A DNA stretch of 64,000 nt, from positions 1,426,001-1,490,000 of the forward strand of contig NZ_LT629765.1 in NCBI RefSeq assembly GCF_900105305.1. The letters are read 5' to 3'. The DNA is from Corynebacterium timonense (GTDB taxonomy: Bacteria > Actinomycetota > Actinomycetes > Mycobacteriales > Mycobacteriaceae). Numbering within the stretch: the stretch's first letter is position 1; every line of letters begins with the position of its first letter. The notes under the pieces were generated by a model. It did no database searches. It had not been told where the DNA came from and saw only the letters and a program-made list of their open reading frames with translations. The position numbers were made by a program, and so were the translations under genes. Positions 1 through 64,000 of this stretch are shown piece by piece.

Positions 1-247
1 GCGCCTCGGCCACGAGCTCGGACACGCGCTTGTCCTCGTTGTGGTCGAAGTTGGAGACCACCCGGCCGCCGAGCTCGACGCCGAGCGCGGCCGCCAGGTT
101 GCGGGTGCGCCGCGTGTCCTCGGCCGCGACGACGTCGGCGCGGCCGAGTGCGTCGCGCAGCCGCGGCGAGGCGTCGCCGATGTTGCCCAGGGGCGTCGCC
201 GCGAGCACGATGCCCGTGGCGGGCAGCGATATTTCAGATGGGCTCAT
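1..247 (-). CDS. rsmI: 16S rRNA 2'-O-ribose C1402 methyltransferase RsmI, N-terminal part
   Basis: Only the first ~82 codons are inside the window; the gene runs off the left edge. The N-terminus reads MSPSEISLPATGIVLAATPL and continues with GNIGDASPRLRDAL and AAEDTRRT, the conserved opening of the RsmI/tetrapyrrole-methylase family. RsmI uses S-adenosylmethionine to methylate the ribose of C1402 in 16S rRNA. It is divergent from the mannosyltransferase gene, about 60 bases away, an arrangement I recall from other corynebacteria. The start is the only ATG upstream of the conserved block. Confidence 0.9.
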   Translation of the reverse strand, partial: MSPSEISLPATGIVLAATPLGNIGDASPRLRDALGRADVVAAEDTRRTRNLAAALGVELGGRVVSNFDHNEDKRVSELVAEA

Positions 248-306
248 ACACCCAGCATGACACACGAGCCGCAACCCGGCCGGGTGCGCCCAGTAAGATC
301 CGATGG

Positions 307-1857
307 GTGCCTACCCTTCGCCGCTACCCCAACGTCGCCACCGTCCCCTGGGCGCGACGCGACACGCAGTGCTTTCTCGGCATCATCGTCGCCGCCCTCT
401 TCACTCGTTTCCTCGGTCTGACGCTGCCTACGGCGGGCGGCACCCCCATCTTCGACGAAAAGCACTACGTGCCCCAGGCCTGGGAAGTGGTGCGCAGTTG
501 GGTCAACCCCGTGATCGGCGGCATCGAGGCCAACCCCGCGTACGGCCTCGTGGTCCACCCGCCGCTGGGCAAGCAGCTCCTGGCCCTCGGCGAGGCGGTG
601 TTCGGGTACACGCCGCTGGGCTGGCGGTTCATGGTGGCGCTGAGCGGCACGGCTGTCGTCGCCTTCCTCTTCCTGCTCACCCGGCGCCTGACGCAGTCGA
701 CCACCCTGGCCACCGTTGCGGGCGCCATCGCGATTTTCGACGGAGTCCTCCTCGTCTCCTCGAAGTTCGGAATGCTGGACATCTTCCAGGTGCTCTTCAT
801 CGTCGCCGCCTCGTGGACGCTGGTCGGCGACATGCGCGAGGTCACCCTGCGCTACCGCGAGGCTGCGAACGCCCGCCGTCTCGGCGAGAGCCTGTACGGG
901 CCCCGCCTCGGCTTTCGCTGGTGGCGCTTCGCCACCGGCGTGCTGCTCGGCCTCGCGTTGTCGGTGAAGTGGTCGGGCCTGTACTACATCGCCTTCTTCG
1001 GCCTGCTCAGCGCCTTCTGGGACCTCTGGCTGCGCCACCGTTTCGGGGTTCGCGCCCCGCTTCGCGGCACGCTGCTTCGCGACGTCCCCTCGGCCCTCGC
1101 CTCCCTCGTCCTGCTCCCCGCTGCCTTATACATCTGGTCGTGGCGGGCGTGGTTCGCCTCGGAGACCTCCGTCTACCGCCACGCGGCGGTCGACGGCACC
1201 ATCGCTGGCAGCGAGTGGCCGTGGCTGACGAACCTCCCCGACGCCGTTGCCTCCTGGCTGTACTACCACTTCTCCGTGCTGGAGTTCCACGCCTCGCTCA
1301 CCACCTCCTCCGGCCACTCTCACCCGTGGGACTCCAAGCCGTGGGCCTGGCTGGTGGCGGCGCGGCCCATCCTTTACTACTCCGCGACGGACCTGGAGTG
1401 CGGGCCGTTGACCCCCTGCCGCGAGATGATCTTCCTCTTCGGCACCCCCGCGATCTGGTGGCTGACCGTCCCCGCCCTGCTGTGGGCGGCGTGGACGTGG
1501 CTGACGCGCGGCGACACCCGGGTGATCGTCCCCCTCGTCGCCTTCGCGGCGGGCTTTCTGCCCTGGCTTGCCGCCTACGACCGGCAGATGTACTTCTTCT
1601 ACGCCGCCGCCCTTGTGCCCTTCACCATCGTGCTCATCACGCTGGCGTTGGGGCGGATCGCGCAGTTGGGCCGACCCGTAGCCTGGCGCTGGTTGCGGCG
1701 CCTCGCTGGCTACCCCGTTACCACCGGGCAAGCCGCCGTCATCGTCTACGTCGCGGTCGTGGTGGGGATGTTCTTCTACTTCGCCCCCATCTTGTATGGC
1801 ATCCGCATCCCGGAAAGCTACTACCAGTCGCTGATGTGGCTGCCCAGCTGGACCTAG
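307..1857 (+). CDS. pmt: Dolichyl-phosphate-mannose (polyprenyl)--protein mannosyltransferase
   Basis: A 516-aa multi-pass membrane glycosyltransferase of family GT39. It moves mannose from polyprenyl-phosphomannose to Ser/Thr of exported proteins at the cytoplasmic membrane. Near the N-terminus the first extracytoplasmic loop carries the acidic motif (PIFDEKHYVPQAWEV) typical of PMT enzymes, followed by HPPLGKQL and a long series of hydrophobic segments. GTG at 307 (VPTLRRYPN) gives the usual length near 520 residues; frames open further upstream add a non-conserved extension. It is divergent from rsmI. Confidence 0.9.
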   Translation: MPTLRRYPNVATVPWARRDTQCFLGIIVAALFTRFLGLTLPTAGGTPIFDEKHYVPQAWEVVRSWVNPVIGGIEANPAYGLVVHPPLGKQLLALGEAVFGYTPLGWRFMVALSGTAVVAFLFLLTRRLTQSTTLATVAGAIAIFDGVLLVSSKFGMLDIFQVLFIVAASWTLVGDMREVTLRYREAANARRLGESLYGPRLGFRWWRFATGVLLGLALSVKWSGLYYIAFFGLLSAFWDLWLRHRFGVRAPLRGTLLRDVPSALASLVLLPAALYIWSWRAWFASETSVYRHAAVDGTIAGSEWPWLTNLPDAVASWLYYHFSVLEFHASLTTSSGHSHPWDSKPWAWLVAARPILYYSATDLECGPLTPCREMIFLFGTPAIWWLTVPALLWAAWTWLTRGDTRVIVPLVAFAAGFLPWLAAYDRQMYFFYAAALVPFTIVLITLALGRIAQLGRPVAWRWLRRLAGYPVTTGQAAVIVYVAVVVGMFFYFAPILYGIRIPESYYQSLMWLPSWT

Positions 1858-1890
1858 CGTGACGCCCACCGCCGGCCCGGCGCGGCGGGC

Positions 1891-2517
1891 CTACGCCGGG
1901 TCGGCGCCCAGCAGGCGCCATGCGCGGCGCACATCCGCGCCCCGGTCCGTCGCCCACGTGGCCACGAGCACGAGGAAGGAAAACAGCTGGATCACCAGCG
2001 GGCCGGCGGTGCCCCGCGCGGAATCAAGCAGCAGGTCGCGCACCGTAAAGCCGAGAGTGAAGGTGAACATCGTGCCCACGATGAGGAGGATGCCGGGGAT
2101 CTGTGTGGGCTTCCAGGCGGCGAACGCGAGCGCGAGGGCAACGCCGAAGCGGACGGCCGCGACGTCGGGGGCCGCCCCGGCGGCGACGAGGTTGACCGCC
2201 CAGACGCCCCACACAATAGCGGCCACGACGAGCGCGACGCGGCACAGCGACAACAGCAGAAAACGGCGGCGGGAGAAGCGCCGCCACTCGCTTTCCACAC
2301 CGGCGAGGATCGCCTCGGACAGGTCCGGCGGCGGGGCCATGCCGCCGCCGACCTCGGCAAAGCGCAGGTTCTTCGACAGCGCGACGAGCCGGTCCCAGTA
2401 GGCCCGGCACTCCTCGCATTGCGCGAGGTGGGCGTCGACAATCGCGTCGTCGAGACCCGTGCCTTCCCCGTCGAGCCGCGCGGACAGCGCCGCTTGGACG
2501 TCCTCGTGGCTAAGCAC
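1891..2517 (-). CDS. Membrane protein with zf-HC2 (anti-sigma-like) N-terminus
   Basis: 208 aa. The cytoplasmic N-terminus has the zinc-binding pattern HLAQCEEC (His30, Cys34, Cys37) of zf-HC2/anti-sigma domains. Four or five hydrophobic segments follow (LLLSLCRVALVVAAIVWGVW; GILLIVGTMFTFTLGF; VIQLFSFLVLVATW). No sigma factor lies beside it, so the partner is unknown; it may be a redox or zinc sensing membrane protein rather than a true anti-sigma factor. Its start overlaps the end of the DoxX gene by 8 bases, so the two are co-transcribed. It converges with pmt. Confidence 0.7.
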   Translation of the reverse strand: MLSHEDVQAALSARLDGEGTGLDDAIVDAHLAQCEECRAYWDRLVALSKNLRFAEVGGGMAPPPDLSEAILAGVESEWRRFSRRRFLLLSLCRVALVVAAIVWGVWAVNLVAAGAAPDVAAVRFGVALALAFAAWKPTQIPGILLIVGTMFTFTLGFTVRDLLLDSARGTAGPLVIQLFSFLVLVATWATDRGADVRRAWRLLGADPA

Positions 2518-2917
2518 GGGTCAGCGCCCTATCGAGGCTGGCCCGGCCGGCGCCGAAGACCACGACGAGAAACAGCGCCGCGACGAGCACCATGGGGTAC
2601 TCGATGCCCCCGTCTTCAAGGAAAAAGCCCTGGCTGAGGTGCACGAAGTACCCCGCGGCGAGCACGAGGAGCGCCAGGACGCTGGCGACGATCGTGGTCA
2701 GCAACCCGATGATGAGGAAGGCTCCCCCGATCAGCTCGACGGTGCCCGAGATGTACGCGGACAGCGTCGGCTGCGGCATGCCAGCCTCGCCGAGCCCGCG
2801 CGCGGTCTGCGCCATACCGACGTCGAACCAGGCGCGGTAGCCGCGGGCGACGAAGACTGCTCCGACGACGATGCGCACGAGGAAAAGCGCGAAATCGCGG
2901 ACCGCGGGCCTGTTCAT
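2510..2917 (-). CDS. DoxX family membrane protein
   Basis: About 135 aa with four hydrophobic segments. The N-terminal RDFALFLVRIVVGAVFVARG and the later GTVELIGGAFLIIGLLT are typical of DoxX/DoxD-like proteins, some of which work with thiol and superoxide stress systems. I chose MNRPAVRDF at 2917; MGSLTP six codons upstream (2935) is possible. The frame stays open further upstream, but that part is rich in Arg and Pro and looks non-coding. It is the first gene of a two-gene operon with the zf-HC2 protein. Confidence 0.75.
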   Translation of the reverse strand: MNRPAVRDFALFLVRIVVGAVFVARGYRAWFDVGMAQTARGLGEAGMPQPTLSAYISGTVELIGGAFLIIGLLTTIVASVLALLVLAAGYFVHLSQGFFLEDGGIEYPMVLVAALFLVVVFGAGRASLDRALTRA

Positions 2918-2970
2918 GGGTGTAAGACTACCCATGGAACCTGTTGGCGGAAACATCGGTCTAAGAAGGT

Positions 2971-3585
2971 ATGAGCGATTCACTCGGCGATTCACTCGGC
3001 CCCGTGGTGGGCGACGACGGCCGCGCGCGGCCCCCGTGGGCGGCACGCGACCCCCTTTTAATGCACTACTACGACACGGAGTGGGGCATGCCCGTGCGCG
3101 ACGAGCGCGGCATGTTCGAGCGCGTCTGTTTGGAGGGTTTCCAGGTCGGGCTGTCCTGGCGGCTCGTGCTGCAACGGCGCGAGGCGCTGCGCCGCGCCTT
3201 TTTCGATTTCGACCCCGACCAGGTCGCCCGCATGGACAGCATCGAGCATTTGCTTGACGACGCCACACTGATCCGCAACCGCCGCAAACTCGCCGCGGCC
3301 ATCACAAACGCGCAGGCCACGCTTGCTTTACGGGAGGAGGGCACCCACCTGGGCGAGCTCGTGTGGTCCTTCCAGCCGGAGCAGACGCCGGCGCCGCGGA
3401 CGATGGAGGAGGTGCCTACCCAGTCCCCGGAATCCCGCGCCCTGGCCGCGGAGCTCAAGCGCCGCGGCTTCACCATGGTCGGCCCGGTAACCATGTACGC
3501 GCTCATGGAGTCCGTGGGAGTGATCGACACGAACCTGCTGGCCACGTGGCGCCGGGGCGCCTCCGGAATCTGGCATGCTGGGTGA
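2971..3585 (+). CDS. tag: DNA-3-methyladenine glycosylase I (Tag family)
   Basis: 204 aa, helix-hairpin-helix glycosylase that removes 3-methyladenine from alkylated DNA. Family signatures: MHYYDTEWGMPVRDE, FERVCLEGFQVGLSWRLVLQRRE (substrate pocket with the essential Glu) and RNRRKLAAAITNAQA. The zinc-binding residues seen in E. coli Tag (Cys near the N-terminus and His/Cys near the C-terminus) are not present: the tail reads VGVIDTNLLATW. The start MSDSLGDSLG contains a small duplicated GDSL stretch. It is divergent from the DoxX operon. Confidence 0.85.
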   Translation: MSDSLGDSLGPVVGDDGRARPPWAARDPLLMHYYDTEWGMPVRDERGMFERVCLEGFQVGLSWRLVLQRREALRRAFFDFDPDQVARMDSIEHLLDDATLIRNRRKLAAAITNAQATLALREEGTHLGELVWSFQPEQTPAPRTMEEVPTQSPESRALAAELKRRGFTMVGPVTMYALMESVGVIDTNLLATWRRGASGIWHAG

Positions 3586-3619
3586 GGCTCACGTATTCCC
3601 CAAGGAGGTCTGCTTAGCT

Positions 3620-5248
3620 ATGCACACCGGAGCCGCCATCGTCCAGACGCTGGAACGCCTCGGGGTCACACGCGCCTACCACGTTCCCGGCGAGAGCTTC
3701 CTCGCCGTTCTTGACGGCCTGTACGATTCCGACATCGAGACCATCACCTGCCGCCACGAGGCAGGCGCGACGTACGCCGCCGAGGCCCACGGCAAGGCAA
3801 CCGGCCGGGCTGGGGTCGCGCTGGTGACCCGCGGGCCGGGCGCCGCCAACGCGAAAATCGGCGTCTACACCGCCTGGCAGGACGAAACCCCCCTTGTCCT
3901 GTTCATTGGCCTGATCCCCACGTCGGACCGCTACCGCGACTCCTTCCAGGAGTTCGACCCGGTCGGGTGGTTCGGCGGGATCACCAAGGGTGTGTTCGTC
4001 GTGGATGACCCTCAGCGCGCGAGCCGGATCGTGGCCAACGCGTTCCATCTCGCCGAGTCGGGCCGCCGCGGACCGGTCGTGGTGGGGCTGCCCGAAGACC
4101 TCATCGAGATGCCCTTCGAGGGCCAGCTTGCCCACCCCATTGCCCCGGCGCGCGGGGCCGTCTCCCCGGCAGACATCGCCACCGTTGAGGAGGCGCTGCG
4201 CGACGCCTCACGCCCCCTCCTTGTCGCGGGCGCGCAAGGGTGGACGCAACGGGCCTGCGATGCGGTGCGCGACTTCGCCGAGACGAACCAGATTCCGGTG
4301 CTCGGGGAATTCCGCGCGTCCGACCGCATTCACTTCGATTCCCCCGCCAACGCCGGCTGGCTTGGCACCGCTCGAAGCGACCACTCGGCGCACCTGTTGG
4401 ACACAGCGGACGTCGTCGTCTGCCTCGGGGCGAAGCTCAGCGACAAGCCGACAGATAACTTCACCTTGCGTCAAGACCCGGGTGCCCGCACCATCGTGGT
4501 CAGCGCCGACTCCGAGCTCAAGGGCCACGTGAGCAGCGTGACCCACCATGTGCTCGCGGACCCGGCTGTCTTTGCCACCACCCTCGGGGACATCGACCTG
4601 ACGGGTGCCCCGGACACAACGGAGTGGTACACCACCGCGCGCGCCCACCACCAGGAGTTTTCCACCCCGGCCCCCTTCGACGACCTCGAGGACGGGGCCG
4701 TCGATGTCAACCGCGTCATGCAGGCCATCACCCAGCGGCTGCCGGACAACGCCCTGTGTACCTTCGGTGCCGGGAGCCACTGCGCGTGGCCGCAGCGTTA
4801 CTTCCCTACCCGCGCCTACCCCTCGATGCTGGCGACGCGGCTCGGGGCTATGGGCTACAGCGTGCCCGCTGCGTTGGCGGCGAAGCTCGCGCTCCCCGAA
4901 CGCACCGTCGTTGCCTTCACGGGCGACGGGGAGCTCCTCATGAACGGCCAGGAGCTCGTGACGGCCGTGCGCTACAACGCCCCCATGCTCGTCATCCTCC
5001 TCGACAACTCCCAGTACGGCACCATCCGCGAGCACCAAGAGGACATGTACCCGGGGCGCGTATCGGGCACACAGCTGGATAACCCCGATTTCTCGGCGTG
5101 GGCGCGCTCTCTCGGCGCGTGGGCGGAAACGCTCGACACCGCCGCCGAGGTGGACGCCGTTGTGGGGCGCGCGTTCGACGCTCTTGCCCACGGTCACGTG
5201 GCCCTGGTGCATGTGGTGGTGGACCAAGAACACGCGTCGCCGAATTAG
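3620..5248 (+). CDS. Thiamine diphosphate-dependent enzyme (acetolactate synthase / 2-oxoacid decarboxylase-like)
   Basis: 542 aa. The N-terminal Pyr domain carries the catalytic glutamate in ITCRHEAGATYAAEAHGK. The C-terminal PP domain shows the ThDP-Mg motif GDGELLMNGQELVTA ... ILLDNSQYG. A strong Shine-Dalgarno (AAGGAGG at 3602) sets ATG 3620; an upstream ATG at 3575 in the same frame overlaps tag and has no such site. The overall shape is that of the acetolactate synthase/benzoylformate decarboxylase group, but the substrate cannot be read from the sequence. It is not next to ilvN or ilvC, so branched-chain biosynthesis is unlikely. Confidence 0.75.
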   Translation: MHTGAAIVQTLERLGVTRAYHVPGESFLAVLDGLYDSDIETITCRHEAGATYAAEAHGKATGRAGVALVTRGPGAANAKIGVYTAWQDETPLVLFIGLIPTSDRYRDSFQEFDPVGWFGGITKGVFVVDDPQRASRIVANAFHLAESGRRGPVVVGLPEDLIEMPFEGQLAHPIAPARGAVSPADIATVEEALRDASRPLLVAGAQGWTQRACDAVRDFAETNQIPVLGEFRASDRIHFDSPANAGWLGTARSDHSAHLLDTADVVVCLGAKLSDKPTDNFTLRQDPGARTIVVSADSELKGHVSSVTHHVLADPAVFATTLGDIDLTGAPDTTEWYTTARAHHQEFSTPAPFDDLEDGAVDVNRVMQAITQRLPDNALCTFGAGSHCAWPQRYFPTRAYPSMLATRLGAMGYSVPAALAAKLALPERTVVAFTGDGELLMNGQELVTAVRYNAPMLVILLDNSQYGTIREHQEDMYPGRVSGTQLDNPDFSAWARSLGAWAETLDTAAEVDAVVGRAFDALAHGHVALVHVVVDQEHASPN

Positions 5249-5254
5249 TCGTCT

Positions 5255-5293
5255 CCGTTAATCGTCCCCGTTAATCGCCCCCGTTAATCGTCA
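5255..5293. repeat. Three tandem 13-bp repeats (ccgttaatcgYcc)
   Basis: Units at 5255-5267, 5268-5280 and 5281-5293 each contain ccgttaatcg. The last copy overlaps the stop codon of the CDF-like gene on the minus strand, and every copy offers a minus-strand TAA. Slippage during replication is the simplest origin. Confidence 0.8.
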
Positions 5294-5892
5294 TCGACGT
5301 CGGCGAAGGCCTCCTCCACCGAGTCGTACTCCTCCTCGGTCGCCTCCCAGACTTCCTTGACGGCGCTCAGGTTCACTGCCGCGATGATGAGCCCGACGAT
5401 GATGTCGAACCAGGCCGTGGGCCACACGAACGTGGCGAGGCCGGCGGCGATGATGAGGACGTTGGCGAGGGCGTCGTTACGCGCTGCGAGCCACGCACCT
5501 GTCGCGAGAGCCGTACCGGAGCCGCGCACCTTGAGCAAGATCAGGGCGCAGACGACGTTGACCACGAGGGCGCCGGCAGCGACGAGTGTGAGCCCCTCTG
5601 GGGCGACCGGCACAGGGTCGAGGACCTTGCGCACGACGGTGACCAGCGCCGCAATCGCGGGGATGAGGATGAGAAGCGCCAGCACGCGCCCCATGACGCG
5701 GCGCCGCGGCGCGCTCATTGCCACGGCGAAGAAGACGAGCAGGTTGATCGCGGTGTCCTCGAGGAAGTCCGCCGAGTCGGCGAACAACGCGGCGGAGCCG
5801 AGCGCCACAGCCGCGAAGAACTCGACGAAGAAGTAGCCCAGGTTGAGCAGGGCGACGATGAGGACGGCGCGGCGCAGTTTTTCGGTGGTCAC
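5284..5892 (-). CDS. Cation diffusion facilitator-like membrane transporter
   Basis: 202 aa with about five or six hydrophobic segments. ALFADSADFLEDTAINLLVFF resembles the HxxxD/DxxxD metal site of transmembrane helix 2 in CDF (ZnT) exporters, and AAWLAARNDALANVLIIAAGL matches helix 5 (HDALxD-like). The conserved histidines of zinc transporters are replaced by D, E and N. The tail is acidic (EEEYDSVEEAFADVDDD), and no full cytoplasmic CDF domain follows. Role and substrate are uncertain. It converges with the ThDP enzyme. Confidence 0.6.
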   Translation of the reverse strand: MTTEKLRRAVLIVALLNLGYFFVEFFAAVALGSAALFADSADFLEDTAINLLVFFAVAMSAPRRRVMGRVLALLILIPAIAALVTVVRKVLDPVPVAPEGLTLVAAGALVVNVVCALILLKVRGSGTALATGAWLAARNDALANVLIIAAGLATFVWPTAWFDIIVGLIIAAVNLSAVKEVWEATEEEYDSVEEAFADVDDD

Positions 5893-6448
5893 GATACGAA
5901 GTTACTCCCCTAGCCCGAAACTTATCCCGTGTCCGGACAATGCTGCTGGCCTTTACTAAGATTTTCCCCAACAAATTGAGATAGGCGTCAAGCTTGTGGA
6001 TGTTACTTGTATGACACCAACAGTTTTAGCACTATTCGCATCTCCACCCACCACCCGACGATTACGAAACCACACCTCCGGAAATCTCACCTCGACACCT
6101 TAAATATCGATCCTGCGCGTTAGGTTTCCTACAATTGAGCTAAAAGTGCGTCCAAGACGAGTCGACCTGGCGTGCGACTGCGGCCCGCTTAACCTCAATA
6201 TCGAGAGAAAGCCCCTGCAACATGATCGCGGATCCGATCCGAAACGCCTGAGTGGTCATCCGACTTTTATCTGAAATCATTGCTAGCGCCCCGGTTTTAA
6301 GGGCCCTCCGTTTGGGTGATGGCTCGCCCGAGCCTGCTTCCCAGCTCAGATGGACTCGACGCTAACCCTACGACACATCCTTGCGGACAGGTTACACCGC
6401 ACAATCTAAAGCGCCGCTGGGTGAACCCTACCTCAACCGTGGGGCGGT
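5893..6448. other. Gene-free low-G+C left margin of the RiPP island
   Basis: About 550 bases with visibly lower G+C than the core and no convincing reading frame on either strand. The core-like composition stops just after the CDF-like gene start. I saw no tRNA, no clear insertion-sequence ends and no copy of the tRNA-Ala 3' end. Minus-strand transcription from the RiPP operon would end here; only a weak hairpin (AACCG/CGGTT) follows the last gene. Confidence 0.6.
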
Positions 6449-7063
6449 TCAACATATTTTTGGAGGCCTAGTAGCCGAAATGACACTATGCGCGCGCCCA
6501 GCCGATTCGGAGTCAAAGGCGATATTGTACGCGCTATGAAACACGATCGAGCATAGCAAGCCGTATTTTCGCTCTAGAAAGCGCGAAATTAGTGCAAATA
6601 CACCCATATGTATTGCCCCGAGTACCGATCCAATCCGAAAATGGGTCAGGCCGAACCCAATACTGCCTAGGAGTATCGAAGCAGCGCCGCGATCTTCCCT
6701 CCAGATGAGTTCCTCTGAAGCTGCAACCGAAATGGTCAGGAAAATCTGGGATCTAGATAGCAGATAGAAACGATACTCCGGAATTCGGCGAGCTAGAGTG
6801 CAAACACTAAGGCCATGCCATAGAAAACCTGCGCACGAAGAAAGCAAGATGTGTCCAACTCCCACTTTAAAAGATGGAAACCTTTGCGAGTTCTGCGTGA
6901 CTATTCGTAGCAATGACGCACCGGCAATAATTCCGGTAGGGAAGTCGTGGTACCACCCTTCAGAGAGTTGGAGCTTTCCTGGCCACTTTCGGCGAGCAAA
7001 GAGAACAAGCTCCGGTCCTTTAAAGGTCCAAGCTAAATGGGTGATTTTTGATGGCGATATCAC
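6449..7063 (-). CDS. CPBP (CAAX/Abi-type) intramembrane metalloprotease of the RiPP cluster, PznE/SagE-like
   Basis: 204 aa, last gene of the RiPP operon. The CPBP motifs are present: SEELIWRED (Glu117-Glu118 with Arg122), GLTHF (His141) and FHSAYN (His176, Asn180), on hydrophobic segments. The start is GTG 7063, whose GTGA overlaps the TGA stop of the dehydrogenase gene, preceded by a GGGGGCAGAGAA ribosome site; this implies translational coupling. In streptolysin-S and plantazolicin-type clusters the gene in this place is proposed to remove the leader peptide or give immunity. Either role is an inference here. Confidence 0.8.
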   Translation of the reverse strand: MISPSKITHLAWTFKGPELVLFARRKWPGKLQLSEGWYHDFPTGIIAGASLLRIVTQNSQRFPSFKVGVGHILLSSCAGFLWHGLSVCTLARRIPEYRFYLLSRSQIFLTISVAASEELIWREDRGAASILLGSIGFGLTHFRIGSVLGAIHMGVFALISRFLERKYGLLCSIVFHSAYNIAFDSESAGRAHSVISATRPPKIC

Positions 7064-7893
7064 TTCTCTGCCCCCAAAAGAACCACATAAAGTGCGGCAT
7101 CGTCTACACCGTTGTGGTCGGCGAGAATGGAGTTCACCTCGCAATCGATAAATCCTCCAAAAACTCGGGATTGAACGTTGACACTCGTTGACACGGTGAG
7201 CAGGTTCTGCGCAACATGACCGCACTCCATTAGACAAAAGCGCAGAGCTCGCTGAGAGTATTTGAAGCGGCTTCGCCAGAAACTCGCACTTATGATAACG
7301 AATGCCGATGCTTCGTTCGCTACCTCCGGTATTAAGAGAGCCTCGCCCAGAGAGTCGAGATCAACGTCGCTTCGAATATGCGCAAGTCCCTTTCTGTAGG
7401 GATCGAAGTGGTGCAGCTCTCCTGGTTCAAAAGTCTCGACTTTTCGAGACAGGAGATACAGATCAAGCGGGTAAAGAGCCCCGCCGGATGGTACGTTCCT
7501 CCGCGTCTGATCGCCATGACCAAATGAGTAAGCCCCATAAGAGTGATCGAGTATTTGGTGGATCGAAGACAGGGAGAGCTCACCTCCTCCGAATTGGGGG
7601 CAGGAACGCCGCGCTCGGAGCAAATCGTCTAGCCCACCCGGTAGTGGATCAGGTTCGCCTAGGTCAATGAAGGGCCTCGAGGAGTACCGTCTCGAGGCTC
7701 GCCCACTCATCTTTTGTAGTTCTGGCGATTGCAGCAGAGGAGGAATACCGGGAGTTTCCCAGGCGAGGCCGTCCCGCGTTAGCTTCGAGGCCTCAAAGTA
7801 GTCCTCACTGGGGTCGAACAGCTCTGGTACGCCGGTATTATAAACAATTTCCCGAAGGTTAGCGCTGTGACTTGCGTCGGCTGCAGATGACAT
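7060..7893 (-). CDS. SagB/PznB-type FMN-dependent azoline dehydrogenase
   Basis: 277 aa, nitroreductase-fold SagB-type oxidoreductase that converts thiazolines and (methyl)oxazolines to aromatic azoles with FMN. Diagnostic parts are RRNVPSGGALYPLDLYLL in the middle (the SGGxxYP motif) and RALRFCLMECGHVAQNLL near residue 215. A textbook ribosome site, AAGGAGAAAGATC-ATG, sets the start 11 bases after the YcaO stop. Its stop overlaps the CPBP start. Together with the YcaO and cyclodehydratase genes it forms the BCD synthetase of a TOMM peptide. Confidence 0.92.
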   Translation of the reverse strand: MSSAADASHSANLREIVYNTGVPELFDPSEDYFEASKLTRDGLAWETPGIPPLLQSPELQKMSGRASRRYSSRPFIDLGEPDPLPGGLDDLLRARRSCPQFGGGELSLSSIHQILDHSYGAYSFGHGDQTRRNVPSGGALYPLDLYLLSRKVETFEPGELHHFDPYRKGLAHIRSDVDLDSLGEALLIPEVANEASAFVIISASFWRSRFKYSQRALRFCLMECGHVAQNLLTVSTSVNVQSRVFGGFIDCEVNSILADHNGVDDAALYVVLLGAEK

Positions 7894-7904
7894 GATCTTT
7901 CTCC

Positions 7905-9299
7905 TTAGGGAAACGGATGGGGAAACGGATTAAAATCGGCAAAGTCTAGGTCATCCGACTGTAGTCCGAGTTCGCGAGCGCGCGTGCGGAGTCGTGTACT
8001 GCCAAGATAACGGCGATGGAATCCAACGTCCAACATTTGGAGCTGGGGGCTGAAGGCCTTGAAAACTGCGCCGCCTGCCTCGCGTACATCTGGACTTGTA
8101 AGGTCCTTCGCGAAAACCTCAATCTCTTGAGAATTCAGGGCTGATACGATGGCAGCAATCTCTTCATTCGGCGAGGTACTAGTAAAATCACTCCCCGAAG
8201 AAACACTAGTTCGCTTATCCGACGAGATAAGAAACTTCACGCGGTCGCGCGATTCCGCATTCGCATAAAAACGGATGTGATCATCAAAATCTCTAATCTC
8301 GGCTATCATGTCACAAGTATTGGGGTCGATTGCGTTGCCGTCTCGCTGCTCAGCCTTAACCCAATTCCTTGTTTGCAAACACTCAATCGCGGCGTCTTGT
8401 GCTGCCTTGAGTATTGTTGGACCAGCTGATGCTCCCAAGGCCACAGGTGCATGATCAGTGAATGGGTTAATTGCGACCGCTAATACTGCTGGAATGTTTG
8501 AGATGCTCGAGAGATCAATCAAATAGACGTCAATACCCGATGGTTTTACGTAACGAGCCATGAATTGAGATAGATCCGCGCTTGATTCAATATCGAGAAG
8601 AGGCATGCTGAGACCAGAGTGCCACGTAATCATGAATGCGTCACGCTCAACTAGCTCATAAAGACCACCAAGAATCGCCTCTGCCGGAGTCGAGTGAAAT
8701 GCTAACCCGCTGCTTGTTGCGTATCCTACCGCTGACTGCCCATAATGAGGATCGGTCGGGTATAAGTAGAGCATCTGAGACGGCACCCACACTGTATTCC
8801 CGTTGGCGAGGTTTTGGGCAGCTGACCAGTTCAATTCCAGATCGTTTGTCAATGGGCGATATTCAAAATTTGGATCCTCGAACTGTCTAGCGTGGAAAGG
8901 CGTCCACTGATCTGGGTGCACTCCTGGCGTCGAGTCTTTCCGCAACTCCGAGTAGCTGGTGCGCCGGAGACTTTCCCAGGGAACCCACGCCCCACTATAC
9001 CGTTCTACGCACTCACCAATAGCAGCGAGATAAGTCGCGGTCTCCGAGATCGCTCCCCCACCATTGAATTTGTTGTTGGTAGAACCGATGAGAAACTCTC
9101 CGTCTGCCGTTTCAGCCCCGATGGAATAGCAGTATGAATCGTCGATATCATGCACTTTGTCGAACACACGGCTCACAATGCCCACTCGGTCAGAAACCAG
9201 AAGGCGAGCCCGATTTATCCCGTCTTCCAAAGTAGACCATCGTTCCCCTGACGGCAGCTGAGAGTAATTAATATTCGATGATTTAGGTTTAGTACTCAT
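7905..9299 (-). CDS. YcaO-domain cyclodehydratase (TOMM D protein, PznD/SagD-like)
   Basis: 464 aa. YcaO proteins use ATP to activate peptide backbone amides so that Cys, Ser and Thr side chains cyclise to azolines. Signatures: AIGECVERYSG, SGLAFHSTPAEAILGGLYEL followed by VERDAF (ATP-binding Glu residues), and a C-terminus ending PFPHPFP, matching the proline-rich PxPxP tail needed by azoline-forming YcaO enzymes. The start ATG 9299 follows the previous stop by one base and is preceded by GAGGAATAAC; an open extension upstream overlaps the neighbour gene and is not conserved. Confidence 0.95.
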   Translation of the reverse strand: MSTKPKSSNINYSQLPSGERWSTLEDGINRARLLVSDRVGIVSRVFDKVHDIDDSYCYSIGAETADGEFLIGSTNNKFNGGGAISETATYLAAIGECVERYSGAWVPWESLRRTSYSELRKDSTPGVHPDQWTPFHARQFEDPNFEYRPLTNDLELNWSAAQNLANGNTVWVPSQMLYLYPTDPHYGQSAVGYATSSGLAFHSTPAEAILGGLYELVERDAFMITWHSGLSMPLLDIESSADLSQFMARYVKPSGIDVYLIDLSSISNIPAVLAVAINPFTDHAPVALGASAGPTILKAAQDAAIECLQTRNWVKAEQRDGNAIDPNTCDMIAEIRDFDDHIRFYANAESRDRVKFLISSDKRTSVSSGSDFTSTSPNEEIAAIVSALNSQEIEVFAKDLTSPDVREAGGAVFKAFSPQLQMLDVGFHRRYLGSTRLRTRARELGLQSDDLDFADFNPFPHPFP

Positions 9300-9300
9300 G

Positions 9301-10272
9301 TTATTCCTCGTGAAACCAAATTTGTGGATACCCAGTTCCAGACGCAGGCGAGCACTTTCGGCAGCGTGGAACGCGAAGCACTCGGTGGTTGGAAAGCTCA
9401 AACCCTTCCAGTCCATAAGATATTTCTGCGAACCCGCCCACGGGCGCCTGTCCCTGCGCTCCGTCGAGCGCGATGTGACTGACAATCGCATCGGTCAGCA
9501 TTGAGATCATCATCGAGGTCACCGCTGGCTGGCTACCAAAACGGTCCTGACGCGGTTTGACCGATTTTCCTACTCGCTCAATACCAGCCAATACCGGCTC
9601 GCGTTGCACACTTCCCGCTCGGAGCCGAAGACACTCAAAGCAAGCGGATTGATTCGGGTAGAACCACGGACCGATCCTGAATTTTCCTCCACGGGCTGGT
9701 GTAAGCGGCGTCCAAACGCGGATATCGGAACTGAGGGCAAGATCGTTTGCTTCGTACAATACTGGGTCATGCTCATCCGCGGCAACGATCACCATTAGAT
9801 CAGCCGAGACGTTCTTCGGTACTTTATGAACAATCGTTGGTTCCGCGATTGGGTAATGACGCAATTCGGCAGCCAAGCGGCTCACTGAAGAAGAGTGGTG
9901 TGGATCCACGACAAGAATATTGGCGTTTTCCAATCGTTTCGCAATGTCTTCGCACGGGACAAGCCGCCCGCTCCGGTTTGCTAGTGAGACAACTACATCC
10001 GGCCAAACGTTTTCACCACACGGTATTAGGATCTCAGTTTGCGCAAGGATATCGAACGCAGATCGGAGGCGGTCGATGTCTCCAGGCGAGTAATCACCAT
10101 TGGCTTCCGGAACACTCAGTTCCTCGGTAGTTGATAGGACCTCGGCTATAAATGGCCATAGTTTCCCGTCGGAAAGGCTGTAGGTGCTGGCCGCTGCTAC
10201 GATCACTACCCTTTCACCATCATACGAAACTCGCAGATCCGGATTAACCTGATAGGTTTTATTCTCAGTCAT
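9301..10272 (-). CDS. TOMM leader-binding / cyclodehydratase partner protein (C protein, E1-like)
   Basis: 323 aa, degenerate ThiF/E1-like partner of the YcaO enzyme that binds the precursor leader and delivers it for cyclisation. Two CxxC pairs for structural zinc are visible: CFEC at 211-214 and CRKC at 304-307. The stretch GPWFYPNQSACFECLRLR is characteristic of bacteriocin-biosynthesis cyclodehydratase proteins. ATG overlaps the stop of the preceding gene (ATGA), and its own stop lies one base before the YcaO start, so all three genes are coupled. Confidence 0.88.
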   Translation of the reverse strand: MTENKTYQVNPDLRVSYDGERVVIVAAASTYSLSDGKLWPFIAEVLSTTEELSVPEANGDYSPGDIDRLRSAFDILAQTEILIPCGENVWPDVVVSLANRSGRLVPCEDIAKRLENANILVVDPHHSSSVSRLAAELRHYPIAEPTIVHKVPKNVSADLMVIVAADEHDPVLYEANDLALSSDIRVWTPLTPARGGKFRIGPWFYPNQSACFECLRLRAGSVQREPVLAGIERVGKSVKPRQDRFGSQPAVTSMMISMLTDAIVSHIALDGAQGQAPVGGFAEISYGLEGFELSNHRVLRVPRCRKCSPASGTGYPQIWFHEE

Positions 10273-10976
10273 CGGCCCTCACTTACAGTTTTTCTGACAT
10301 ATTTCTTGAATTCAGTCAAAGCTTCATAGGTACCGACTGCGGTAACCGAGTCTGAGACTACTAGTTGTTGAGCGCCAATAACTCGGCTGCTAAGCGTCGG
10401 GTTCATCCCAGCATCTATCATTGCATCGAACAAATCTGAAGGTTTGGCCGGTTCGAGGCCAACACGGTAACCAAGTTCGGAACTCAAGATCTCGATAACG
10501 CGATCTGTCGGTACCGCGCCAAATACGGTACTTGCAGGGATGTCAGCCCCTGAAGCCGCAGCTGCAACGGCGCCCCGTAATGATTCTGCCGCCTGCTCGC
10601 GGCTCACCAAACTCATTACTTTTGCTGGTTCGATGAGAACCAATGAATGATACTTAACAACCTGCTTGATATCTTCTTTCCAATCTTCAACCTGCCGTGG
10701 AAGATTAAGGATTCGAGTTTCACCAAACTCGCAGATCTTTGACTGAACAGCGTCAATCCAAGAAAGGTATTCGGTAGCGCTTCCAGAAAGGTCTTCGTTG
10801 ATAATTTCCGGGCGTATGAGTAATCTTGTGGACGCAGATGCTGCAATTTCGATTTTCTCAACCAGTTCCTCACGATTCAGCGTGACAGCATCGATAACGA
10901 CAAGGGGCTCAATGACCTCAATATCGGCCAAAGTTTGGGCGATATGGATTCGTGAGCCGAGATAAGTAACCTTCAT
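10269..10976 (-). CDS. Unknown protein in the PznJ position of the RiPP operon
   Basis: 235 aa, soluble, with no motif I recognise. The N-terminal part alternates short hydrophobic strands (EPLVVIDAVTL; TRLLIRPEII) with acidic helices; the C-terminal part reads SDLFDAMIDAGMNPTLSSRVIG. ATG 10976 has AGGAGAG eight bases upstream; a TTG two codons earlier (10982) overlaps the methyltransferase stop. Its stop overlaps the start of the cyclodehydratase partner. In plantazolicin clusters an uncharacterised gene, pznJ, lies just before pznC, so this is the positional counterpart. Its biochemical role is not known to me. Confidence 0.6.
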   Translation of the reverse strand: MKVTYLGSRIHIAQTLADIEVIEPLVVIDAVTLNREELVEKIEIAASASTRLLIRPEIINEDLSGSATEYLSWIDAVQSKICEFGETRILNLPRQVEDWKEDIKQVVKYHSLVLIEPAKVMSLVSREQAAESLRGAVAAAASGADIPASTVFGAVPTDRVIEILSSELGYRVGLEPAKPSDLFDAMIDAGMNPTLSSRVIGAQQLVVSDSVTAVGTYEALTEFKKYVRKTVSEGR

Positions 10977-10978
10977 CT

Positions 10979-11686
10979 TCAACTCTCCTGAAATTCTACA
11001 AGAAAAAGATTTCCAAAATTCGACGAGTTTTCTATAGCGGGTCCAATCGCTTCTCCGGTATCTGTAAACAATGAAATATCTGCCCCTGGGAGTGCTCTGT
11101 CACAGAGCATTTGAAGTTCCTCACGTGTCAGCGAAACGTTGTACTGGTCTACAAGGAACTGCTTTCGCTGGTCAGAACTCACGTATCTCAGTAGTGGACC
11201 GGTTCTTAACAGGTCAACAATGACGATTCGGCCACCAGGATTGAGTCGCTTGCGCAATTCAGCGCACCGTCGCATAGGGTCGTCCCATAAGGCAACACTC
11301 AACGAAGAAACAATGACATCAGCGCGCGGCACAGAAGGTGGAATGTTTTCTACGCTAGCCCGTACGAATCGAACCCTACTTGACGTCAAGGACTCAGCCA
11401 TATGTATACCCGCCTTGTCTGGATCAACGCCGATGTAGCACCTGAAACTTTCCAACATCTCAGAAATCAATCCCTCACCACATCCCACGTCTAAAACTAG
11501 AGGAGGCGTATCTGTCACGAAATTATTAATCTGGGCAGCAGCGAAAGCAGAGTAGCGTGGCTCGACGGCCGCGTCATGCCGCCGAGCTACAGCAACAAGC
11601 GCGGGATCGAAGTACCATCGCCGTGCCCTGTTTATGACCTCCCCATCTCGCAATTCCTCCATCTTGGAGCCATTTAGGCATGTCAT
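10979..11686 (-). CDS. SAM-dependent methyltransferase of the RiPP cluster (candidate N-terminal Arg dimethylase, PznL-like)
   Basis: 235 aa, class I methyltransferase. Motif I is PPLVLDVGCGEG (residues 61-72), motif II the acidic YIGVDPD, with NPGGRIVIVDLL further on. In plantazolicin the PznL enzyme dimethylates the free alpha-amine of the core Arg after leader removal. The precursor here also begins its core with Arg, so the same chemistry is expected (inference). ATG 11686 overlaps the stop of the membrane protein gene (TAATG) and has GGAGG just upstream; the frame is open further upstream but lies inside that gene. Confidence 0.85.
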   Translation of the reverse strand: MTCLNGSKMEELRDGEVINRARRWYFDPALVAVARRHDAAVEPRYSAFAAAQINNFVTDTPPLVLDVGCGEGLISEMLESFRCYIGVDPDKAGIHMAESLTSSRVRFVRASVENIPPSVPRADVIVSSLSVALWDDPMRRCAELRKRLNPGGRIVIVDLLRTGPLLRYVSSDQRKQFLVDQYNVSLTREELQMLCDRALPGADISLFTDTGEAIGPAIENSSNFGNLFLVEFQES

Positions 11687-12291
11687 TACTCCTCCGTAGT
11701 CTCTCCGGATCCGGCTTCCTTTGAGTCTTTCGAAAAAGTTGAATTGACTGTCGCGAGACTCCCTTTCGTCGTTTTCTTTTTCTCTCGATATGGACCGATA
11801 AACCACCACAGAACCACTATGAATACAGCAACGACAACCCAATAGATTAACCAAAACGCATCTTGCAATCCGGTGACTAGAATTCCCGCACAAAGCAAGA
11901 TAACGCTGATCAGCGAAGCCATACACACACGCTTCCAGGTTGACATTGCTTTCTCATAGCCGTCTGTTTCAGGATCAGATCCCTTCGAATCCGATTCTTC
12001 CGATTCTCCAAAACGACGAGCGAATCGCTTGTCTAGGGTTCGAATGATTGTCGGCCCAACTGCAATGGAATATCCGATATATAGAGCGGATAAACCGTGA
12101 GCGAAATTCGCCGACTCACCGGTACTTAGGTCGACGTAGGTAAGAACTAGTAGTACAAAATCAACGACGGGAGTGGCAATTAACAGCCCGGCCCCGATCC
12201 GGGGGGCCCTCAATGCATACCGAGTGAAAAGTCCACCGAGAAGTAGGATCCAGAACAAAACTTCGGCTACCACGATAGCTACAAGAATCAA
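11686..12291 (-). CDS. Membrane protein of unknown role in the RiPP operon (possible immunity or export)
   Basis: 201 aa. Three hydrophobic segments lie in the first 85 residues (LVAIVVAEVLFWILLLGGLF; IGAGLLIATPVVDFVLLVL; ALYIGYSIAVGPTII), then a charged loop RFARRFGESEESDSKGSDPE, two more segments (ASLISVILLCAGILVTGL; LIYWVVVAVFIVVLWWFIG) and a basic/acidic tail. Start TTG 12291 has GGAGAT eight bases upstream, and no ATG is available near the N-terminus. It sits between the precursor and the modification genes. With no ABC transporter in the island it is the best candidate for self-protection or secretion, but no homology supports either. Confidence 0.65.
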   Translation of the reverse strand: MILVAIVVAEVLFWILLLGGLFTRYALRAPRIGAGLLIATPVVDFVLLVLTYVDLSTGESANFAHGLSALYIGYSIAVGPTIIRTLDKRFARRFGESEESDSKGSDPETDGYEKAMSTWKRVCMASLISVILLCAGILVTGLQDAFWLIYWVVVAVFIVVLWWFIGPYREKKKTTKGSLATVNSTFSKDSKEAGSGETTEE

Positions 12292-12337
12292 GCGGCGATC
12301 TCCAAACTGTAAGTAGTTTTGAATTTGGGAAATAAGT

Positions 12338-12390
12338 TAGGCTGCGGGACGCCTGGCTTTGGGAAACCCAGACATCCCGCAGATAAGCCT
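12338..12390 (-). promoter_or_regulatory. Strong intercistronic hairpin between precursor and modification genes
   Basis: CTGCGGGA (12375-12382, read on the minus strand) pairs with TCCCGCAG (12342-12349). The inner CTGG/CCAG pair (12353-12356 with 12368-12371) lengthens the stem, and AGG/CCT can extend its base. No U-run follows, so it is better read as a partial terminator or mRNA-stabilising processing site. Such an element would keep the precursor message in excess over the enzymes downstream. Confidence 0.65.
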
Positions 12391-12394
12391 TGGT

Positions 12395-12535
12395 TTAGCC
12401 ACCGCAGCAGCAGCAGCACGGCAGGGTAGTGCAAGTGCAGCGAGCGGCGGTAGGCTCGAATGCTTGGACCTCGGACACAATCTTGGAGGAGCCAGTCGAA
12501 ATTTCGGCCGGCAACGCGTTGATCAAACTGGACAT
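12395..12535 (-). CDS. Plantazolicin-like linear azol(in)e precursor peptide
   Basis: 46 aa. The leader MSSLINALPAEISTGSSKIV is followed by SEVQAFEPTAA, and the core is RCTCTTLPCCCCCGG (residues 32-46). The FEPTAA/RCTCTT junction matches plantazolicin (FEPMAA/RCTCTT, from memory), so cleavage after Ala31 is expected. The core has two five-residue cyclisable blocks, CTCTT (33-37) and CCCCC (40-44), split by Leu-Pro, with a Gly-Gly tail. If all ten positions cyclise they would give thiazoles and methyloxazoles. AGGAGATGAAATAA precedes ATG 12535. The gene has its own promoter and lies directly upstream of the modification operon. Confidence 0.93.
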   Translation of the reverse strand: MSSLINALPAEISTGSSKIVSEVQAFEPTAARCTCTTLPCCCCCGG

Positions 12536-12573
12536 TTATTTCATCTCCTTTTCAGGTTGACGATAGGACGGGC

Positions 12574-12591
12574 CCCAAAAGTATTTTTGGG
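12574..12591 (-). promoter_or_regulatory. Hairpin at the 5' end of the precursor mRNA
   Basis: CCCAAAA (12591-12585, minus strand) and TTTTGGG (12580-12574) form a perfect 7-bp stem with loop ATAC. With the promoter placed at 12601-12629, transcription would start near 12594, so this hairpin is the very 5' end of the message, about 40 bases before the ATG. Such 5' hairpins commonly stabilise abundant mRNAs. Confidence 0.55.
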
Positions 12592-12600
12592 ATGGCTCCA

Positions 12601-12629
12601 TCTATACCATCACCTGAAGCCTATGTCAC
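12601..12629 (-). promoter_or_regulatory. Sigma-A-type promoter of the RiPP operon
   Basis: On the minus strand GTGACA (12629-12624) is followed by exactly 17 bases and TATAGA (12606-12601), with a TGG extended -10 just upstream of the hexamer. It lies about 65 bases before the precursor start and is the only good promoter I see in the operon. Confidence 0.7.
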
Positions 12630-13127
12630 TGCCCGAGAGGTGTTATTCGCTTTCAAGAGATAAAATGTCATTTTTCTGTAATATTCCGTTCACTTTAAGC
12701 AGAGGGAGATTACTACCATCCGAGGACGTTTGCGCTCGGTCCGTTTGGTTCCGATGAGCACGCTTCACATGAATCGACGCAGTATCGAATTCAAGAGGCT
12801 GGGCGGCCGTCTAGCGGGTGACGCCACGGTTTCCCAGGGGGGCTGACACAAAGCACGCCAGTTAACCGTCCTGCGGCGTTCGAAACTTCTGAACGTTCGA
12901 AACCTCTCAGGACATCAAGCCGTTGCACCTCTTTACCGAAGCTAACCAGCCCCAGACCAAGGGTAAAGTGTTTCCCCGCAACCCGCGCTGGTTCTCGGAT
13001 GGGGTTCGGCCCCCAATCCCAGTGAAAAAGAACAGCACTATATCTCCTCGGGTGTCTTCAACGGGACAACCACAATAACGGCCATTGCACCATCTACGTC
13101 GCAACTCCTCAACTGCGTTACGGAGAG
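12630..13127. other. Gene-free stretch between RiPP promoter and transposase remnant
   Basis: About 500 bases without a believable gene. The half next to the promoter is low in G+C. A 17-bp near-perfect tandem repeat, CGTTCGAAACTTCTGAA then CGTTCGAAACCTCTCAG, lies at 12877-12910; it could be an operator or the footprint of an insertion event. No regulator gene is found here. Confidence 0.5.
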
Positions 13128-14218
13128 ATGCCTCTCGGCATCTCCCGCCAGCGCGTCTACAAGATTTTGGCCGAGTTCAACATCGGCGGAGCTGAGGCGA
13201 TCGCCCCGAAATCACGTGCGCCTCACACCCGTCCGCACGCCGTTCTTGCAGATCTGCGCAAACACATCATTGACATGCGCATACAACTCACCAAGGCTGG
13301 CTTCGACGCCGGCCCCGACTCCATCGCCTTCCACCTGGAGCGACAGGGCCTGCGAGTGCCGTCAACGTCGACGATCCGCCGGATCATCACCAACGCCGGG
13401 CTGGTAGCCCCGCAGCGGCGGAAAAAGCTCCGCAGCAGCTACATCCGCTTCGAAGCCGCCATGGTTAACGAGTGCTGGCAAGCCGACATCACCCACCTGT
13501 TCCTTAGCGACGGCACCAGGGTAGAAGTCCTCGACTTTCTCGACGACCACTCCCGCTACCTGCTGGGTGTCACCGCAAAAGCAGCCTTTACCGGGGTAGC
13601 AGTCGCCGCAGAACTACAACGCCTCGTTGAAACCTACAGCCCACCCGCATCCACGCTCACAGACAACGGCCTCGTTTTCACAGCCCGCATGGCCGGGCGC
13701 AAAGGCGGGCGAAACACCTTCGAAAAGGTCTTGACAGACCACCGCATCCAACAGAAAACGGCCGCCCAGGCCATCCATAAACCCAAGGTAAAATCGAACG
13801 ATTCCACCAAACGCTCAAAAGATGGATCAAGGCCCGACCACCAGCCGAAACAATTGACCAGCTGCAGAAACAACTCAACGAATTCGCCGACTACTATAAC
13901 ACCCAGCGCCCGCACCGCTGCCTCGGACGCCACACACCGAAACGGCCTACACCCACGGCCCGAATGCCGAACCAAAAGCCACCCCCGCAGACGAATGGCG
14001 CACACGAAACGACATCGTCGCACCCAACGGCGAAGTCAGTATCCGCTACGCCGGCCGCCTGTATCACCTTGGAATCGGCCGAGCCTGCGTCGGCGGAAAA
14101 ATCCTCATGGCCATCACCGACAACCACATCACCCAAAGAAACCGGCGAAATCATCACCGAGCACTACATCGACACACCCCGCGACACGCCGACACCAGAC
14201 ACACATTTTGTCGCTTAA
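13128..14218 (+). pseudogene. Decayed IS481-like DDE transposase
   Basis: The first part reads as an HTH (LGISRQRVYKILAEFN) and the start of the DDE domain (CWQADITHLFLSDGT, then LDFLDDHSRYLLG and STLTDNGLVF). The rest is spread over three frames. Near 13760 one base is missing in an A-run, an in-frame TAA replaces CAA near 13783, then GKIERFHQTLKRWIKARPP with the catalytic Glu continues in the next frame. A second single-base loss lies near 13938 and a third shift near 14135 before KETGEIITEHYIDTP. The expected N-terminus is also missing. The element cannot move on its own. Confidence 0.85.
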
Positions 14219-14307
14219 CCCGCGACCCACCCCTGCAATAAGAAACAAAACCGGCGCCCCGAAAAAATAAGCCGGTGTGTCCATCATGTCGCGACGGAGG
14301 ACAAAAG

Positions 14308-14380
14308 TGGAGCTAAGGGGAATCGAACCCCTGACCTTCGCATTGCGAACGCGACGCTCTACCAACTGAGCTATAGCCCC
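14308..14380 (-). tRNA. tRNA-Ala (anticodon CGC)
   Basis: 73 bases folding as a standard cloverleaf: acceptor GGGGCTA/TAGCTCC with discriminator A, D-arm GCTC-AGTTGGTA-GAGC, anticodon stem TCGCG/TGCGA with loop TTCGCAA (anticodon CGC), and T-arm AGGGG-TTCGATT-CCCCT. No CCA is encoded. It borders the RiPP island on its right side and is a plausible integration site, although no duplicated 3' end was found at the left margin. Confidence 0.95.
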
Positions 14381-14447
14381 TCGCGCTTAGCGCATAGATG
14401 ACCTTACTCCTGCCCCGCCAGAAGACTAAACCGGCTGCTCAGCGCGG

Positions 14448-15515
14448 CTAGCTGGCGCGGGCGGCGGAGCTTTCGGTGGTGTGCTCGTACGGCTCGCCGG
14501 CGTAGGCGGGCAGGTCCGCGAAGTCGGGGCTTTCGTCGTCACGCTCCACCATCACCGCCCCCGGGGGTCGGCGAAAGGGCGAGGCGGAGGCCGGGCTGTC
14601 CGCCGTGGCCACGCCCATCCTGGCGCGCCGCAGCTGGCGGACGCGGCGCGCGTGCAACGCGCGCTCCTCGCGCACCACGCGGCGCAGAGCCACCATGAAC
14701 CACAGGGTCAGGGCAATCGCCACGGCTGGGAGCAGCCAGACCCACCCGCCGGCGACGACGGCGCCCACGACGGCGATGACGTCGGCGACGATCAGGCCGG
14801 CCAGGGTGCGCTGGCGCCTCTGGAAACGGTCAGCCTTGGTGGCCTGCTCGCGCTCGGGGTCCCACCCGCCGCGGCCGCGTCGGGTGCGGGCGAACTCGAT
14901 GTCCTCGTCCGTGAGATCGGCCTCCTGCGAGATCGCCACCAACTCCCCGGCGGGTTCCGTCGCCCCTTCTCCCGATTCGGGCCTGCCAACGCCGGTGTCG
15001 GCCGCAACGGCGGCGTAACCGTAGTCCTCGGGCGAGATGTACGATTCCTCCACCTCGTAGGGGCCGATCTCGTCGTCCTCCTCCTGCAGCAGCGAGTAGG
15101 CGGTCGATCCGGCCTCCTCGTCCTGCACCGGGGCCGCTTCGGGGGCCACGTCGCGCTCCTGCGCGGACTCCTCCGCCTCGGCGGCGTCGGCGACCACCTC
15201 GCCCTCGAGGGGCTCGTCACGACGGGTGAAGAACCCGCGCACCGACAGGCCCTTCTCCTTCTCCGGGTCGTTATCCTCGACCTCGACGACCTCGTAGTCC
15301 TCGGTGTCCTCGCTAAAGCGGTGCACGTCCGCCCGGGTGAGCTTCGGGCGGCGGCGGCCGGGCACGGGTGCGGTGCCCCCGGAGTGGAGCACTCGAGTCT
15401 CGTCGTAGCCATCGCCCGAGCGGCGGATCGGTGTGTTATTGCCCATCACCATCGGGGCGAGGACGATCACCCACACGACGATGATCAAGACGACGATCAG
15501 GCTGAGGCTGCCCAT
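14448..15515 (-). CDS. glpR: GlpR-like membrane receptor for gephyrin-like MoeA (Glp)
   Basis: 355 aa. An N-terminal transmembrane helix (SLSLIVVLIIVVWVIVLAPM) is followed by a long acidic, disordered cytoplasmic region, then paired helices (LAGLIVADVIAVVGAVVAGG; VWLLPAVAIALTLWFMVALR) and a basic tail (ALHARRVRQLRRARMG). This architecture, two genes from a MoeA-like gene with rimJ between, matches the corynebacterial Glp receptor, which links the divisome (FtsZ/Wag31) with the gephyrin-like Glp. The identification relies mainly on synteny and architecture. Confidence 0.75.
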   Translation of the reverse strand: MGSLSLIVVLIIVVWVIVLAPMVMGNNTPIRRSGDGYDETRVLHSGGTAPVPGRRRPKLTRADVHRFSEDTEDYEVVEVEDNDPEKEKGLSVRGFFTRRDEPLEGEVVADAAEAEESAQERDVAPEAAPVQDEEAGSTAYSLLQEEDDEIGPYEVEESYISPEDYGYAAVAADTGVGRPESGEGATEPAGELVAISQEADLTDEDIEFARTRRGRGGWDPEREQATKADRFQRRQRTLAGLIVADVIAVVGAVVAGGWVWLLPAVAIALTLWFMVALRRVVREERALHARRVRQLRRARMGVATADSPASASPFRRPPGAVMVERDDESPDFADLPAYAGEPYEHTTESSAARAS

Positions 15516-15633
15516 GGGCTGGCCACCTTTCTGCGGACATTTGGCGGACGGAGCTAAAGATCACTTCTACGCTATCGGCCGTGGCCGCATCCCCCGTGCA
15601 GGCACGCCGCAGGGAGCACCCGAAAAACGCCCC

Positions 15634-16296
15634 TCAGGCGGGTCGCGCTCTGCCCGAGGCGATGAGCCACCGGGCCGCGCTTTCCGGGTAGTCCTCCTTG
15701 TTCAGAGCAACGAAGTGGTGGTCGCGCCACTGGCCGTCGATATGCAAATTGCGCCGCAGGTAGCCCTCCTCGCGGTAGCCGTTCGCGGCGAGGACCCGGC
15801 CGGAGGCAGGGTTCGACGGCAGGTACGTCGCGGTCACACGATGCATGCCGACGCGCCCGAAGGCGTGGTCGGTGCCAAGCGCGCAGGCGGCGGTGGCGAC
15901 GCCGTGGCCCATGTGCGCGGAGTGCACCCAGTACCCGATCCAGCACTCGCTGACGGACCCGTGCTGGATGTTGCCCAGCGTCACCTGGCCGGCGAACGCG
16001 CCGTCGACGTCGATGGCGAAGGGGACGACGGTGCCGTCGGCAGCCGCCGCGCGGAGGTTCGCCCAGGTGCGCCGCCACGCGGCGGGGCTGTGGGCCTCGT
16101 CCCATGTGCCGGGCACGGACGGCTCGACGGGCTTGAGCCAGGCTTCGTCGATGCGCCTTGTCTCGGACCACGCGCGCCCGTCGCGGCCCCGCAGAGGGCG
16201 TAAGCTCACCCGCGGCCCGGCGGGGAGCGCGAGCGCGGGCGTCGATTCAGGCCAGCCAGGGTGATACGGGCTGGCCGCCGTTAAGAAACGCAACAT
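15634..16296 (-). CDS. rimJ: GNAT N-acetyltransferase, RimJ-like
   Basis: 220 aa, GCN5-related acetyltransferase predicted to acetylate protein N-termini such as ribosomal proteins. GNAT elements: CWIGYWVHSAHMGHGVATAA (acetyl-CoA P-loop-like region), then HRVTATYLPSNPASGRVLAANGYREEGYLRR. ATG 16296 (MLRFLTAASPYHPGW) starts 8 bases after the stop of the MoeA-like gene; a TTG upstream would add a serine-rich stretch overlapping that gene and is less likely. Middle gene of the glp-rimJ-glpR set. Confidence 0.8.
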   Translation of the reverse strand: MLRFLTAASPYHPGWPESTPALALPAGPRVSLRPLRGRDGRAWSETRRIDEAWLKPVEPSVPGTWDEAHSPAAWRRTWANLRAAAADGTVVPFAIDVDGAFAGQVTLGNIQHGSVSECWIGYWVHSAHMGHGVATAACALGTDHAFGRVGMHRVTATYLPSNPASGRVLAANGYREEGYLRRNLHIDGQWRDHHFVALNKEDYPESAARWLIASGRARPA

Positions 16297-16303
16297 CGCC
16301 GGG

Positions 16304-17563
16304 TCAGGACCGCTGCTGGAGGAAGACGACGTCAACGACGTCGCCCGGGCGGATGTCGGTGACCTCCTCGGGGATCTCGATCATCGCGTTGGCGTCGGCG
16401 AAACCCGCGAGCAGGTGCGCCGGGCCCCCGCCCGGGCCGCCGAGGCCTTGGACGAGGTAGTCGCCCGTCTCCGCGTCGCGCATGAGGCGGGCGCGGATGA
16501 AACCGCGCCGGCCCGGGATGGACTGGATGGGCCCAAGCGATCGGGCGTGGACGGCGCGGCGCGCGGGGGTGCGCTTGCCCAGGGACTGCCGAATGGCAGG
16601 CCGGACGATGGTCTCGAAGATCACCAGCGCACTCACCGGATTCGACGGGAGCAAAAACACGGGGACACGATCCTCCCCAACCAGCCCGAAGCCCTGCACC
16701 GAGCCGGGATGCATGGCCACTCGGGTGACGTCAATTTCCCCGAGGCCGCCAAGAACTTCTTGGACGGCGTCCGCGCCGCTGCCTCCGACCGCCCCGGCGA
16801 TAACCAACAGCTCACTGCGTGCAACTTGGTTCGCGATCGTCTCTTTCAACCGCCTCGGCTCGGCGTTGATGATGCCCACCCGCTGTACGTCCGCCCCGGC
16901 CTCTCTGGCGGCGGCGGCGAGAGCGTAGGAGGTCACATCGTAGACCTGGCCCAAGCCGGGGTCGCGACCGATCTCGACAAGCTCGAGGCCGTAGGCCATG
17001 ACCGCCACTCGGGGCCGCGGGTAGACGAGGACCTTGTCGCGCCCCGTCGCAGCCAGCAGCCCGATCTGCGCCGGCCCGAGCACCGCTCCGGCGCTGACGG
17101 CCACGTCGCCGGGCTGGATATCGGCGCCCTCTCGGCGCACGAAGTCCCCCGTGCTCACGGAGCGCAGCGCACTGACGCGCTTGCAGCCCCGGTCGCTCCA
17201 CTCGAGGGGCAGGACGGCGTCGGCCAGCGTGGGAAGGGGCGCGCCCGTGGCCACGCGCACGGCCTGCCTGGGCTGCAAACGCAGCGGCTTCTGCGAACCT
17301 GCAGCGACCTCACCGACGACGGGAAGGGACGCGTCGACTGGGCCGGGGTCCTCCCGTGAACCGAGAGCGACACCCCCGCCGACGTCGACGGCGCGCACCG
17401 CGTAGCCGTCGACTGCGGCCTGCGAAAAGCCCGGCAGCGAACGCGTCGCGGCGACCTCCTCCGCGCACATGAGCCCGAGGGCGTCGGCGATGGTCACGCG
17501 GATGGGGTCGGGCGCCGCGGCGGCATCGATCACCATCGCGAGCTGGTCGTCAACGCTGCGCAT
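16304..17563 (-). CDS. glp: Gephyrin-like molybdotransferase MoeA/Glp
   Basis: 419 aa with the MoeA layout: RSLPGFSQAAVDGYAVRA at the N-terminus (the PxxxxSxxDGYA motif), a MogA-like domain with AGAVGGSGADAVQEVL and MHPGSVQGFGLV, and a C-terminal domain IV (RRGFIRARLMRD). MoeA proteins insert molybdate into adenylated molybdopterin. In corynebacteria the paralogue at this locus also binds FtsZ and the receptor GlpR. Whether it keeps catalytic activity cannot be read from the sequence. ATG 17563 (MRSVDDQLAMV) is the usual start. Confidence 0.85.
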   Translation of the reverse strand: MRSVDDQLAMVIDAAAAPDPIRVTIADALGLMCAEEVAATRSLPGFSQAAVDGYAVRAVDVGGGVALGSREDPGPVDASLPVVGEVAAGSQKPLRLQPRQAVRVATGAPLPTLADAVLPLEWSDRGCKRVSALRSVSTGDFVRREGADIQPGDVAVSAGAVLGPAQIGLLAATGRDKVLVYPRPRVAVMAYGLELVEIGRDPGLGQVYDVTSYALAAAAREAGADVQRVGIINAEPRRLKETIANQVARSELLVIAGAVGGSGADAVQEVLGGLGEIDVTRVAMHPGSVQGFGLVGEDRVPVFLLPSNPVSALVIFETIVRPAIRQSLGKRTPARRAVHARSLGPIQSIPGRRGFIRARLMRDAETGDYLVQGLGGPGGGPAHLLAGFADANAMIEIPEEVTDIRPGDVVDVVFLQQRS

Positions 17564-17624
17564 AGATGTCCACTGCCCCTTTCCGCGGCACATTCCACAT
17601 CAGTCCGAATCAGTTGGGCTTAAT

Positions 17625-18590
17625 CTACCCTTGGTCGCCCACCACGTGGGGGTTCTCCGCCTCGAACTCGTCGATGATCTTCTTGATCGCGGTATACAGC
17701 GCCGGCCCGTACTTCTCGTTGCGCAGTCCAAAGTCGACGTTGGCGGGGATGTAGCCGCCCGGGTTGCCAAGGTCGTGACGCTTGCCCTCGTGGACGACGA
17801 CGTGGACGGGGTGGCCCTCGTCGATCATGAGCGCGATGGCGTCCGTCAGCTGCAGCTCGCCGCCCGCACCCGGGGTGATGCGGCGCAGGGCGTCGAAGAT
17901 GGCGCGGTCGAGCAGGTAGCGCCCCGCCGCCACGAGCGTGGAGGGCGCGTCCTCGGGCGCCGGCTTTTCCACCATGCCGCGCACGCGCTTGACCTCGAAG
18001 CCGTCGAAGCCGGACGCCTCGTGCTCTGTCAGGTCTTCGACATCGAAGACGCCGTAATTAAATACCTCGTCGCGCCGCACGTTAAAGGCGCACAGCACGG
18101 AGCCGCCGAGTTCGGCGCGCACCTGCGCCATCTTCTCCATCACGCCGGTGGGCAGCACGAGATCGTCCGGCAGCATGACGGCCACTGCGTCCTCGCCCTC
18201 ACCCAGCGCGCTTTCCGCGCACCCGACCGCGTGCCCAAGGCCGAGGGGCCGCTCCTGCTCCACGGCGACGGCCTCGATGAGGTTCGCGGCGCGGGAGACC
18301 TTCTCCACCTCGGCGGTCTTCCCGCGCGCCTGAAGCGTCTCGCGCAGCTGCTCAAAGGAGCCAAAGTGCCGCATAATCTCCTGCTTCTCGGGGGCAGTGA
18401 CCACCACCAGCTGCTGCGCACCCAGCTGCGCCGCCTCGCTCGCGATCAGCTCGATGCCCGGGGTGTCCACCACCGGCAGCAGCTCCTTGGGCACTGTCTT
18501 CGTCGCAGGCAAAAAGCGGGTCCCCATCCCGGCAGCGGGCACAACGACCGTTTTGACGCCCTGCACCGGGCTCGGATTGGAATTCTGCAT
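17625..18590 (-). CDS. galU: UTP--glucose-1-phosphate uridylyltransferase
   Basis: 321 aa nucleotidyltransferase that makes UDP-glucose for cell-envelope and storage polysaccharides. N-terminal VVVPAAGMGTRFLPATKTVPKELLP is the nucleotide-binding signature, and MLPDDLVLP and VEKPAPEDAPSTLVAAGRY complete the active site. ATG 18590 (MQNSNPSPVQGVKTVV). It lies upstream of glp on the same strand and is divergent from the folate gene. Confidence 0.93.
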   Translation of the reverse strand: MQNSNPSPVQGVKTVVVPAAGMGTRFLPATKTVPKELLPVVDTPGIELIASEAAQLGAQQLVVVTAPEKQEIMRHFGSFEQLRETLQARGKTAEVEKVSRAANLIEAVAVEQERPLGLGHAVGCAESALGEGEDAVAVMLPDDLVLPTGVMEKMAQVRAELGGSVLCAFNVRRDEVFNYGVFDVEDLTEHEASGFDGFEVKRVRGMVEKPAPEDAPSTLVAAGRYLLDRAIFDALRRITPGAGGELQLTDAIALMIDEGHPVHVVVHEGKRHDLGNPGGYIPANVDFGLRNEKYGPALYTAIKKIIDEFEAENPHVVGDQG

Positions 18591-18656
18591 AATGCTCGAC
18601 CTTACCCGCCCCCGCCTCCCCATCCGCTCTTTGACTCCTGTGCGACAATGGTGGTC

Positions 18657-19253
18657 ATGAGCACAAAGCAGACCGTGCGTGAGCAGCGCATTGCTTATCG
18701 ACGTTCCCTCCGCGCCTCCCCCGACACTAAAACGCAGCTGGACGCAGCCCTCGCCCGCAACGCCGCCGCCTTCCTGCGCGAGCGCGGCGCAACGGGCAAC
18801 GTCGCGGCCTACTTCCCCCTCCCCTCCGAGCCGGGCGGCGAGGCCCTCCTGCCGGCGCTCGCCGAGGTCTGCCGCGCCGTCTTCCTCCCCATCTCGCTGC
18901 CGGACGGGGTGCTCGCCTGGGCCGTCTACGACGGCGCCACGTCGACCGAGGGCGCGCTGGGGATTTCCGAGCCGACCGGGGCCCGGTTCACATCGGCCGT
19001 CTTGCGCTCCTGCGATGTGGTGCTTGCGCCGGCTCTTGCCGTCGATACGCACGGCATGCGGCTGGGCAAGGGCGCGGGCTACTACGACCGAGCCCTCGAC
19101 GGCCTCGCCGTGCCCGTCGCGGCGCTGGTCTACGACAACGATGTCCTCGACCATGTCCCCCACGACGCGCACGACGTCCCGGTCGCCGCGGCGATCACCC
19201 CGAGAGGCGTACTCAACTTTTCAGGGAACCCCGACGCCGCCCGCCCCGTCTAA
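18657..19253 (+). CDS. 5-formyltetrahydrofolate cyclo-ligase
   Basis: 198 aa, MTHFS family. It converts 5-formyl-THF to 5,10-methenyl-THF with ATP. Signatures: REQRIAYRRSL at the N-terminus, VAAYFPLPSEPG, and the nucleotide-binding GMRLGKGAGYYDRAL. ATG 18657 (MSTKQTVR) is chosen; ATG 18648 (MVVMSTK) is equally in frame. Divergent from galU with a short shared promoter region. Confidence 0.88.
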   Translation: MSTKQTVREQRIAYRRSLRASPDTKTQLDAALARNAAAFLRERGATGNVAAYFPLPSEPGGEALLPALAEVCRAVFLPISLPDGVLAWAVYDGATSTEGALGISEPTGARFTSAVLRSCDVVLAPALAVDTHGMRLGKGAGYYDRALDGLAVPVAALVYDNDVLDHVPHDAHDVPVAAAITPRGVLNFSGNPDAARPV

Positions 19254-19259
19254 GGGGGT

Positions 19260-19871
19260 ATGAAGCTTGTCCACGAGCTGCGGACCCCCAGCCACCGCCG
19301 CAGCGTGCTCATCCGGCGCGTCCTCGCCCTCGCCTTGGTGGTGGCCGCGGTATTCAGCGCTGCCTCGACGCGTGCGCGTGAGCCGGAGGTCCTCGTCTTC
19401 GCTCGTGACGTTGCCGCGGGCACTGTCGTCAGCAGCGAAGACGTCGAGCTTCGCCGTCTGCCCGCCTCGGCCGTCCCCGCGACCGCGCTCGGCGCCGTAG
19501 CAGACGCCGAAGGCACAACACTGGCCGCCGGCGCGGCGGCGGGGGAAGTGGTGACGCACACGCGCCTCGTCGGCCCGGAGCTGAGCCGTAGCCTCGCCCC
19601 CGAGGGCGACTACACGATGGTCCCTGTCGTCCTCGCCGAGCCGGAGATCGTGCCGCTTTTGCACCACGGGGCGCACGTCAGGGTGATCACGCTGGCCCCG
19701 GAGACGGGGGCGGCGGTGACGGTGGCGTCGGGGGCGCGGGTCGTGCTCGCCAGCACGGAGGCTGCCGAACCCAGCGTGTTGCTTCTACTGCGCGCCGAGG
19801 AGGCTGCCGCCGTCGCGGCCTCGTCCCTCGCGGCACCGTTGACGGTCGTGCTGGAAGCCCCGCCGCCCTGA
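19260..19871 (+). CDS. SAF-domain protein, CpaB/RcpC-like, exported
   Basis: 203 aa. A membrane segment follows the basic N-terminus (RRVLALALVVAAVFSAAST), then a SAF domain: VLVFARDVAAGTVVSSEDVELRRLPA and LAAGAAAGEVVTHTRLVG. SAF domains occur in CpaB-type pilus assembly proteins and antifreeze-like enzymes. No pilus genes lie near, so the function is open. It starts seven bases after the folate gene, suggesting co-transcription with it. Confidence 0.7.
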   Translation: MKLVHELRTPSHRRSVLIRRVLALALVVAAVFSAASTRAREPEVLVFARDVAAGTVVSSEDVELRRLPASAVPATALGAVADAEGTTLAAGAAAGEVVTHTRLVGPELSRSLAPEGDYTMVPVVLAEPEIVPLLHHGAHVRVITLAPETGAAVTVASGARVVLASTEAAEPSVLLLLRAEEAAAVAASSLAAPLTVVLEAPPP

Positions 19872-19961
19872 CGCTTTCCTCGCGGCGGCCACATCGTTAT
19901 CGTGGGCGTGGTCCGCAATCCACGACTGCACGCCGGCCTCGGCGTCATGAAAAGGAGAGAC

Positions 19962-20423
19962 ATGCTCACAGGCTTTCGGGACTTCATCCTGCGCGGCAAC
20001 GTTGTCGATCTCGCCGTCGGTGTCGTCATCGGCTCCGCGTTCACCGCGATCGTCACCGCGTTTTCGGACTCGATCATTAACCCCCTGCTCAACGTCTTCG
20101 GCGGCGCCGAAGTCGGGGGCTTGAAGCTGACGATCCTGCCTGGCCGCGACGACACCGCCCTCGACTTCGGGATGCTGCTGACGGCGATCATCAACTTCCT
20201 GCTCATCGCCGCCGTCGTCTACTTCCTCATCGTCACCCCGATGAATAAGCTGGATCAGCTGCAAAAACGCCACCGCGGCGTCGAGGAGACGGCCCCGGCC
20301 CCGACCGATACGGAGCTGCTCACCGAGATCCGTGACCTCCTCGCGGCCCAGGCTCCGCAGGGTCAGAGCCCGCAGGGCACCAGCGGCGCCACGGACACCG
20401 ACACCCCCGGCGCGCCTCGGTAG
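19962..20423 (+). CDS. mscL: Large-conductance mechanosensitive channel MscL
   Basis: 153 aa. GFRDFILRGNVVDLAVGVVIG is the conserved N-terminal amphipathic helix and TM1 (pore); TM2 is FGMLLTAIINFLLIAAVVYFLIV, followed by a cytoplasmic bundle helix. The Pro/Gly/Thr-rich tail is longer than in E. coli MscL. AAAAGGAGAGAC-ATG gives a clear start at 19962. The channel releases solutes under hypo-osmotic stress. Confidence 0.93.
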   Translation: MLTGFRDFILRGNVVDLAVGVVIGSAFTAIVTAFSDSIINPLLNVFGGAEVGGLKLTILPGRDDTALDFGMLLTAIINFLLIAAVVYFLIVTPMNKLDQLQKRHRGVEETAPAPTDTELLTEIRDLLAAQAPQGQSPQGTSGATDTDTPGAPR

Positions 20424-20436
20424 GGCGCCTCACGCC

Positions 20437-20601
20437 CTAGTCGCCCCCGTAATGCGGGGGCTTTTCCTGTGTGTAGAACTCTTCGTCGAGCTGCTCTGCG
20501 CCCGGCTCGTCTCCCTCCTCGGGGCGCGCCGTCGGCGTGTCCGCGTCCCGGTCGTAGTCCACGTCCGCTCGGCGCGTCGCCCTCCTGCGGGGGCGCCTCA
20601 C
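20437..20601 (-). CDS. Small acidic conserved protein (54 aa)
   Basis: Reads VRRPRRRATRRADVDYDRD then an acidic stretch ending EEFYTQEKPPHYGGD. The basic head and acidic, Tyr/Pro-rich tail look like a genuine small corynebacterial protein of unknown function. GTG 20601 overlaps the stop of mog (GTGA), so it is translationally coupled and ends the htrA-mog operon. The mscL terminator hairpin lies within its last codons. Confidence 0.6.
   Translation of the reverse strand: MRRPRRRATRRADVDYDRDADTPTARPEEGDEPGAEQLDEEFYTQEKPPHYGGD
20443..20465 (+). terminator. Rho-independent terminator of mscL
   Basis: GCCCCCG (20443-20449) pairs with CGGGGGC (20455-20461), loop TAATG, followed by TTTT. It lies inside the 3' coding end of the convergent small gene, so that gene's last codons double as a terminator stem. 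Confidence 0.75.
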
Positions 20602-21167
20602 TGGAGGCTGTACCGGTTGAGCTCCCCGACCAAGTGCGTGACCAGCGGAGCGCAGGTGGAAATCCCGTCGCGGATCGCCTGGCGCGAGGGGGCGAGGTTG
20701 ACCACGACGGTGGAGCCTGACACGCCGCAGATCCCGCGCGAGGTGCACGCGTCCACGGCACCGCACGCCTGGCCCGACGAACGAATGGCCTGTCCCACGC
20801 CGGGCACGAGCTTGTCGATGACGCTGCGCGTCGCCTCCGGCGTCTTGTCCCGGGGGCCTACTCCGGTTCCGCCGAGGGTGAGCACGAGGTCGGCGCCCCC
20901 GACGACGCCCGTCTCGATGGCCTTGCGGATATCGGACTTCTTCGATTTCACTCGCACGACCCCGTCAACGGTGAAGCCGAACTCGCCGAGGAGCTCGCAC
21001 ACGAGGCGGTCCGTGTCGTCACCCTCGACCTCGAAGCGGTGGTCGGAGACCAGCACGACGAGCGCGCGGGGCAGGATGGGATCCTCCTCCAGCTCCGCCG
21101 CGAGAAGGACCGCCTCGTCCGGGTCACTCAACTCGTACTTGTCCAGCGCTTCCAACGCGTCCGTCAT
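20598..21167 (-). CDS. mog: MogA/MoaB-type molybdenum cofactor protein
   Basis: 189 aa, molybdopterin adenylyltransferase family. ALVVLVSDHRFE at the start of the fold, then LVLTLGGTGVGPRDKTPEAT (the GGTG motif that binds molybdopterin) and a late SGSTVVVNLAPS. AAAGGAGAACACC-ATG sets the start at 21167; a frame open upstream to 21206 lacks conservation. It lies downstream of the HtrA-like protease, as in the mycobacterial mprAB-pepD-mog arrangement. Confidence 0.85.
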   Translation of the reverse strand: MTDALEALDKYELSDPDEAVLLAAELEEDPILPRALVVLVSDHRFEVEGDDTDRLVCELLGEFGFTVDGVVRVKSKKSDIRKAIETGVVGGADLVLTLGGTGVGPRDKTPEATRSVIDKLVPGVGQAIRSSGQACGAVDACTSRGICGVSGSTVVVNLAPSRQAIRDGISTCAPLVTHLVGELNRYSLQ

Positions 21168-21233
21168 GGTGTTCTCCTTTGGTGTGCACGGGGGCGTGCG
21201 GGGCAAGCGACATATGTCTGTTCCGCTATGAAC

Positions 21234-22439
21234 TTACTCCGAACTCAGCGTTACCTCTACCGTTTCAGTCGCCTCGCTTCCGGGGCGGCGAACCTCCAGC
21301 TCAACGGTCTCACCGAAGTCGCGGGAGCGCGTTGCAGCGATGAGTGCGTCGGCGGTATCGATGGGGCGCTCCCCCAGCCGCGTGATCACGTCGCCCGCCT
21401 CGAGGCCGGCCTCGTCCGCGGGGCTTCCCGGTTCGACGCCCGCCACGAACGCGCCGCCCCCGGTGTTGCGGATGTCCACCTGCACGCCGAGCATCGGCTG
21501 CGTGGCCTCCCCCGTCTCGATGAGCTGCTGCGCGACGCGCTTGGCAAAGTTCGAGGGGATTGCGAAGCCGAGGCCGATCGAGCCGGACTCGCCGCCCATG
21601 CCCGTCGACAGCGACGCGATGACGGAGTTCATTCCCACGAGGTTGCCGTTCATGTCTACCAGCGGGCCGCCGGAGTTGCCGGGGTTGATCGCGGCGTCGG
21701 TCTGGATGCCGTCCATCAGCGAGCTTTCGGTAAAGCCCTGCGCCGCGCGCACCGGCCGGTTGAGGGCGGAGACGATGCCGCTGGTCACGGTGGCCGACAG
21801 GCCGAGCGGGGAGCCGACGGCCACGACGTCCTGGCCGACCTTCAGGTCGTCGGAGTCGCCGAAGTTGATAACGGGAAGATTGGCGGCGTCGTCAATCTTG
21901 ACCACGCCGATGTCGGTGTCCACGTCGGAGGCGACGAAGGTGGCGCTGTGGCGGGAGCCGTCGTTAAGCGTGGCGACGATCTCGGCGGCCCCGTCCTCGG
22001 CGGCCGAGATGACGTGGTGGTTGGTCAGCACGTAGCCGTCGGAGGAGATGATGGAACCGGAGCCCTCGGCCACGCCTGCTCGCCCGGCGACCTCGAGAGA
22101 GACGACGGCCGGCAAAACCGCGGCCGCGACCTCTTCGACCGAGCCCTCGGGGGCCTGCGTCTCGTTTGGCACGCTGTCGGCTTGAAGGGCGTTGTAGGCC
22201 TCGGCCTGCGAATTGTTCGTGGCAAAGACGCCGCCCGCGTACCCGGCGCCCGCGCCGACCAGCAACGCGGTCACGAGCGCGATGGCGACTACGCCGCCGG
22301 TTCCGGGCCCCGTGCGGCGGTTCTTTTCGGCGGGCGCAGAGGCGGGGGGCTGGTTCACGACCGGCTGCTCGGAGGTGATGTCGGTGTCAGCGGGCCGACG
22401 CTCCGGCTCGTATGGCTGCGGCGGCATGTCATTATTCAT
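21234..22439 (-). CDS. Membrane-anchored HtrA-like serine protease with PDZ domain
   Basis: 401 aa. A Pro-rich cytoplasmic N-terminus, a single transmembrane helix (GGVVAIALVTALLVGAGAGY), then a trypsin-like domain with the triad His in VLTNHHVIS, Asp in DVDTDIGVVKI and Ser in INPGNSGGPL, and a C-terminal PDZ domain (AFVAGVEPGSPADEAGLEAG). It resembles mycobacterial PepD, a quality-control protease controlled by MprAB, whose genes lie just upstream here. Confidence 0.9.
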   Translation of the reverse strand: MNNDMPPQPYEPERRPADTDITSEQPVVNQPPASAPAEKNRRTGPGTGGVVAIALVTALLVGAGAGYAGGVFATNNSQAEAYNALQADSVPNETQAPEGSVEEVAAAVLPAVVSLEVAGRAGVAEGSGSIISSDGYVLTNHHVISAAEDGAAEIVATLNDGSRHSATFVASDVDTDIGVVKIDDAANLPVINFGDSDDLKVGQDVVAVGSPLGLSATVTSGIVSALNRPVRAAQGFTESSLMDGIQTDAAINPGNSGGPLVDMNGNLVGMNSVIASLSTGMGGESGSIGLGFAIPSNFAKRVAQQLIETGEATQPMLGVQVDIRNTGGGAFVAGVEPGSPADEAGLEAGDVITRLGERPIDTADALIAATRSRDFGETVELEVRRPGSEATETVEVTLSSE

Positions 22440-22515
22440 GAGTCGCTATTATTCCCGCCGCATCTGGTTGGCGTCTACCGGTCCCAACAGGGCGTCCGTA
22501 ACGTTTCCTGTGCCT

Positions 22516-23919
22516 TCACTGTGCGGCGCGCACCCCGGCAGGCCGCCAGCCGGGCAGCACCACGCGCATACGCGCGCCCCCGTCTGCGGACTCCCCCGCT
22601 TCGATCGAGCCGCCGTGCCGCTCCACCACGTGCTTCACAATGGCGAGGCCGAGTCCCGACCCCGGCATCGCCCGACCTTCCGGAGAACGGTAAAAACGCT
22701 CGAAGACGACCTCGCGCTCGTCCTCCGGGATCCCCGGGCCCGAGTCATCCACCGTGAGCACGGCCTTTGTACGCCCCGCTTCGAGGCGCACGCGCACTGT
22801 GCTGCCCTCCGGGGACCACTTCGCTGCGTTATCGAGGAGGTTGACGGGCATGCGCGCCAGCTCTTGCCGGTCTCCTTGGGTCATCCACGGGTCAAGGTGG
22901 GCGTCGAAGGACACGTCGAGGCGGCGCCTGCGCACCCGCTCGAGCGCTCGCTGGACGACCTCGTCGATGCGCACGGGCTGCGCTTGCCGTGGCGCTTCAT
23001 CCTCGCGGGCGAGGTCGATGAGGTCGCCAATGAGCGACGACATCTCCTCCAGCTGCGCTATGACGTCGCGCTCCAAGGCGTCCTTTTCCTGCGGCGGCAG
23101 GTGCTCCATTTGACCGGTCCGGCTGGCCATCATGAGCAGCTCGATGTTGGTACGCATCGAGGTCAGCGGCGTCTTCAGCTCGTGGCCGGCGTCGACGACG
23201 AGCCGCGCCTGGCGCCGCCGCGACTCCGCCAACGACTCCATCATTCCGTTAAAAGCCGAGTTCAGGCGCGCCAGTTCGTCGTCGCCTTCGACCCGAATCT
23301 CGGCCAAGTCTTCCGTCTTGCGCACGTGCTCGACCGCGCTTTCGAGGCGCCGGATCGGCCGCATACTCGCGCGGCCGACAAGTTCGCCGACCGCCCGGCT
23401 GAGCACCAGCGCGAGGCCGACGACGATGGCGAAAATGATGCCAAGATCGCGCAGGAGGCGCTTGTCGGGGTCGGGACTTTGCGCGAGGGCGATGGCCCTG
23501 CCACGGGAGCCGCGCTTGACCACCACACGCTCGCCTCCCACCTCGCGCACGGACGTTTCCACCCCGTACTCGTCCGGCTCGAAGTCTCCGCCGACGGGCA
23601 CCGGGTCGCCGATATACGCGTCGGAGCCCGGGAAAATGTAGGAGGCCCGCACGTCCGGGTTGAAACGCTTAAAGGACGACAGGTTGCGCGCCATCTGCTC
23701 AGCGTCAGTAGTACTTTCCATGTCCGCCAGCAGAACGTTGGCTTTCGTCTCCAGCTCTCTATCCGTGCTCACGTTGATCGAGTGCTGCGCGATACCGTAG
23801 CTGGAAATGGTGGCGCCGCCGACGACGAGGACCGCGACCAAGAGCGTCATCAAGGCACGCAGTGCGGGGTCGGCGTTCGGCGCGAGGCCCCGGAAAAATG
23901 CAGGGCCCGATTGTGTCAC
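22516..23919 (-). CDS. mprB: Sensor histidine kinase MprB-like (CgtS2-type)
   Basis: 467 aa. TM1 near residues 20-45, an extracytoplasmic sensor, TM2 ([20 protein letters not shown]), a HAMP linker, the phospho-acceptor [13 protein letters not shown], and the ATPase N/G boxes ([29 protein letters not shown]). GTG 23919 overlaps the mprA stop (GTGA). It pairs with the regulator upstream; MprAB systems respond to envelope stress and control the HtrA-like protease. Confidence 0.9.
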
Positions 23920-24614
23920 GGGGCGGACTCCCGAAGGACGTACCCGACGCCGCGCACGGTGTGGATCAGCCGATCCTCCCCTCCCGCTTCCGTCTTGCGG
24001 CGCAGGTAGCCGATGTAGACCTCGAGCGCGTTACCCGAGGTGGGGAAATCGTAGCCCCAGACCTCCTCGAGGATGTCCTGGCGGGACAGCACCTGGCGGG
24101 GGTTTTCCAGGAAGTACTGCAGCAAGGAGAACTCAGTGCGCGTCAGCGAGATGGGCCGTTCCCCGCGGCGCACCTCGCGCGTGTCGGTGTGCAGCTCCAA
24201 GTCCTCGAACTGCAGGTTCTTGCTCGCGCGCCGGCCGCCAGAGACGGCATCAAGGTTGGCGCGGCGCAGCAGCGAGCGCATGCGGGCGAGAAGCTCCTCG
24301 AGGGCGAACGGTTTGGCAAGGTAGTCGTCGGCGCCCGCGTCAAGCCCCGCGACCCTGTCGGCGACTCCGTCGCGGGCCGTCAGCATAAGAATCGGCTTTT
24401 CGTAGCCCGTGGAGCGCAGGTTACGGCACACGCTCAGCCCGTCGAGCTTGGGCATCATCACGTCGAGAATGGTGAGATCGGGCTGCTCATGACGGATCGT
24501 CGCGAGCGCCTGCTCCCCGTCCTCCGCGAGCACGACGTCGTACCCATTAAAAATGAGTGAGCGGCGGAGGGACTCCCGCACCGCCTGCTCATCATCCACC
24601 ACTAGAATTTTCAT
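23916..24614 (-). CDS. mprA: Response regulator MprA-like (OmpR family)
   Basis: 232 aa. Receiver domain with DDEQ at the N-terminus, phospho-accepting Asp in [13 protein letters not shown], Lys in [15 protein letters not shown], and a winged-helix DNA-binding domain ([22 protein letters not shown] ... [24 protein letters not shown]). First gene of the mprA-mprB pair, with htrA, mog and the small acidic gene behind it. Confidence 0.93.
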
Positions 24615-24674
24615 GTGTCCATTATGACGTATGCGTCTCGCATTCGGTCATTTGGGGCATAATTATCTGCGCAT

Positions 24675-24707
24675 ATAAAAACCGGGCAGCCCGACGGCTG
24701 CCCGGTT
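24675..24707 (-). terminator. Terminator of the rpmE2-rpmF transcript
   Basis: On the minus strand AACCGGGCAGCC (24707-24696) and GGCTGCCCGGTT (24691-24680) form a 12-bp stem with a four-base loop, followed by TTTAT. It lies just after rpmF. Confidence 0.85.
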
Positions 24708-24728
24708 GCTGCGCAGGGCGCGAGAGTT

Positions 24729-24902
24729 TTAGAACTGCTCGACGTCGATAAGCCCTGCCTTGGCCGCCTTCACCAGACGGCGCGGGATGCGCACCTCCTG
24801 GCCGTCAATCTTGACGGTCTGCAGCTCAGGGTTGTTGGCCTTCCACTGCGAGCGGCGGGAGTGCGTGTTCGCACGGGACTTGCGGAACTTGGGGGTTGCC
24901 AT
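24729..24902 (-). CDS. rpmF: 50S ribosomal protein L32
   Basis: 57 aa: [20 protein letters not shown], ending IDVEQF. It is the short actinobacterial L32 with the basic N-terminus and no CxxC zinc motif. It starts 30 bases after the L31 stop and is followed by a strong terminator, so L31 and L32 share a transcript. Confidence 0.92.
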
Positions 24903-24932
24903 GTCGTGTTCTCCTCCTTCGGCCTGATCGTG

Positions 24933-25205
24933 TTAGTTCGCGGACTTCTTCTTGCGGCGCGCCATGCCACCGAAGCGCTTGTTGAACTTCTCAACACGCC
25001 CAGCGGTGTCCATGAGACGCTGCGCACCGGTCCAGAACGGGTGGGACTCGGAGGTCACGTCGACGACGACGAGCGGGTACTCGTTGCCGTCCTCCCACGT
25101 ATCCGTGCGCTCGGAGGTCATGGTGGAACGGGTCAGGAACTTGTGGCCGGTGTTACCGTCCTGAATGATCACCGGGTGGTAATCCGGGTGGATCTCATTC
25201 TTCAT
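24933..25205 (-). CDS. rpmE2: 50S ribosomal protein L31, type B (zinc-free)
   Basis: 90 aa. [20 protein letters not shown] and [26 protein letters not shown] are typical L31. It has no cysteines, so it is the C-minus (type B) form that replaces zinc-containing L31 when zinc is scarce. In several actinobacteria such genes are under Zur control; no clear Zur box was recognised upstream. First gene of the L31-L32 pair. Confidence 0.92.
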
Positions 25206-25348
25206 AGCGGATTCGTCTCCCTCAGGATTGAACTTCGGGTCGGTTCCGGCCGCTAGCCGGATCGTGCCCGAGTTGGGTGCGAAAATGGTCCTTCACCCGA
25301 CTTTCGCCGGGCAACCTGCAACATCTTACAGCTCAGAGCCCTATACAC

Positions 25349-25777
25349 CTAATTTCGCGCGACCGCTTTTCGACGCCACAGCAGCGCCGCCCCGAGCACA
25401 GCCTGGGCGGCCCCGCGGACGACCCACGCCCGGGCACGGAACGCGATGGGATAGGCCGCCGTGAGCAGCGCGATGGTGAGGTGCATGCCACCGTGGGTGC
25501 CCGCCGCCCACCAGAAGGACCCGAAGGTGTACACCTCCCCGGCAGCCAAAAGAGACATGCCGAAGGGAACGGCGAGGAAGGCTAGGTGGTCAAGCGCCGT
25601 GCGCTGGCCGCCCGAGGACCACAGGTGAGCGAGGGTGAACGCCGCCGTGGTCCACGCGACCGTCAGGAAGGGCCACGGGCGGGTGACGCCGAAAAGCCAG
25701 CCCCGGTAGACCAGTTCCTCGGGTATTGCCTGCAGCAGGTACGACCGTACGAGGACCCAGATCAGCAGGATTGCCAC
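25349..25777 (-). pseudogene. CPBP intramembrane protease, 5' end missing
   Basis: The CPBP core is intact: PEELVYRGWLFGV (EExxxR), AAFTLAHLW (H) and WWAAGTHGGMHLTIAL. The reading frame stays open upstream to about 25927 (GIAGGTAIAAVPVAAAWLLLG) but has no usable start there; a TGA closes it exactly where the composition changes to the island. GTG 25777 would give only 142 aa, short for the family. I read it as a core gene cut at its 5' end by the arrival of the defence island, though expression from the GTG is possible. Confidence 0.6.
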
Positions 25778-25927
25778 GGGGCCTGCGCTTGCCGCTTCCC
25801 CGACCCCCTGGGGCAGTGATTCCGCCGGCCCGCCGACTGCGCCGAGGAGCAGCCACGCCGCCGCGACAGGAACGGCCGCGATGGCGGTTCCTCCTGCGAT
25901 CCCCCGGGGGTTTCGGAAAACTCATTG

Positions 25928-26292
25928 ACCACTACTAACGCGGCCTCGTTTTAGCTTTAGTTCCACGGCCTTCGGTGTTTAGTTCCAAATCGATCCTAGC
26001 CGGCACCCGAAAGTAGTCCCCACGCAGCGGAAACCGTTTTGGACATCGGTATGAAAGATCCACGCATATGGATAGCCATGCGTTCCCTTTGCTGTATTCT
26101 CGACGGGTCGCATGCAACCCTCGTGCAAGGCAAGAAAGCTCACGCGTGAATAACTCCGCGCCAGTGTCGCTGCGGGAGCGTTGAGACAACCCCCCGACGT
26201 GAGTGTCCGTCCGCCACTCGGCGCGCCAGCAAACCCTGCTTCGGCTGCACGGAAATTCCATTACCCAAAGCATGAAACCCGGCGTGACCCCA
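25928..26292. other. Gene-free left margin of the defence island
   Basis: About 365 bases with lower G+C than the core. An open frame on the minus strand (25935-26273) has composition and residues unlike a protein I can place and lacks a ribosome site. No insertion-sequence ends or tRNA were seen. Confidence 0.5.
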
Positions 26293-26320
26293 CTGACTAA
26301 TCCGGCTTATCGCGCATAAT
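26293..26320 (+). promoter_or_regulatory. Promoter giving a nearly leaderless AlbA_2 transcript
   Basis: CTGACT (26293-26298), 16-bp spacer, CATAAT (26315-26320). Transcription would start about seven bases downstream, almost on the ATG at 26329. No Shine-Dalgarno lies before that ATG, which fits a leaderless mRNA. Confidence 0.6.
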
Positions 26321-26328
26321 CTGTTGGT

Positions 26329-27555
26329 ATGTTCACCTCGCTGCACCGCGCGCTCGGTCTTCCTGCTGGCCCTATCACCGACGAGATGATCACCCAGGCT
26401 GTGGAAAATAACGTCCCGGAGTCAGAAGACCTGGACTTCAAACAGTCGCTGCCATTGAAAGAGTCGTTGGTGCAGTCGGACGTTAAGAAGGACTTGGCGG
26501 CTATGGCTAACTACGGCGGTGGCGTGATCATCTACGGAGTCACCGACTCGGACAGTCGTGCCGGAACACGCCTCGACACCGGTGCTGTAGATGACAACTA
26601 CATCCAGGCCTATCAGCGCGTCGCGTATAACCACATCACGCCACCGCTGCACAATGTCGAAATCGTGCCCCTCGTCTCGGGCGACGGCACGCATGCCGTA
26701 GCGGTTATCGTCCCGGCAAGCCAGCAGGTTCCGCACATGCTGATTGGTAAAGACAAGAAATTCAACGTTCCGATCCGCCACGGGGCTGACACCGACTGGC
26801 TTTCCGAATCAGAAATCGCCCGCCTTTACCAGCAGCGCTTCAGCGCCGCTAAGCAGCGTCGCGAGCTGCTCACTGAGCTCTACGAGCGCACAAAGCAGCT
26901 CGCATCTCACTCGGGGTTTTGGGCGGTCGGCGTAGCGAGACCCGTGACGAGAACCGTGACAGCGCCCATGGAAAGCCAAGACGTGAGCCAGTTCGCAAAA
27001 CGGTTGGTGAACCAGAAGGAGAATCTCTGGGACTACAGCAGGTCGGAAACACCCTTTGGTGCGTACTGCGCAAACGTGTATCCGCGCCGTGGGTTCCGTA
27101 GTTGGCGCTATCTGCTTCCCTCGAAAGAAGGCGGTCACCCGGAGTCGTACCTCGCTTTCCATGACGACGGGGCAGTCTCGGCGCTGGTGAACCTTCCCGC
27201 CCAGGAAGAGGGAAACTCGATACACGCATTCTTCGTCGAGGCATTCATTGCGGATCTCATGCTCGCCGCCCGTGGGATGAGCAGAAAGCATGGTAGTCCG
27301 GAACACGACCTCCGGGTTGGAATCGAGTGGGAGGGCAGTGAGCCGCTGCGTTTGCACCGGTCGCACGAACTAGGAGCGTTCGATCCGCTTCCCGTCACGA
27401 AATTCGTTCCGGTGGAGGCGACGGTGGACCTTTCGAGCGATGGCACGTTTTTCGACAACGCCGAGGCAATTGCAGAGGACTGCCTCAACCAGGCGGGTAT
27501 TCGTGGTTCGAAGATAATTCCGAGGGGGCGAAACACCGGTGCGCTCAGCGACTGA
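26329..27555 (+). CDS. AlbA_2 / Schlafen-domain ATP-binding protein
   Basis: 408 aa. The N-terminal third is an AlbA_2 (Schlafen-like) domain: ESEDLDFKQSLPL, DVKKDLAAMANYGGGVIIYGV (the conserved NxxGGxxxxGV) and HAVAVIVPASQQVPH. The C-terminal ~250 residues are not recognisable. Proteins with this domain occur as transcription regulators and in phage-defence islands, where some act on nucleic acids. It stands alone on the plus strand beside genes typical of defence islands. The start is ATG 26329 with a promoter just upstream. Confidence 0.8.
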   Translation: MFTSLHRALGLPAGPITDEMITQAVENNVPESEDLDFKQSLPLKESLVQSDVKKDLAAMANYGGGVIIYGVTDSDSRAGTRLDTGAVDDNYIQAYQRVAYNHITPPLHNVEIVPLVSGDGTHAVAVIVPASQQVPHMLIGKDKKFNVPIRHGADTDWLSESEIARLYQQRFSAAKQRRELLTELYERTKQLASHSGFWAVGVARPVTRTVTAPMESQDVSQFAKRLVNQKENLWDYSRSETPFGAYCANVYPRRGFRSWRYLLPSKEGGHPESYLAFHDDGAVSALVNLPAQEEGNSIHAFFVEAFIADLMLAARGMSRKHGSPEHDLRVGIEWEGSEPLRLHRSHELGAFDPLPVTKFVPVEATVDLSSDGTFFDNAEAIAEDCLNQAGIRGSKIIPRGRNTGALSD

Positions 27556-27774
27556 GCGGCCGATTATGTCAATTCAGACCGTGCGCCACACGCTGGTAAC
27601 GACGAACGCAAGAACCTGCGCGGTGACCGGCTCGGAGCCGTTTTGGCAGCACTGGTTGGCCGGTCTCGCGTGGCAGAGGTATTTGACTTGGCAGCAGGTG
27701 CAGCAGGATTGGCCGGATATGGACAGCGGGTCACTACAACAGTTAGTCAAATAGAGGGTCTTGTCCGTGATTGA
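27556..27774 (+). pseudogene. Possible coding remnant in frame behind the AlbA_2 gene
   Basis: Directly after the TGA at 27553 the same frame stays open for 72 codons and reads like protein: GDRLGAVLAALVGRSRVAEV and VFDLAAGAAGLAGYGQRV. It has no start codon, and it overlaps the 3' end of the convergent 296-aa gene by 32 bases. It may be the end of a gene that lost its beginning, or a former C-terminal extension of the AlbA_2 protein cut off by a nonsense change. Low certainty. Confidence 0.25.
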
Positions 27775-28633
27775 TCACGTTGTGGACTTTCGTGATGGAG
27801 TAGGCCGACTTCGCTTCGCCGTTGGGCTGTACGGTTCGAATTTCGCGTCGCCGCACAAGCAGCCTCGTCTGGGCATTGACAAGGATTCCCTCCTTCTTCA
27901 CTTGCGCCAGAAAGTCCTCGTCAAGCACTTTCGCGTTGAATTTCTGATCACCGGACTTAAACGTCCACATGCGACGGGAGTCTCCGAGTTGGACTGTCTC
28001 AACGAGCACCTCCAAGTCGAGTGTTTCGTCTTTTTCACGGGTGTCTGAGGTGACCGAAAAGTAGCCACGATCATTCTCGTCGACCTGTTCGACAACTACA
28101 CCAGACGGATCTTGGATCTGCATGAGGTCGTACTCGAGGTCTTCTAACGGCTTGGTGGCATGGCTGGTCGCGGTGAGGAATTGAGCGTTTCCGGAAATGT
28201 TGTAGATAACCGTCGGCACCTGTGTCTCATCACCGTCGGCAGTCTTAATTGTCGTTGTGTCGCCGTCGCGTTTGGTCTTATGCTCGCGGCCACCGATCCA
28301 CTTCACTAACCCGACCGCGCCACCGAGAATCGCTACAAATCCACTGGCATTGACGAAGGCCGTCGCGTCCGGGGTGTTGAATAGCCCCACAAATTGCCCG
28401 TAAAGGTGCTCCAAAGGGGGAAGTACGGCCTCGAGGTCGATCACAAAAGACCCGGCTTCGAGGGCATTGACCTTGACCTGAAGTGTGTGCGTATCTTCCG
28501 GGTGCATCACCCTGTAGGCGACACGCCCCATCTCGCTGAGCCCCATGAGGGCCTCCGCAAGGTGAGCGGCATCCATCTCGTGGTATTCAGGGTTTGTACC
28601 CTGATACTTGATCCGGAAACTCGCGTCTGACAT
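27743..28633 (-). CDS. Unknown island protein (296 aa) with one membrane-like segment
   Basis: Starts MSDASFRIKYQGTNPEYHEM and continues with a helical N-terminal part (DAAHLAEALMGLSEMGRVAYRV), a beta-rich part (TLQVKVNALEAGSFVIDLEA), a hydrophobic segment (FVNASGFVAILGGAVGLVKWIGG, about residues 93-115) and a long beta-rich, charged C-terminus. Similar proteins occur, as I recall, in prophages and integrative elements without a known function. CAT at 28631-28633 gives a clear start. It converges with the AlbA_2 gene and lies downstream of the DUF3800 gene. Confidence 0.65.
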   Translation of the reverse strand: MSDASFRIKYQGTNPEYHEMDAAHLAEALMGLSEMGRVAYRVMHPEDTHTLQVKVNALEAGSFVIDLEAVLPPLEHLYGQFVGLFNTPDATAFVNASGFVAILGGAVGLVKWIGGREHKTKRDGDTTTIKTADGDETQVPTVIYNISGNAQFLTATSHATKPLEDLEYDLMQIQDPSGVVVEQVDENDRGYFSVTSDTREKDETLDLEVLVETVQLGDSRRMWTFKSGDQKFNAKVLDEDFLAQVKKEGILVNAQTRLLVRRREIRTVQPNGEAKSAYSITKVHNVINHGQDPLFD

Positions 28634-29375
28634 GCGTGAGAGCTTAGACGAATAAGCCCGGCCGCGCCGCGTTTAACCCTCCAAAGTGAGGAGAGAAAGA
28701 CGGCCTCAGGATTCGATAAAATTCACCGCATGTCGTCTCTCCGAACCGACCCTCGAAGAGCTCCTCGCAGCGTAACCTGTTCTGTGAGAAGAACTCCGCG
28801 ACAAGCCAAGCAGTGGGCGGACGCTTCCGTCGACCCGTTTCAGAGCACCTCGGGGTTACTCATGGTGGTCCATGCGGAAAAACACTACCAGTAGGAGATG
28901 TATCACCGACGCGAGGCGAGTGCCAGTCGGTGTTCGGCCAGCTCAACAAGGGTGTGTCGCGTAGAAGCAAACTGAGGAACTCATGCGGAGTCGTCTTGGC
29001 GACTCGACTGTCAATCTCATGCGTGGCTGGGAACGTAATCTGCTCATCGTGGCCGCATAATGTAGTGCGTGATTTCGACCGATGTCGCGGAATGCTATTG
29101 ACCTGCGAGAACATCCGATCTTAGCCCGAAATAGGGCCTACTCGCGCGCTATGCGAAAACAAATTCGTATCGGCATCAAACCTTGGTTTTACCACTGGCA
29201 CTCTTGACTTCCAGCGGGCGAGGATGTCATGCGAGCGGCTTCTGCATTGCAACAATATCAATTCTTTCGAGCGCCCAGTCGCCTCTGCCACACTGGCACG
29301 AAACCCGCCCCGGCACTCGGCTTGCTTTCCGAGACGGTTCGATACGCTTATTCCAGCAACAGAGAGGACCCCATG
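28634..29375. other. Gene-free gap in the defence island
   Basis: About 740 bases with irregular composition. Open frames of 80-100 codons exist on both strands around 28,813-29,124, but none has a ribosome site or a recognisable domain. A decayed gene is likely; I cannot name it. Confidence 0.5.
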
Positions 29376-30326
29376 TCACGACTCACGCCCTCGCCTTATC
29401 GACGCTAGTTTCGCCTTAAACTCAGCCGATCCAGCATCAATCATACGATGCTGCATTTGCTTGTTGCGGTCGTTTTGGAGGGCTATCCGGCTTCGTTTGT
29501 CCTCCCTGTACGCAGAGAAAGAACCATGATGTAGGAGTGAGCTCGGGTAACACTTTGTGTTGCGGTCAAGGTCATTCGTCCAAATCACGCTGTTCGACAC
29601 GATGTTTTGCTGGCCGGTGAAAAGCGTGTTGGCTAGGTCAACGGACCACTCAAACTGCACCTCATTCGCAAAATGGTACTTTCCGAGCCGCGACAGCAAC
29701 GCACAGGTCCAATCCGCAAGTTGGATTGTCCCGTAGAGATAGCTATCTGCTTGTATAGGGACTTCAATGATCTGCCGCGTTTCGGGGTGCCCAGAGTAGA
29801 TTGTACGGCCAGCGGTTGACACTGCACGCTCTCGGTTATCAGTCTCAGTGGCGTCCATGATGACGAGCATTTCTTCCTGCTGGTCATTTGCGAGTCTTCC
29901 AAGCCTCTTAAGCGATTGGATCAGACAATGTTCCTCACGCTCCTGTGACTTTTCCCTGGTGACACTGACGGGACCTATTGGCTTTTCTTGCCCAAAGAAG
30001 AACACTTTGCCGTTCAGCTGAAAAAGCCGCCGATAAATCCTTCCAAGCGCAGGGGCTATCTCAGACCCAAACTTGTCCATATTCTTGGTTGTGAGGAGGG
30101 CGGAACCCTTCTTTTCCCACCTACGGGGGTGACACCCAGATTGCTCAATCTCCCAAGCGAGCAATTTTTCCTTGATGTGCTCGAAGTAGCCGCCTAACTC
30201 ACGAACCTTGTCAGACTCGATAACGTAGCCGCCATAGCCAAAAAGAGGATGCGTGTTGTACTTCTTGTGGTCTTTGTCCACGTAGGGACCCTGGTGACCA
30301 AACTCGTCAAGATAGGCAATTAACAT
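29376..30326 (-). CDS. DUF3800 domain protein
   Basis: 316 aa. The N-terminus LIAYLDEFGHQGP carries the DUF3800 hallmark (YxDE(S/F)G), MLVIMDATETDN holds a second acidic position, and SYLYGTIQLADWTCALLSRLG matches the conserved QLADxxA region. The fold is thought to be RNase H-like, and such genes often lie next to restriction-modification systems; a nuclease function is not proven. It lies 173 bases downstream of res in the same direction, behind a hairpin. Confidence 0.8.
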   Translation of the reverse strand: MLIAYLDEFGHQGPYVDKDHKKYNTHPLFGYGGYVIESDKVRELGGYFEHIKEKLLAWEIEQSGCHPRRWEKKGSALLTTKNMDKFGSEIAPALGRIYRRLFQLNGKVFFFGQEKPIGPVSVTREKSQEREEHCLIQSLKRLGRLANDQQEEMLVIMDATETDNRERAVSTAGRTIYSGHPETRQIIEVPIQADSYLYGTIQLADWTCALLSRLGKYHFANEVQFEWSVDLANTLFTGQQNIVSNSVIWTNDLDRNTKCYPSSLLHHGSFSAYREDKRSRIALQNDRNKQMQHRMIDAGSAEFKAKLASIRRGRES

Positions 30327-30344
30327 GATCGTTTTAATGGGCGC

Positions 30345-30369
30345 GGCGGCAACCGAGGAGGTTGCCGCC
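30345..30369 (-). promoter_or_regulatory. Perfect 10-bp hairpin between res and the DUF3800 gene
   Basis: GGCGGCAACC (30345-30354) and GGTTGCCGCC (30360-30369) with a five-base loop. It lies about 19 bases before the DUF3800 ATG. There is no U-run, so it may limit read-through from res or sequester the 5' end of the DUF3800 message. Confidence 0.5.
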
Positions 30370-30499
30370 GGAATTAGCGCGGTACGTGTGTCTCAACGCC
30401 GCCACTGAGATGTAGTGTACCGGATTTACTCCCAATAACAAGCCGTTCGCCATTGGCAACTTCAAGTCTTCCGCGTTCCGCCTTTAAAGTCGAAGCGTC

Positions 30500-33088
30500 T
30501 CACGCCCCGGGATTCGACTTCCGCTTCAAGTCCTCCCACGACTCGGAGGAACGAATGTCTGACTCGTAGGCAATGACGTAGCCCCACTTCTGGCCGACGA
30601 AGTCCTCCTCGCCGAGCAGTTCCCGGACGAGCACCCGGGCCGCGGCTCGTTTCGCTTGTACCGTTTCGTCGTCTCGGCCCTTGTCGGCCTTGCCTTCGAT
30701 AATCCACATCGTGCCGTCGGAGTCCTGGGCGACGAAGTCGGGGTAGTAAGTGTCTCGGGTGGTGTACATGATCGACGCGCCGTCGGCTGAGTAGAGGCGC
30801 TTCCACCACACAATGTCCGAGGTGTAGTTCAGCAAAAGGGCGAGCAAGTATTCTCCGCCCCACGAGTCGAAACTCGCAGCGGGAAACAGTCCGCGGTTCC
30901 AGCCGTCGTAGAACTCGCGGGGCTTGAACTTCGCCTGCTGGTCTTTGGAGAGTTGCTGGAGCACTTCTTTGCCAAACGGCAAGGTTACGACCTGGTCAAT
31001 TGGCAGTTTGACCGGAACGATAGTCGTTTCGGTTTGCAGGCTGCTGGCGTGTTCCTTAGCCTTTTCATTGACTAAAGCGACGAGCTCGTCTACCGCGGAC
31101 TGCTTTGCCTTCTCCGTCCATTGGTCGATACCGGCGGTCGCCATGAATGTCGGAAGGACGTATTGGGCTAGTGTGATCGCGTTCTTTTTGTCCTGGGTGA
31201 CAACCCCGAGACCGAATACGCGTCGGGTGAGTTCGCCGACGACGGCGTCTTCTGCCACGGGAGCCGATTCGACTTCCGCGTCGGTGGTGCGTTTCGTGTC
31301 GAGCTTGGACTTTCGCACCACGATTTCTTCACGGGTGAGCGCTTCCTTGGAGTCTGCGACACGGCGCGCCGCCCGGATAATGTCCTCCTCGTCAATGTGG
31401 GTGAGAAGGAACGGCGTGGTTGATTTCGCCATGACCGTGGATGGAAATAGGAAGGTCTTTCCGGCGAACTCCGCGTTAACCCTGATTTCCGTCGCCGGGA
31501 TGTAGCCGGCCCGCTGCATGGTCTCGTTATCACCGACTCGTCGGAACGAGACACCTCCGGTGTGGCCACCAGTGACCTGGGCAGTTTCGCCGGCCTTGGT
31601 GCCGATGTCGCTCGGGCCTTCCGTCGCTTCGCCTGCCGAAGTGTCAGGCCACGCGATCGAGCCAGAGCCCGAACTCGTTTCAGCCCCGGATGAAAGACCG
31701 TTCGGGTTTGGCTGCACCTGCCCTTCGCCCTGACGGAAGCTTTCTTCGACGTCCATGCCCGAGATAGCGCCCTGAGCGGCGTCTCCGAGACCAAAGGACC
31801 GAAGCACGTCCTCGTCCTTGAGGAGGGACTTGAACGACTTGTGGCTCAAGATGTCCAACTGGTCGAGTTCGGCAATACCGGTGCGTGCTCCAAAGGGCAG
31901 GCGCAGACCACGGCCCATGGTCTGCTGGGTGAGAATGTCCGATGACATGGCGCGCAGCGCACACATCACCGCGACTCGCTTGGTGTCCCAGCCTTCTTTG
32001 AGACGGTCAACTGAAACAATGGCGCGCACCGTGGAGGCTGGGCTGTCGAGTTCATCGAGGCGGCGCAAGGTGACCGCGTCGTTGTGCTTGTTGTCGAACT
32101 GGAGCACCGCTTCTGGGTCACCGAAATAGCCTGGCCCCTGGAGGATCTTGGTGACGTCTCCTGCGTGCGCGACGCTTTCGCACACGACAAACAAAAGCGG
32201 CTTTGTCCGCTTTTTCTCGCCTGCTTCTCCAGGGAAATTCGCCTGGCCGTACGCCTCGTAGGCCGCCTCTTTGTTTCGCAACAGTGAGACCGCGTCAAGC
32301 AGCTGTCGTTCCTCGGGGGAGTCCTTCGGGTAGCCGTTCTCGCGGTAGACCAGCATTGGCGACTTCACGTAGCCATCCTCGATGGCGCTGTACAGCGGGT
32401 AGTGAAAGATGACGTGGTCCGTATCGGATGCCGAAGCGGTCAGCCCAATCGTGGCGGCGGGGCGGAGATCTTTCAGCGCCTGGTTAAACGCCTTGGCTGA
32501 CGTGCCGAACAAGTGAGACTCGTCAGCGATCACCACCAGGTCATCGAGGTTGACCAGGTAATCGTAGAGTGATCCGGACTCCTCCTGGTGGTCGCGAATT
32601 TTGCGGCGCATGCCGTCATCGGATTCTGCGCTTGCATTTGCGCGTTTCGGCTCGATAAGTTGCGACACGTTAAAGACGTAGACCATCGGGCCGTCTGCGG
32701 CATTGCGGAAAAGCTCAGACTGGCCGGCACGCCACGCGCCGTAGTTGCCAGGCGAAACCACCTGAGGAGCAGAGGAGAAGCCGTCGACGTAGCGACGCGA
32801 GCCCTGGGTGAAGTTTTGGACGGTCTTGTTCTCCAGCACCGTCGAGGGCGGGACGACCACCATGACGTTCTTCACCCCGAAGCGCGAGAGGTACTCAATC
32901 AACGCGGCCATGAGGTACGTCTTGCCCGCGCCGGTGGCCATGTGCATGACCATGGGCTCTAGCGGCTCAAAGTCGTCAGTGAGGTGGTAGATGAGCTTGC
33001 GCAGCGCGCGCTTGTTTGGGTCCCGCAGTTGGAACTCGGTCGCAATGCTCCCGATAAGTCCTTGGTCAAGTGCAATTGGAAGTGTCAT
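30500..33088 (-). CDS. Type III restriction enzyme, Res (helicase-nuclease) subunit
   Basis: 862 aa. Walker A in MVMHMATGAGKTYLMAALI, DEAD-box-like VVIADESHLFG, motif III GLTASASD, motif VI QQTMGRGLRLPFG, and a C-terminal PD-(D/E)xK nuclease (YYPDFVAQDSDGTMWIIEGKAD). With Mod it would cut DNA after ATP-driven communication between two unmodified, inversely oriented sites. ATG 33088 follows the mod stop by two bases, with GGAGG overlapping the end of mod, so the two are coupled. All catalytic motifs are intact. Confidence 0.9.
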   Translation of the reverse strand: MTLPIALDQGLIGSIATEFQLRDPNKRALRKLIYHLTDDFEPLEPMVMHMATGAGKTYLMAALIEYLSRFGVKNVMVVVPPSTVLENKTVQNFTQGSRRYVDGFSSAPQVVSPGNYGAWRAGQSELFRNAADGPMVYVFNVSQLIEPKRANASAESDDGMRRKIRDHQEESGSLYDYLVNLDDLVVIADESHLFGTSAKAFNQALKDLRPAATIGLTASASDTDHVIFHYPLYSAIEDGYVKSPMLVYRENGYPKDSPEERQLLDAVSLLRNKEAAYEAYGQANFPGEAGEKKRTKPLLFVVCESVAHAGDVTKILQGPGYFGDPEAVLQFDNKHNDAVTLRRLDELDSPASTVRAIVSVDRLKEGWDTKRVAVMCALRAMSSDILTQQTMGRGLRLPFGARTGIAELDQLDILSHKSFKSLLKDEDVLRSFGLGDAAQGAISGMDVEESFRQGEGQVQPNPNGLSSGAETSSGSGSIAWPDTSAGEATEGPSDIGTKAGETAQVTGGHTGGVSFRRVGDNETMQRAGYIPATEIRVNAEFAGKTFLFPSTVMAKSTTPFLLTHIDEEDIIRAARRVADSKEALTREEIVVRKSKLDTKRTTDAEVESAPVAEDAVVGELTRRVFGLGVVTQDKKNAITLAQYVLPTFMATAGIDQWTEKAKQSAVDELVALVNEKAKEHASSLQTETTIVPVKLPIDQVVTLPFGKEVLQQLSKDQQAKFKPREFYDGWNRGLFPAASFDSWGGEYLLALLLNYTSDIVWWKRLYSADGASIMYTTRDTYYPDFVAQDSDGTMWIIEGKADKGRDDETVQAKRAAARVLVRELLGEEDFVGQKWGYVIAYESDIRSSESWEDLKRKSNPGA

Positions 33089-33090
33089 GT

Positions 33091-35106
33091 CTACTTGCCC
33101 TCCTGCGTAGCCGAGTAGGTGAAGATGTCGTTCGGAATGTGGACAATCTGGCATGGTCTGTCCGTTGTCCTTGCGAACTGCCTGACTCCCGGTTCGAGCT
33201 CCGTTGCGGCGAACGTGACGCCTTCGCCCTCATTGAGGTGGGCGAGAAGCTCTTCGGCCTTGTCTTTATCGAGTCGGCCTTCGACCACTTTGAGGAACAT
33301 TGAGCCTCGCTTGCCGTCGAAATGGCGGTTGTCCGGGGTGAGCGAGAAATTCAGGTTCGCAGCCACGGAGTTCACGAGCGTCGCACCGGTTGCCGCTTCG
33401 GTAAGCGTGACGAGACACAATTCGGGGACATAGTCGAAACACTGTGGAGCCAGGTGAGCGACAGCAAAACCCCCACCGCCACGCCAGTTGACCACGCCTT
33501 TCTGGTTCTTGGTCTTCGTTGCAGCTTTGAGTGCCTTGACTACCGCTTCGGTTTTCAATTCGGGGTTCGCTGCGAGGACCTTGTTGAGAGCACTGTTGAA
33601 CTTCTGTGCGTCTTCCGGCGAGAGCCCCTCGGGCAGACCTTCCTCGGTCGCGTCGATACGCTCAGGCCTTTGAATGCTGATTCCGCCCTGGTCTCCGTCA
33701 TTGACAACCTTCTCGAGGCGCGGGCGGGTGAAGCGGTTGAACGTGTCTTCTATGAGTTCGCAGGTGACCCAGCGACGTCCCATCTTCTGGGCGACGGCAG
33801 CGGTGGTTCCCGAACCGGCAAACACGTCGAGGACGACGTCTCCGGGGTTCGTGGCGATGTGGATGACGCGCTCTAGGAGGCGCTCGGGTTTGGGGGTGGC
33901 GAAGGCTGCGTTTTCCGGGAAAAGGCTGTTCATCTCAGCCTTGGAGGTTCGGTTGTGCCCAACGTCCTCATGCAGCCAGAGTGTCTGCGGAGCCCGGGTC
34001 TGTGAAATCTCGTCTAGGTATCGCTTCAACTTGAGGCCTCCTCTACCACCGTCGGTGAAGTAAAGACGAGGGAGCGGGGACGAGCCGTAGAGGCTTTCGC
34101 CCTCAGATATTTTGAGAAGTGGTCCGTCTACGACAAGGTCGGGAACATCCGACCGAAGTTGGTCAATGGGTATTCCTGTTGCCCGGCTCCGCTCGTCCAA
34201 GTCAGGACTCCATTCATCTCGATACTGGGTTGTCTCATTAAGCCATTCATGGAAGTCAGCACGATTCTTCCCCCACTGGCGGTTCTTCGCCGGGTAGATC
34301 ATCTCGCCCGTAACCGGGTTCTGCACGCCGTATACTGCGGAAACTTGGCGACCACTCTTATCGACCGAGTGTGGCGCTGCTGGGTTATCAGAGATCCACA
34401 CGCGGCTGTCTCCGTCCGGGCTTGTGTACAAAGCGTCACGGGACGCGAGACGGGGGAGCTTGTTGGACTGCCACCCCGAGGTCTTCGAATACACGATGAT
34501 GACATCTTGGTCCACCGAAAACCCGGAAGCGTCATTTCTCGGCGAATAAGCTTTCTGCCACACAACCTCCGCCACAAAGTTCCCGCTGCCAAACATCTCG
34601 TCCATGAGCACCCGCATTCGGTGGTTTTCCACATCATCGAGGTGGACCCAGATCGACCCGTCATCGCTAAGAAGTTTGCGCAGGTGAACCAGACGGTCAC
34701 GCATCATGGTGAGCCAGACGGAGTGCTCGAGGTTGTCCTCGTAATTGGCGAAGGTCTGCGCAGTATTGAACGGCGGGTCAATGTAGATGCACTTCACCTT
34801 GCCGAGGTACTTTTCGCGTAGTTCGGGCACGCGGGTAAGAGCTTCCAGTACGTCTCCCGACTCGCCGAGAATGAGCAAGTTGTCATCCGTAGGTACCAAG
34901 TCAGCGCGTTCCGAGTACTGAGTGCCATCCTCTTTTGGTGACTGAGCGCCGGTCACGACCTCGTTAACGACGAGAGTGCGCGTTTCGCAGTACCGCGGGT
35001 CTTTCGGATCAACCCACTCGTATGCGTAGCGTCCCTCTTCACTGGGAATGAGCGCCTTGTCCTTGTTGAACCAGGTCATTTCAAGTAGTTGCTTCGCTCC
35101 GGCCAC
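33091..35106 (-). CDS. Type III DNA N6-adenine methyltransferase, Mod subunit
   Basis: 671 aa. Catalytic motif DPPF (in CIYIDPPFNTAQTFANYEDN) comes before the SAM-binding motif DVFAGSGTT, the beta-class order of type III Mod proteins; the target-recognition domain lies between them. Start GTG 35106 (VAGAKQLLEMTWFNK) has a GAGG site and agrees with the start of the second Mod in this window (LGRQQRLELTWTNK). Mod recognises the target and methylates one strand. First gene of the mod-res operon. Confidence 0.92.
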   Translation of the reverse strand: MAGAKQLLEMTWFNKDKALIPSEEGRYAYEWVDPKDPRYCETRTLVVNEVVTGAQSPKEDGTQYSERADLVPTDDNLLILGESGDVLEALTRVPELREKYLGKVKCIYIDPPFNTAQTFANYEDNLEHSVWLTMMRDRLVHLRKLLSDDGSIWVHLDDVENHRMRVLMDEMFGSGNFVAEVVWQKAYSPRNDASGFSVDQDVIIVYSKTSGWQSNKLPRLASRDALYTSPDGDSRVWISDNPAAPHSVDKSGRQVSAVYGVQNPVTGEMIYPAKNRQWGKNRADFHEWLNETTQYRDEWSPDLDERSRATGIPIDQLRSDVPDLVVDGPLLKISEGESLYGSSPLPRLYFTDGGRGGLKLKRYLDEISQTRAPQTLWLHEDVGHNRTSKAEMNSLFPENAAFATPKPERLLERVIHIATNPGDVVLDVFAGSGTTAAVAQKMGRRWVTCELIEDTFNRFTRPRLEKVVNDGDQGGISIQRPERIDATEEGLPEGLSPEDAQKFNSALNKVLAANPELKTEAVVKALKAATKTKNQKGVVNWRGGGGFAVAHLAPQCFDYVPELCLVTLTEAATGATLVNSVAANLNFSLTPDNRHFDGKRGSMFLKVVEGRLDKDKAEELLAHLNEGEGVTFAATELEPGVRQFARTTDRPCQIVHIPNDIFTYSATQEGK

Positions 35107-35457
35107 CGTTTCGCTGCCTCGTTTCGTCTATCGGGGCTGTCAAATAATTCGCACTTTATGGTAGCCGGGGCAGCGACAGACACCGAAGAAAATGCGCCCC
35201 GAAGCGAACATGTTTTTGAGAGACCGGGTAAGGTAGGCGCGTCAGCGCTCGTAACGGTGTACCGGATTATTCCGTTTTGCCGATTCAAGACGACGTGTCG
35301 TCTCACTACGGTGTGCTGAATTACCCCCACTATTTTCTGCTGGTGTTTGCGTCTTCCCGCGACACGGGGGAGATATGCAAAACGAACTACGTATCTCGTC
35401 GGGTGGACTTCACCCCCAGCCTAAAAAACCGCGCCGAAACAGCCTACAACAACTTGA
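35107..35457. other. Promoter-side gap and right margin of the defence island
   Basis: About 350 bases without a gene. It contains the mod promoter region, but no clear hexamers stand out. A 12-base string, gtgtaccggatt, at 35257-35268 also occurs at 30415-30426 downstream of res, so it brackets mod-res in direct orientation. The kinase fragment begins at the right edge. Confidence 0.45.
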
Positions 35458-36366
35458 CAAAACACATTTTACACCGCGAACAATCCCCTCAGCATCTTCG
35501 TGCTATGGTGCGCGATCGTTGCCTTGCTCCTCAGCGTGGGCGCGCGGGGCGCCTACCTCTACGCTGGTGTCATCGTCGCGTCCTGTCTCGGCCTCCAGCT
35601 CAGCGCAGGCCAGGGCGCGGTGAGGGTGGTCTCCGAAACAGTGGCCGGGGCGCTGGCCGCCGTCGCTGGCCCCACCCTAGCGGGAGCGGTCCGTCAGCAG
35701 CGGGACGAGGAGCAAGCCCTGAGGGACACCAATCGTCGGCTCCACGCCGCTTTAACCGACTCGCGCGAGCCCGCCCTCACACAAGAGCGCGCACGCGTCG
35801 CCGCCACGCTTCACGACGGCCTGGGCCACCGCCTCACCACAATCGGGATGAGCCTCGACTACGCGACGCGCATGGTCGGCACAAGCCCCGAAAATGCGGT
35901 TTCCGAGCTGAGGCGCGCCCGGGCGGATGTCTCCGCCGCGCTGGAGGAGATGAGGGCGACCGTGCGGGCGATGAAGCCGGTCACGCTCGTAGCGCGCGAC
36001 ATCCTGGCGACACTGCGCCAGCTCGCCGATTCGTTCCGCTCCACCGCACTCAACGTCGAGTTCGAATCGAGCGGCCCTCATACCGGGTTTTTCTCCGAAG
36101 AGCAGGCCGTTCTCATGCTCCGCTTCACGCAGGAGGCCCTCACGAACGTGGTTCGCCATTCTCGCGCTGACTGGGTACTCATCCGTGTCAGCGGCGACGG
36201 CGTGGTGGGGGCGGACAACGGCACGGGCAACGTGGCCGCCGAGGACTTCGGCTTGACTTCCCTCCGGGAGCGAGCCGCGTCCCTGGGCGCGACCATCAGT
36301 GTGGAACCCCACGGAGGCCTCGACGGTGGGTTCCGCATCGCCCTCCACCTCGGGGAGGCGCGATGA
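35458..36366 (+). pseudogene. NarL-family sensor histidine kinase, N-terminus lost
   Basis: The frame opens after a TGA at 35455 and reads FYTANNPLSIFVLWCAIVAL, the middle of a membrane sensor. It then continues through a coiled linker, HisKA_3 (ARVAATLHDGLGHRLTTIGM) and a degenerate HATPase (TQEALTNVVRHSRADWVLIR; DNGTG). Family members have several membrane helices before this point, so the 5' part is missing, apparently removed at the island junction. GTG 35500 could still give a 288-aa protein. Confidence 0.7.
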
Positions 36367-36891
36367 GCACAAAAGCGATCGTCGTCGACGACCACGAGAT
36401 GCTCCCGCGGGGGTTGCGCCTGATCCTCGGAAGCGTCAACGACGGTGCGGTGGAGGTCGTGGCCACCACCACCGACGGCTCTCGCGCCCTCGACCTAGCG
36501 CAGGAGCACGGTGCTGACGTCGTGGTGACAGACGCTGCGATGCCCGGCACGGACGGGGTGGGCGTCGTCACGGCGTGCAGCCCTTCCCTCCCCGTCCTGG
36601 TGCTCACGACGTTTGACGACGCCGCACTGGTCAAGGAACTCATCGGGGCGGGTGCCTCCGGTTACATTCTGAAGGATGTCTCACCGGAGGAGTTGACCTC
36701 TGCGATCACGGCTGTCGCGGAGGGCGGGTCGCCGAACTCGTGGCCCGGGGCTGAACAACAGAGAGACCGCGGACGCGCTGTTCCTCGCGGAGGGAACCGT
36801 GAAGAACCACGTCTCCTCGCTGCTGCGCAAGCTTCACGCGAGGGACCGCACCGTCCTTGCGTTGCACGTCTCCAAGGTCCTGGACCTATAG
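36363..36891 (+). pseudogene. NarL/LuxR-type response regulator with internal deletion and frameshift
   Basis: The receiver domain is good: KAIVVDDHEMLPRGLRLILG, VVVTDAAMPGTDG (phospho-Asp), LTTFDD and GASGYILKDVSPEEL. After AITAVAEGG (about 36730) the linker is missing and the frame shifts; the HTH continues in another frame as VARGLNNRETADALFLAEG and TVKNHVSSLLRKLHARDRTV, ending with TAG 36889-36891. Its ATG overlaps the kinase gene, so both members of this two-component pair are damaged. Confidence 0.75.
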
Positions 36892-36900
36892 AGTTTCCCT

Positions 36901-37968
36901 GTGCCCATCCCCCGCGCAGCCCGCGTCGTCTCGATCCCCTCCGGAGCACTGCTCCTCTTCGCCGTGCTCGCCGCCACGGACCACGAGGCCGCGCGGGGCG
37001 TGGCGGGCCGTCTCGCGCCGGTGCTCGGCTTCGCCGCCGGCATGTCGGTGGCCGTGAACTTGGCCGCCGAGGCGGGGGTCTTCGACACTCTGGCCGGCTG
37101 GGTAGAGGGGGCGCGGCACGCCTTCCCCGCTTTCCTCGCCCTGTGCGTGGCGGTGACGGTTTTCCTCTCCCTCGACACGACTGCCATCATGCTCACGCCG
37201 CTGGCCATCGCGCTGGCGAGGCGGGCCGGCGCCAGCGTCACCGCGTTGTCGCTGGCGGTAGTGTGGATCGCCAACCTCGCCTCCCTGCCCCTGCCGGTGT
37301 CGAACCTGACCAACCTCCTGGCGCTCGACGCGTTCGGCGGCACCTACGGCTTCCTGTCCCGCTCCTGGGCCCCGGCGCTCGTCGGCATCACGGTCGCGGT
37401 CGCCGCCTCCTACGCGGCCCGCGCGATCCACCCGGCCGACCCCGTCGCCGCCCCGCCCCGGGACGCCGCAGCGCCCCGCGTGCCGCTGCTCATCCTCGCG
37501 GTCGCGGTGGCAGCGCTGCTCACCCCGATCCCGTTCTGGGTGACCAGCACGGTCGCCGCGGCGGCCATGGCGGCTGCGGTGGGCGTCGTCAAGCGCCCCG
37601 GCCTCATCCCCTGGAATCCGCTGGCCCTCGTCGTTGCCGTGGCATGCGCGACGGAGCTCCTTCCCCCATTCGAGCTCGGCTGGCCCCTCCCCCTCGCCGG
37701 CGCGGTGCTGGCGAACGCCCTCAACAACCTCCCCGCCTACCTGTTGCTCGAGCCGGCGGACGCGACGCAGAGGATGCAGCTGCTGGTCGGGGTCAATTTC
37801 GGGCCGTTGGTGACCCCGTGGGCGTCGCTGGCTACCCTGCTGTGGCACGATCAGCTCAAGCGGGCCGGAGCCGACCTCCCGTGGCGGGTCTTCGTCGTCT
37901 ACGGAGCCATCCTCGCGCCCGTCGCCGTTGGGCTCGGCGCGCTCGTGGTATCACCCGCGGGCAATTAG
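36901..37968 (+). CDS. SLC13/ArsB-type ion transporter (IT superfamily permease)
   Basis: 355 aa, about ten hydrophobic segments. FLSLDTTAIMLTPLAIALAR and LPVSNLTNLLAL form the first half-site, ANALNNLPAYLLL and GVNFGPLVTPWASLATLLW the second; these paired SxT/N motifs are typical of the ArsB/NhaD/DASS (IT) superfamily. Substrate unknown; an arsenite or organic-anion role is possible. GTG 36901 starts nine bases after the broken regulator, which may once have controlled it. Confidence 0.75.
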   Translation: MPIPRAARVVSIPSGALLLFAVLAATDHEAARGVAGRLAPVLGFAAGMSVAVNLAAEAGVFDTLAGWVEGARHAFPAFLALCVAVTVFLSLDTTAIMLTPLAIALARRAGASVTALSLAVVWIANLASLPLPVSNLTNLLALDAFGGTYGFLSRSWAPALVGITVAVAASYAARAIHPADPVAAPPRDAAAPRVPLLILAVAVAALLTPIPFWVTSTVAAAAMAAAVGVVKRPGLIPWNPLALVVAVACATELLPPFELGWPLPLAGAVLANALNNLPAYLLLEPADATQRMQLLVGVNFGPLVTPWASLATLLWHDQLKRAGADLPWRVFVVYGAILAPVAVGLGALVVSPAGN

Positions 37969-37993
37969 GTGAAATCGGCCCGACCCTGTATTG

Positions 37994-38021
37994 TTGACTC
38001 TCGCTGTTGTCGAAGTACACG
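37994..38021 (+). promoter_or_regulatory. Candidate promoter of the rpmB-rpmG-rpsN-rpsR operon
   Basis: TTGACT (37994-37999), 16-bp spacer, TACACG (38016-38021), about 120 bases upstream of rpmB. The -10 match is moderate. The stretch that follows up to 38139 holds no gene and could carry a leader. Confidence 0.4.
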
Positions 38022-38139
38022 TTTACGCCTGCGTCAACCGATTGCTACCGGCACCCTCGGCGGACCTCACACCTCGAGCGCGGTGCCTTTCCTCACCGGC
38101 AATCAGTGCGTGGGCGGCAGAAGAGAAAGAAGCTACCCC

Positions 38140-38376
38140 ATGTCGGCACATTGCCAGGTCACGGGACGGAAGCCGCAGTTCGGCAAGACCGTCTCGCACT
38201 CGCACCGCCGCCACTCGCGCCGTTGGAACCCCAACGTGCAGAAGAAGCGGTTCTACCTGCCCTCTGAGGGCCGTACCATCACCCTGACGGTTTCCACCAA
38301 GGGGCTCAAGATCATCGACCGCGACGGCATCGAGTCTGTCGTCGCCGCTATCCGCGCACGAGGTGAGAAGGTCTAA
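38140..38376 (+). CDS. rpmB: 50S ribosomal protein L28
   Basis: 78 aa: [20 protein letters not shown], then [20 protein letters not shown]. Only one cysteine remains, so the four-Cys zinc site is absent. First gene of a four-gene ribosomal operon (L28-L33-S14-S18). Its TAA overlaps the next ATG (TAATG). Confidence 0.93.
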
Positions 38377-38540
38377 TGGCACGTAACGATATCCGCCCGA
38401 TCATCAAGCTCAAGAGCACCGAGGGCACCGGCTACACCTACGTCACCCGCAAGAACAAGCGCAACAACCCGGACCGTATCTCTCTGAAGAAGTACGATCC
38501 GATCGTTCGCAAGCACGTCGAATTCCGCGAGGAGCGATAA
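38376..38540 (+). CDS. rpmG: 50S ribosomal protein L33 (zinc-free form)
   Basis: 54 aa: [20 protein letters not shown] then [20 protein letters not shown]. No cysteines, so it is the C-minus paralogue. Coupled to rpmB by TAATG and to rpsN by a four-base gap. Confidence 0.93.
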
Positions 38541-38543
38541 TTT

Positions 38544-38849
38544 ATGGCTAAGAAGTCTAAGATCGCCAAGAACGAAAAGCGCAAGGAGATCGTCGCTCGC
38601 TACGCGGAGCGCCGCGCTGAGCTCAAGGCGATTATCCGCAACCCCGAGACCTCCGACGAGGACCGTCTCGACGCACAGTTCGAGCTGAACCGTCAGCCGC
38701 GCGACGCCTCCCCGGTCCGCGTCCGCAACCGTGACTCCCACGACGGTCGCCCCCGCGGCTACCTTCGTAAGTTCGGCCTGTCCCGTGTCCGTATGCGCGA
38801 GATGGCTCACCGCGGTGAGCTTCCGGGCGTCCGCAAGTCTTCGTGGTAA
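38544..38849 (+). CDS. rpsN: 30S ribosomal protein S14 (zinc-free long form)
   Basis: 101 aa: [20 protein letters not shown], with [21 protein letters not shown] near the C-terminus. The long S14 without the CxxC...CxxC zinc finger. Third gene of the operon. Confidence 0.93.
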
Positions 38850-38865
38850 GGAGGAGCCTGAAACT

Positions 38866-39114
38866 ATGAAGCGCAACAACAACCGCAGGGCGCGCATGGA
38901 GCAGTCCCGCCGCCCGAAGAAGAACCCGCTCAAGGCCAAGGGCATCGAGCAGGTTGACTACAAGGATATTGAGACCCTGCGTCTTTTCATCTCTGACCGT
39001 CACAAGATCCGTTCCCGCCGCGTGACCGGCCTGACGCCGCAGCAGCAGCGCCAGGTCTCCACCGCGGTCAAGAACGCCCGCGAAATTGCTCTTCTGCCGT
39101 TCACCAGCCGCTAA
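38866..39114 (+). CDS. rpsR: 30S ribosomal protein S18
   Basis: 82 aa: [20 protein letters not shown], then [31 protein letters not shown] lies 11 bases before ATG 38866. Last gene of the L28-L33-S14-S18 operon, followed by a terminator. This set resembles the mycobacterial alternative ribosomal protein operon that is Zur-regulated. Confidence 0.93.
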
Positions 39115-39150
39115 GACCCGGTTGACGTCAACAGCGTAGAGTCTTTCGAC

Positions 39151-39185
39151 ACACCCGCCCCGCATCGTTCGAGGCGGGTGTTTTC
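39151..39185 (+). terminator. Rho-independent terminator after rpsR
   Basis: ACACCCGCC (39151-39159) pairs with GGCGGGTGT (39173-39181), followed by TTTC. Confidence 0.85.
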
Positions 39186-39252
39186 GTGCTCGGGCAACGT
39201 GCTCGTGTACCTTTTGGTGAACAGGTTGACATTGAGGAAGGCAGGCTTCACG

Positions 39253-39930
39253 ATGGCCGGAACGGTCGGTCGGCCGAGGAAAAACAGCCCCCGCCGCAAG
39301 GGCAAAACGGCGCGGGAGGAAATCCTCGACGCCTCTTCGGAGCTCTTTACCACCCAAGGCTTCGCCACAACGTCCACGCACCAGATCGCCGAGGCCGTCG
39401 GCATCCGCCAAGCCTCGCTCTACTACCATTTCCCCTCCAAGGCGGACATCTTCCTCACCCTGCTCATGGGCACGGTGCAACCCTCACTCGACCTCGCCTC
39501 GGATTTGGCGAAGTCGGACGAGTCCCCCGCCCTGAAGCTGTGGGCGCTCGTCGCCGCGGAAACCCGCATCCTGTTGTCCTCGAACTGGAACATCGGAAGG
39601 CTTTACCAGCTGCCCATCGCGGTCTCCGCGGACTTCCGCGCCTATCACGAGGCGCGCGCCGAGCTCGAGGGGATTTTCCGCGGGCTCGCCGCCTCCATCG
39701 TCGGCGACGACGACCCGCGCATCGAGCTTCCCTTCCACATGACGTTGTCGGCTGTCGAAATGCGCGACAACACGGGCAAGGCACCTTTTCCGCTTGTCGA
39801 CGACGCACTGCCCGCCCCGTCGGTTATGATCGCCGACGCGGTGCTCGACGTCCTCCACGCCGAGCTGCCCGACAACCGGGGCATGCGCACACTCGACCTC
39901 GTCTCTCAGGTCCAGGAGGCCGGCTCCTAG
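39253..39930 (+). CDS. amtR: TetR-family master regulator of nitrogen control AmtR
   Basis: 225 aa. The N-terminus MAGTVGRPRKNSPRRKGKTA and the HTH region ELFTTQGFATTSTHQIAEAV / GIRQASLYYHFPSKADIFLT match C. glutamicum AmtR as I recall it. AmtR represses ammonium uptake and assimilation genes when nitrogen is ample and is released by adenylylated GlnK. The location next to the S18 operon also fits. ATG 39253 is preceded by AGGAAGGCAGG. Confidence 0.92.
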   Translation: MAGTVGRPRKNSPRRKGKTAREEILDASSELFTTQGFATTSTHQIAEAVGIRQASLYYHFPSKADIFLTLLMGTVQPSLDLASDLAKSDESPALKLWALVAAETRILLSSNWNIGRLYQLPIAVSADFRAYHEARAELEGIFRGLAASIVGDDDPRIELPFHMTLSAVEMRDNTGKAPFPLVDDALPAPSVMIADAVLDVLHAELPDNRGMRTLDLVSQVQEAGS

Positions 39931-39938
39931 CCGCGCAC

Positions 39939-40745
39939 TTAGCCGCAGCTGACGACGGGCAGCGCCCCGCGCACCGCGTCCAGCTCCTCCGCGATGATGT
40001 CCGCCATCGCCTGCGCGTCGTCGTAGGAACCCGACTCGGGCGCCACCACCAGCGCAACGGCAATCTGCCCGCCGTCCGGGTGCGGGATGAGGCCGAGCTG
40101 GCGCACAAGATAGTTGCCGTCCTCGTCGTCGCCCCACCCGCCCTTAAACTCGGCGCCGTCGAAGCGCCCCAGGCCGTAGGACTGCTCCTCGGCCACCTCC
40201 CCCATGAGCTCGAGGACGGGCTGTGCTCCCTCCATGCACGGCAGGTGGGCCGCGAGGGCGGCCTGCTGGCTCACAGTGAACGCCATGTCCCCGAGCGGCT
40301 CCGCGACGGTACGCTGCATGCCCACATCGGCGTCATGGAGGACGCGATCCACCGCGCCCTCGCTCAGGTTCGCCCACAGGCTCCACGCGGCGTCGTTGTC
40401 CGAGATGGTCAAAGCGGGCGGGGCGAGCTCCTCCGCCAACTCCGGGTTTTCCTCGAAGGCTGCGATGGAAATGGGGACCTTGATCGTCGACCACGCCGAC
40501 TGCGGGGTGTTGTCGCCCCAGACGAGCACGCTTCCCGGCCCCGAGACGGCCACGCCCGCCACGCCGCCGTACTCCTGTTCCAGGCGGTCGACGAGTTCGT
40601 GGAGGGCGCTGACGACCTCTTGGTCCCACACCGTTTCGGCGGCGATAGCGGTTGTGGCGACGGGGGTTTCGTCCGGCTCAAGCTCGGGCGCTGCGCTGCA
40701 GCCCGTCAGCAGGAGGACGGCAGCGAGGCAGGCGGTTCGGCGCAT
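39939..40745 (-). CDS. Lipoprotein of the class A beta-lactamase / serine DD-peptidase fold
   Basis: 268 aa. The signal peptide ends in a lipobox, LLLTGC (Cys16), so it is anchored outside the membrane. The three active-site motifs of penicillin-binding serine hydrolases are present in order: STIK (SxxK) in SAWSTIKVPI, SDN in ALTISDNDAAW, and KGG in FKGGWGDDEDG. The class A Glu166 loop is not obvious. It could be a weak beta-lactamase or a cell-wall sensor. It follows purH on the minus strand and converges with amtR. Confidence 0.75.
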   Translation of the reverse strand: MRRTACLAAVLLLTGCSAAPELEPDETPVATTAIAAETVWDQEVVSALHELVDRLEQEYGGVAGVAVSGPGSVLVWGDNTPQSAWSTIKVPISIAAFEENPELAEELAPPALTISDNDAAWSLWANLSEGAVDRVLHDADVGMQRTVAEPLGDMAFTVSQQAALAAHLPCMEGAQPVLELMGEVAEEQSYGLGRFDGAEFKGGWGDDEDGNYLVRQLGLIPHPDGGQIAVALVVAPESGSYDDAQAMADIIAEELDAVRGALPVVSCG

Positions 40746-40760
40746 CGTTCTGTGGCGATT

Positions 40761-42287
40761 CTAGTGACTAAAGTGGCGGGTTCCAGTGAGGTACATAGTC
40801 ACGCCTGCGGCCTGTGCGGCGGCGATAACTTCCTCGTCGCGGATGGAGCCACCGGGCTGGACCACGGCGCTCACGCCGGCGTCGGCAAGCACCTCGAAGC
40901 CGTCCGCAAAGGGGAAGAAGGCGTCCGAGGCTGCGACCGCGCCGTTGGTGCGGTTGCGCCCCTCGTCGAGGGTGTTGGCACGCTCGACGGCGAGCTTCGC
41001 GGAGTCAACGCGGTTGACCTGTCCCATGCCGATGCCCACGGAGGCGTTGTCCGCCGCGATCAAGATGGCGTTGGACTTCACGCAGCGTACTGTGCGCCAG
41101 GCGAATTCAAGCTCGGCGAGCTGCTCCTCGCTCGCGGGCTCGCCGGCGACGAGCCGCCAGCTGGCCGGGTCGTCTCCTTCGGCCTGGTAGGTGTCGCGCT
41201 CCTGCACGAGAAAGCCGCCGGAGATCTGACGGATCTCCTCCTCTGAGCGGCCCGGCTCGACCTGGAGGATGCGCAGGTTCTTCTTCTGCTGAAGCAGCTC
41301 CAGCGCCTCCGCGGCGTAGGACGGGGCGATGATGACCTCGGTGAAGATCGGTGTGATCTGCTCCGCCATCTCGAGAGTGACCTCGCGGTTCGCGGCGACA
41401 ACGCCGCCGTAAGCGGAGACCGGGTCGCACGCGTGGGCCTTTCGGTGCGCCTCGGCGATGGAGTCGTCGGAGACCGCGACGCCGCAGGGGTTCGCGTGCT
41501 TGATGATGGCAACGCAGGCCCGCTCGTGGTCCCACGCGGCCCGCCAGGCTGCGTCGGCATCCTGGTAGTTGTTGTAGCTCATCTCCTTGCCGCCGTGCTG
41601 GATGGCGTCGGCAAGCCCCCAGCCCTCGTTGACGATGCGCGCGGCTTGGTGCGGGTTCTCGCCGTAGCGCAGCTGGCCCGCGTCCTCGCCATCGAGCTGT
41701 TCGTCCATCCAATCGGCGACGGCGGCGTCGTAGTCCGCGGTGTGGGAGAAGGCCTCCGCGGCCAGGACGCGGCGCTCCTGCGCGGTAAAGCCGCCGGCGG
41801 CGACGGCCTCGGCGAGGTCGCCGTACTGCTCCGGCGAGGTCACGATGGCCACCGAGGGGTGGTTCTTCGCCGCCGCGCGGACCATCGACGGGCCCCCGAT
41901 GTCGATCTGCTCAACGCACTCGTCGAAGCTGGCCCCGGACGCCACCGTCTCCTCGAAGGGGTACAGGTTGACCACCACGAGCTGGAAGGGCTCAACGCCG
42001 AGCTCGCGCAGCTGCGCGGCGTGATCCTCCTTGCGCAGGTCGGCGAGGATCCCGGCGTGGACGCTGGGGTGCAGTGTCTTCACCCGCCCCTCGAGCACCT
42101 CGGGGAAGCCGGTGACGTCGGCCACCTCCGTCACGGCGACGCCAGCCTCGGCGATGCGCTTGGCCGTGGAGCCGGTGGAGACGATGTCCACCCCCGCCTC
42201 GCTGAGGGCGCGGGCGAGCTCGTCCAGCCCGGTCTTGTCGTAGACGCTGACCAGTGCGCGCTTGATGGCGATGCGGTTTTCCGTCAT
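40761..42287 (-). CDS. purH: Bifunctional AICAR formyltransferase / IMP cyclohydrolase
   Basis: 508 aa. The N-terminal IMP cyclohydrolase (MGS) domain begins [20 protein letters not shown], with [15 protein letters not shown]; the C-terminal formyltransferase contains [21 protein letters not shown] and ends [10 protein letters not shown]. It performs the last two steps of purine synthesis. ATG overlaps the purN stop (ATGA). Confidence 0.96.
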
Positions 42288-42868
42288 GGGAACGTGACCT
42301 TTCCGTCGTTCGTGGTCGCGCGGCGCAGAACCTCAACGATCAGCGCCCGCTCCTGTTCTTTGATTCGTTCGTGGAGCCGCTCTTCGGTATCGCCGTCGAG
42401 CACCTCCACAGCTTTCTGGGCGATGATCTCGCCTGTGTCCACACCCTCGTCGATGTAGTGGACGGTGGTTCCGGTGACTTTCACCCCGTACGCCAGGGCG
42501 TCACGCACCGCGTGTGCTCCCGGGAAGGCCGGCAGCAGCGCGGGGTGGGTGTTGATGAGCCGCCCCTCGAAACGCTCGAGGAATTCCGGCCCGAGGATAC
42601 GCATGAACCCCGCCGAGACGACGACGTCGGGAGCCGCGGCCGCGACGACGTCGCGAAGCTGTGCGTTCCACTGTCCCCTGTCCCCGCCGACGGCGACGAC
42701 CTGCGTGGGCACCCCTGCCTTCTCCGCGCGCGCCACAGCGGGGCAGTCCTTGTCTGCCACGACGAGCGCGACGGCGTAGGACTGCCCCTGATTGTCGAGG
42801 ATCGCTTGCAGAAGTGTCCCGGAACCCGAAACGAGGACGACAGCTTGGACGGCAGCGCGTTCAGTCAC
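42284..42868 (-). CDS. purN: Phosphoribosylglycinamide formyltransferase
   Basis: 194 aa. [14 protein letters not shown] is the phosphate-binding start, [12 protein letters not shown] and [20 protein letters not shown] carry the catalytic Asn/His, and [14 protein letters not shown] the Asp. It formylates GAR with 10-formyl-THF. GTG 42868 is the likely start. First gene of purN-purH. Confidence 0.95.
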
Positions 42869-42889
42869 GCACCTGAGTGTAGACCTGCG

Positions 42890-44401
42890 TCACCCCTGCG
42901 TCTGAGGAGGCACCCACTTCGTGCTCCCGCCCCCAGCGGGGTTCACCTGCTCTTCACCGTCCTCTTCCTTTTCGTCCGCGTCCGGTTCCCCTCCCGGTTC
43001 CTCTTCTTCCTGTTCCTCTTGCTGTTCCTCCTGTTCCTCCTGCTGTTTCTCGTGTTGTTTCTCAGGGCCAGCCTCGCTGGGCTCGTCAGACTCGTCGGGC
43101 TCGTTCGGCTGCTTTGGCTCCTCAGCCTCGGCAGGTTCCTCAGCCTCGGCAGGCCCCGCGGGCGTATCGGGCGTATCGGGCTTATCGACGCCCCGCTCAC
43201 GCACCCGGAGCACGCCCCACGCGATCAGCCCCGGCACTGCGACCCAGACGAAGGCGAGCAGCGGAAAGGTACCCGGGTTGGCCCCGACGTACCCGTACGC
43301 CCCGGCCGCGCCTCCGGACAGCAACGTGAGCACAAGGACGAAGGCCGCGAGCCAGGTGGAGGTGGACAGCACCTCGAGAAGCGACGCGCGAGCCCGCAGC
43401 GCCCACGCGACAACAACGGCCGCGGGGATGAGCATGAGCGCAGGCGCCCACGCGGCGGCACTGCCGGGCACGGCCCCGAACAGCGGAAGCGGCGGGAAGG
43501 CGACGTTGTCCACGGCAAACAGCGACACCCCCGCCTCGCCGTAGCCGAAGCTGCCACCCATCAGAACGCCGAGCTGCGCCGTCGCCGCGTTGGGCAGATA
43601 CAGCAGGCTCAGCCCCCAGAGGGCAACGGCACCAGCGGTGGACAGGACGGGAAACTCCGCGAGGAGCTCGCCGACGCGCTCGTAACCGGCGGCGAGGAAC
43701 GCGAGGTAGGTCACCGTCGCCGCGGCGAGCAGGGCACCCAAAAGGCGCGAGGCCGCCTCCGCGGAGGAGACCACGAACTGCGGCACCGTGTAGCGGCGCG
43801 CGAGCGCCCGCCAGAGCACTCCGCCCATGCCCACGGCGAACGCGATGCCGTGGACGGCGAGCGGGACCAGCAGGGCAGGCACGACGGGCGGCAGGTCGAC
43901 CGGGTAGACGGTGGCGGCATCCCCGACCATGAACAGCGCGATAGCGCTCAGCGTCAGCGACGTCAGGGCCGTCACCCCGACGAGCACACCGAGGTCCGCG
44001 ACGCTGACGCGCTCGCGGGTCGCCGCGCGCACCCGGGAGGCAAGCAGCGCAACCACCGCGATCACGGGGGCGAGGGGGAGGACGCCGATCGTGATGCCGT
44101 CGTAACGCAGCGGCGCCGCGTGGACGGCGAGCCATGTCGCTCCGATCGAGCCCGGCAGGTAGGCCATCGGCGCACCGACCCCCGCGATCACGCCGAGGCA
44201 CACGGCCACGACAACGAGCACGACCACGAGCTGCGGAACGGCGATGAAGGGCAGGTAGTGGCGCAGGCGTTGCCCGAGAGTCGACGGGGGCGGCGTCGGC
44301 GCGGGTCTGCGCGTGCCTGCGGGAACGCTGGCGCGGATCGGTTTTCTCCTCGTGCGCGCGTTCCTCTTACTGGATGCTCGGGGGCTGGAGTTGGTGTTCA
44401 T
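42890..44401 (-). CDS. DUF6350-type multi-pass membrane protein
   Basis: 503 aa. A basic, Pro/Ser-rich cytoplasmic N-terminus (KRNARTRRKPIRASVPAG), about ten hydrophobic helices, then a Pro/Glu/Gln-rich tail of ~100 residues with runs such as EKQHEKQQEEQEEQQEEQ. It is the membrane protein found upstream of purN-purH in actinobacteria; function unknown. Its stop lies 21 bases before purN, so it is probably in the purine operon. Confidence 0.75.
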   Translation of the reverse strand: MNTNSSPRASSKRNARTRRKPIRASVPAGTRRPAPTPPPSTLGQRLRHYLPFIAVPQLVVVLVVVAVCLGVIAGVGAPMAYLPGSIGATWLAVHAAPLRYDGITIGVLPLAPVIAVVALLASRVRAATRERVSVADLGVLVGVTALTSLTLSAIALFMVGDAATVYPVDLPPVVPALLVPLAVHGIAFAVGMGGVLWRALARRYTVPQFVVSSAEAASRLLGALLAAATVTYLAFLAAGYERVGELLAEFPVLSTAGAVALWGLSLLYLPNAATAQLGVLMGGSFGYGEAGVSLFAVDNVAFPPLPLFGAVPGSAAAWAPALMLIPAAVVVAWALRARASLLEVLSTSTWLAAFVLVLTLLSGGAAGAYGYVGANPGTFPLLAFVWVAVPGLIAWGVLRVRERGVDKPDTPDTPAGPAEAEEPAEAEEPKQPNEPDESDEPSEAGPEKQHEKQQEEQEEQQEEQEEEEPGGEPDADEKEEDGEEQVNPAGGGSTKWVPPQTQG

Positions 44402-44605
44402 CGTCTCCAAGAGTGCCACTCCGCGCCTGCCACAGACCCCCAAGACACCCCCTGTAACGCTTCGCGGTTCTCTGGCGACAAAATAAATCTGCATACTGGC
44501 TTGCCTAACCGAAACCGATTCGTTACAGTAACCGTTCGTAGATAACAGGAAGGTTACAATCCCCGCGGCGGAATAACCTTACGGACGATCTAAAAAGAGG
44601 CATTG

Positions 44606-45334
44606 ATGATCAACTCGACTTCGCAGGCTCGCAAGGGCGGAAAGCACCGCAAGCAGTCCCCGAACAAGGGGCGCGTTGCCCTCGTCGCTGTCACGACGGG
44701 CGCCGTTTCCACCGCTGGCGTCTCTGGTGCCGCCGCAGGCGCCCTGAGCAGCGACAACAAAGTCGAATCCAATGTTGACTTCGAGCTGGCCTCGGACTCC
44801 AGCAACGCCAGCTCTGACGCCCCCGCAGCCGCGCCACAGATCCTGACCATCTCGGAGTACAAGCCCGTCGAAAACCTCGTCGAGCAGTTGGACAAGGCTG
44901 TGCAGCACTCCGACATCGTGGCCAAGCTAGACGCCGCTGCCCGCCTGCCGCTGAGCATCAAGCCTGCCGACGGCACCTTCACGTCCGGCTTCGGCGTGCG
45001 CTGGGGCGCCATGCACAACGGCATCGACATCGCCAACGCCATCGGCACCCCGATCCGCGCCGTCGCCTCCGGCACCGTAATCGACGCTGGCCCGGCCCAG
45101 GGCTTCGGCAACTGGATCCGCATCCGCCACGAGGACGGCGCCGTGTCCGTCTACGGCCACATGTCCACCCTCGGTGTGACCGTAGGCCAGCAGGTCGAAG
45201 CCGGCCAGGAGATCGCCGGCATGGGCAACGAGGGATTCTCCACCGGTTCCCACCTGCACTTCGAGATCCACCCCGACGGCACCACGCCGATCGACCCGGT
45301 TCCGTGGCTCGCCGAGCGCGGCATCACCCTCTAA
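44606..45334 (+). CDS. Secreted M23 (LytM) peptidase
   Basis: 242 aa. A basic N-terminus precedes a hydrophobic segment (VALVAVTTGAVSTAGVSGAAAGAL), then a spacer and a LytM domain with the zinc ligands in MHNGIDIANA (HxxxD) and SHLHFEI (HxH). The metal and catalytic residues are complete, so it should cleave peptidoglycan peptides. ATG 44606 has AAAAAGAGG upstream. A strong terminator follows. It is a close relative of the next plus-strand gene. Confidence 0.85.
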   Translation: MINSTSQARKGGKHRKQSPNKGRVALVAVTTGAVSTAGVSGAAAGALSSDNKVESNVDFELASDSSNASSDAPAAAPQILTISEYKPVENLVEQLDKAVQHSDIVAKLDAAARLPLSIKPADGTFTSGFGVRWGAMHNGIDIANAIGTPIRAVASGTVIDAGPAQGFGNWIRIRHEDGAVSVYGHMSTLGVTVGQQVEAGQEIAGMGNEGFSTGSHLHFEIHPDGTTPIDPVPWLAERGITL

Positions 45335-45355
45335 AGCCTTTTTCGTCCTCGCACC

Positions 45356-45394
45356 GGGGGCGCGCGTCTTTCCTGGCGCGCGCCCCCTTTTTTT
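45356..45394 (+). terminator. Strong terminator between the two M23 genes
   Basis: GGGGGCGCGCG (45356-45366) pairs with CGCGCGCCCCC (45377-45387), followed by seven T residues. Confidence 0.93.
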
Positions 45395-45590
45395 GTGCTC
45401 TACTCCCCGCCCGGCTGGGCCTCTCCAGCCGCACGCGCGGGCGAACGGGGGTGGACGCCACCCCCACACGAGATAACAATTTTAACATTTTTCACTCACG
45501 CAACAGCGGCGCTGAGCTGGGTTTTTGCTCCTACTCGGCGCCGCGCCGCATGAAAAACGCTGGCAGAGCCGTTGCCCCACGCCCCAGTGG

Positions 45591-45612
45591 GCGATAGATT
45601 CTATCGCGATAG
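45591..45612. promoter_or_regulatory. Overlapping palindromes upstream of the second M23 gene
   Basis: GCGATAG (45591-45597), CTATCGC (45601-45607) and GATAGA (45608-45613) form alternating half-sites; TCTATCGCGATAGA is a perfect 14-base palindrome. It lies about 35 bases before ATG 45648, a good position for an operator. No regulator is identified. The rest of 45395-45647 holds no gene. Confidence 0.5.
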
Positions 45613-45647
45613 ACGGCTCATTTGACGTGAAAAGGTATTTCGAACGT

Positions 45648-46333
45648 ATGAAGCGAATCTTCCTCTCTGCTGCAACGGCCATCGCCGTCGCCAGCACCGC
45701 TATTGCCCCAGCGAACGCACTGACCATCAATGTCGGCGGGGAGCCGGTGACGAGCGAGCAGGACCTCCTGCAGGCGGTGTCCTCTGCCGTCGCCGCGATC
45801 ACCGTCACCGGCGCCACGCTGAAGGCCGGCGACTACGAGGTCGTGTACGACCCCCGCATCATCGGTGAGCAGCTCGGCATCACCCTGCCGGAAGACCCGG
45901 GCAACCCCGTCAGGCAGCAGCGCGGCGCCACCGCGGACGGGCGCACCGTCGTTCTGCCGGCGTCCGGACGCATCAGCTCCGGTTTCGGCCCCCGCTGGGG
46001 AGCGATGCACCTCGGCGTCGACATCGCCAACGACTTCGGCACCCCGATCTACGCGGTCATGGACGGCACCGTCATCAACGCTGGCCCGGCGCGCGGCTTC
46101 GGCAATTGGGTCGTCGTCGAGCACGACCACGGCGAGGTCTCTGTCTACGGGCACATGGCCGAGTACAGTGTCTCCGTCGGCCAGCGCGTCGCCGCGGGCG
46201 AGCAGATCGCCACCATCGGCAGCGAGGGCCAATCGACGGGCCCCCACCTGCACTTCGAGATCAAGCCGGACGGCGTGAACCAGGTCGATCCGCAGGTGTG
46301 GCTGCTCGAGCAGGGCATCGACACGTACTCACG

Positions 46334-46337
<4 letters not shown>
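45648..46337 (+). CDS. Secreted M23 (LytM) peptidase, second copy
   Basis: 229 aa with a clear signal peptide (MKRIFLSAATAIAVASTAIA, cleavage after APANA). The LytM domain has MHLGVDIAND (HxxxD) and PHLHFEI (HxH). The domain is strongly similar to the gene upstream (SGFGxRWGAMH, AGPAxGFGNW, VYGHM, VDPxxWL), so the pair arose by duplication; the N-terminal regions differ. GTG 45627 in the same frame is an alternative start but would spoil the signal peptide. Converges with pcrA with a 4-base overlap. Confidence 0.88.
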
Positions 46338-48646
<2,309 letters not shown>

Positions 48647-48716
48647 GATGAACACCACCCTACAATCCCCTCCCGACACGCCCAGCTGCGCGATCGCGGT
48701 GGCATAATCTGCCAGC

Positions 48717-49010
48717 ATGAGCGAATTCGACATCCGCATGCCCTCGGGCACCGACGACCCGCTGTCGGACGCGGAGATTCAGCAGTACCGCAAGGAGATC
48801 GATCGCCTTGACCGCGTCATCCTCGACGCGGTCAAGAGGCGTTCCCAGGTGTCGCAGGCGATCGGCAGGACCCGCATGGGTTCAGGCGGGACCAAGCTGG
48901 TCTACACCCGCGAAGTGGCCATCATCAACCAGTTCCGCGACGAACTCGGCGAGGACGGTCCGGCACTGGCGTCCATCCTCCTGCGCCTCGGCCGCGGCAA
49001 GCTGGGATAG
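48717..49010 (+). CDS. csm: Chorismate mutase (AroQ type)
   Basis: 97 aa, all-helical chorismate mutase that makes prephenate for Phe/Tyr. IQQYRKEIDRLDRVILDAVKRRS and VSQAIGRTRMGSGGTKLVYT carry the active-site Arg and Lys. In corynebacteria and mycobacteria the small enzyme needs DAHP synthase as partner. Divergent from pcrA. Confidence 0.9.
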   Translation: MSEFDIRMPSGTDDPLSDAEIQQYRKEIDRLDRVILDAVKRRSQVSQAIGRTRMGSGGTKLVYTREVAIINQFRDELGEDGPALASILLRLGRGKLG

Positions 49011-49033
49011 GGCAACGCTGAGGAAGCGGCGAG

Positions 49034-49339
49034 CTACTTCTCCAGCGAGTCGAGCACGACCTCGAACTCGAGCAACTCCGCGTGGGAGGCAACGGGGCGA
49101 CGCTCCTGCCCCGCGTGGGACGCCTTGCCCTGGCCCTGCCACCACGCGTTATAGGAGTCCTCGTCCGCCCAGCGGGTGACCACAAAGTAGCGCTCCTCGC
49201 CCTTGACCGGGCGCAGGAGCTGGAACCCCTCGAAGCCGGGCTGTTCGTCGATGGCGTGTTTGCGTGCGGCGAAGCGGTTTTCCAGCTCCTCGCCGCCGCC
49301 TGCGGGAACGGTGATCGCGTTGATCTTGACAATGCTCAT
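49034..49339 (-). CDS. Heme-degrading monooxygenase, MhuD-like (ABM domain)
   Basis: 101 aa. [40 protein letters not shown] and [20 protein letters not shown] closely follow mycobacterial MhuD as I recall it, including Asn near residue 5, the conserved Trp region and His in ASHAG (axial heme ligand). Such enzymes open heme to release iron. ATG 49339 (MSIVKINAI). Confidence 0.85.
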
Positions 49340-49440
49340 GCCGCTCACAGTACGCGTCTCACAGGACGCGGTACGGACGCACGCACGCGCTTTTCACTAG
49401 CGTGGAAGAAGCAGGCACTTATTTGTCGAGGAGGAGCCCT

Positions 49441-51078
49441 ATGCCCACCATCACGTCCACCACGGCCTGGCAGGAGCTCGAGAAGCTGTACCAGCGCACG
49501 CGGGACACAACGCTGCGTGACCTGTTCGCCGCTGACCCCGCCCGCGCCGAGAAGCTCACCTTCGATGCCGCGGGCCTGCACGTTGACCTGTCGAAGAACC
49601 TTATCGACGACGACATCCTCACCGCACTCCTCGCCCTCGCGGAGCAGGCGGGCCTGCGCGGGCGCATCGACGAGATGTTCGCCGGTGAGAAGATCAACAC
49701 CACCGAGGGCCGCTCCGTTCTGCACACCGCGCTGCGCCTGCCCGCCGACGCGGAGCTGACCCTCGACCGGCAGGATGTGCCCACCGACGTCCACGAGGTG
49801 CTGCGCCGGATGCGCAACTTCACCATCGCGCTGCGCTCCGGCGAGTGGCGCGGGTACACGGGCCGCGCCATCACAAAGGTGGTCAACATCGGCATCGGCG
49901 GCTCCGACCTCGGCCCGGCCATGGCCACGAAGGCTCTGCGCCCCTACGCCACCGCTGGCATCACGGCGGAGTTCGTCTCCAACGTCGACCCGGCCGACAT
50001 GGACGCCGTGCTGGACAGGATCGACCCCGAAGAGACCGTGTTCATCGTCGCCTCCAAGACGTTTACCACCCAGGAGACCTTGTCCAACGCGCACGCGGCG
50101 AAAAGGTGGCTGCTGGAGAAGTGTGGCGGGGACGAGCGGGCCGTCGAAAAGCACTTTGTTGCCGTTTCGACGAACGCCGAGAAGGTCGCGGAGTTCGGCA
50201 TCGACCCGGCGAACATGTTCCCCTTCTGGGACTGGGTCGGCGGACGCTATTCGGTCGACTCCGCGATCGGGCTGTCGCTGATGGCGGTCATCGGCCCGGC
50301 GGACTTCACGCGCTTCCTCGACGGCTTCCACGACGTCGACGAGCACTTCCGCACCACCGAATTCTCGTCCAACATCCCCGTGCTCATGGGGCTGCTCAAC
50401 ATCTGGTACCGCAACTTCCACGGCGCGCAGACCCACGCGGTGCTGCCCTACTCCGAGGACCTTGCGCGCTTCCCCGCCTACCTGCAGCAGCTCACCATGG
50501 AGTCCAACGGCAAGGGCGTGACGCGCGCCGGCGAGGCCGTCACCTACGACACGGGCGAGGTCTTCTGGGGCGAGCCCGGCACGAACGGCCAGCACGCCTT
50601 CTTCCAGCTCATCCACCAGGGCACCACGCTGATCCCGGCCGATTTCATCGGCTTCGCCCGCCCCCACGCGGACCTGCCCACCGCCGACGGGACCGGCTCC
50701 ATGCACGACCTGCTCATGGGCAACTTCTTCGCGCAGACGAAAGTGCTCGCCTTCGGCAAGACCCGGGAGGAAATCGTGGGCGAGGGCGTCGACGAGGCGC
50801 TGGCCCCGCACAAGGTGATGCCCGGCAACCGGCCCACCACGACGATCCTCGCCCGCGAGCTCAGCCCCCGCGCGCTCGGCGCGCTCATCGCCCTCTACGA
50901 GCACATCGTGTTCACCGAGGCCGCCGTCTGGGACATCAACGCCTTCGACCAGTGGGGCGTCGAGCTAGGCAAGCAGCAGGCCAACGAGCTCGCCGCGGCC
51001 GTGACCGGCGCGGAGGAGCCGGACACGGGCGACGCGTCAACTGACACCCTCATCACCTGGTACAGAAAGCAAAAGTAG
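49441..51078 (+). CDS. pgi: Glucose-6-phosphate isomerase
   Basis: 545 aa. Signatures: [54 protein letters not shown] (PGI signature 1 region), [30 protein letters not shown] (catalytic His) and [16 protein letters not shown] (signature 2). ATG 49441 after GAGGAGCCCT. Followed after one base by the GCS2 gene. Confidence 0.96.
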
Positions 51079-51079
51079 C

Positions 51080-52567
51080 ATGGGCGACTCCATCTCGACG
51101 GACACGTACACGCCTCGGCAGCGTTCCGTCTACCGCAAACGGCTCGAGGACGAGCTCGAGGTCTTCGACCGCCACCTGCAGCGCGCCGAGTTCATCAACA
51201 AGGGCACGATCGGGCTGGAGCTCGAGCTCAACCTCGTCGACGACGAGATGCGCCCCGCCCCGCGCAACCAGGAGGTGCTCGAGCGCCTCGACGAGGACTA
51301 CCAGTCCGAGATCGGCTCCTACAACGTTGAGCTCAACCTCCCGCCGCTCAACCCGGCCGGCGACGGCTTGGCCCAACTGGAGGACAACCTGTCTGCCCGG
51401 CTCCGCGCCGTGAAGCAGGCGGCAGAGGACGTGGGGGTGCACATGGCCATGATTGGTACGCTGCCCACGCTCACCCCGGAGTTCCTCGAGGACCCGGCGT
51501 GGATGACCAACGAGTTCCGCTACAAGGGCCTCAGCAACGCCGTCATGGAGTCGCGCGGCGAGCTCGTGCGCATCGGGCTCGACCGGGTGGAGACCTTCGA
51601 GCACGACTTCGAGGACATCGCCACCGAGTCGGCGTGCACATCGATGCAGCTGCACCTTCAGGTCGCTCCGGACCGCTTCGCCGCCGCGTGGAACGCCTCC
51701 CAGGCCATCGCTGGGGTGCAAGCCGCACTCAGTGCGAACTCACCGCTGTTTGTGGGGCGGCGGCTGTGGCACGAGTCGCGTATCCCGGTGTTCCGCCAGT
51801 CCATCGACACCCGCACCAAGGAACTCATCAACCAGGGTGTGCGGCCGCGCGTGTGGTTCGGCGAGCGCTGGATTACCTCGGTGTTCGACTTGTTCGAGGA
51901 AAACGTGCGCTACTTTTCGCCGCTCATCCCCGAGGGGCGCGTCGAGGCAGGCAGTCCCATCATGACGGGGGACAGCCCCGGGCTGCACTACCTCAACCTG
52001 CACAACGGCACGGTGTGGCGCTGGAACCGCCCCATCTACGACCCGAACGGCGAGCTGTCGCACATCCGGGTGGAAAACCGGCTGCTGCCCGCCGGCCCGA
52101 CGGTGAAAGACATCATCGCCGACGCCGCGTTCTACTACGGGATGGTCAAGTACCTGGGCACCCAGAACAGGCCGGTGTGGTCGCGGCTGAGCTTCGAGCA
52201 GGCCGGGGAGAACTTCGAGGCCGGGGCGCGCGACGGCCTCGGCGCCCGGATGTCCTGGCCCACCCTCGGCTCCATCGGTGTCGCCGAGCTGGTAGTCGAG
52301 CACCTGGCGCCTCAGGCCCGCGAGGGCCTGGCCTCGCTGAACATCAACCAGGACAGCATCGACGAGTACATCGGCATCATCGAGAGCCGCGCCCGCCGCC
52401 ACCAAAACGGCGCGAGCTGGCAGCTCGCGGCGCTCACCGAGGCCGGCCCCGGCACGAAGCCCGGGGCCCCCGAGAGGGCGGAGGCGCTCGTGCGCGTTCT
52501 CAGGCAATACCTACGCAATCAGGAGGGCGGCGCACCGGTGCATACTTGGTCACTCGAGGTGGAATAG
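51080..52567 (+). CDS. Glutamate--cysteine ligase family protein (GCS2)
   Basis: 495 aa, ATP-dependent carboxylate-amine ligase. KGTIGLELELNLVDDEMRPA is the N-terminal metal/ATP site, YNVELNLPPLNP, SMQLHLQV, HIRVENRLLPAGPTVKDIIA the core. Actinobacteria use mycothiol, so the substrate may differ from that of GshA. It starts one base after the pgi stop; co-transcription with pgi is certain from spacing. Confidence 0.8.
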   Translation: MGDSISTDTYTPRQRSVYRKRLEDELEVFDRHLQRAEFINKGTIGLELELNLVDDEMRPAPRNQEVLERLDEDYQSEIGSYNVELNLPPLNPAGDGLAQLEDNLSARLRAVKQAAEDVGVHMAMIGTLPTLTPEFLEDPAWMTNEFRYKGLSNAVMESRGELVRIGLDRVETFEHDFEDIATESACTSMQLHLQVAPDRFAAAWNASQAIAGVQAALSANSPLFVGRRLWHESRIPVFRQSIDTRTKELINQGVRPRVWFGERWITSVFDLFEENVRYFSPLIPEGRVEAGSPIMTGDSPGLHYLNLHNGTVWRWNRPIYDPNGELSHIRVENRLLPAGPTVKDIIADAAFYYGMVKYLGTQNRPVWSRLSFEQAGENFEAGARDGLGARMSWPTLGSIGVAELVVEHLAPQAREGLASLNINQDSIDEYIGIIESRARRHQNGASWQLAALTEAGPGTKPGAPERAEALVRVLRQYLRNQEGGAPVHTWSLEVE

Positions 52568-52631
52568 GGCACAATGAGGGGCTGATTTTTCATTCCCCTG
52601 TTTTTGATTCCCCTGCGGAAGGCTCTACGAC

Positions 52632-53282
52632 ATGCAAGCGGTCATCGACTGGATCGTCAACCTGATGGAGTTGCTCGGCGCGCCCGGCGTCGGCATCGCG
52701 ATCCTGCTGGAAAACCTGTTTCCGCCGATCCCCTCTGAGGTCGTTCTGCCCCTGGCTGGTTTTACCGTGGCCCAGGGTTCGCTGAACTTCCTCAACGTGT
52801 TCATCTGGTCGGTCCTCGGCTCGGTCATCGGCGCCTACCTCCTCTACGGACTCGGCGCGTGGCTCGGCGCGGACCGGCTGCGCGCCATCGCGGAGTGGAT
52901 GTGGCTGGTGAAGGGCTCGGACGTCGATAACGCCCTGGAGTGGTTCGACAAGTACGGCAAGGTGTCCGTCTTCTTCGGCCGCCTCATCCCGGGCGTGCGC
53001 TCCCTCATCTCCATCCCCGCGGGCCTGGACCGGATGAGCCTGCTCACCTTCGGCCTGTGGACAACGCTGGGTTCGGCGATCTGGAACGCGATCCTCATCA
53101 CGCTCGGCTTTTACCTCGGCGAGAATTGGAGCGTCGTCGAGGACTACATCAACACGTACTCCAACGTCGTCTACGTCATCCTGGCGCTCATCATCGTCGC
53201 CTTCCTCGCCTACTTCATCCGCCGCGCGATGAAAGAGAAGCAGGGCAAGGAGCAGGCTGACACGTCGGGCACCACCAGATAA
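52632..53282 (+). CDS. DedA-family membrane protein
   Basis: 216 aa, VTT/DedA fold. NLFPPIPSEVVLPLAGF is the conserved re-entrant motif, GAYLLYGLGAWLG and SVFFGRLIPGVRSLISIPAG (FxxRxxPxxR) follow. DedA proteins flip polyprenyl phosphates or phospholipids. Its 3' end overlaps the convergent glycosylase gene by 68 bases. Confidence 0.9.
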   Translation: MQAVIDWIVNLMELLGAPGVGIAILLENLFPPIPSEVVLPLAGFTVAQGSLNFLNVFIWSVLGSVIGAYLLYGLGAWLGADRLRAIAEWMWLVKGSDVDNALEWFDKYGKVSVFFGRLIPGVRSLISIPAGLDRMSLLTFGLWTTLGSAIWNAILITLGFYLGENWSVVEDYINTYSNVVYVILALIIVAFLAYFIRRAMKEKQGKEQADTSGTTR

Positions 53283-54036
53283 CCCGCTCGAGGTCGCCCG
53301 CCCCGCCGAGGGTCCCCTTCGCAATGAGCGTCGCGCACCTGCGGCAGGGCTTGTTGTTGCGGCCGAACACGTAGCTCGTCTCCCCGGCCCGTTCGATCCC
53401 CGTGGTCACGCGGACCGGGGAGTTCCTATTCGCCCACATCAGCCTCCGCGCGATGCGCACATGCTTGTCGACGTCCACCCGGCGCACCTTGTCCGCCGGA
53501 TGCGCTCCGGCGAGAAAGCAGATCTCCGCGCGGTACTCGTTGCCGATCCCGGCGGCGTTTTTCTGGTCCAGCAGCGCGCGCCCGATCTCCAGGTCGGGGT
53601 GGGAGCGGATCCGGCGCACAACCTCTTCGTGGTCGAAGTCCGCGGCGAGCATGTCCGGGCCGAGGTAGCCCATGCGCTGGGGGTATTCGCGCGCGGGGAA
53701 GACCTCGACGAGCCCGAGTTCGTGCCCGACGAGCTCGATGTCCCCCGCCGCGTCGGCGAGCCGCAGCACCACCCGCGCCGTGTGGCCGGGCTTGCGCCAC
53801 CGTGTGCCGGCACGGTGGATCGCCCAGGTGCCCTCCATCTTCAGGTGGGTGTGCAGGACCTCGCGGCCGAACTGCATGAATAGGTGCTTGCCGTAGGGCC
53901 ACACGCGCTGGCAGGTCAGGCCTGTGAAATCGACGGTGGCACAGCGCGGCACGCGCAGGCTCGTGCGGGTGACCGTGCGCCCGGCCATAAACTGCAGCCG
54001 CCGGGAGAGCTGGTAGACGGAATCGCCTTCGGGCAT
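53215..54036 (-). CDS. Fpg/Nei-family DNA glycosylase (Nei2-like)
   Basis: 273 aa. The N-terminal MPEGDSVYQLSRRL gives the catalytic Pro2 and Glu3; KHLFMQF carries the conserved Lys; the H2TH region is LLDQKNAAGIGNEYRAEICF; the zinc finger reads CRRC...WWCPTCQ. It is a bifunctional glycosylase/lyase for oxidised bases. The tail after the finger (PAPCPASLSSRGG) lies in the overlap with dedA. It follows lhr by 26 bases, so both repair genes are co-transcribed. Confidence 0.9.
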   Translation of the reverse strand: MPEGDSVYQLSRRLQFMAGRTVTRTSLRVPRCATVDFTGLTCQRVWPYGKHLFMQFGREVLHTHLKMEGTWAIHRAGTRWRKPGHTARVVLRLADAAGDIELVGHELGLVEVFPAREYPQRMGYLGPDMLAADFDHEEVVRRIRSHPDLEIGRALLDQKNAAGIGNEYRAEICFLAGAHPADKVRRVDVDKHVRIARRLMWANRNSPVRVTTGIERAGETSYVFGRNNKPCRRCATLIAKGTLGGAGDLERVIWWCPTCQPAPCPASLSSRGG

Positions 54037-54062
54037 GCGTCTCTTTATACGCCCCGCCCGGC

Positions 54063-57000
54063 TCAGTCGTCGAAACTGAGCTCCTCCATCGCCTCGGCCA
54101 CGCTGCGCCCGCGCCGCTTGGGCGGGGCGGGCGCGGTGCCGCCGATCTTCGCACCCTTCGGGGTCACTGCGGCGCCGTAGTCGCGCAGCACAAACGCCGC
54201 CTCGCCGTTGAGCTTTTCCACGGTGAGCGGCCTCATCCGCCCGGCCGCGACGGCCTCCGCGAGGGCGGAGACGACGAGGCCGAGCGGGTCGCCGGTGTCG
54301 GGCGGGAAGTGGTCGAAGAACGTGGTCATGGTCTTGCCGCCGCGGGTGATGTGGGCGGCGAGGAGGCCGTCGATAAGCACCACGAGGGCGCCCGCGCTGC
54401 GGGAGGGCCCCTGCGCAGGCCAGGGAAGCGCCGCGCCGTATGGGTTGGCTGGGTCCGTGGCGGCGAGGACGTAGACGTGCGGCTCGCGCGTGCCGGAGGG
54501 CCAGCCGACCACGTCGTCCGAGTCCTGGTGGCCGCGCAGCCGGTCGATGGTGGCGGGGGTGGAAAACTGCGCGGCGCCGAGGCCCTCGATAAGGTAGCCG
54601 CGCATCGCCTTGCCGGACTCCTCGAAGCCGGAGAGCACCTTGTACGCCAGGGCGAAGCCGCCAAGCACGTCCTCGGCGACGACGCTGCCGCGGGTGACCA
54701 CTCCGTAGCGGTCCAGCCACGCCTCACCGAGTGCGACAGAGCGGCGGGTCGCGTCGCTGTCGACGCGCGGCGTCGCCGCCCAGCGGCCCACCATGTCGGG
54801 CGGGGTGAGCGCGGCGAACGAGGTCCGCCCGGTGCGCACCCGCGAGCGCGTCGGCCGGCGCTTCGCGCGATGCGCGGTCCGTCCCCCCGCCAGGCGCGCC
54901 CGGATCGGGGCGAAGGAGTCCGGCGCGATAACGCCGGCCTCCACGAGGTCCCAGATGGCCTCGCGCAGCTCGTCGGACGTCGTCGTGGCGCTTTCGAGCA
55001 GGTCCGTGAACAGGTACCCTCCCCCGGCGCGCACCTTCTCCGCCACCTGCGTCTGCGTCAGAGAAAGCGCGGGCTCGGGCACGTCCGGCATGAGCTGCCC
55101 GGCGTAGTCGGCGGGCAGCAGCATGATCCAGGGGTCGCGCGCGCCCGCCGTGCCGGCGCCGACGATGGCCACCTCACCGGAGGCGGTGAGCTCGTCGAGC
55201 ATCTCGGGGCTGTAGTCCCCCACGCGCGAGGGCAGGACGTGCGACTCCCACGCCGAGGCCGGAAGGCGCACCCCGGCGAGCTGTTCGAGCACGGTGTACA
55301 CCCCGTCGGCGCCGCGCAGGGCGGGGCGCTGCCCGGCCGGGGCGACGTGCGACCAGCTGGGCAGAAAGCGCCCGAAGGCGGACTGGGAGACGGGCTGTGT
55401 CTGGGCGCGGGCGGCCGCCAGGGAGCGCGAGCGGATGATGCGCAGCACCTCGGCGGCGACGTACTCCTGCTCCTCGACGCCCTGCCGGTAGCGGCCCTCA
55501 ATCACACGCCCGGCCTCCACCGCTGGCTGCAGCGCCGAGTAGGCGGCCCCGACGGCGAGCCCGAAGGCGTCGGCGAGGTCGCGCAGGGTGAACGGCCCGC
55601 GGGTGCGCACCCATCTGCCCACGAGCTGGGCCAGCGCGTCGGGGATCGTGTCCTGCTGGGCGGGCACGCCGGGCGGGACGGGGACCCCGAGCCCGTCGCG
55701 CAGCAGCGGCGCGTCGAGGGTCTGCGCGATGTGCTCGCGCCCGCCGATGCGCACCCGCATCACGCGAGACCCGAGCGCCGACTCCAGCGCAGCCAGGGGC
55801 ACGGACGTGTAGTCACCGAGCTGCTCGAGCGGCACGGGGCCGACGATGCGCAGGGTGTCGGCGAACTGCTCGGAGGTTGCGGCGCGGCCGAGGCGGCGCA
55901 GGGAGGCGTCGACCTCGGCGATGATGGTGGCGTCGAGAAGCTCGCGCAGCTCGACGGTGCCCAGCAGCTTGGCCAGCAGCGACGGGTCGAGCGCGAGCGC
56001 GGCGGCGCGCTTTTCCGCCAGCGGCGTGTCGCCCTCGTACATGAAGGCGCCGGTGTAGTTGAACAGCAGCGAGGAGGCGAACGGGCTGGGCTGGGAGGTG
56101 GTCACTTCCGCGATGCGCACGCGCCGCGTCTGCAGGTCCCCCATCACCTCGCGTAGCGACGGCACATCGTAGACGTCTTGGAGGCACTCGCGCACCGTCT
56201 CCAGGATGATCGGGAAGGACGGGTAGTTCCTGGCCACGTCGAGCAACTGCTCCGCGCGCTGGCGCTGCTGCCACAGCGGGGCGCGCGCCCCAGGGTTGCG
56301 TCGCGGCAGCAGCAGCGCGCGGGCGGCGCACTCGCGGAAGCGGGAGGCGAAGAGAGCGGAGTTGCCCACCTGCTCGGTGACGATGTCGGTGATCTCGTCG
56401 GCGTCGAAGGTGAACAGGGCCGCGCCCGGCTCCTTCTCCCCCTGCGGCAGACGCAGCACGATGCCGTCGTCGCCGGCGACGGCTTGGGCGTCCATGCCCG
56501 TTTCCTGGGACACGCGCCACCCGGTGGCCAGCGCCCACGCCGCGTTGACGCCCTTGCCGAAGGGGGTGTGCAGCACCACCCGCCAGTCCCCCAGCTCGTC
56601 GGTGAAGCGCTCGAGCACCAGCGTCTTTTCGTCCGGGAGGATGCCGGTGGCCTCCGCCTGCTCGTCGAGGTAGGCGTGGAGGTTGCGCTGCGCGTTCTCC
56701 CCCAGGGAGGGGTCCATGGTTCGCTCCCGGCGGAACTCGCCGACGGCCTTGCCCAGCTCGTAGGGCCGGCCCAAGCCGTCGCCCGTCCAGAAGGGCAGCC
56801 GGCCGGTGTGGCCCGGGGCGGGGCTGACCTGTACCTGGTCGCGCGTGATGTTCTCGATGCGCCAGCTCGACGCCCCGAGGGTGAAGACGTCGCCGACGCG
56901 GGACTCGTACACCATCTCCTCGTCCAGCTCGCCCACGCGGCGCGGGGCGGCCCCCTCTGCACCGCCCGACCCGACGAGGAACACACCGAACATGCCGCGG

Positions 57001-58703
57001 TCCGGGATGGTGCCGCCGCTGGTTACGGCCACCCGCTGCGCCCCGGGCCGGGCGGTGAGCACGGTGCCCTCGAGCACGGCGCGCGGGCGCAGCTCGGCGA
57101 AGTCCGTCGAAGGGTAGACGCCGATGATGAGGTTGATCACCGCGTCGTAGACCTCGCGGGCCAGGTCGCGGTAGGGCCAGGCGCGGCGGACGGTGTCGTA
57201 CCACTCATCGACGTCGAGGTCGGCGACGCTGACGGCGGCGATCGTCTGCTGGGTGAGCACGTCGAGCGGGGAGACGGGGGTGTGCAGTTCCTCGATGAGC
57301 CCGGCGCGCATCCGCGGCACGGTGACGGCCGTCTGCACGAGGTCGGCGCGGTGCTTCGGGTAGAACGTGCCCTCCGAGACGGCGCCGACGGAGTGCCCCG
57401 CGCGGCCGACGCGCTGCAGCCCGGAGGCGACGGAGGGCGGTGATTCGACCTGGATGACCAGGTCGACCGCGCCCATGTCGATGCCGAGCTCGAGGGAGGA
57501 CGTGGACACGACGGCGCGCAGCGAGCCCTCCTTGAGCGCCGTCTCTGTGCTCAGGCGCTCTTCCTTGGACACGCTGCCGTGGTGGGCGCGGGCGATGACG
57601 GGGGCGGCGTGGCCGGCGGTGTCCACTCCCTTCATCAGCTGGGCCGGGGGGCGTCGAGGAGCGGGGCTCAGGCTGTCCGGGTCGTGCTCGTGCGCCCAGA
57701 GCTCGTTGATCTGGCTGGTCAGGCGCTCTGCGGCGCGGCGGGAGTTGACAAAGACGATGGTCGAGCGGTGCGCCATCACCTGCTCGTAGACGGCGCGCTC
57801 GATGTGCGGCCAGATGCTGGAGCTGGCTTTCGGGAGGTCGAGCGGGACGTCGAGCGGGCTGTCGAGCTGGTCGCCGAGCTGGTCGCCGAGCTGGTCGTCG
57901 ATGACTGCGGAGCCGATGGTGGAGGCGTCCTCGGGGACGGGCAGGTCGCTCATGTCCTCGACGGGCACGACGACGTCGAGCTCCCATTTCTTCTCGCCGG
58001 GCGGGTTGATGATCGTGGTGCGCGGGCCGAGGAAGTTGGCCACGGCGTCTAAGGGGCGCACCGTCGCGGACAGGCCAATGCGCTGGAAGTCCCCCGCGAT
58101 CAGTGCGAGGCGCTCCAGCGACAGGGTCAGGTGCACGCCGCGCTTCGTGCCGGCGAGCGCGTGGATCTCGTCGACGATGACGGTGTCCACTGTTGTCAGG
58201 ATCCCCGCCGCCTTGGAGGTGAGCATGAGGTAGAGCGATTCGGGCGTGGTGATGAGGATGTCCGGGGGCCGGCGCAGCTGGCGGGTGCGCTCGGCCTGCG
58301 GGGTGTCGCCCGAGCGCACCGCCACCGAGATGTCGGGCATGTCGCGGCCGAGGCGCTGCGCCACCCGCGCGATGCCGTTGAGCGGGGCGCGCAGGTTGTT
58401 TTCCACGTCGACGCCGAGCGCCTTGAGCGGGGAGATGTAGAGCACCCGCACGCCGCCGTGCGTGGAGGTCTGTGCGCCGTCGATGGGCAGGGCCTGCTGC
58501 CCCGCGCGTTCGACGAGGCTGTTGAGGGACCAGAGGAAGGCCGCGAGCGTTTTGCCGGAGCCCGTCGGGGCGACCACCAGGGAGTTCTCCCCCGCCGAGA
58601 TGGACTCCCACGCCTCAGCCTGGACGCGGGTGGGCGCTGCGAAAACCTCCCGGAACCAGGTGGATACCTGGGGGTGGAAGCGCGCCAGAATCTCCTCGGG
58701 CAT
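54063..58703 (-). CDS. lhr: Large helicase-related protein Lhr
   Basis: 1546 aa, superfamily 2 helicase with the long Lhr C-terminus. Walker A VVAPTGSGKTLAAFLWSL, Walker B TVIVDEIHALAG, motif III GLSATVRP, motif VI SGLQRVGRAGHS. The helicase core is followed by the Lhr winged-helix and large beta-barrel regions. Actinobacterial Lhr unwinds RNA:DNA hybrids 3'-5' in repair. ATG 58703 (MPEEILARFHPQ); GTG three codons upstream is possible. The C-terminus has a KGAKIGGTAPAPPKRRGRSV basic tail. Confidence 0.93.
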   Translation of the reverse strand: MPEEILARFHPQVSTWFREVFAAPTRVQAEAWESISAGENSLVVAPTGSGKTLAAFLWSLNSLVERAGQQALPIDGAQTSTHGGVRVLYISPLKALGVDVENNLRAPLNGIARVAQRLGRDMPDISVAVRSGDTPQAERTRQLRRPPDILITTPESLYLMLTSKAAGILTTVDTVIVDEIHALAGTKRGVHLTLSLERLALIAGDFQRIGLSATVRPLDAVANFLGPRTTIINPPGEKKWELDVVVPVEDMSDLPVPEDASTIGSAVIDDQLGDQLGDQLDSPLDVPLDLPKASSSIWPHIERAVYEQVMAHRSTIVFVNSRRAAERLTSQINELWAHEHDPDSLSPAPRRPPAQLMKGVDTAGHAAPVIARAHHGSVSKEERLSTETALKEGSLRAVVSTSSLELGIDMGAVDLVIQVESPPSVASGLQRVGRAGHSVGAVSEGTFYPKHRADLVQTAVTVPRMRAGLIEELHTPVSPLDVLTQQTIAAVSVADLDVDEWYDTVRRAWPYRDLAREVYDAVINLIIGVYPSTDFAELRPRAVLEGTVLTARPGAQRVAVTSGGTIPDRGMFGVFLVGSGGAEGAAPRRVGELDEEMVYESRVGDVFTLGASSWRIENITRDQVQVSPAPGHTGRLPFWTGDGLGRPYELGKAVGEFRRERTMDPSLGENAQRNLHAYLDEQAEATGILPDEKTLVLERFTDELGDWRVVLHTPFGKGVNAAWALATGWRVSQETGMDAQAVAGDDGIVLRLPQGEKEPGAALFTFDADEITDIVTEQVGNSALFASRFRECAARALLLPRRNPGARAPLWQQRQRAEQLLDVARNYPSFPIILETVRECLQDVYDVPSLREVMGDLQTRRVRIAEVTTSQPSPFASSLLFNYTGAFMYEGDTPLAEKRAAALALDPSLLAKLLGTVELRELLDATIIAEVDASLRRLGRAATSEQFADTLRIVGPVPLEQLGDYTSVPLAALESALGSRVMRVRIGGREHIAQTLDAPLLRDGLGVPVPPGVPAQQDTIPDALAQLVGRWVRTRGPFTLRDLADAFGLAVGAAYSALQPAVEAGRVIEGRYRQGVEEQEYVAAEVLRIIRSRSLAAARAQTQPVSQSAFGRFLPSWSHVAPAGQRPALRGADGVYTVLEQLAGVRLPASAWESHVLPSRVGDYSPEMLDELTASGEVAIVGAGTAGARDPWIMLLPADYAGQLMPDVPEPALSLTQTQVAEKVRAGGGYLFTDLLESATTTSDELREAIWDLVEAGVIAPDSFAPIRARLAGGRTAHRAKRRPTRSRVRTGRTSFAALTPPDMVGRWAATPRVDSDATRRSVALGEAWLDRYGVVTRGSVVAEDVLGGFALAYKVLSGFEESGKAMRGYLIEGLGAAQFSTPATIDRLRGHQDSDDVVGWPSGTREPHVYVLAATDPANPYGAALPWPAQGPSRSAGALVVLIDGLLAAHITRGGKTMTTFFDHFPPDTGDPLGLVVSALAEAVAAGRMRPLTVEKLNGEAAFVLRDYGAAVTPKGAKIGGTAPAPPKRRGRSVAEAMEELSFDD

Positions 58704-58732
58704 GGCTGTCACTCTACGGTAGGGTCATAACC

Positions 58733-59506
58733 ATGACGGCTTCGTACTCTGACTCCCGGCTGACCAACCTGATCGCGCAGGGCACCGGCGAGATTCTCAA
58801 GGGCATCCGGGGTGTCGGCCTGCTGCGGGGCCGCGAGCTCGGCGAGGCGGGCGACGACCTCGCCCAGAACTGGATCGCCCGGGTGCTGTCCCAGCACCGC
58901 CCGGAGGACGGCTTCCTCTCCGAGGAGGCGGCCGACGACCTGGGGCGGTTAGACAAGGAGCGGGTGTGGATCGTCGACCCGCTCGACGGCACCAAGGAGT
59001 TCGCCACCGGCCGCCAGGACTGGGCCGTGCACGTCGCCCTCGTGGAAAACGGGGTGCCCACCCACGCCGCGGTGGGCCTGCCGGACCTGGGCGTGGTGTT
59101 CAAGTCCTCGGACGTGCGCCACGTCTCGGGCCCCTACGCCCGCAAGATCGCATTGTCGCGCAACCGCCCGCCCGCCATCGCCGGCGCCGTGGCCGAGTCC
59201 CTTGGCTTCGACACCGTCGGGGTGGGCTCGGCCGGCGCGAAGGCGATGCACGTGCTGCTCGGCGACTACGACGCCTACGTCCACGCCGGCGGCCAGTACG
59301 AGTGGGACCAGGCCGCCCCAGTGGGCGTCTCGCTGGCGGCGGGCCTGCACTGCTCCCGCCTCGACGGCTCCGAGCTGCGCTACAACAACGCCGACACGTA
59401 TATCCCGGACCTGCTCATTTGCCGCCCCGAGCTGGCCGATGAGATCCTGAACATCTGCGCCGCCTTCCGCGACGAGCACGGCGACTACGAGGGCCCCGCG
59501 GCCTAG
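58733..59506 (+). CDS. cysQ: 3'(2'),5'-bisphosphate nucleotidase CysQ
   Basis: 257 aa, inositol monophosphatase fold. FLSEEAADD, then [17 protein letters not shown] (metal-binding DPLDGT) and [19 protein letters not shown]. It degrades PAP/PAPS by-products of sulfate assimilation. Divergent from lhr. Confidence 0.9.
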
Positions 59507-59516
59507 AAAGGAACCC

Positions 59517-60314
59517 ATGGTTCCCACCCCCTACGAGGACTTGCTTGACGACGTCCTCTCCAACGGCACCCCGAAAGGCGACCGCACCGGCACCGGAACG
59601 CTGAGCGTCTTCGGCCGCCAGCTGCGCTACGACCTGTCCGAGGCCTACCCCCTGCTGACCACCAAGCGCATCTACTTCAAGGGCGTCGTCGGCGAGCTGC
59701 TGTGGTTCCTCCGCGGCGAGTCCAACGTGCGCTGGCTGCAAGACAACAACATCCGCATCTGGAACGAGTGGGCCGACGACACCGGCGAGCTGGGCCCAGT
59801 CTACGGCGTGCAGTGGCGCTCGTGGCCCACCCCGGACGGCCGGCACGTCGACCAAGTGCAGGAGGCGCTGGACACGCTGCGCGCGAACCCGGATTCGCGC
59901 CGCAACGTCGTCTCCGCGTGGAACGTCGCCGAGCTGGACAAGATGGCGCTTTTGCCCTGCCACCTGCTGTTCCAGCTCTATGTCGCGGACGGGACGCTGT
60001 CCATGCAGGTCTACCAGCGCTCCGCCGACATGTTCCTGGGCGTGCCCTTCAACATCGCCTCCTACGCGCTGCTCACCCACATGTTCGCCCAGCAGGCAGA
60101 CCTGAAGGTCGGCGAGCTGATCTGGACGGGCGGCGACTGCCACATCTACGCCAACCACGTTGAGCAGGTCAAAGAGCAGCTTTCCCGCGAGCCGCGCCCT
60201 TACCCGCAGCTGAAGCTGCGCAAGGCGGATTCCCTGTTCGACTACACTTTCGACGACATCTCGCTCGAGGGCTACGACCCGCACCCCACGATCACCGCGC
60301 AGGTGTCGGTGTGA
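59517..60314 (+). CDS. thyA: Thymidylate synthase
   Basis: 265 aa. [39 protein letters not shown], the active-site Cys in [13 protein letters not shown], and [16 protein letters not shown]. It makes dTMP with methylene-THF. Its TGA overlaps the DHFR start. Confidence 0.96.
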
Positions 60315-60787
60315 TCGGCGCGATCTGGGCCCAAGACCTGGGCGGTTTGATCGGCGACGGCACGGGAATGCCGTGGCACCTGCCCGAGGACCTGAAGCAT
60401 TTCAAGGCCGTCACACTGGGCTACCCCGTCATCATGGGGCGCACGACCTGGGAGTCGCTCCACGTGCGCCCGCTTCCGGGCCGGGACAACATCGTCGTCT
60501 CCTCGCGCGCGCCCGGCGAGTGGTCGCGCGGCGCCACCGTCGTACCGCAGCCGCCGGAGGAGTTCGACGGCGACGCCTGGATCATCGGCGGGGCGCAGCT
60601 CTACGCCGCCACGCTCGATACAGTGGACGTCATCGAGCGCACGCTTATCGACGCCCACCTCACCGTCCCCACACCCGTCCACGCCCCCGACATCCCAGGC
60701 GCGTTCGAGTGCGTCTCCGAGGCGGGCTGGGAGACGTCGACAAGCGGGCTGCGCTACACGTTCCAACGTTTCGAAAGGACAGCATGA
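60311..60787 (+). CDS. folA: Dihydrofolate reductase
   Basis: 158 aa. [34 protein letters not shown] spans the substrate pocket (given here in two parts), followed by [11 protein letters not shown] and IIGGAQLYA (NADPH binding). GTG 60311 overlaps the thyA stop (GTGA), and its own stop overlaps the mycoredoxin ATG, so three genes are coupled. It regenerates THF used by ThyA. Confidence 0.95.
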
Positions 60788-61023
60788 CCATCTACGCCAC
60801 CACCTGGTGCCCCTTCTGCCGTTCCCTGCTCGACGCCCTGAGCGGCACCGACATAGACTACGAGGTCGTCGACGTCGACCAGGACCGGGACGCCGCCGCG
60901 TGGGTCGAGTCCGTCAACGGCGGCAACCGCGTCGTGCCCACCGTGCGCTTTTCGGACGGGACCCACGCCACCAACCCACCGTTCGCGCAGGTCAAGGCGA
61001 AGTATGAGGAGTTGAACGCGTAA
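60784..61023 (+). CDS. mrx1: Mycoredoxin / glutaredoxin-like protein
   Basis: 79 aa. [18 protein letters not shown] holds the CPFC active site, and NRVVPTVRFSDGTHATNPP the cis-Pro and binding loop. Mycoredoxin-1 reduces mixed disulfides with mycothiol. ATG overlaps the DHFR stop (ATGA). Confidence 0.88.
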   Translation: MTIYATTWCPFCRSLLDALSGTDIDYEVVDVDQDRDAAAWVESVNGGNRVVPTVRFSDGTHATNPPFAQVKAKYEELNA

Positions 61024-61040
61024 GGTACCCTACCTGTATT

Positions 61041-61113
61041 GCCCTAGTAGCTCAGTGGATAGAGCACGGCTCTCCTAAAGCCGGTGTCGGAGGTTCGATT
61101 CCTCTCTGGGGCG
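61041..61113 (+). tRNA. tRNA-Arg (anticodon CCT)
   Basis: 73 bases: acceptor GCCCTAG/CTGGGGC with discriminator G, D-arm GCTC-AGTGGATA-GAGC, anticodon stem CGGCT/AGCCG with loop CTCCTAA (anticodon CCT), T-arm GAGG-TTCGATT-CCTC. It marks the left edge of the third accessory segment; tRNA-Arg(CCT) is a frequent integration site. Confidence 0.94.
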
Positions 61114-61230
61114 CTTTTGTCATCAGGGACTTTCGGTTAACTTTTCCATTCATTTCAGGAAACTCCTTCCAGGTTAAACCGGGTGTTCTAAATTCGGTAA
61201 CTTTTTGGAAAACTATCCCCGAAACGACGA

Positions 61231-61276
61231 AAACCGGCCGGTTTCAAGCCCCAGAAAGGCTTTCCGGCCGGTTTTT
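61231..61276 (+). terminator. Terminator-like hairpin downstream of tRNA-Arg
   Basis: AAACCGGCCGG (61231-61241) pairs with CCGGCCGGTTT (61264-61274), followed by TT. The symmetric arms may serve both directions, ending the tRNA transcript and the minus-strand pseudogene. The remaining bases of 61114-61364 hold no gene. Confidence 0.75.
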
Positions 61277-61364
61277 GCGTGGTAACTCGGCTTCGTTGCA
61301 CGACCTGTAGGCTACTCGGCATGAAGTCCTTGAAATTCAAGGTCTTCGCCGGTGGCCTTATGGC

Positions 61365-62546
61365 TTACGCCGCCTTCGGTGGCGCGTTGTCGCCCAACTT
61401 CCATTGCTCAATGTCGTCTGAGTCGGGCCTACGCCCGCCCCGTGGAGCAGGCGGAGACGGCTTCTGTTCAGTGTGAGGGCGCGACCAAGAAGCAGCGTCG
61501 AGCATGGCAAGGTTCACCCCCACTGCGGCCATAGCCATGCACAGCATCTGCGCTGCCCACCCGCGCATGAGACGAGTCGTCACGTCGCCGGCACCCTGGT
61601 ACGAGCCGTTTTTGAGCATGGCGTTGCGAGACTCAATGGTGTTGCGGCGGCCGTACTCCTTGCGCCACTCGGCGGTCATAAAGGCCGGGCCGTGCTGAAG
61701 GAACTTCGCGCCGTCCTCGGCGGTGTTCTTCAGCGTCACGGTGCGCTGCTGGCAGACTTTCGGGAACGAACGGTTCAGGTTCAACCGTTTCGTGATCTCA
61801 CGAATGTCGGTTTCGCTACCACCAAGCAGCAAGTCGTCGGGTGCGCGCTTCTGGGCGACCTCCCACACGCTTCGAGCTAGCGCTGCCGCCGCCGGAACAG
61901 CAGGGGCCGCGTCTTCCGCTGCACGGTGCGTCACCGCAACCCGCACCACCCCGTTCGCGTCGAGGGCGACGTCGCCGGCTTTGATAAGAGCAACCCCCGG
62001 TCCAAGGCCGGCTCCTAAGCCAAGTCCTACAATGACGGTCGCACGCTCGCGGCGAAGCTCGGTGGACTGCGAGACAACCCAATGGTGCAAACGCTGCCAG
62101 TCGCCAGGCTCGTACGGTTTGGCGGGCGGCTTTTCGATGTCCCGTCGGTGGTAGAGACTTAACTCTTGGCCGTGCAAAGCCTCATGGATAAGCCTGAACA
62201 TGTATCGCTCGTCCGCTACCGAATTCCTCGACTTCAAGCCTTCCAGCACTGCGGTCAGGTTCGACTCGCCAAGCACCGTCTCCACGGTGACAGCACGACC
62301 AGAGTTGAACACCCTCGCAGACGCGCGGGTGAGCACGCGCAACCCGCCTTTGACGTTGGGGCCCGCCGCGGTGTCCGAAACGAACACTTTCGAGCCGGTT
62401 TCCTACTCGACAACCGCCTTGATAGCCGTTTCGCGCACAAAGTCCGCAATGTGCTCCCGAGCGCCGTCGTCGGTGCCCTGGGGGACGTAATTTTCAATGC
62501 GGCGCAGGACTTCTTCGCGCTGCTGGTTGGTAAGCGTCTTGCTGCA
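61365..62546 (-). pseudogene. Integrase/transposase-like protein interrupted by an in-frame TAG
   Basis: Upstream codons read NQQREEVLRRIENYVPQG and EHIADFVRETAIKAVVE, then TAG (62403-62405), and the same frame continues ETGSKVFVSDTAAGPNVKGG ... RVLTRASARV. A central part (RATVIVGLGLGAGLGPGVAL, then ITKRLNLNRSFPKVCQQR) looks like a degenerate tyrosine-integrase fold. The C-terminal part (EWRKEYGRRNTIESRNAMLK; MRGWAAQMLCMAMAAVGVNL) resembles the end of an actinobacterial transposase. GTG 62387 could restart a 340-aa product. The true 5' end is unclear. Confidence 0.5.
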
Positions 62547-62686
62547 CCGCCTCGGGCCTCGGGTCGGTGCTCGACACGGGTGAACGAGACGGGGCGCTCG
62601 GCGCAACCAGGTGCAATAGCAAAGCCAGCACCCCCGCCTAGTGGTTGCGCTACGGTTCGCCGTTGAAGGGCTGTAGCGTGGCAGGC

Positions 62687-63028
62687 ATGGCCCAGTTCCC
62701 TCCACCGCGACGCGCATACGCAACGTGGCCCGACGTGGACGTCGAAACGGTGCCCGAGGTCTACCGCAAGGCCTGGGCGCTGCGGGAAAACCTGGTCAAA
62801 GCGGTCGAGTACTACGTAGCCAAAGGGTGGGCGAAAAACAGGTCGGACTTCGCCCGCAGGTGCGGGCTGCACCCCTCGGCGCTCTCGCGCTGGGTCACAG
62901 GCGACGTGTGGCCGTCTGCCGAGACCGTCGCCGCGGTCGAAGCCGCGGTTCATATGCCCATGTGGTCGTACCAAAAAGCTCCGTCGAGGCGCGGACTGCG
63001 CTCGAAGGGCGGGTACGTCTACCCGTAA
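62687..63028 (+). CDS. Small helix-turn-helix protein
   Basis: 113 aa. FARRCGLHPSALSRWVTGDV is a lambda-repressor-type HTH, followed by WPSAETVAAVEAAV. The basic C-terminus (KAPSRRGLRSKGGYVYP) may contact DNA. It is divergent from the broken integrase-like gene and lies upstream of the second mod, so it may be a control protein for either; this is inference. ATG 62687. Confidence 0.65.
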   Translation: MAQFPPPRRAYATWPDVDVETVPEVYRKAWALRENLVKAVEYYVAKGWAKNRSDFARRCGLHPSALSRWVTGDVWPSAETVAAVEAAVHMPMWSYQKAPSRRGLRSKGGYVYP

Positions 63029-63372
63029 GTCGTGCGGGTGTGTGCTGGTAATCGTTTCGTTGTTTCGCATGCGTAAAACGCTCGCACACTCGAAAAGTGC
63101 ACCCCCTGCCAGGCGCAAGTTGGCCCGATTCGATGCGTCGACCCGGAAGGAGTAAACGACGTCGACGCGAGCGGTGAAAGAATGTGCATGCTTGCACGCG
63201 AGATTGACCACTTCCGGGTGTGTTATGCGAACTCACTTATGTGAAGGGTTCATGTCTTTTTACCAGTCGAAAACAGGTTCCCCTTACAGGCTGTTTTGTC
63301 GGTCCAGTGTCGTGCCCCCGGCTACTGTGATATACGACGAAAACCCACACGAAGAATGCTAAGGAGACACAG
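63029..63372. other. Upstream region of the second mod gene
   Basis: 344 bases without a gene. A possible promoter is TTGTCG near 63295 with TACTGT about 20 bases on, but the spacing and the hexamers are poor. No repeat or tRNA was seen. Confidence 0.4.
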
Positions 63373-64000
63373 TTGGGCAGACAACAACGCCTTGAGCTGA
63401 CCTGGACGAATAAGGACAAGGCGCTCATTCCTACCGAGCAGGGCCGGTACGGCTACACCTGGGTTGACCCGCGGGACCCGAGGTACTGCGAAACGAGGGT
63501 GTTAACGGTTGACGAAACGGTGACCGGAACGAGGGCGGACAAGGAGGACGGCACCACCTACTCCGAGCGGGCAGACCTAACGCCGCAAACAGACAACCTG
63601 CTTATTCTGGGCGAGTCCGGCGACGTGCTCGAAGCGCTCACCCGCGTACCCGAGTGGTCTGAAAAGTACGTCAGCAAGGTGAAGTGCATTTACATCGACC
63701 CGCCGTTTAACACCGCGCAGACCTTTGCGAATTACGAGGACAATCTGGAGCACTCCGTCTGGCTGACGATGATGCGTGACCGGCTGCTGCACTTGCGGGA
63801 CTTGCTCAATGAAGACGGGTCGATCTGGGTTCACTTGGATTACGCCGAAAACCACCGCATGAGAACGCTGCTCGATGAGGTGTTCGGCGCGGGGAACTTC
63901 CTATCGGAGTTCGTTTGGCAGAAGGCAGACGGTCCGCGTAACGATGCCACGTACTTCTCAACGGATCAGGATGTCATCATCGCCTATCGGAAAACCGATA
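63373..64000 (+). CDS. Second type III DNA methyltransferase Mod, N-terminal part
   Basis: About 209 codons before the window ends. TTG 63373 has AAGGAG seven bases upstream and begins LGRQQRLELTWTNKDKALIP. The catalytic motif is CIYIDPPFNTAQTFANYEDN, then LEHSVWLTMMRDRLLHL. It is strongly similar along its whole visible length to the Mod encoded at 33,091-35,106, with near-identical motif regions; divergence rises near VWQKADGPRNDATYF, where the target-recognition region begins. A res gene probably follows outside the window. Confidence 0.9.
   Translation, partial: MGRQQRLELTWTNKDKALIPTEQGRYGYTWVDPRDPRYCETRVLTVDETVTGTRADKEDGTTYSERADLTPQTDNLLILGESGDVLEALTRVPEWSEKYVSKVKCIYIDPPFNTAQTFANYEDNLEHSVWLTMMRDRLLHLRDLLNEDGSIWVHLDYAENHRMRTLLDEVFGAGNFLSEFVWQKADGPRNDATYFSTDQDVIIAYRKTD

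Follow-up and report, generated by a model that had tools for sequence, protein, structure and literature searches.

A predicted plantazolicin-class peptide cluster in Corynebacterium timonense and a candidate immunity gene

Does the minus-strand gene run at positions 6449-12535 of the window (the whole 64,000-nucleotide stretch of Corynebacterium timonense DNA analyzed here) encode a full route to a peptide antibiotic, and which of its genes would protect the producer? Judged from the genes alone, the run is very probably complete, its eight genes sufficing to make a small antibacterial peptide, hardened by rings, of the plantazolicin/coryneazolicin type. Eight intact genes (A, M, L, J, C, D, B, and E) follow one another in a single direction, and no broken gene was found in the window's cluster.

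Gene content and predicted product

The features of the cluster and its right-hand border are as follows.

12395..12535, minus strand: precursor peptide A, 46 aa (TIGR04218, 69 bits; leader ending in FEPTAA, core RCTCTTLPCCCCCGG)
12335..12394, minus strand: hairpin straight after A and ahead of M (-33.3 kcal/mol, z -6.2)
11686..12291, minus strand: M, membrane protein of 201 aa with five predicted helices and a tail; candidate for immunity (or export)
10979..11686, minus strand: L, SAM methyltransferase (Methyltransf_11, Pfam 5.9e-13); likely start 11686, listed ORF start 11926
10269..10976, minus strand: J, listed frame of 237 aa without a family, predicted NmrA-like atypical short-chain-dehydrogenase (SDR) fold; likely start 10976
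9301..10272, minus strand: C, leader-binding E1-like partner (TIGR03882, 48.8 bits against a cut-off of 36.9; CxxC motifs CFEC at 211 and CRKC at 304)
7905..9299, minus strand: D, YcaO cyclodehydratase (PF02624, 225 bits; TIGR03604, 286 against 219 bits; C-terminus PFPHPFP); likely start 9299, listed ORF start 9491
7060..7893, minus strand: B, SagB-type azoline dehydrogenase (TIGR03605, 99 bits against a cut-off of 78; SGGALYP at 136)
6449..7063, minus strand: E, CPBP/CAAX-like membrane protein, putative leader peptidase; likely start 7063, listed ORF start 7237
13128..14270, plus strand: IS481-like transposase ORF adjoining the cluster (NF033577, 137 bits against a cut-off of 224; the match covers residues 4-212 of 380 only)
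14307..14380, minus strand: tRNA-Ala(cgc) (ARAGORN), right edge of a variable site, where DNA alignment to the genomes G569, G550, and G412 resumes at 14307

This one-strand order, from precursor through membrane protein, methyltransferase, the family-less J, C, YcaO protein, and dehydrogenase to the CPBP gene, is that of the original prediction, and the paired CxxC motifs of C, the PFPHPFP end of the YcaO protein, and the SGGxxYP motif of B that it named were each located. Its statement that most genes overlap holds for the listed reading frames, but the large overlaps are mostly upstream extensions: with the likely starts of L, J, D, and E set from homologue lengths together with ribosome-site-like sequence, genes M to E overlap by a few bases at most or stand up to 11 bases apart. 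A is separated from M by 103 bases and is preceded by AAGGAG; a promoter scan found no sigma-70-like promoter ahead of it. Five genes (A, C, D, B, and L) score above their family cut-offs, and Pfam and NCBIfam profile searches returned neither a family above cut-off for M or J nor an ABC transporter among the eight genes. E, a putative CPBP protease, carries the three motifs EELIWR (EExxxR), FGLTH (FxxTH), and HSAYN (HxxxN), but its PF02517 score of 19.5 bits lies under the cut-off of 22.4.

The assignment to the plantazolicin family was borne out on three counts: the match of A to the NCBI model "plantazolicin family TOMM peptide" (TIGR04218, 69 bits against a cut-off of 45), the plantazolicin methyltransferases as nearest solved relatives of L, and the recurrence of the gene order in three other loci. 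With respect to L, the six best matches among PDB sequences are BpumL/BamL or members of the same family (4kwc, 4kvz, and 5dm1; 2.1e-14 to 3.2e-11), and the sequence after them follows at 7.8e-5. TIGR04218 was matched in none of 14 control genomes and in two of 396 genomes of the phylum, namely the window's own and another where a frame of 729 aa contains a match of 21.5 bits; the observation is thus not due to chance.

In PMC4603692, the core of the plantazolicin class is defined as Arg first, followed by five heterocyclizable, two nonpolar, and then five to six heterocyclizable residues. The C-terminal end of A, AARCTCTTLPCCCCCGG, contains the core R-CTCTT-LP-CCCCC-GG, which has this arrangement, and the substitutions that distinguish it from the cores of the related loci (RCSCTTIPCCCCCGG in G622, RCSCTTVPCCCCCGG in Rothia, and RCSCTTLPCCCCSGG in Brevibacterium) all stay within the heterocyclizable or nonpolar class. 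The predicted product with ten azoles and two methyl groups has a computed [M+H]+ of 1351.28, a ready mass to look for; with one of the rings still an azoline the value would be 1353.29. Applied to the plantazolicin core with a single azoline retained, the same formula yields 1336.48. A review reports an [M+H]+ of 1336 for plantazolicin (PMC4517070).

From the families of B, C, D, E, and L, we infer a route in which C would bind the leader of A and pass the core to D, the ATP-using YcaO protein, which would cyclodehydrate Cys2, Thr3, Cys4, Thr5, Thr6, and Cys9-13; B would oxidize the azolines, E would probably cleave after FEPTAA and free Arg1, and L would likely dimethylate the Arg1 amine (N-alpha). 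Roles can also be suggested for the hairpin after A, which probably lets the precursor message exceed the enzyme message, and for M, the five-helix membrane protein, which most likely shields the producer; these, like that of J considered below, are proposals. Together, the genes very likely form a complete cluster whose product would be a linear azole peptide of the coryneazolicin type, within the plantazolicin class.

If the product were instead a cytolysin or another sort of linear azole peptide, like the coryneazolisins known from C. diphtheriae and related species, the genus and the pairing of YcaO with SagB would fit as well. According to PMC4603692, however, coryneazolisin clusters (type 1/2) encode lanthipeptide-like dehydratases and two D proteins; no match to such a dehydratase was found among the eight genes (Pfam, NCBIfam), D is a single match across the whole genome, with no second D protein, and the precursor matches TIGR04218 and no further NCBIfam model. 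Such a product is thus extremely improbable, and the plantazolicin-class reading is retained.

Relatives and genomic setting

Relatives were sought with D as the only query in a pattern scan that covered 84,980 species, each represented by one genome; the scan is not exhaustive and leaves the G622 locus unlisted. It confirmed three loci: one in Rothia aerolata (75% identity over the best segment), one in Brevibacterium aurantiacum ATCC 9175 (69%), and a distant one (25%). Within the genus, TIGR04218 matched three genomes out of 242: that of the window, G622 (which we take to be C. urealyticum DSM 7109), and G577, whose precursor scores 34.9 bits, under the cut-off of 45. The eight-gene order of the window recurs in all three of the Rothia, Brevibacterium, and G622 loci (L001, L002, and L009), where identity to the window is 80-83% for A, 83-85% for B, 71-80% for D, 66-74% for C, 63-72% for M, 53-60% for L, 50-55% for E, and 47% for J. 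None of these three relatives differs from the window in the leader stretch SSKIVSEVQAFEPTAARC. Between the window and G622, dN is well below dS in five of the eight genes (A, M, L, B, and E), dS being saturated for J, C, and D.

Coryneazolicin, presumably the peptide of G622, is reportedly the plantazolicin-type product of a Corynebacterium cluster and has reported antibacterial activity, and the C. urealyticum cluster is said to have been described by Molohon et al. in 2011. The G622 locus has the gene order of the window and a precursor 80% identical. Its core has heterocyclizable residues at the same ten positions and likewise ends in Pro-Cys5-Gly-Gly, but it reads Ser3 and Ile7 where the window has Thr3 and Leu7; identity is 55-85% for L, C, D, B, and E and 47% for J. 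The B. aurantiacum ATCC 9175 cluster likewise has all eight genes in the same order, but its core ends in CCCCSGG and its G+C content is 0.57.

In Bacillus, plantazolicin has an Arg-first core with five plus five heterocyclizable residues, E is CAAX-like, and pznG and pznH encode a transporter. The window resembles it in the Arg-first 5+5 core, in B, C, D, and the methyltransferase, and in the putatively CAAX-like E; in contrast, the second half of its core is five Cys followed by Gly-Gly. The Bacillus genes are listed in the review as pznFKGHIAJCDBEL, 12 in all (PMC4517070), against eight in the present cluster, which has no transporter match and carries M.

The more distant cluster of G577 lies on a 25,974-base contig, at the same positions as on the C. 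tuberculostearicum CTNIH20 plasmid NZ_CP073097.1. The plasmid shares L, A, C, D, B, and a weak E-like ORF (27.6%, 6e-4) with the window, as well as the leader end and core start FEPTAARC and an inverted repeat directly after A. It differs in its core (RCSCSSSTCCVLCVKK), in D (39% identical), in a precursor under the TIGR04218 cut-off, and in having an ABC pair between A and C, with M and J undetected on the plasmid. This same-genus cluster, along with the Corynebacterium members named in PMC4603692, upholds the link to the genus that had been predicted.

The class, its occurrence in Corynebacterium, and a product named coryneazolicin are already published. Plantazolicin clusters are listed in Bacillus, Clavibacter, Brevibacterium, and Corynebacterium (PMC4603692), a Brevibacterium cluster with a methyltransferase is reported in three strains (PMC5719810), and heterologous production of coryneazolicin in E. 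coli is the subject of a reference title (Takuma et al., 2019, J. Antibiot. 72:800) cited in PMC11278768. A literature search of limited coverage found no paper for plantazolicin together with C. urealyticum, for "plantazolicin-like" in Corynebacterium, or for plantazolicin with orphan immunity. The present locus adds a further Corynebacterium member to a small antibiotic class; new here are the hairpin with compensatory changes, the fold and range of J, the M family with a decayed relative, and the Rothia/G622 transfer.

The cluster, flanked on one side by a cation-efflux gene and on the other by tRNA-Ala(cgc), has a G+C content of 0.51, against 0.65-0.71 per kilobase in the flanks save for 0.59 at the transposase. 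At the same site, G569 carries 2.5 kb with an ORF read by eye as a metal P-type ATPase, G550 carries 7.8 kb with an ORF read by eye as a tyrosine recombinase, and G412 carries a remnant of the cluster; because the content differs in each, the locus is a variable site beside a tRNA. Of the predicted island, the low G+C content and the variable site thus stand, but with the remnants at the same locus in G412 it is not peculiar to the strain. Mobility is also apparent elsewhere in the class: Rothia and G622 share 6,300 bases (A to E) at 96.8% identity, and nothing else aligns between the 20 kb compared from each; on this alignment evidence the segment is a recent transfer between genera. The window copy is 69% identical to both.

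Proteins M and J

M has five predicted membrane helices and a tail (AF2 pLDDT 78.8, pTM 0.59) and is present in all three other eight-gene loci. What it might do is suggested by G412, which shares both flanks with the window (84.3% over 5,254 bases and 80.5% over 5,783) and retains 1.6 kb of the cluster there, at 81.0% identity. In this remnant, the precursor frame as it stands no longer reads FEPTAARCTCTT, and the methyltransferase is split over two frames and lacks its last hundred or so residues, with a piece of the efflux gene directly next; J, C, D, B, and E were not found at the locus by tblastn, and the stretch corresponding to the transposase (13128..14270) is missing. The hairpin persists in the remnant, and M (206 aa, 80% identical) is intact, which holds for no other gene of the cluster. 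Because M outlives the precursor and enzymes, this predicted membrane protein, kept after cluster loss, could be an immunity protein. The window and its decayed relative form a natural experiment that singles out M as the class's candidate for immunity.

The same decay raises the question of whether the window's cluster, intact in sequence, is silent or already failing and kept mainly for M, as protection against producing neighbors. Intact sequence need not mean use, as the G412 relative lost most of its cluster at the same locus with M kept, and 41 of the 242 genomes of the genus have an M-like gene, against three of 242 for the precursor model. This is nevertheless quite unlikely, given the lack of any broken gene in the window, dN far under dS in the five genes with computable dS, and the leader stretch identical across the three eight-gene relatives.

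Alternatively, M may be an exporter in place of an ABC transporter. By gene content, there is no ABC transporter in the 6.3 kb shared by Rothia and G622, and the CTNIH20 plasmid, where M and J are undetected, has its ABC pair. Survival of M in G412 after loss of the precursor and enzymes argues against export, as do M relatives lacking detected cluster genes in seven other contexts; there would be little to keep an exporter that has nothing to export, so this reading is possible but the weaker of the two. Those contexts come from eight 16-kb surroundings (L040-L047) read out of the 39 M-bearing genomes beyond the window's and G622: only L040 has any other cluster gene at E 1e-4, and the M relatives in L041-L047 are as low as 31-48% identical. 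In L044, the M-like frame just ends early. With the low identity of these relatives, with 18 of 45 M match rows reading through at least one stop, and with a dN/dS of 0.46 for M between the window and G412, M may instead have a general membrane role, although immunity is the favored reading.

J is modeled with an NmrA-like/atypical SDR Rossmann fold and occurs in two of 242 genus genomes, the window's and G622, both with the cluster. Proteins of this fold carry a Gly-rich nucleotide-binding motif, GxxGxxG; the motif is missing from J, with GxR at that place in 11 of 11 aligned sequences. Pfam gave no clear family for J, with five families at E up to 1 and the best, Methyltransf_18, at 0.0067 in four of 11 members. 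Tentatively, M may found a five-helix family that protects against polyazole peptides, present in producers, kept after decay, and carried as single genes in about one-sixth of sampled Corynebacterium species, with J a cofactor-less SDR-fold scaffold peculiar to actinobacterial clusters.

The hairpin after A

The space after A folds strongly in the window and in L001, L002, and L009 (z -6.2 to -7.8; 0 of 200 shuffles equal in each). Across five loci, the G412 remnant included, a 16-pair stem has 96.3% of its cells paired, with seven pairs changed on both sides; none of 500 shuffles matched the paired percentage, the both-side cells, or the covariation score, and nine of 500 had as many both-side pairs. 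In its tally of further pair types the stem did no better than the shuffles (255 of 500), and slid versions paired 31-45% of cells. The structure was derived from the tested sequences themselves, which biases these figures in its favor; the compensatory changes stand regardless. Since the window hairpin has no T run and was not flagged by a terminator scan, its likeliest role is that of a partial block or an RNA stabilizer. The variant on the CTNIH20 plasmid is a perfect 17-base inverted repeat that begins two bases past the precursor stop. As a separate observation, the hairpin loop is inverted between Rothia and G622, which elsewhere are about 97% identical.

Divergent and decayed clusters

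A divergent plantazolicin-like cluster was found at 19802-25863 of NZ_CP073097.1, a plasmid of the skin isolate C. tuberculostearicum CTNIH20, with an ABC pair where the window cluster has M (membrane protein with five predicted helices) and J (predicted NmrA-like fold). Its precursor is absent from the plasmid's gene table, which is incomplete:

20871-21032 (NZ_CP073097.1): precursor, core RCSCSSSTCCVLCVKK

The related genome G412 carries, at the locus corresponding to that of the window cluster, a decayed version (G412:C1:736000-752000, 7103-8832) in which M alone is whole. As read from the sequence, an M-like gene in another genome (G444; 6892-8276 of context L047) is divergent to a putative TetR-type regulator.

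Variation in the precursor and the hairpin following it

Two precursor relatives were found: P0011, from the protein collection, in which the core is shortened to RCSCTTVPCRCGG and the Cys run is broken by Arg, and P0010, filed under Burkholderia multivorans with a longest contig of 566 bases, a placement that is probably due to contamination. The Rothia aerolata cluster (L001, 7105-7156) and that of a second Corynebacterium (L009, 9832-9883) are otherwise 97% identical, but the hairpin directly after the precursor gene has its loop inverted between them; template switching was perhaps the origin of this inversion.

Putative defence island

The stretch at 26329-35106 of the window, holding genes with a G+C content of 0.51-0.60, looks like a defence island:

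27743-28633: PDC-S42 match (PADLOC)
30500-35106: type III restriction and methylation proteins
within 26329-35106: DUF3800 protein
within 26329-35106: Schlafen AlbA_2 protein
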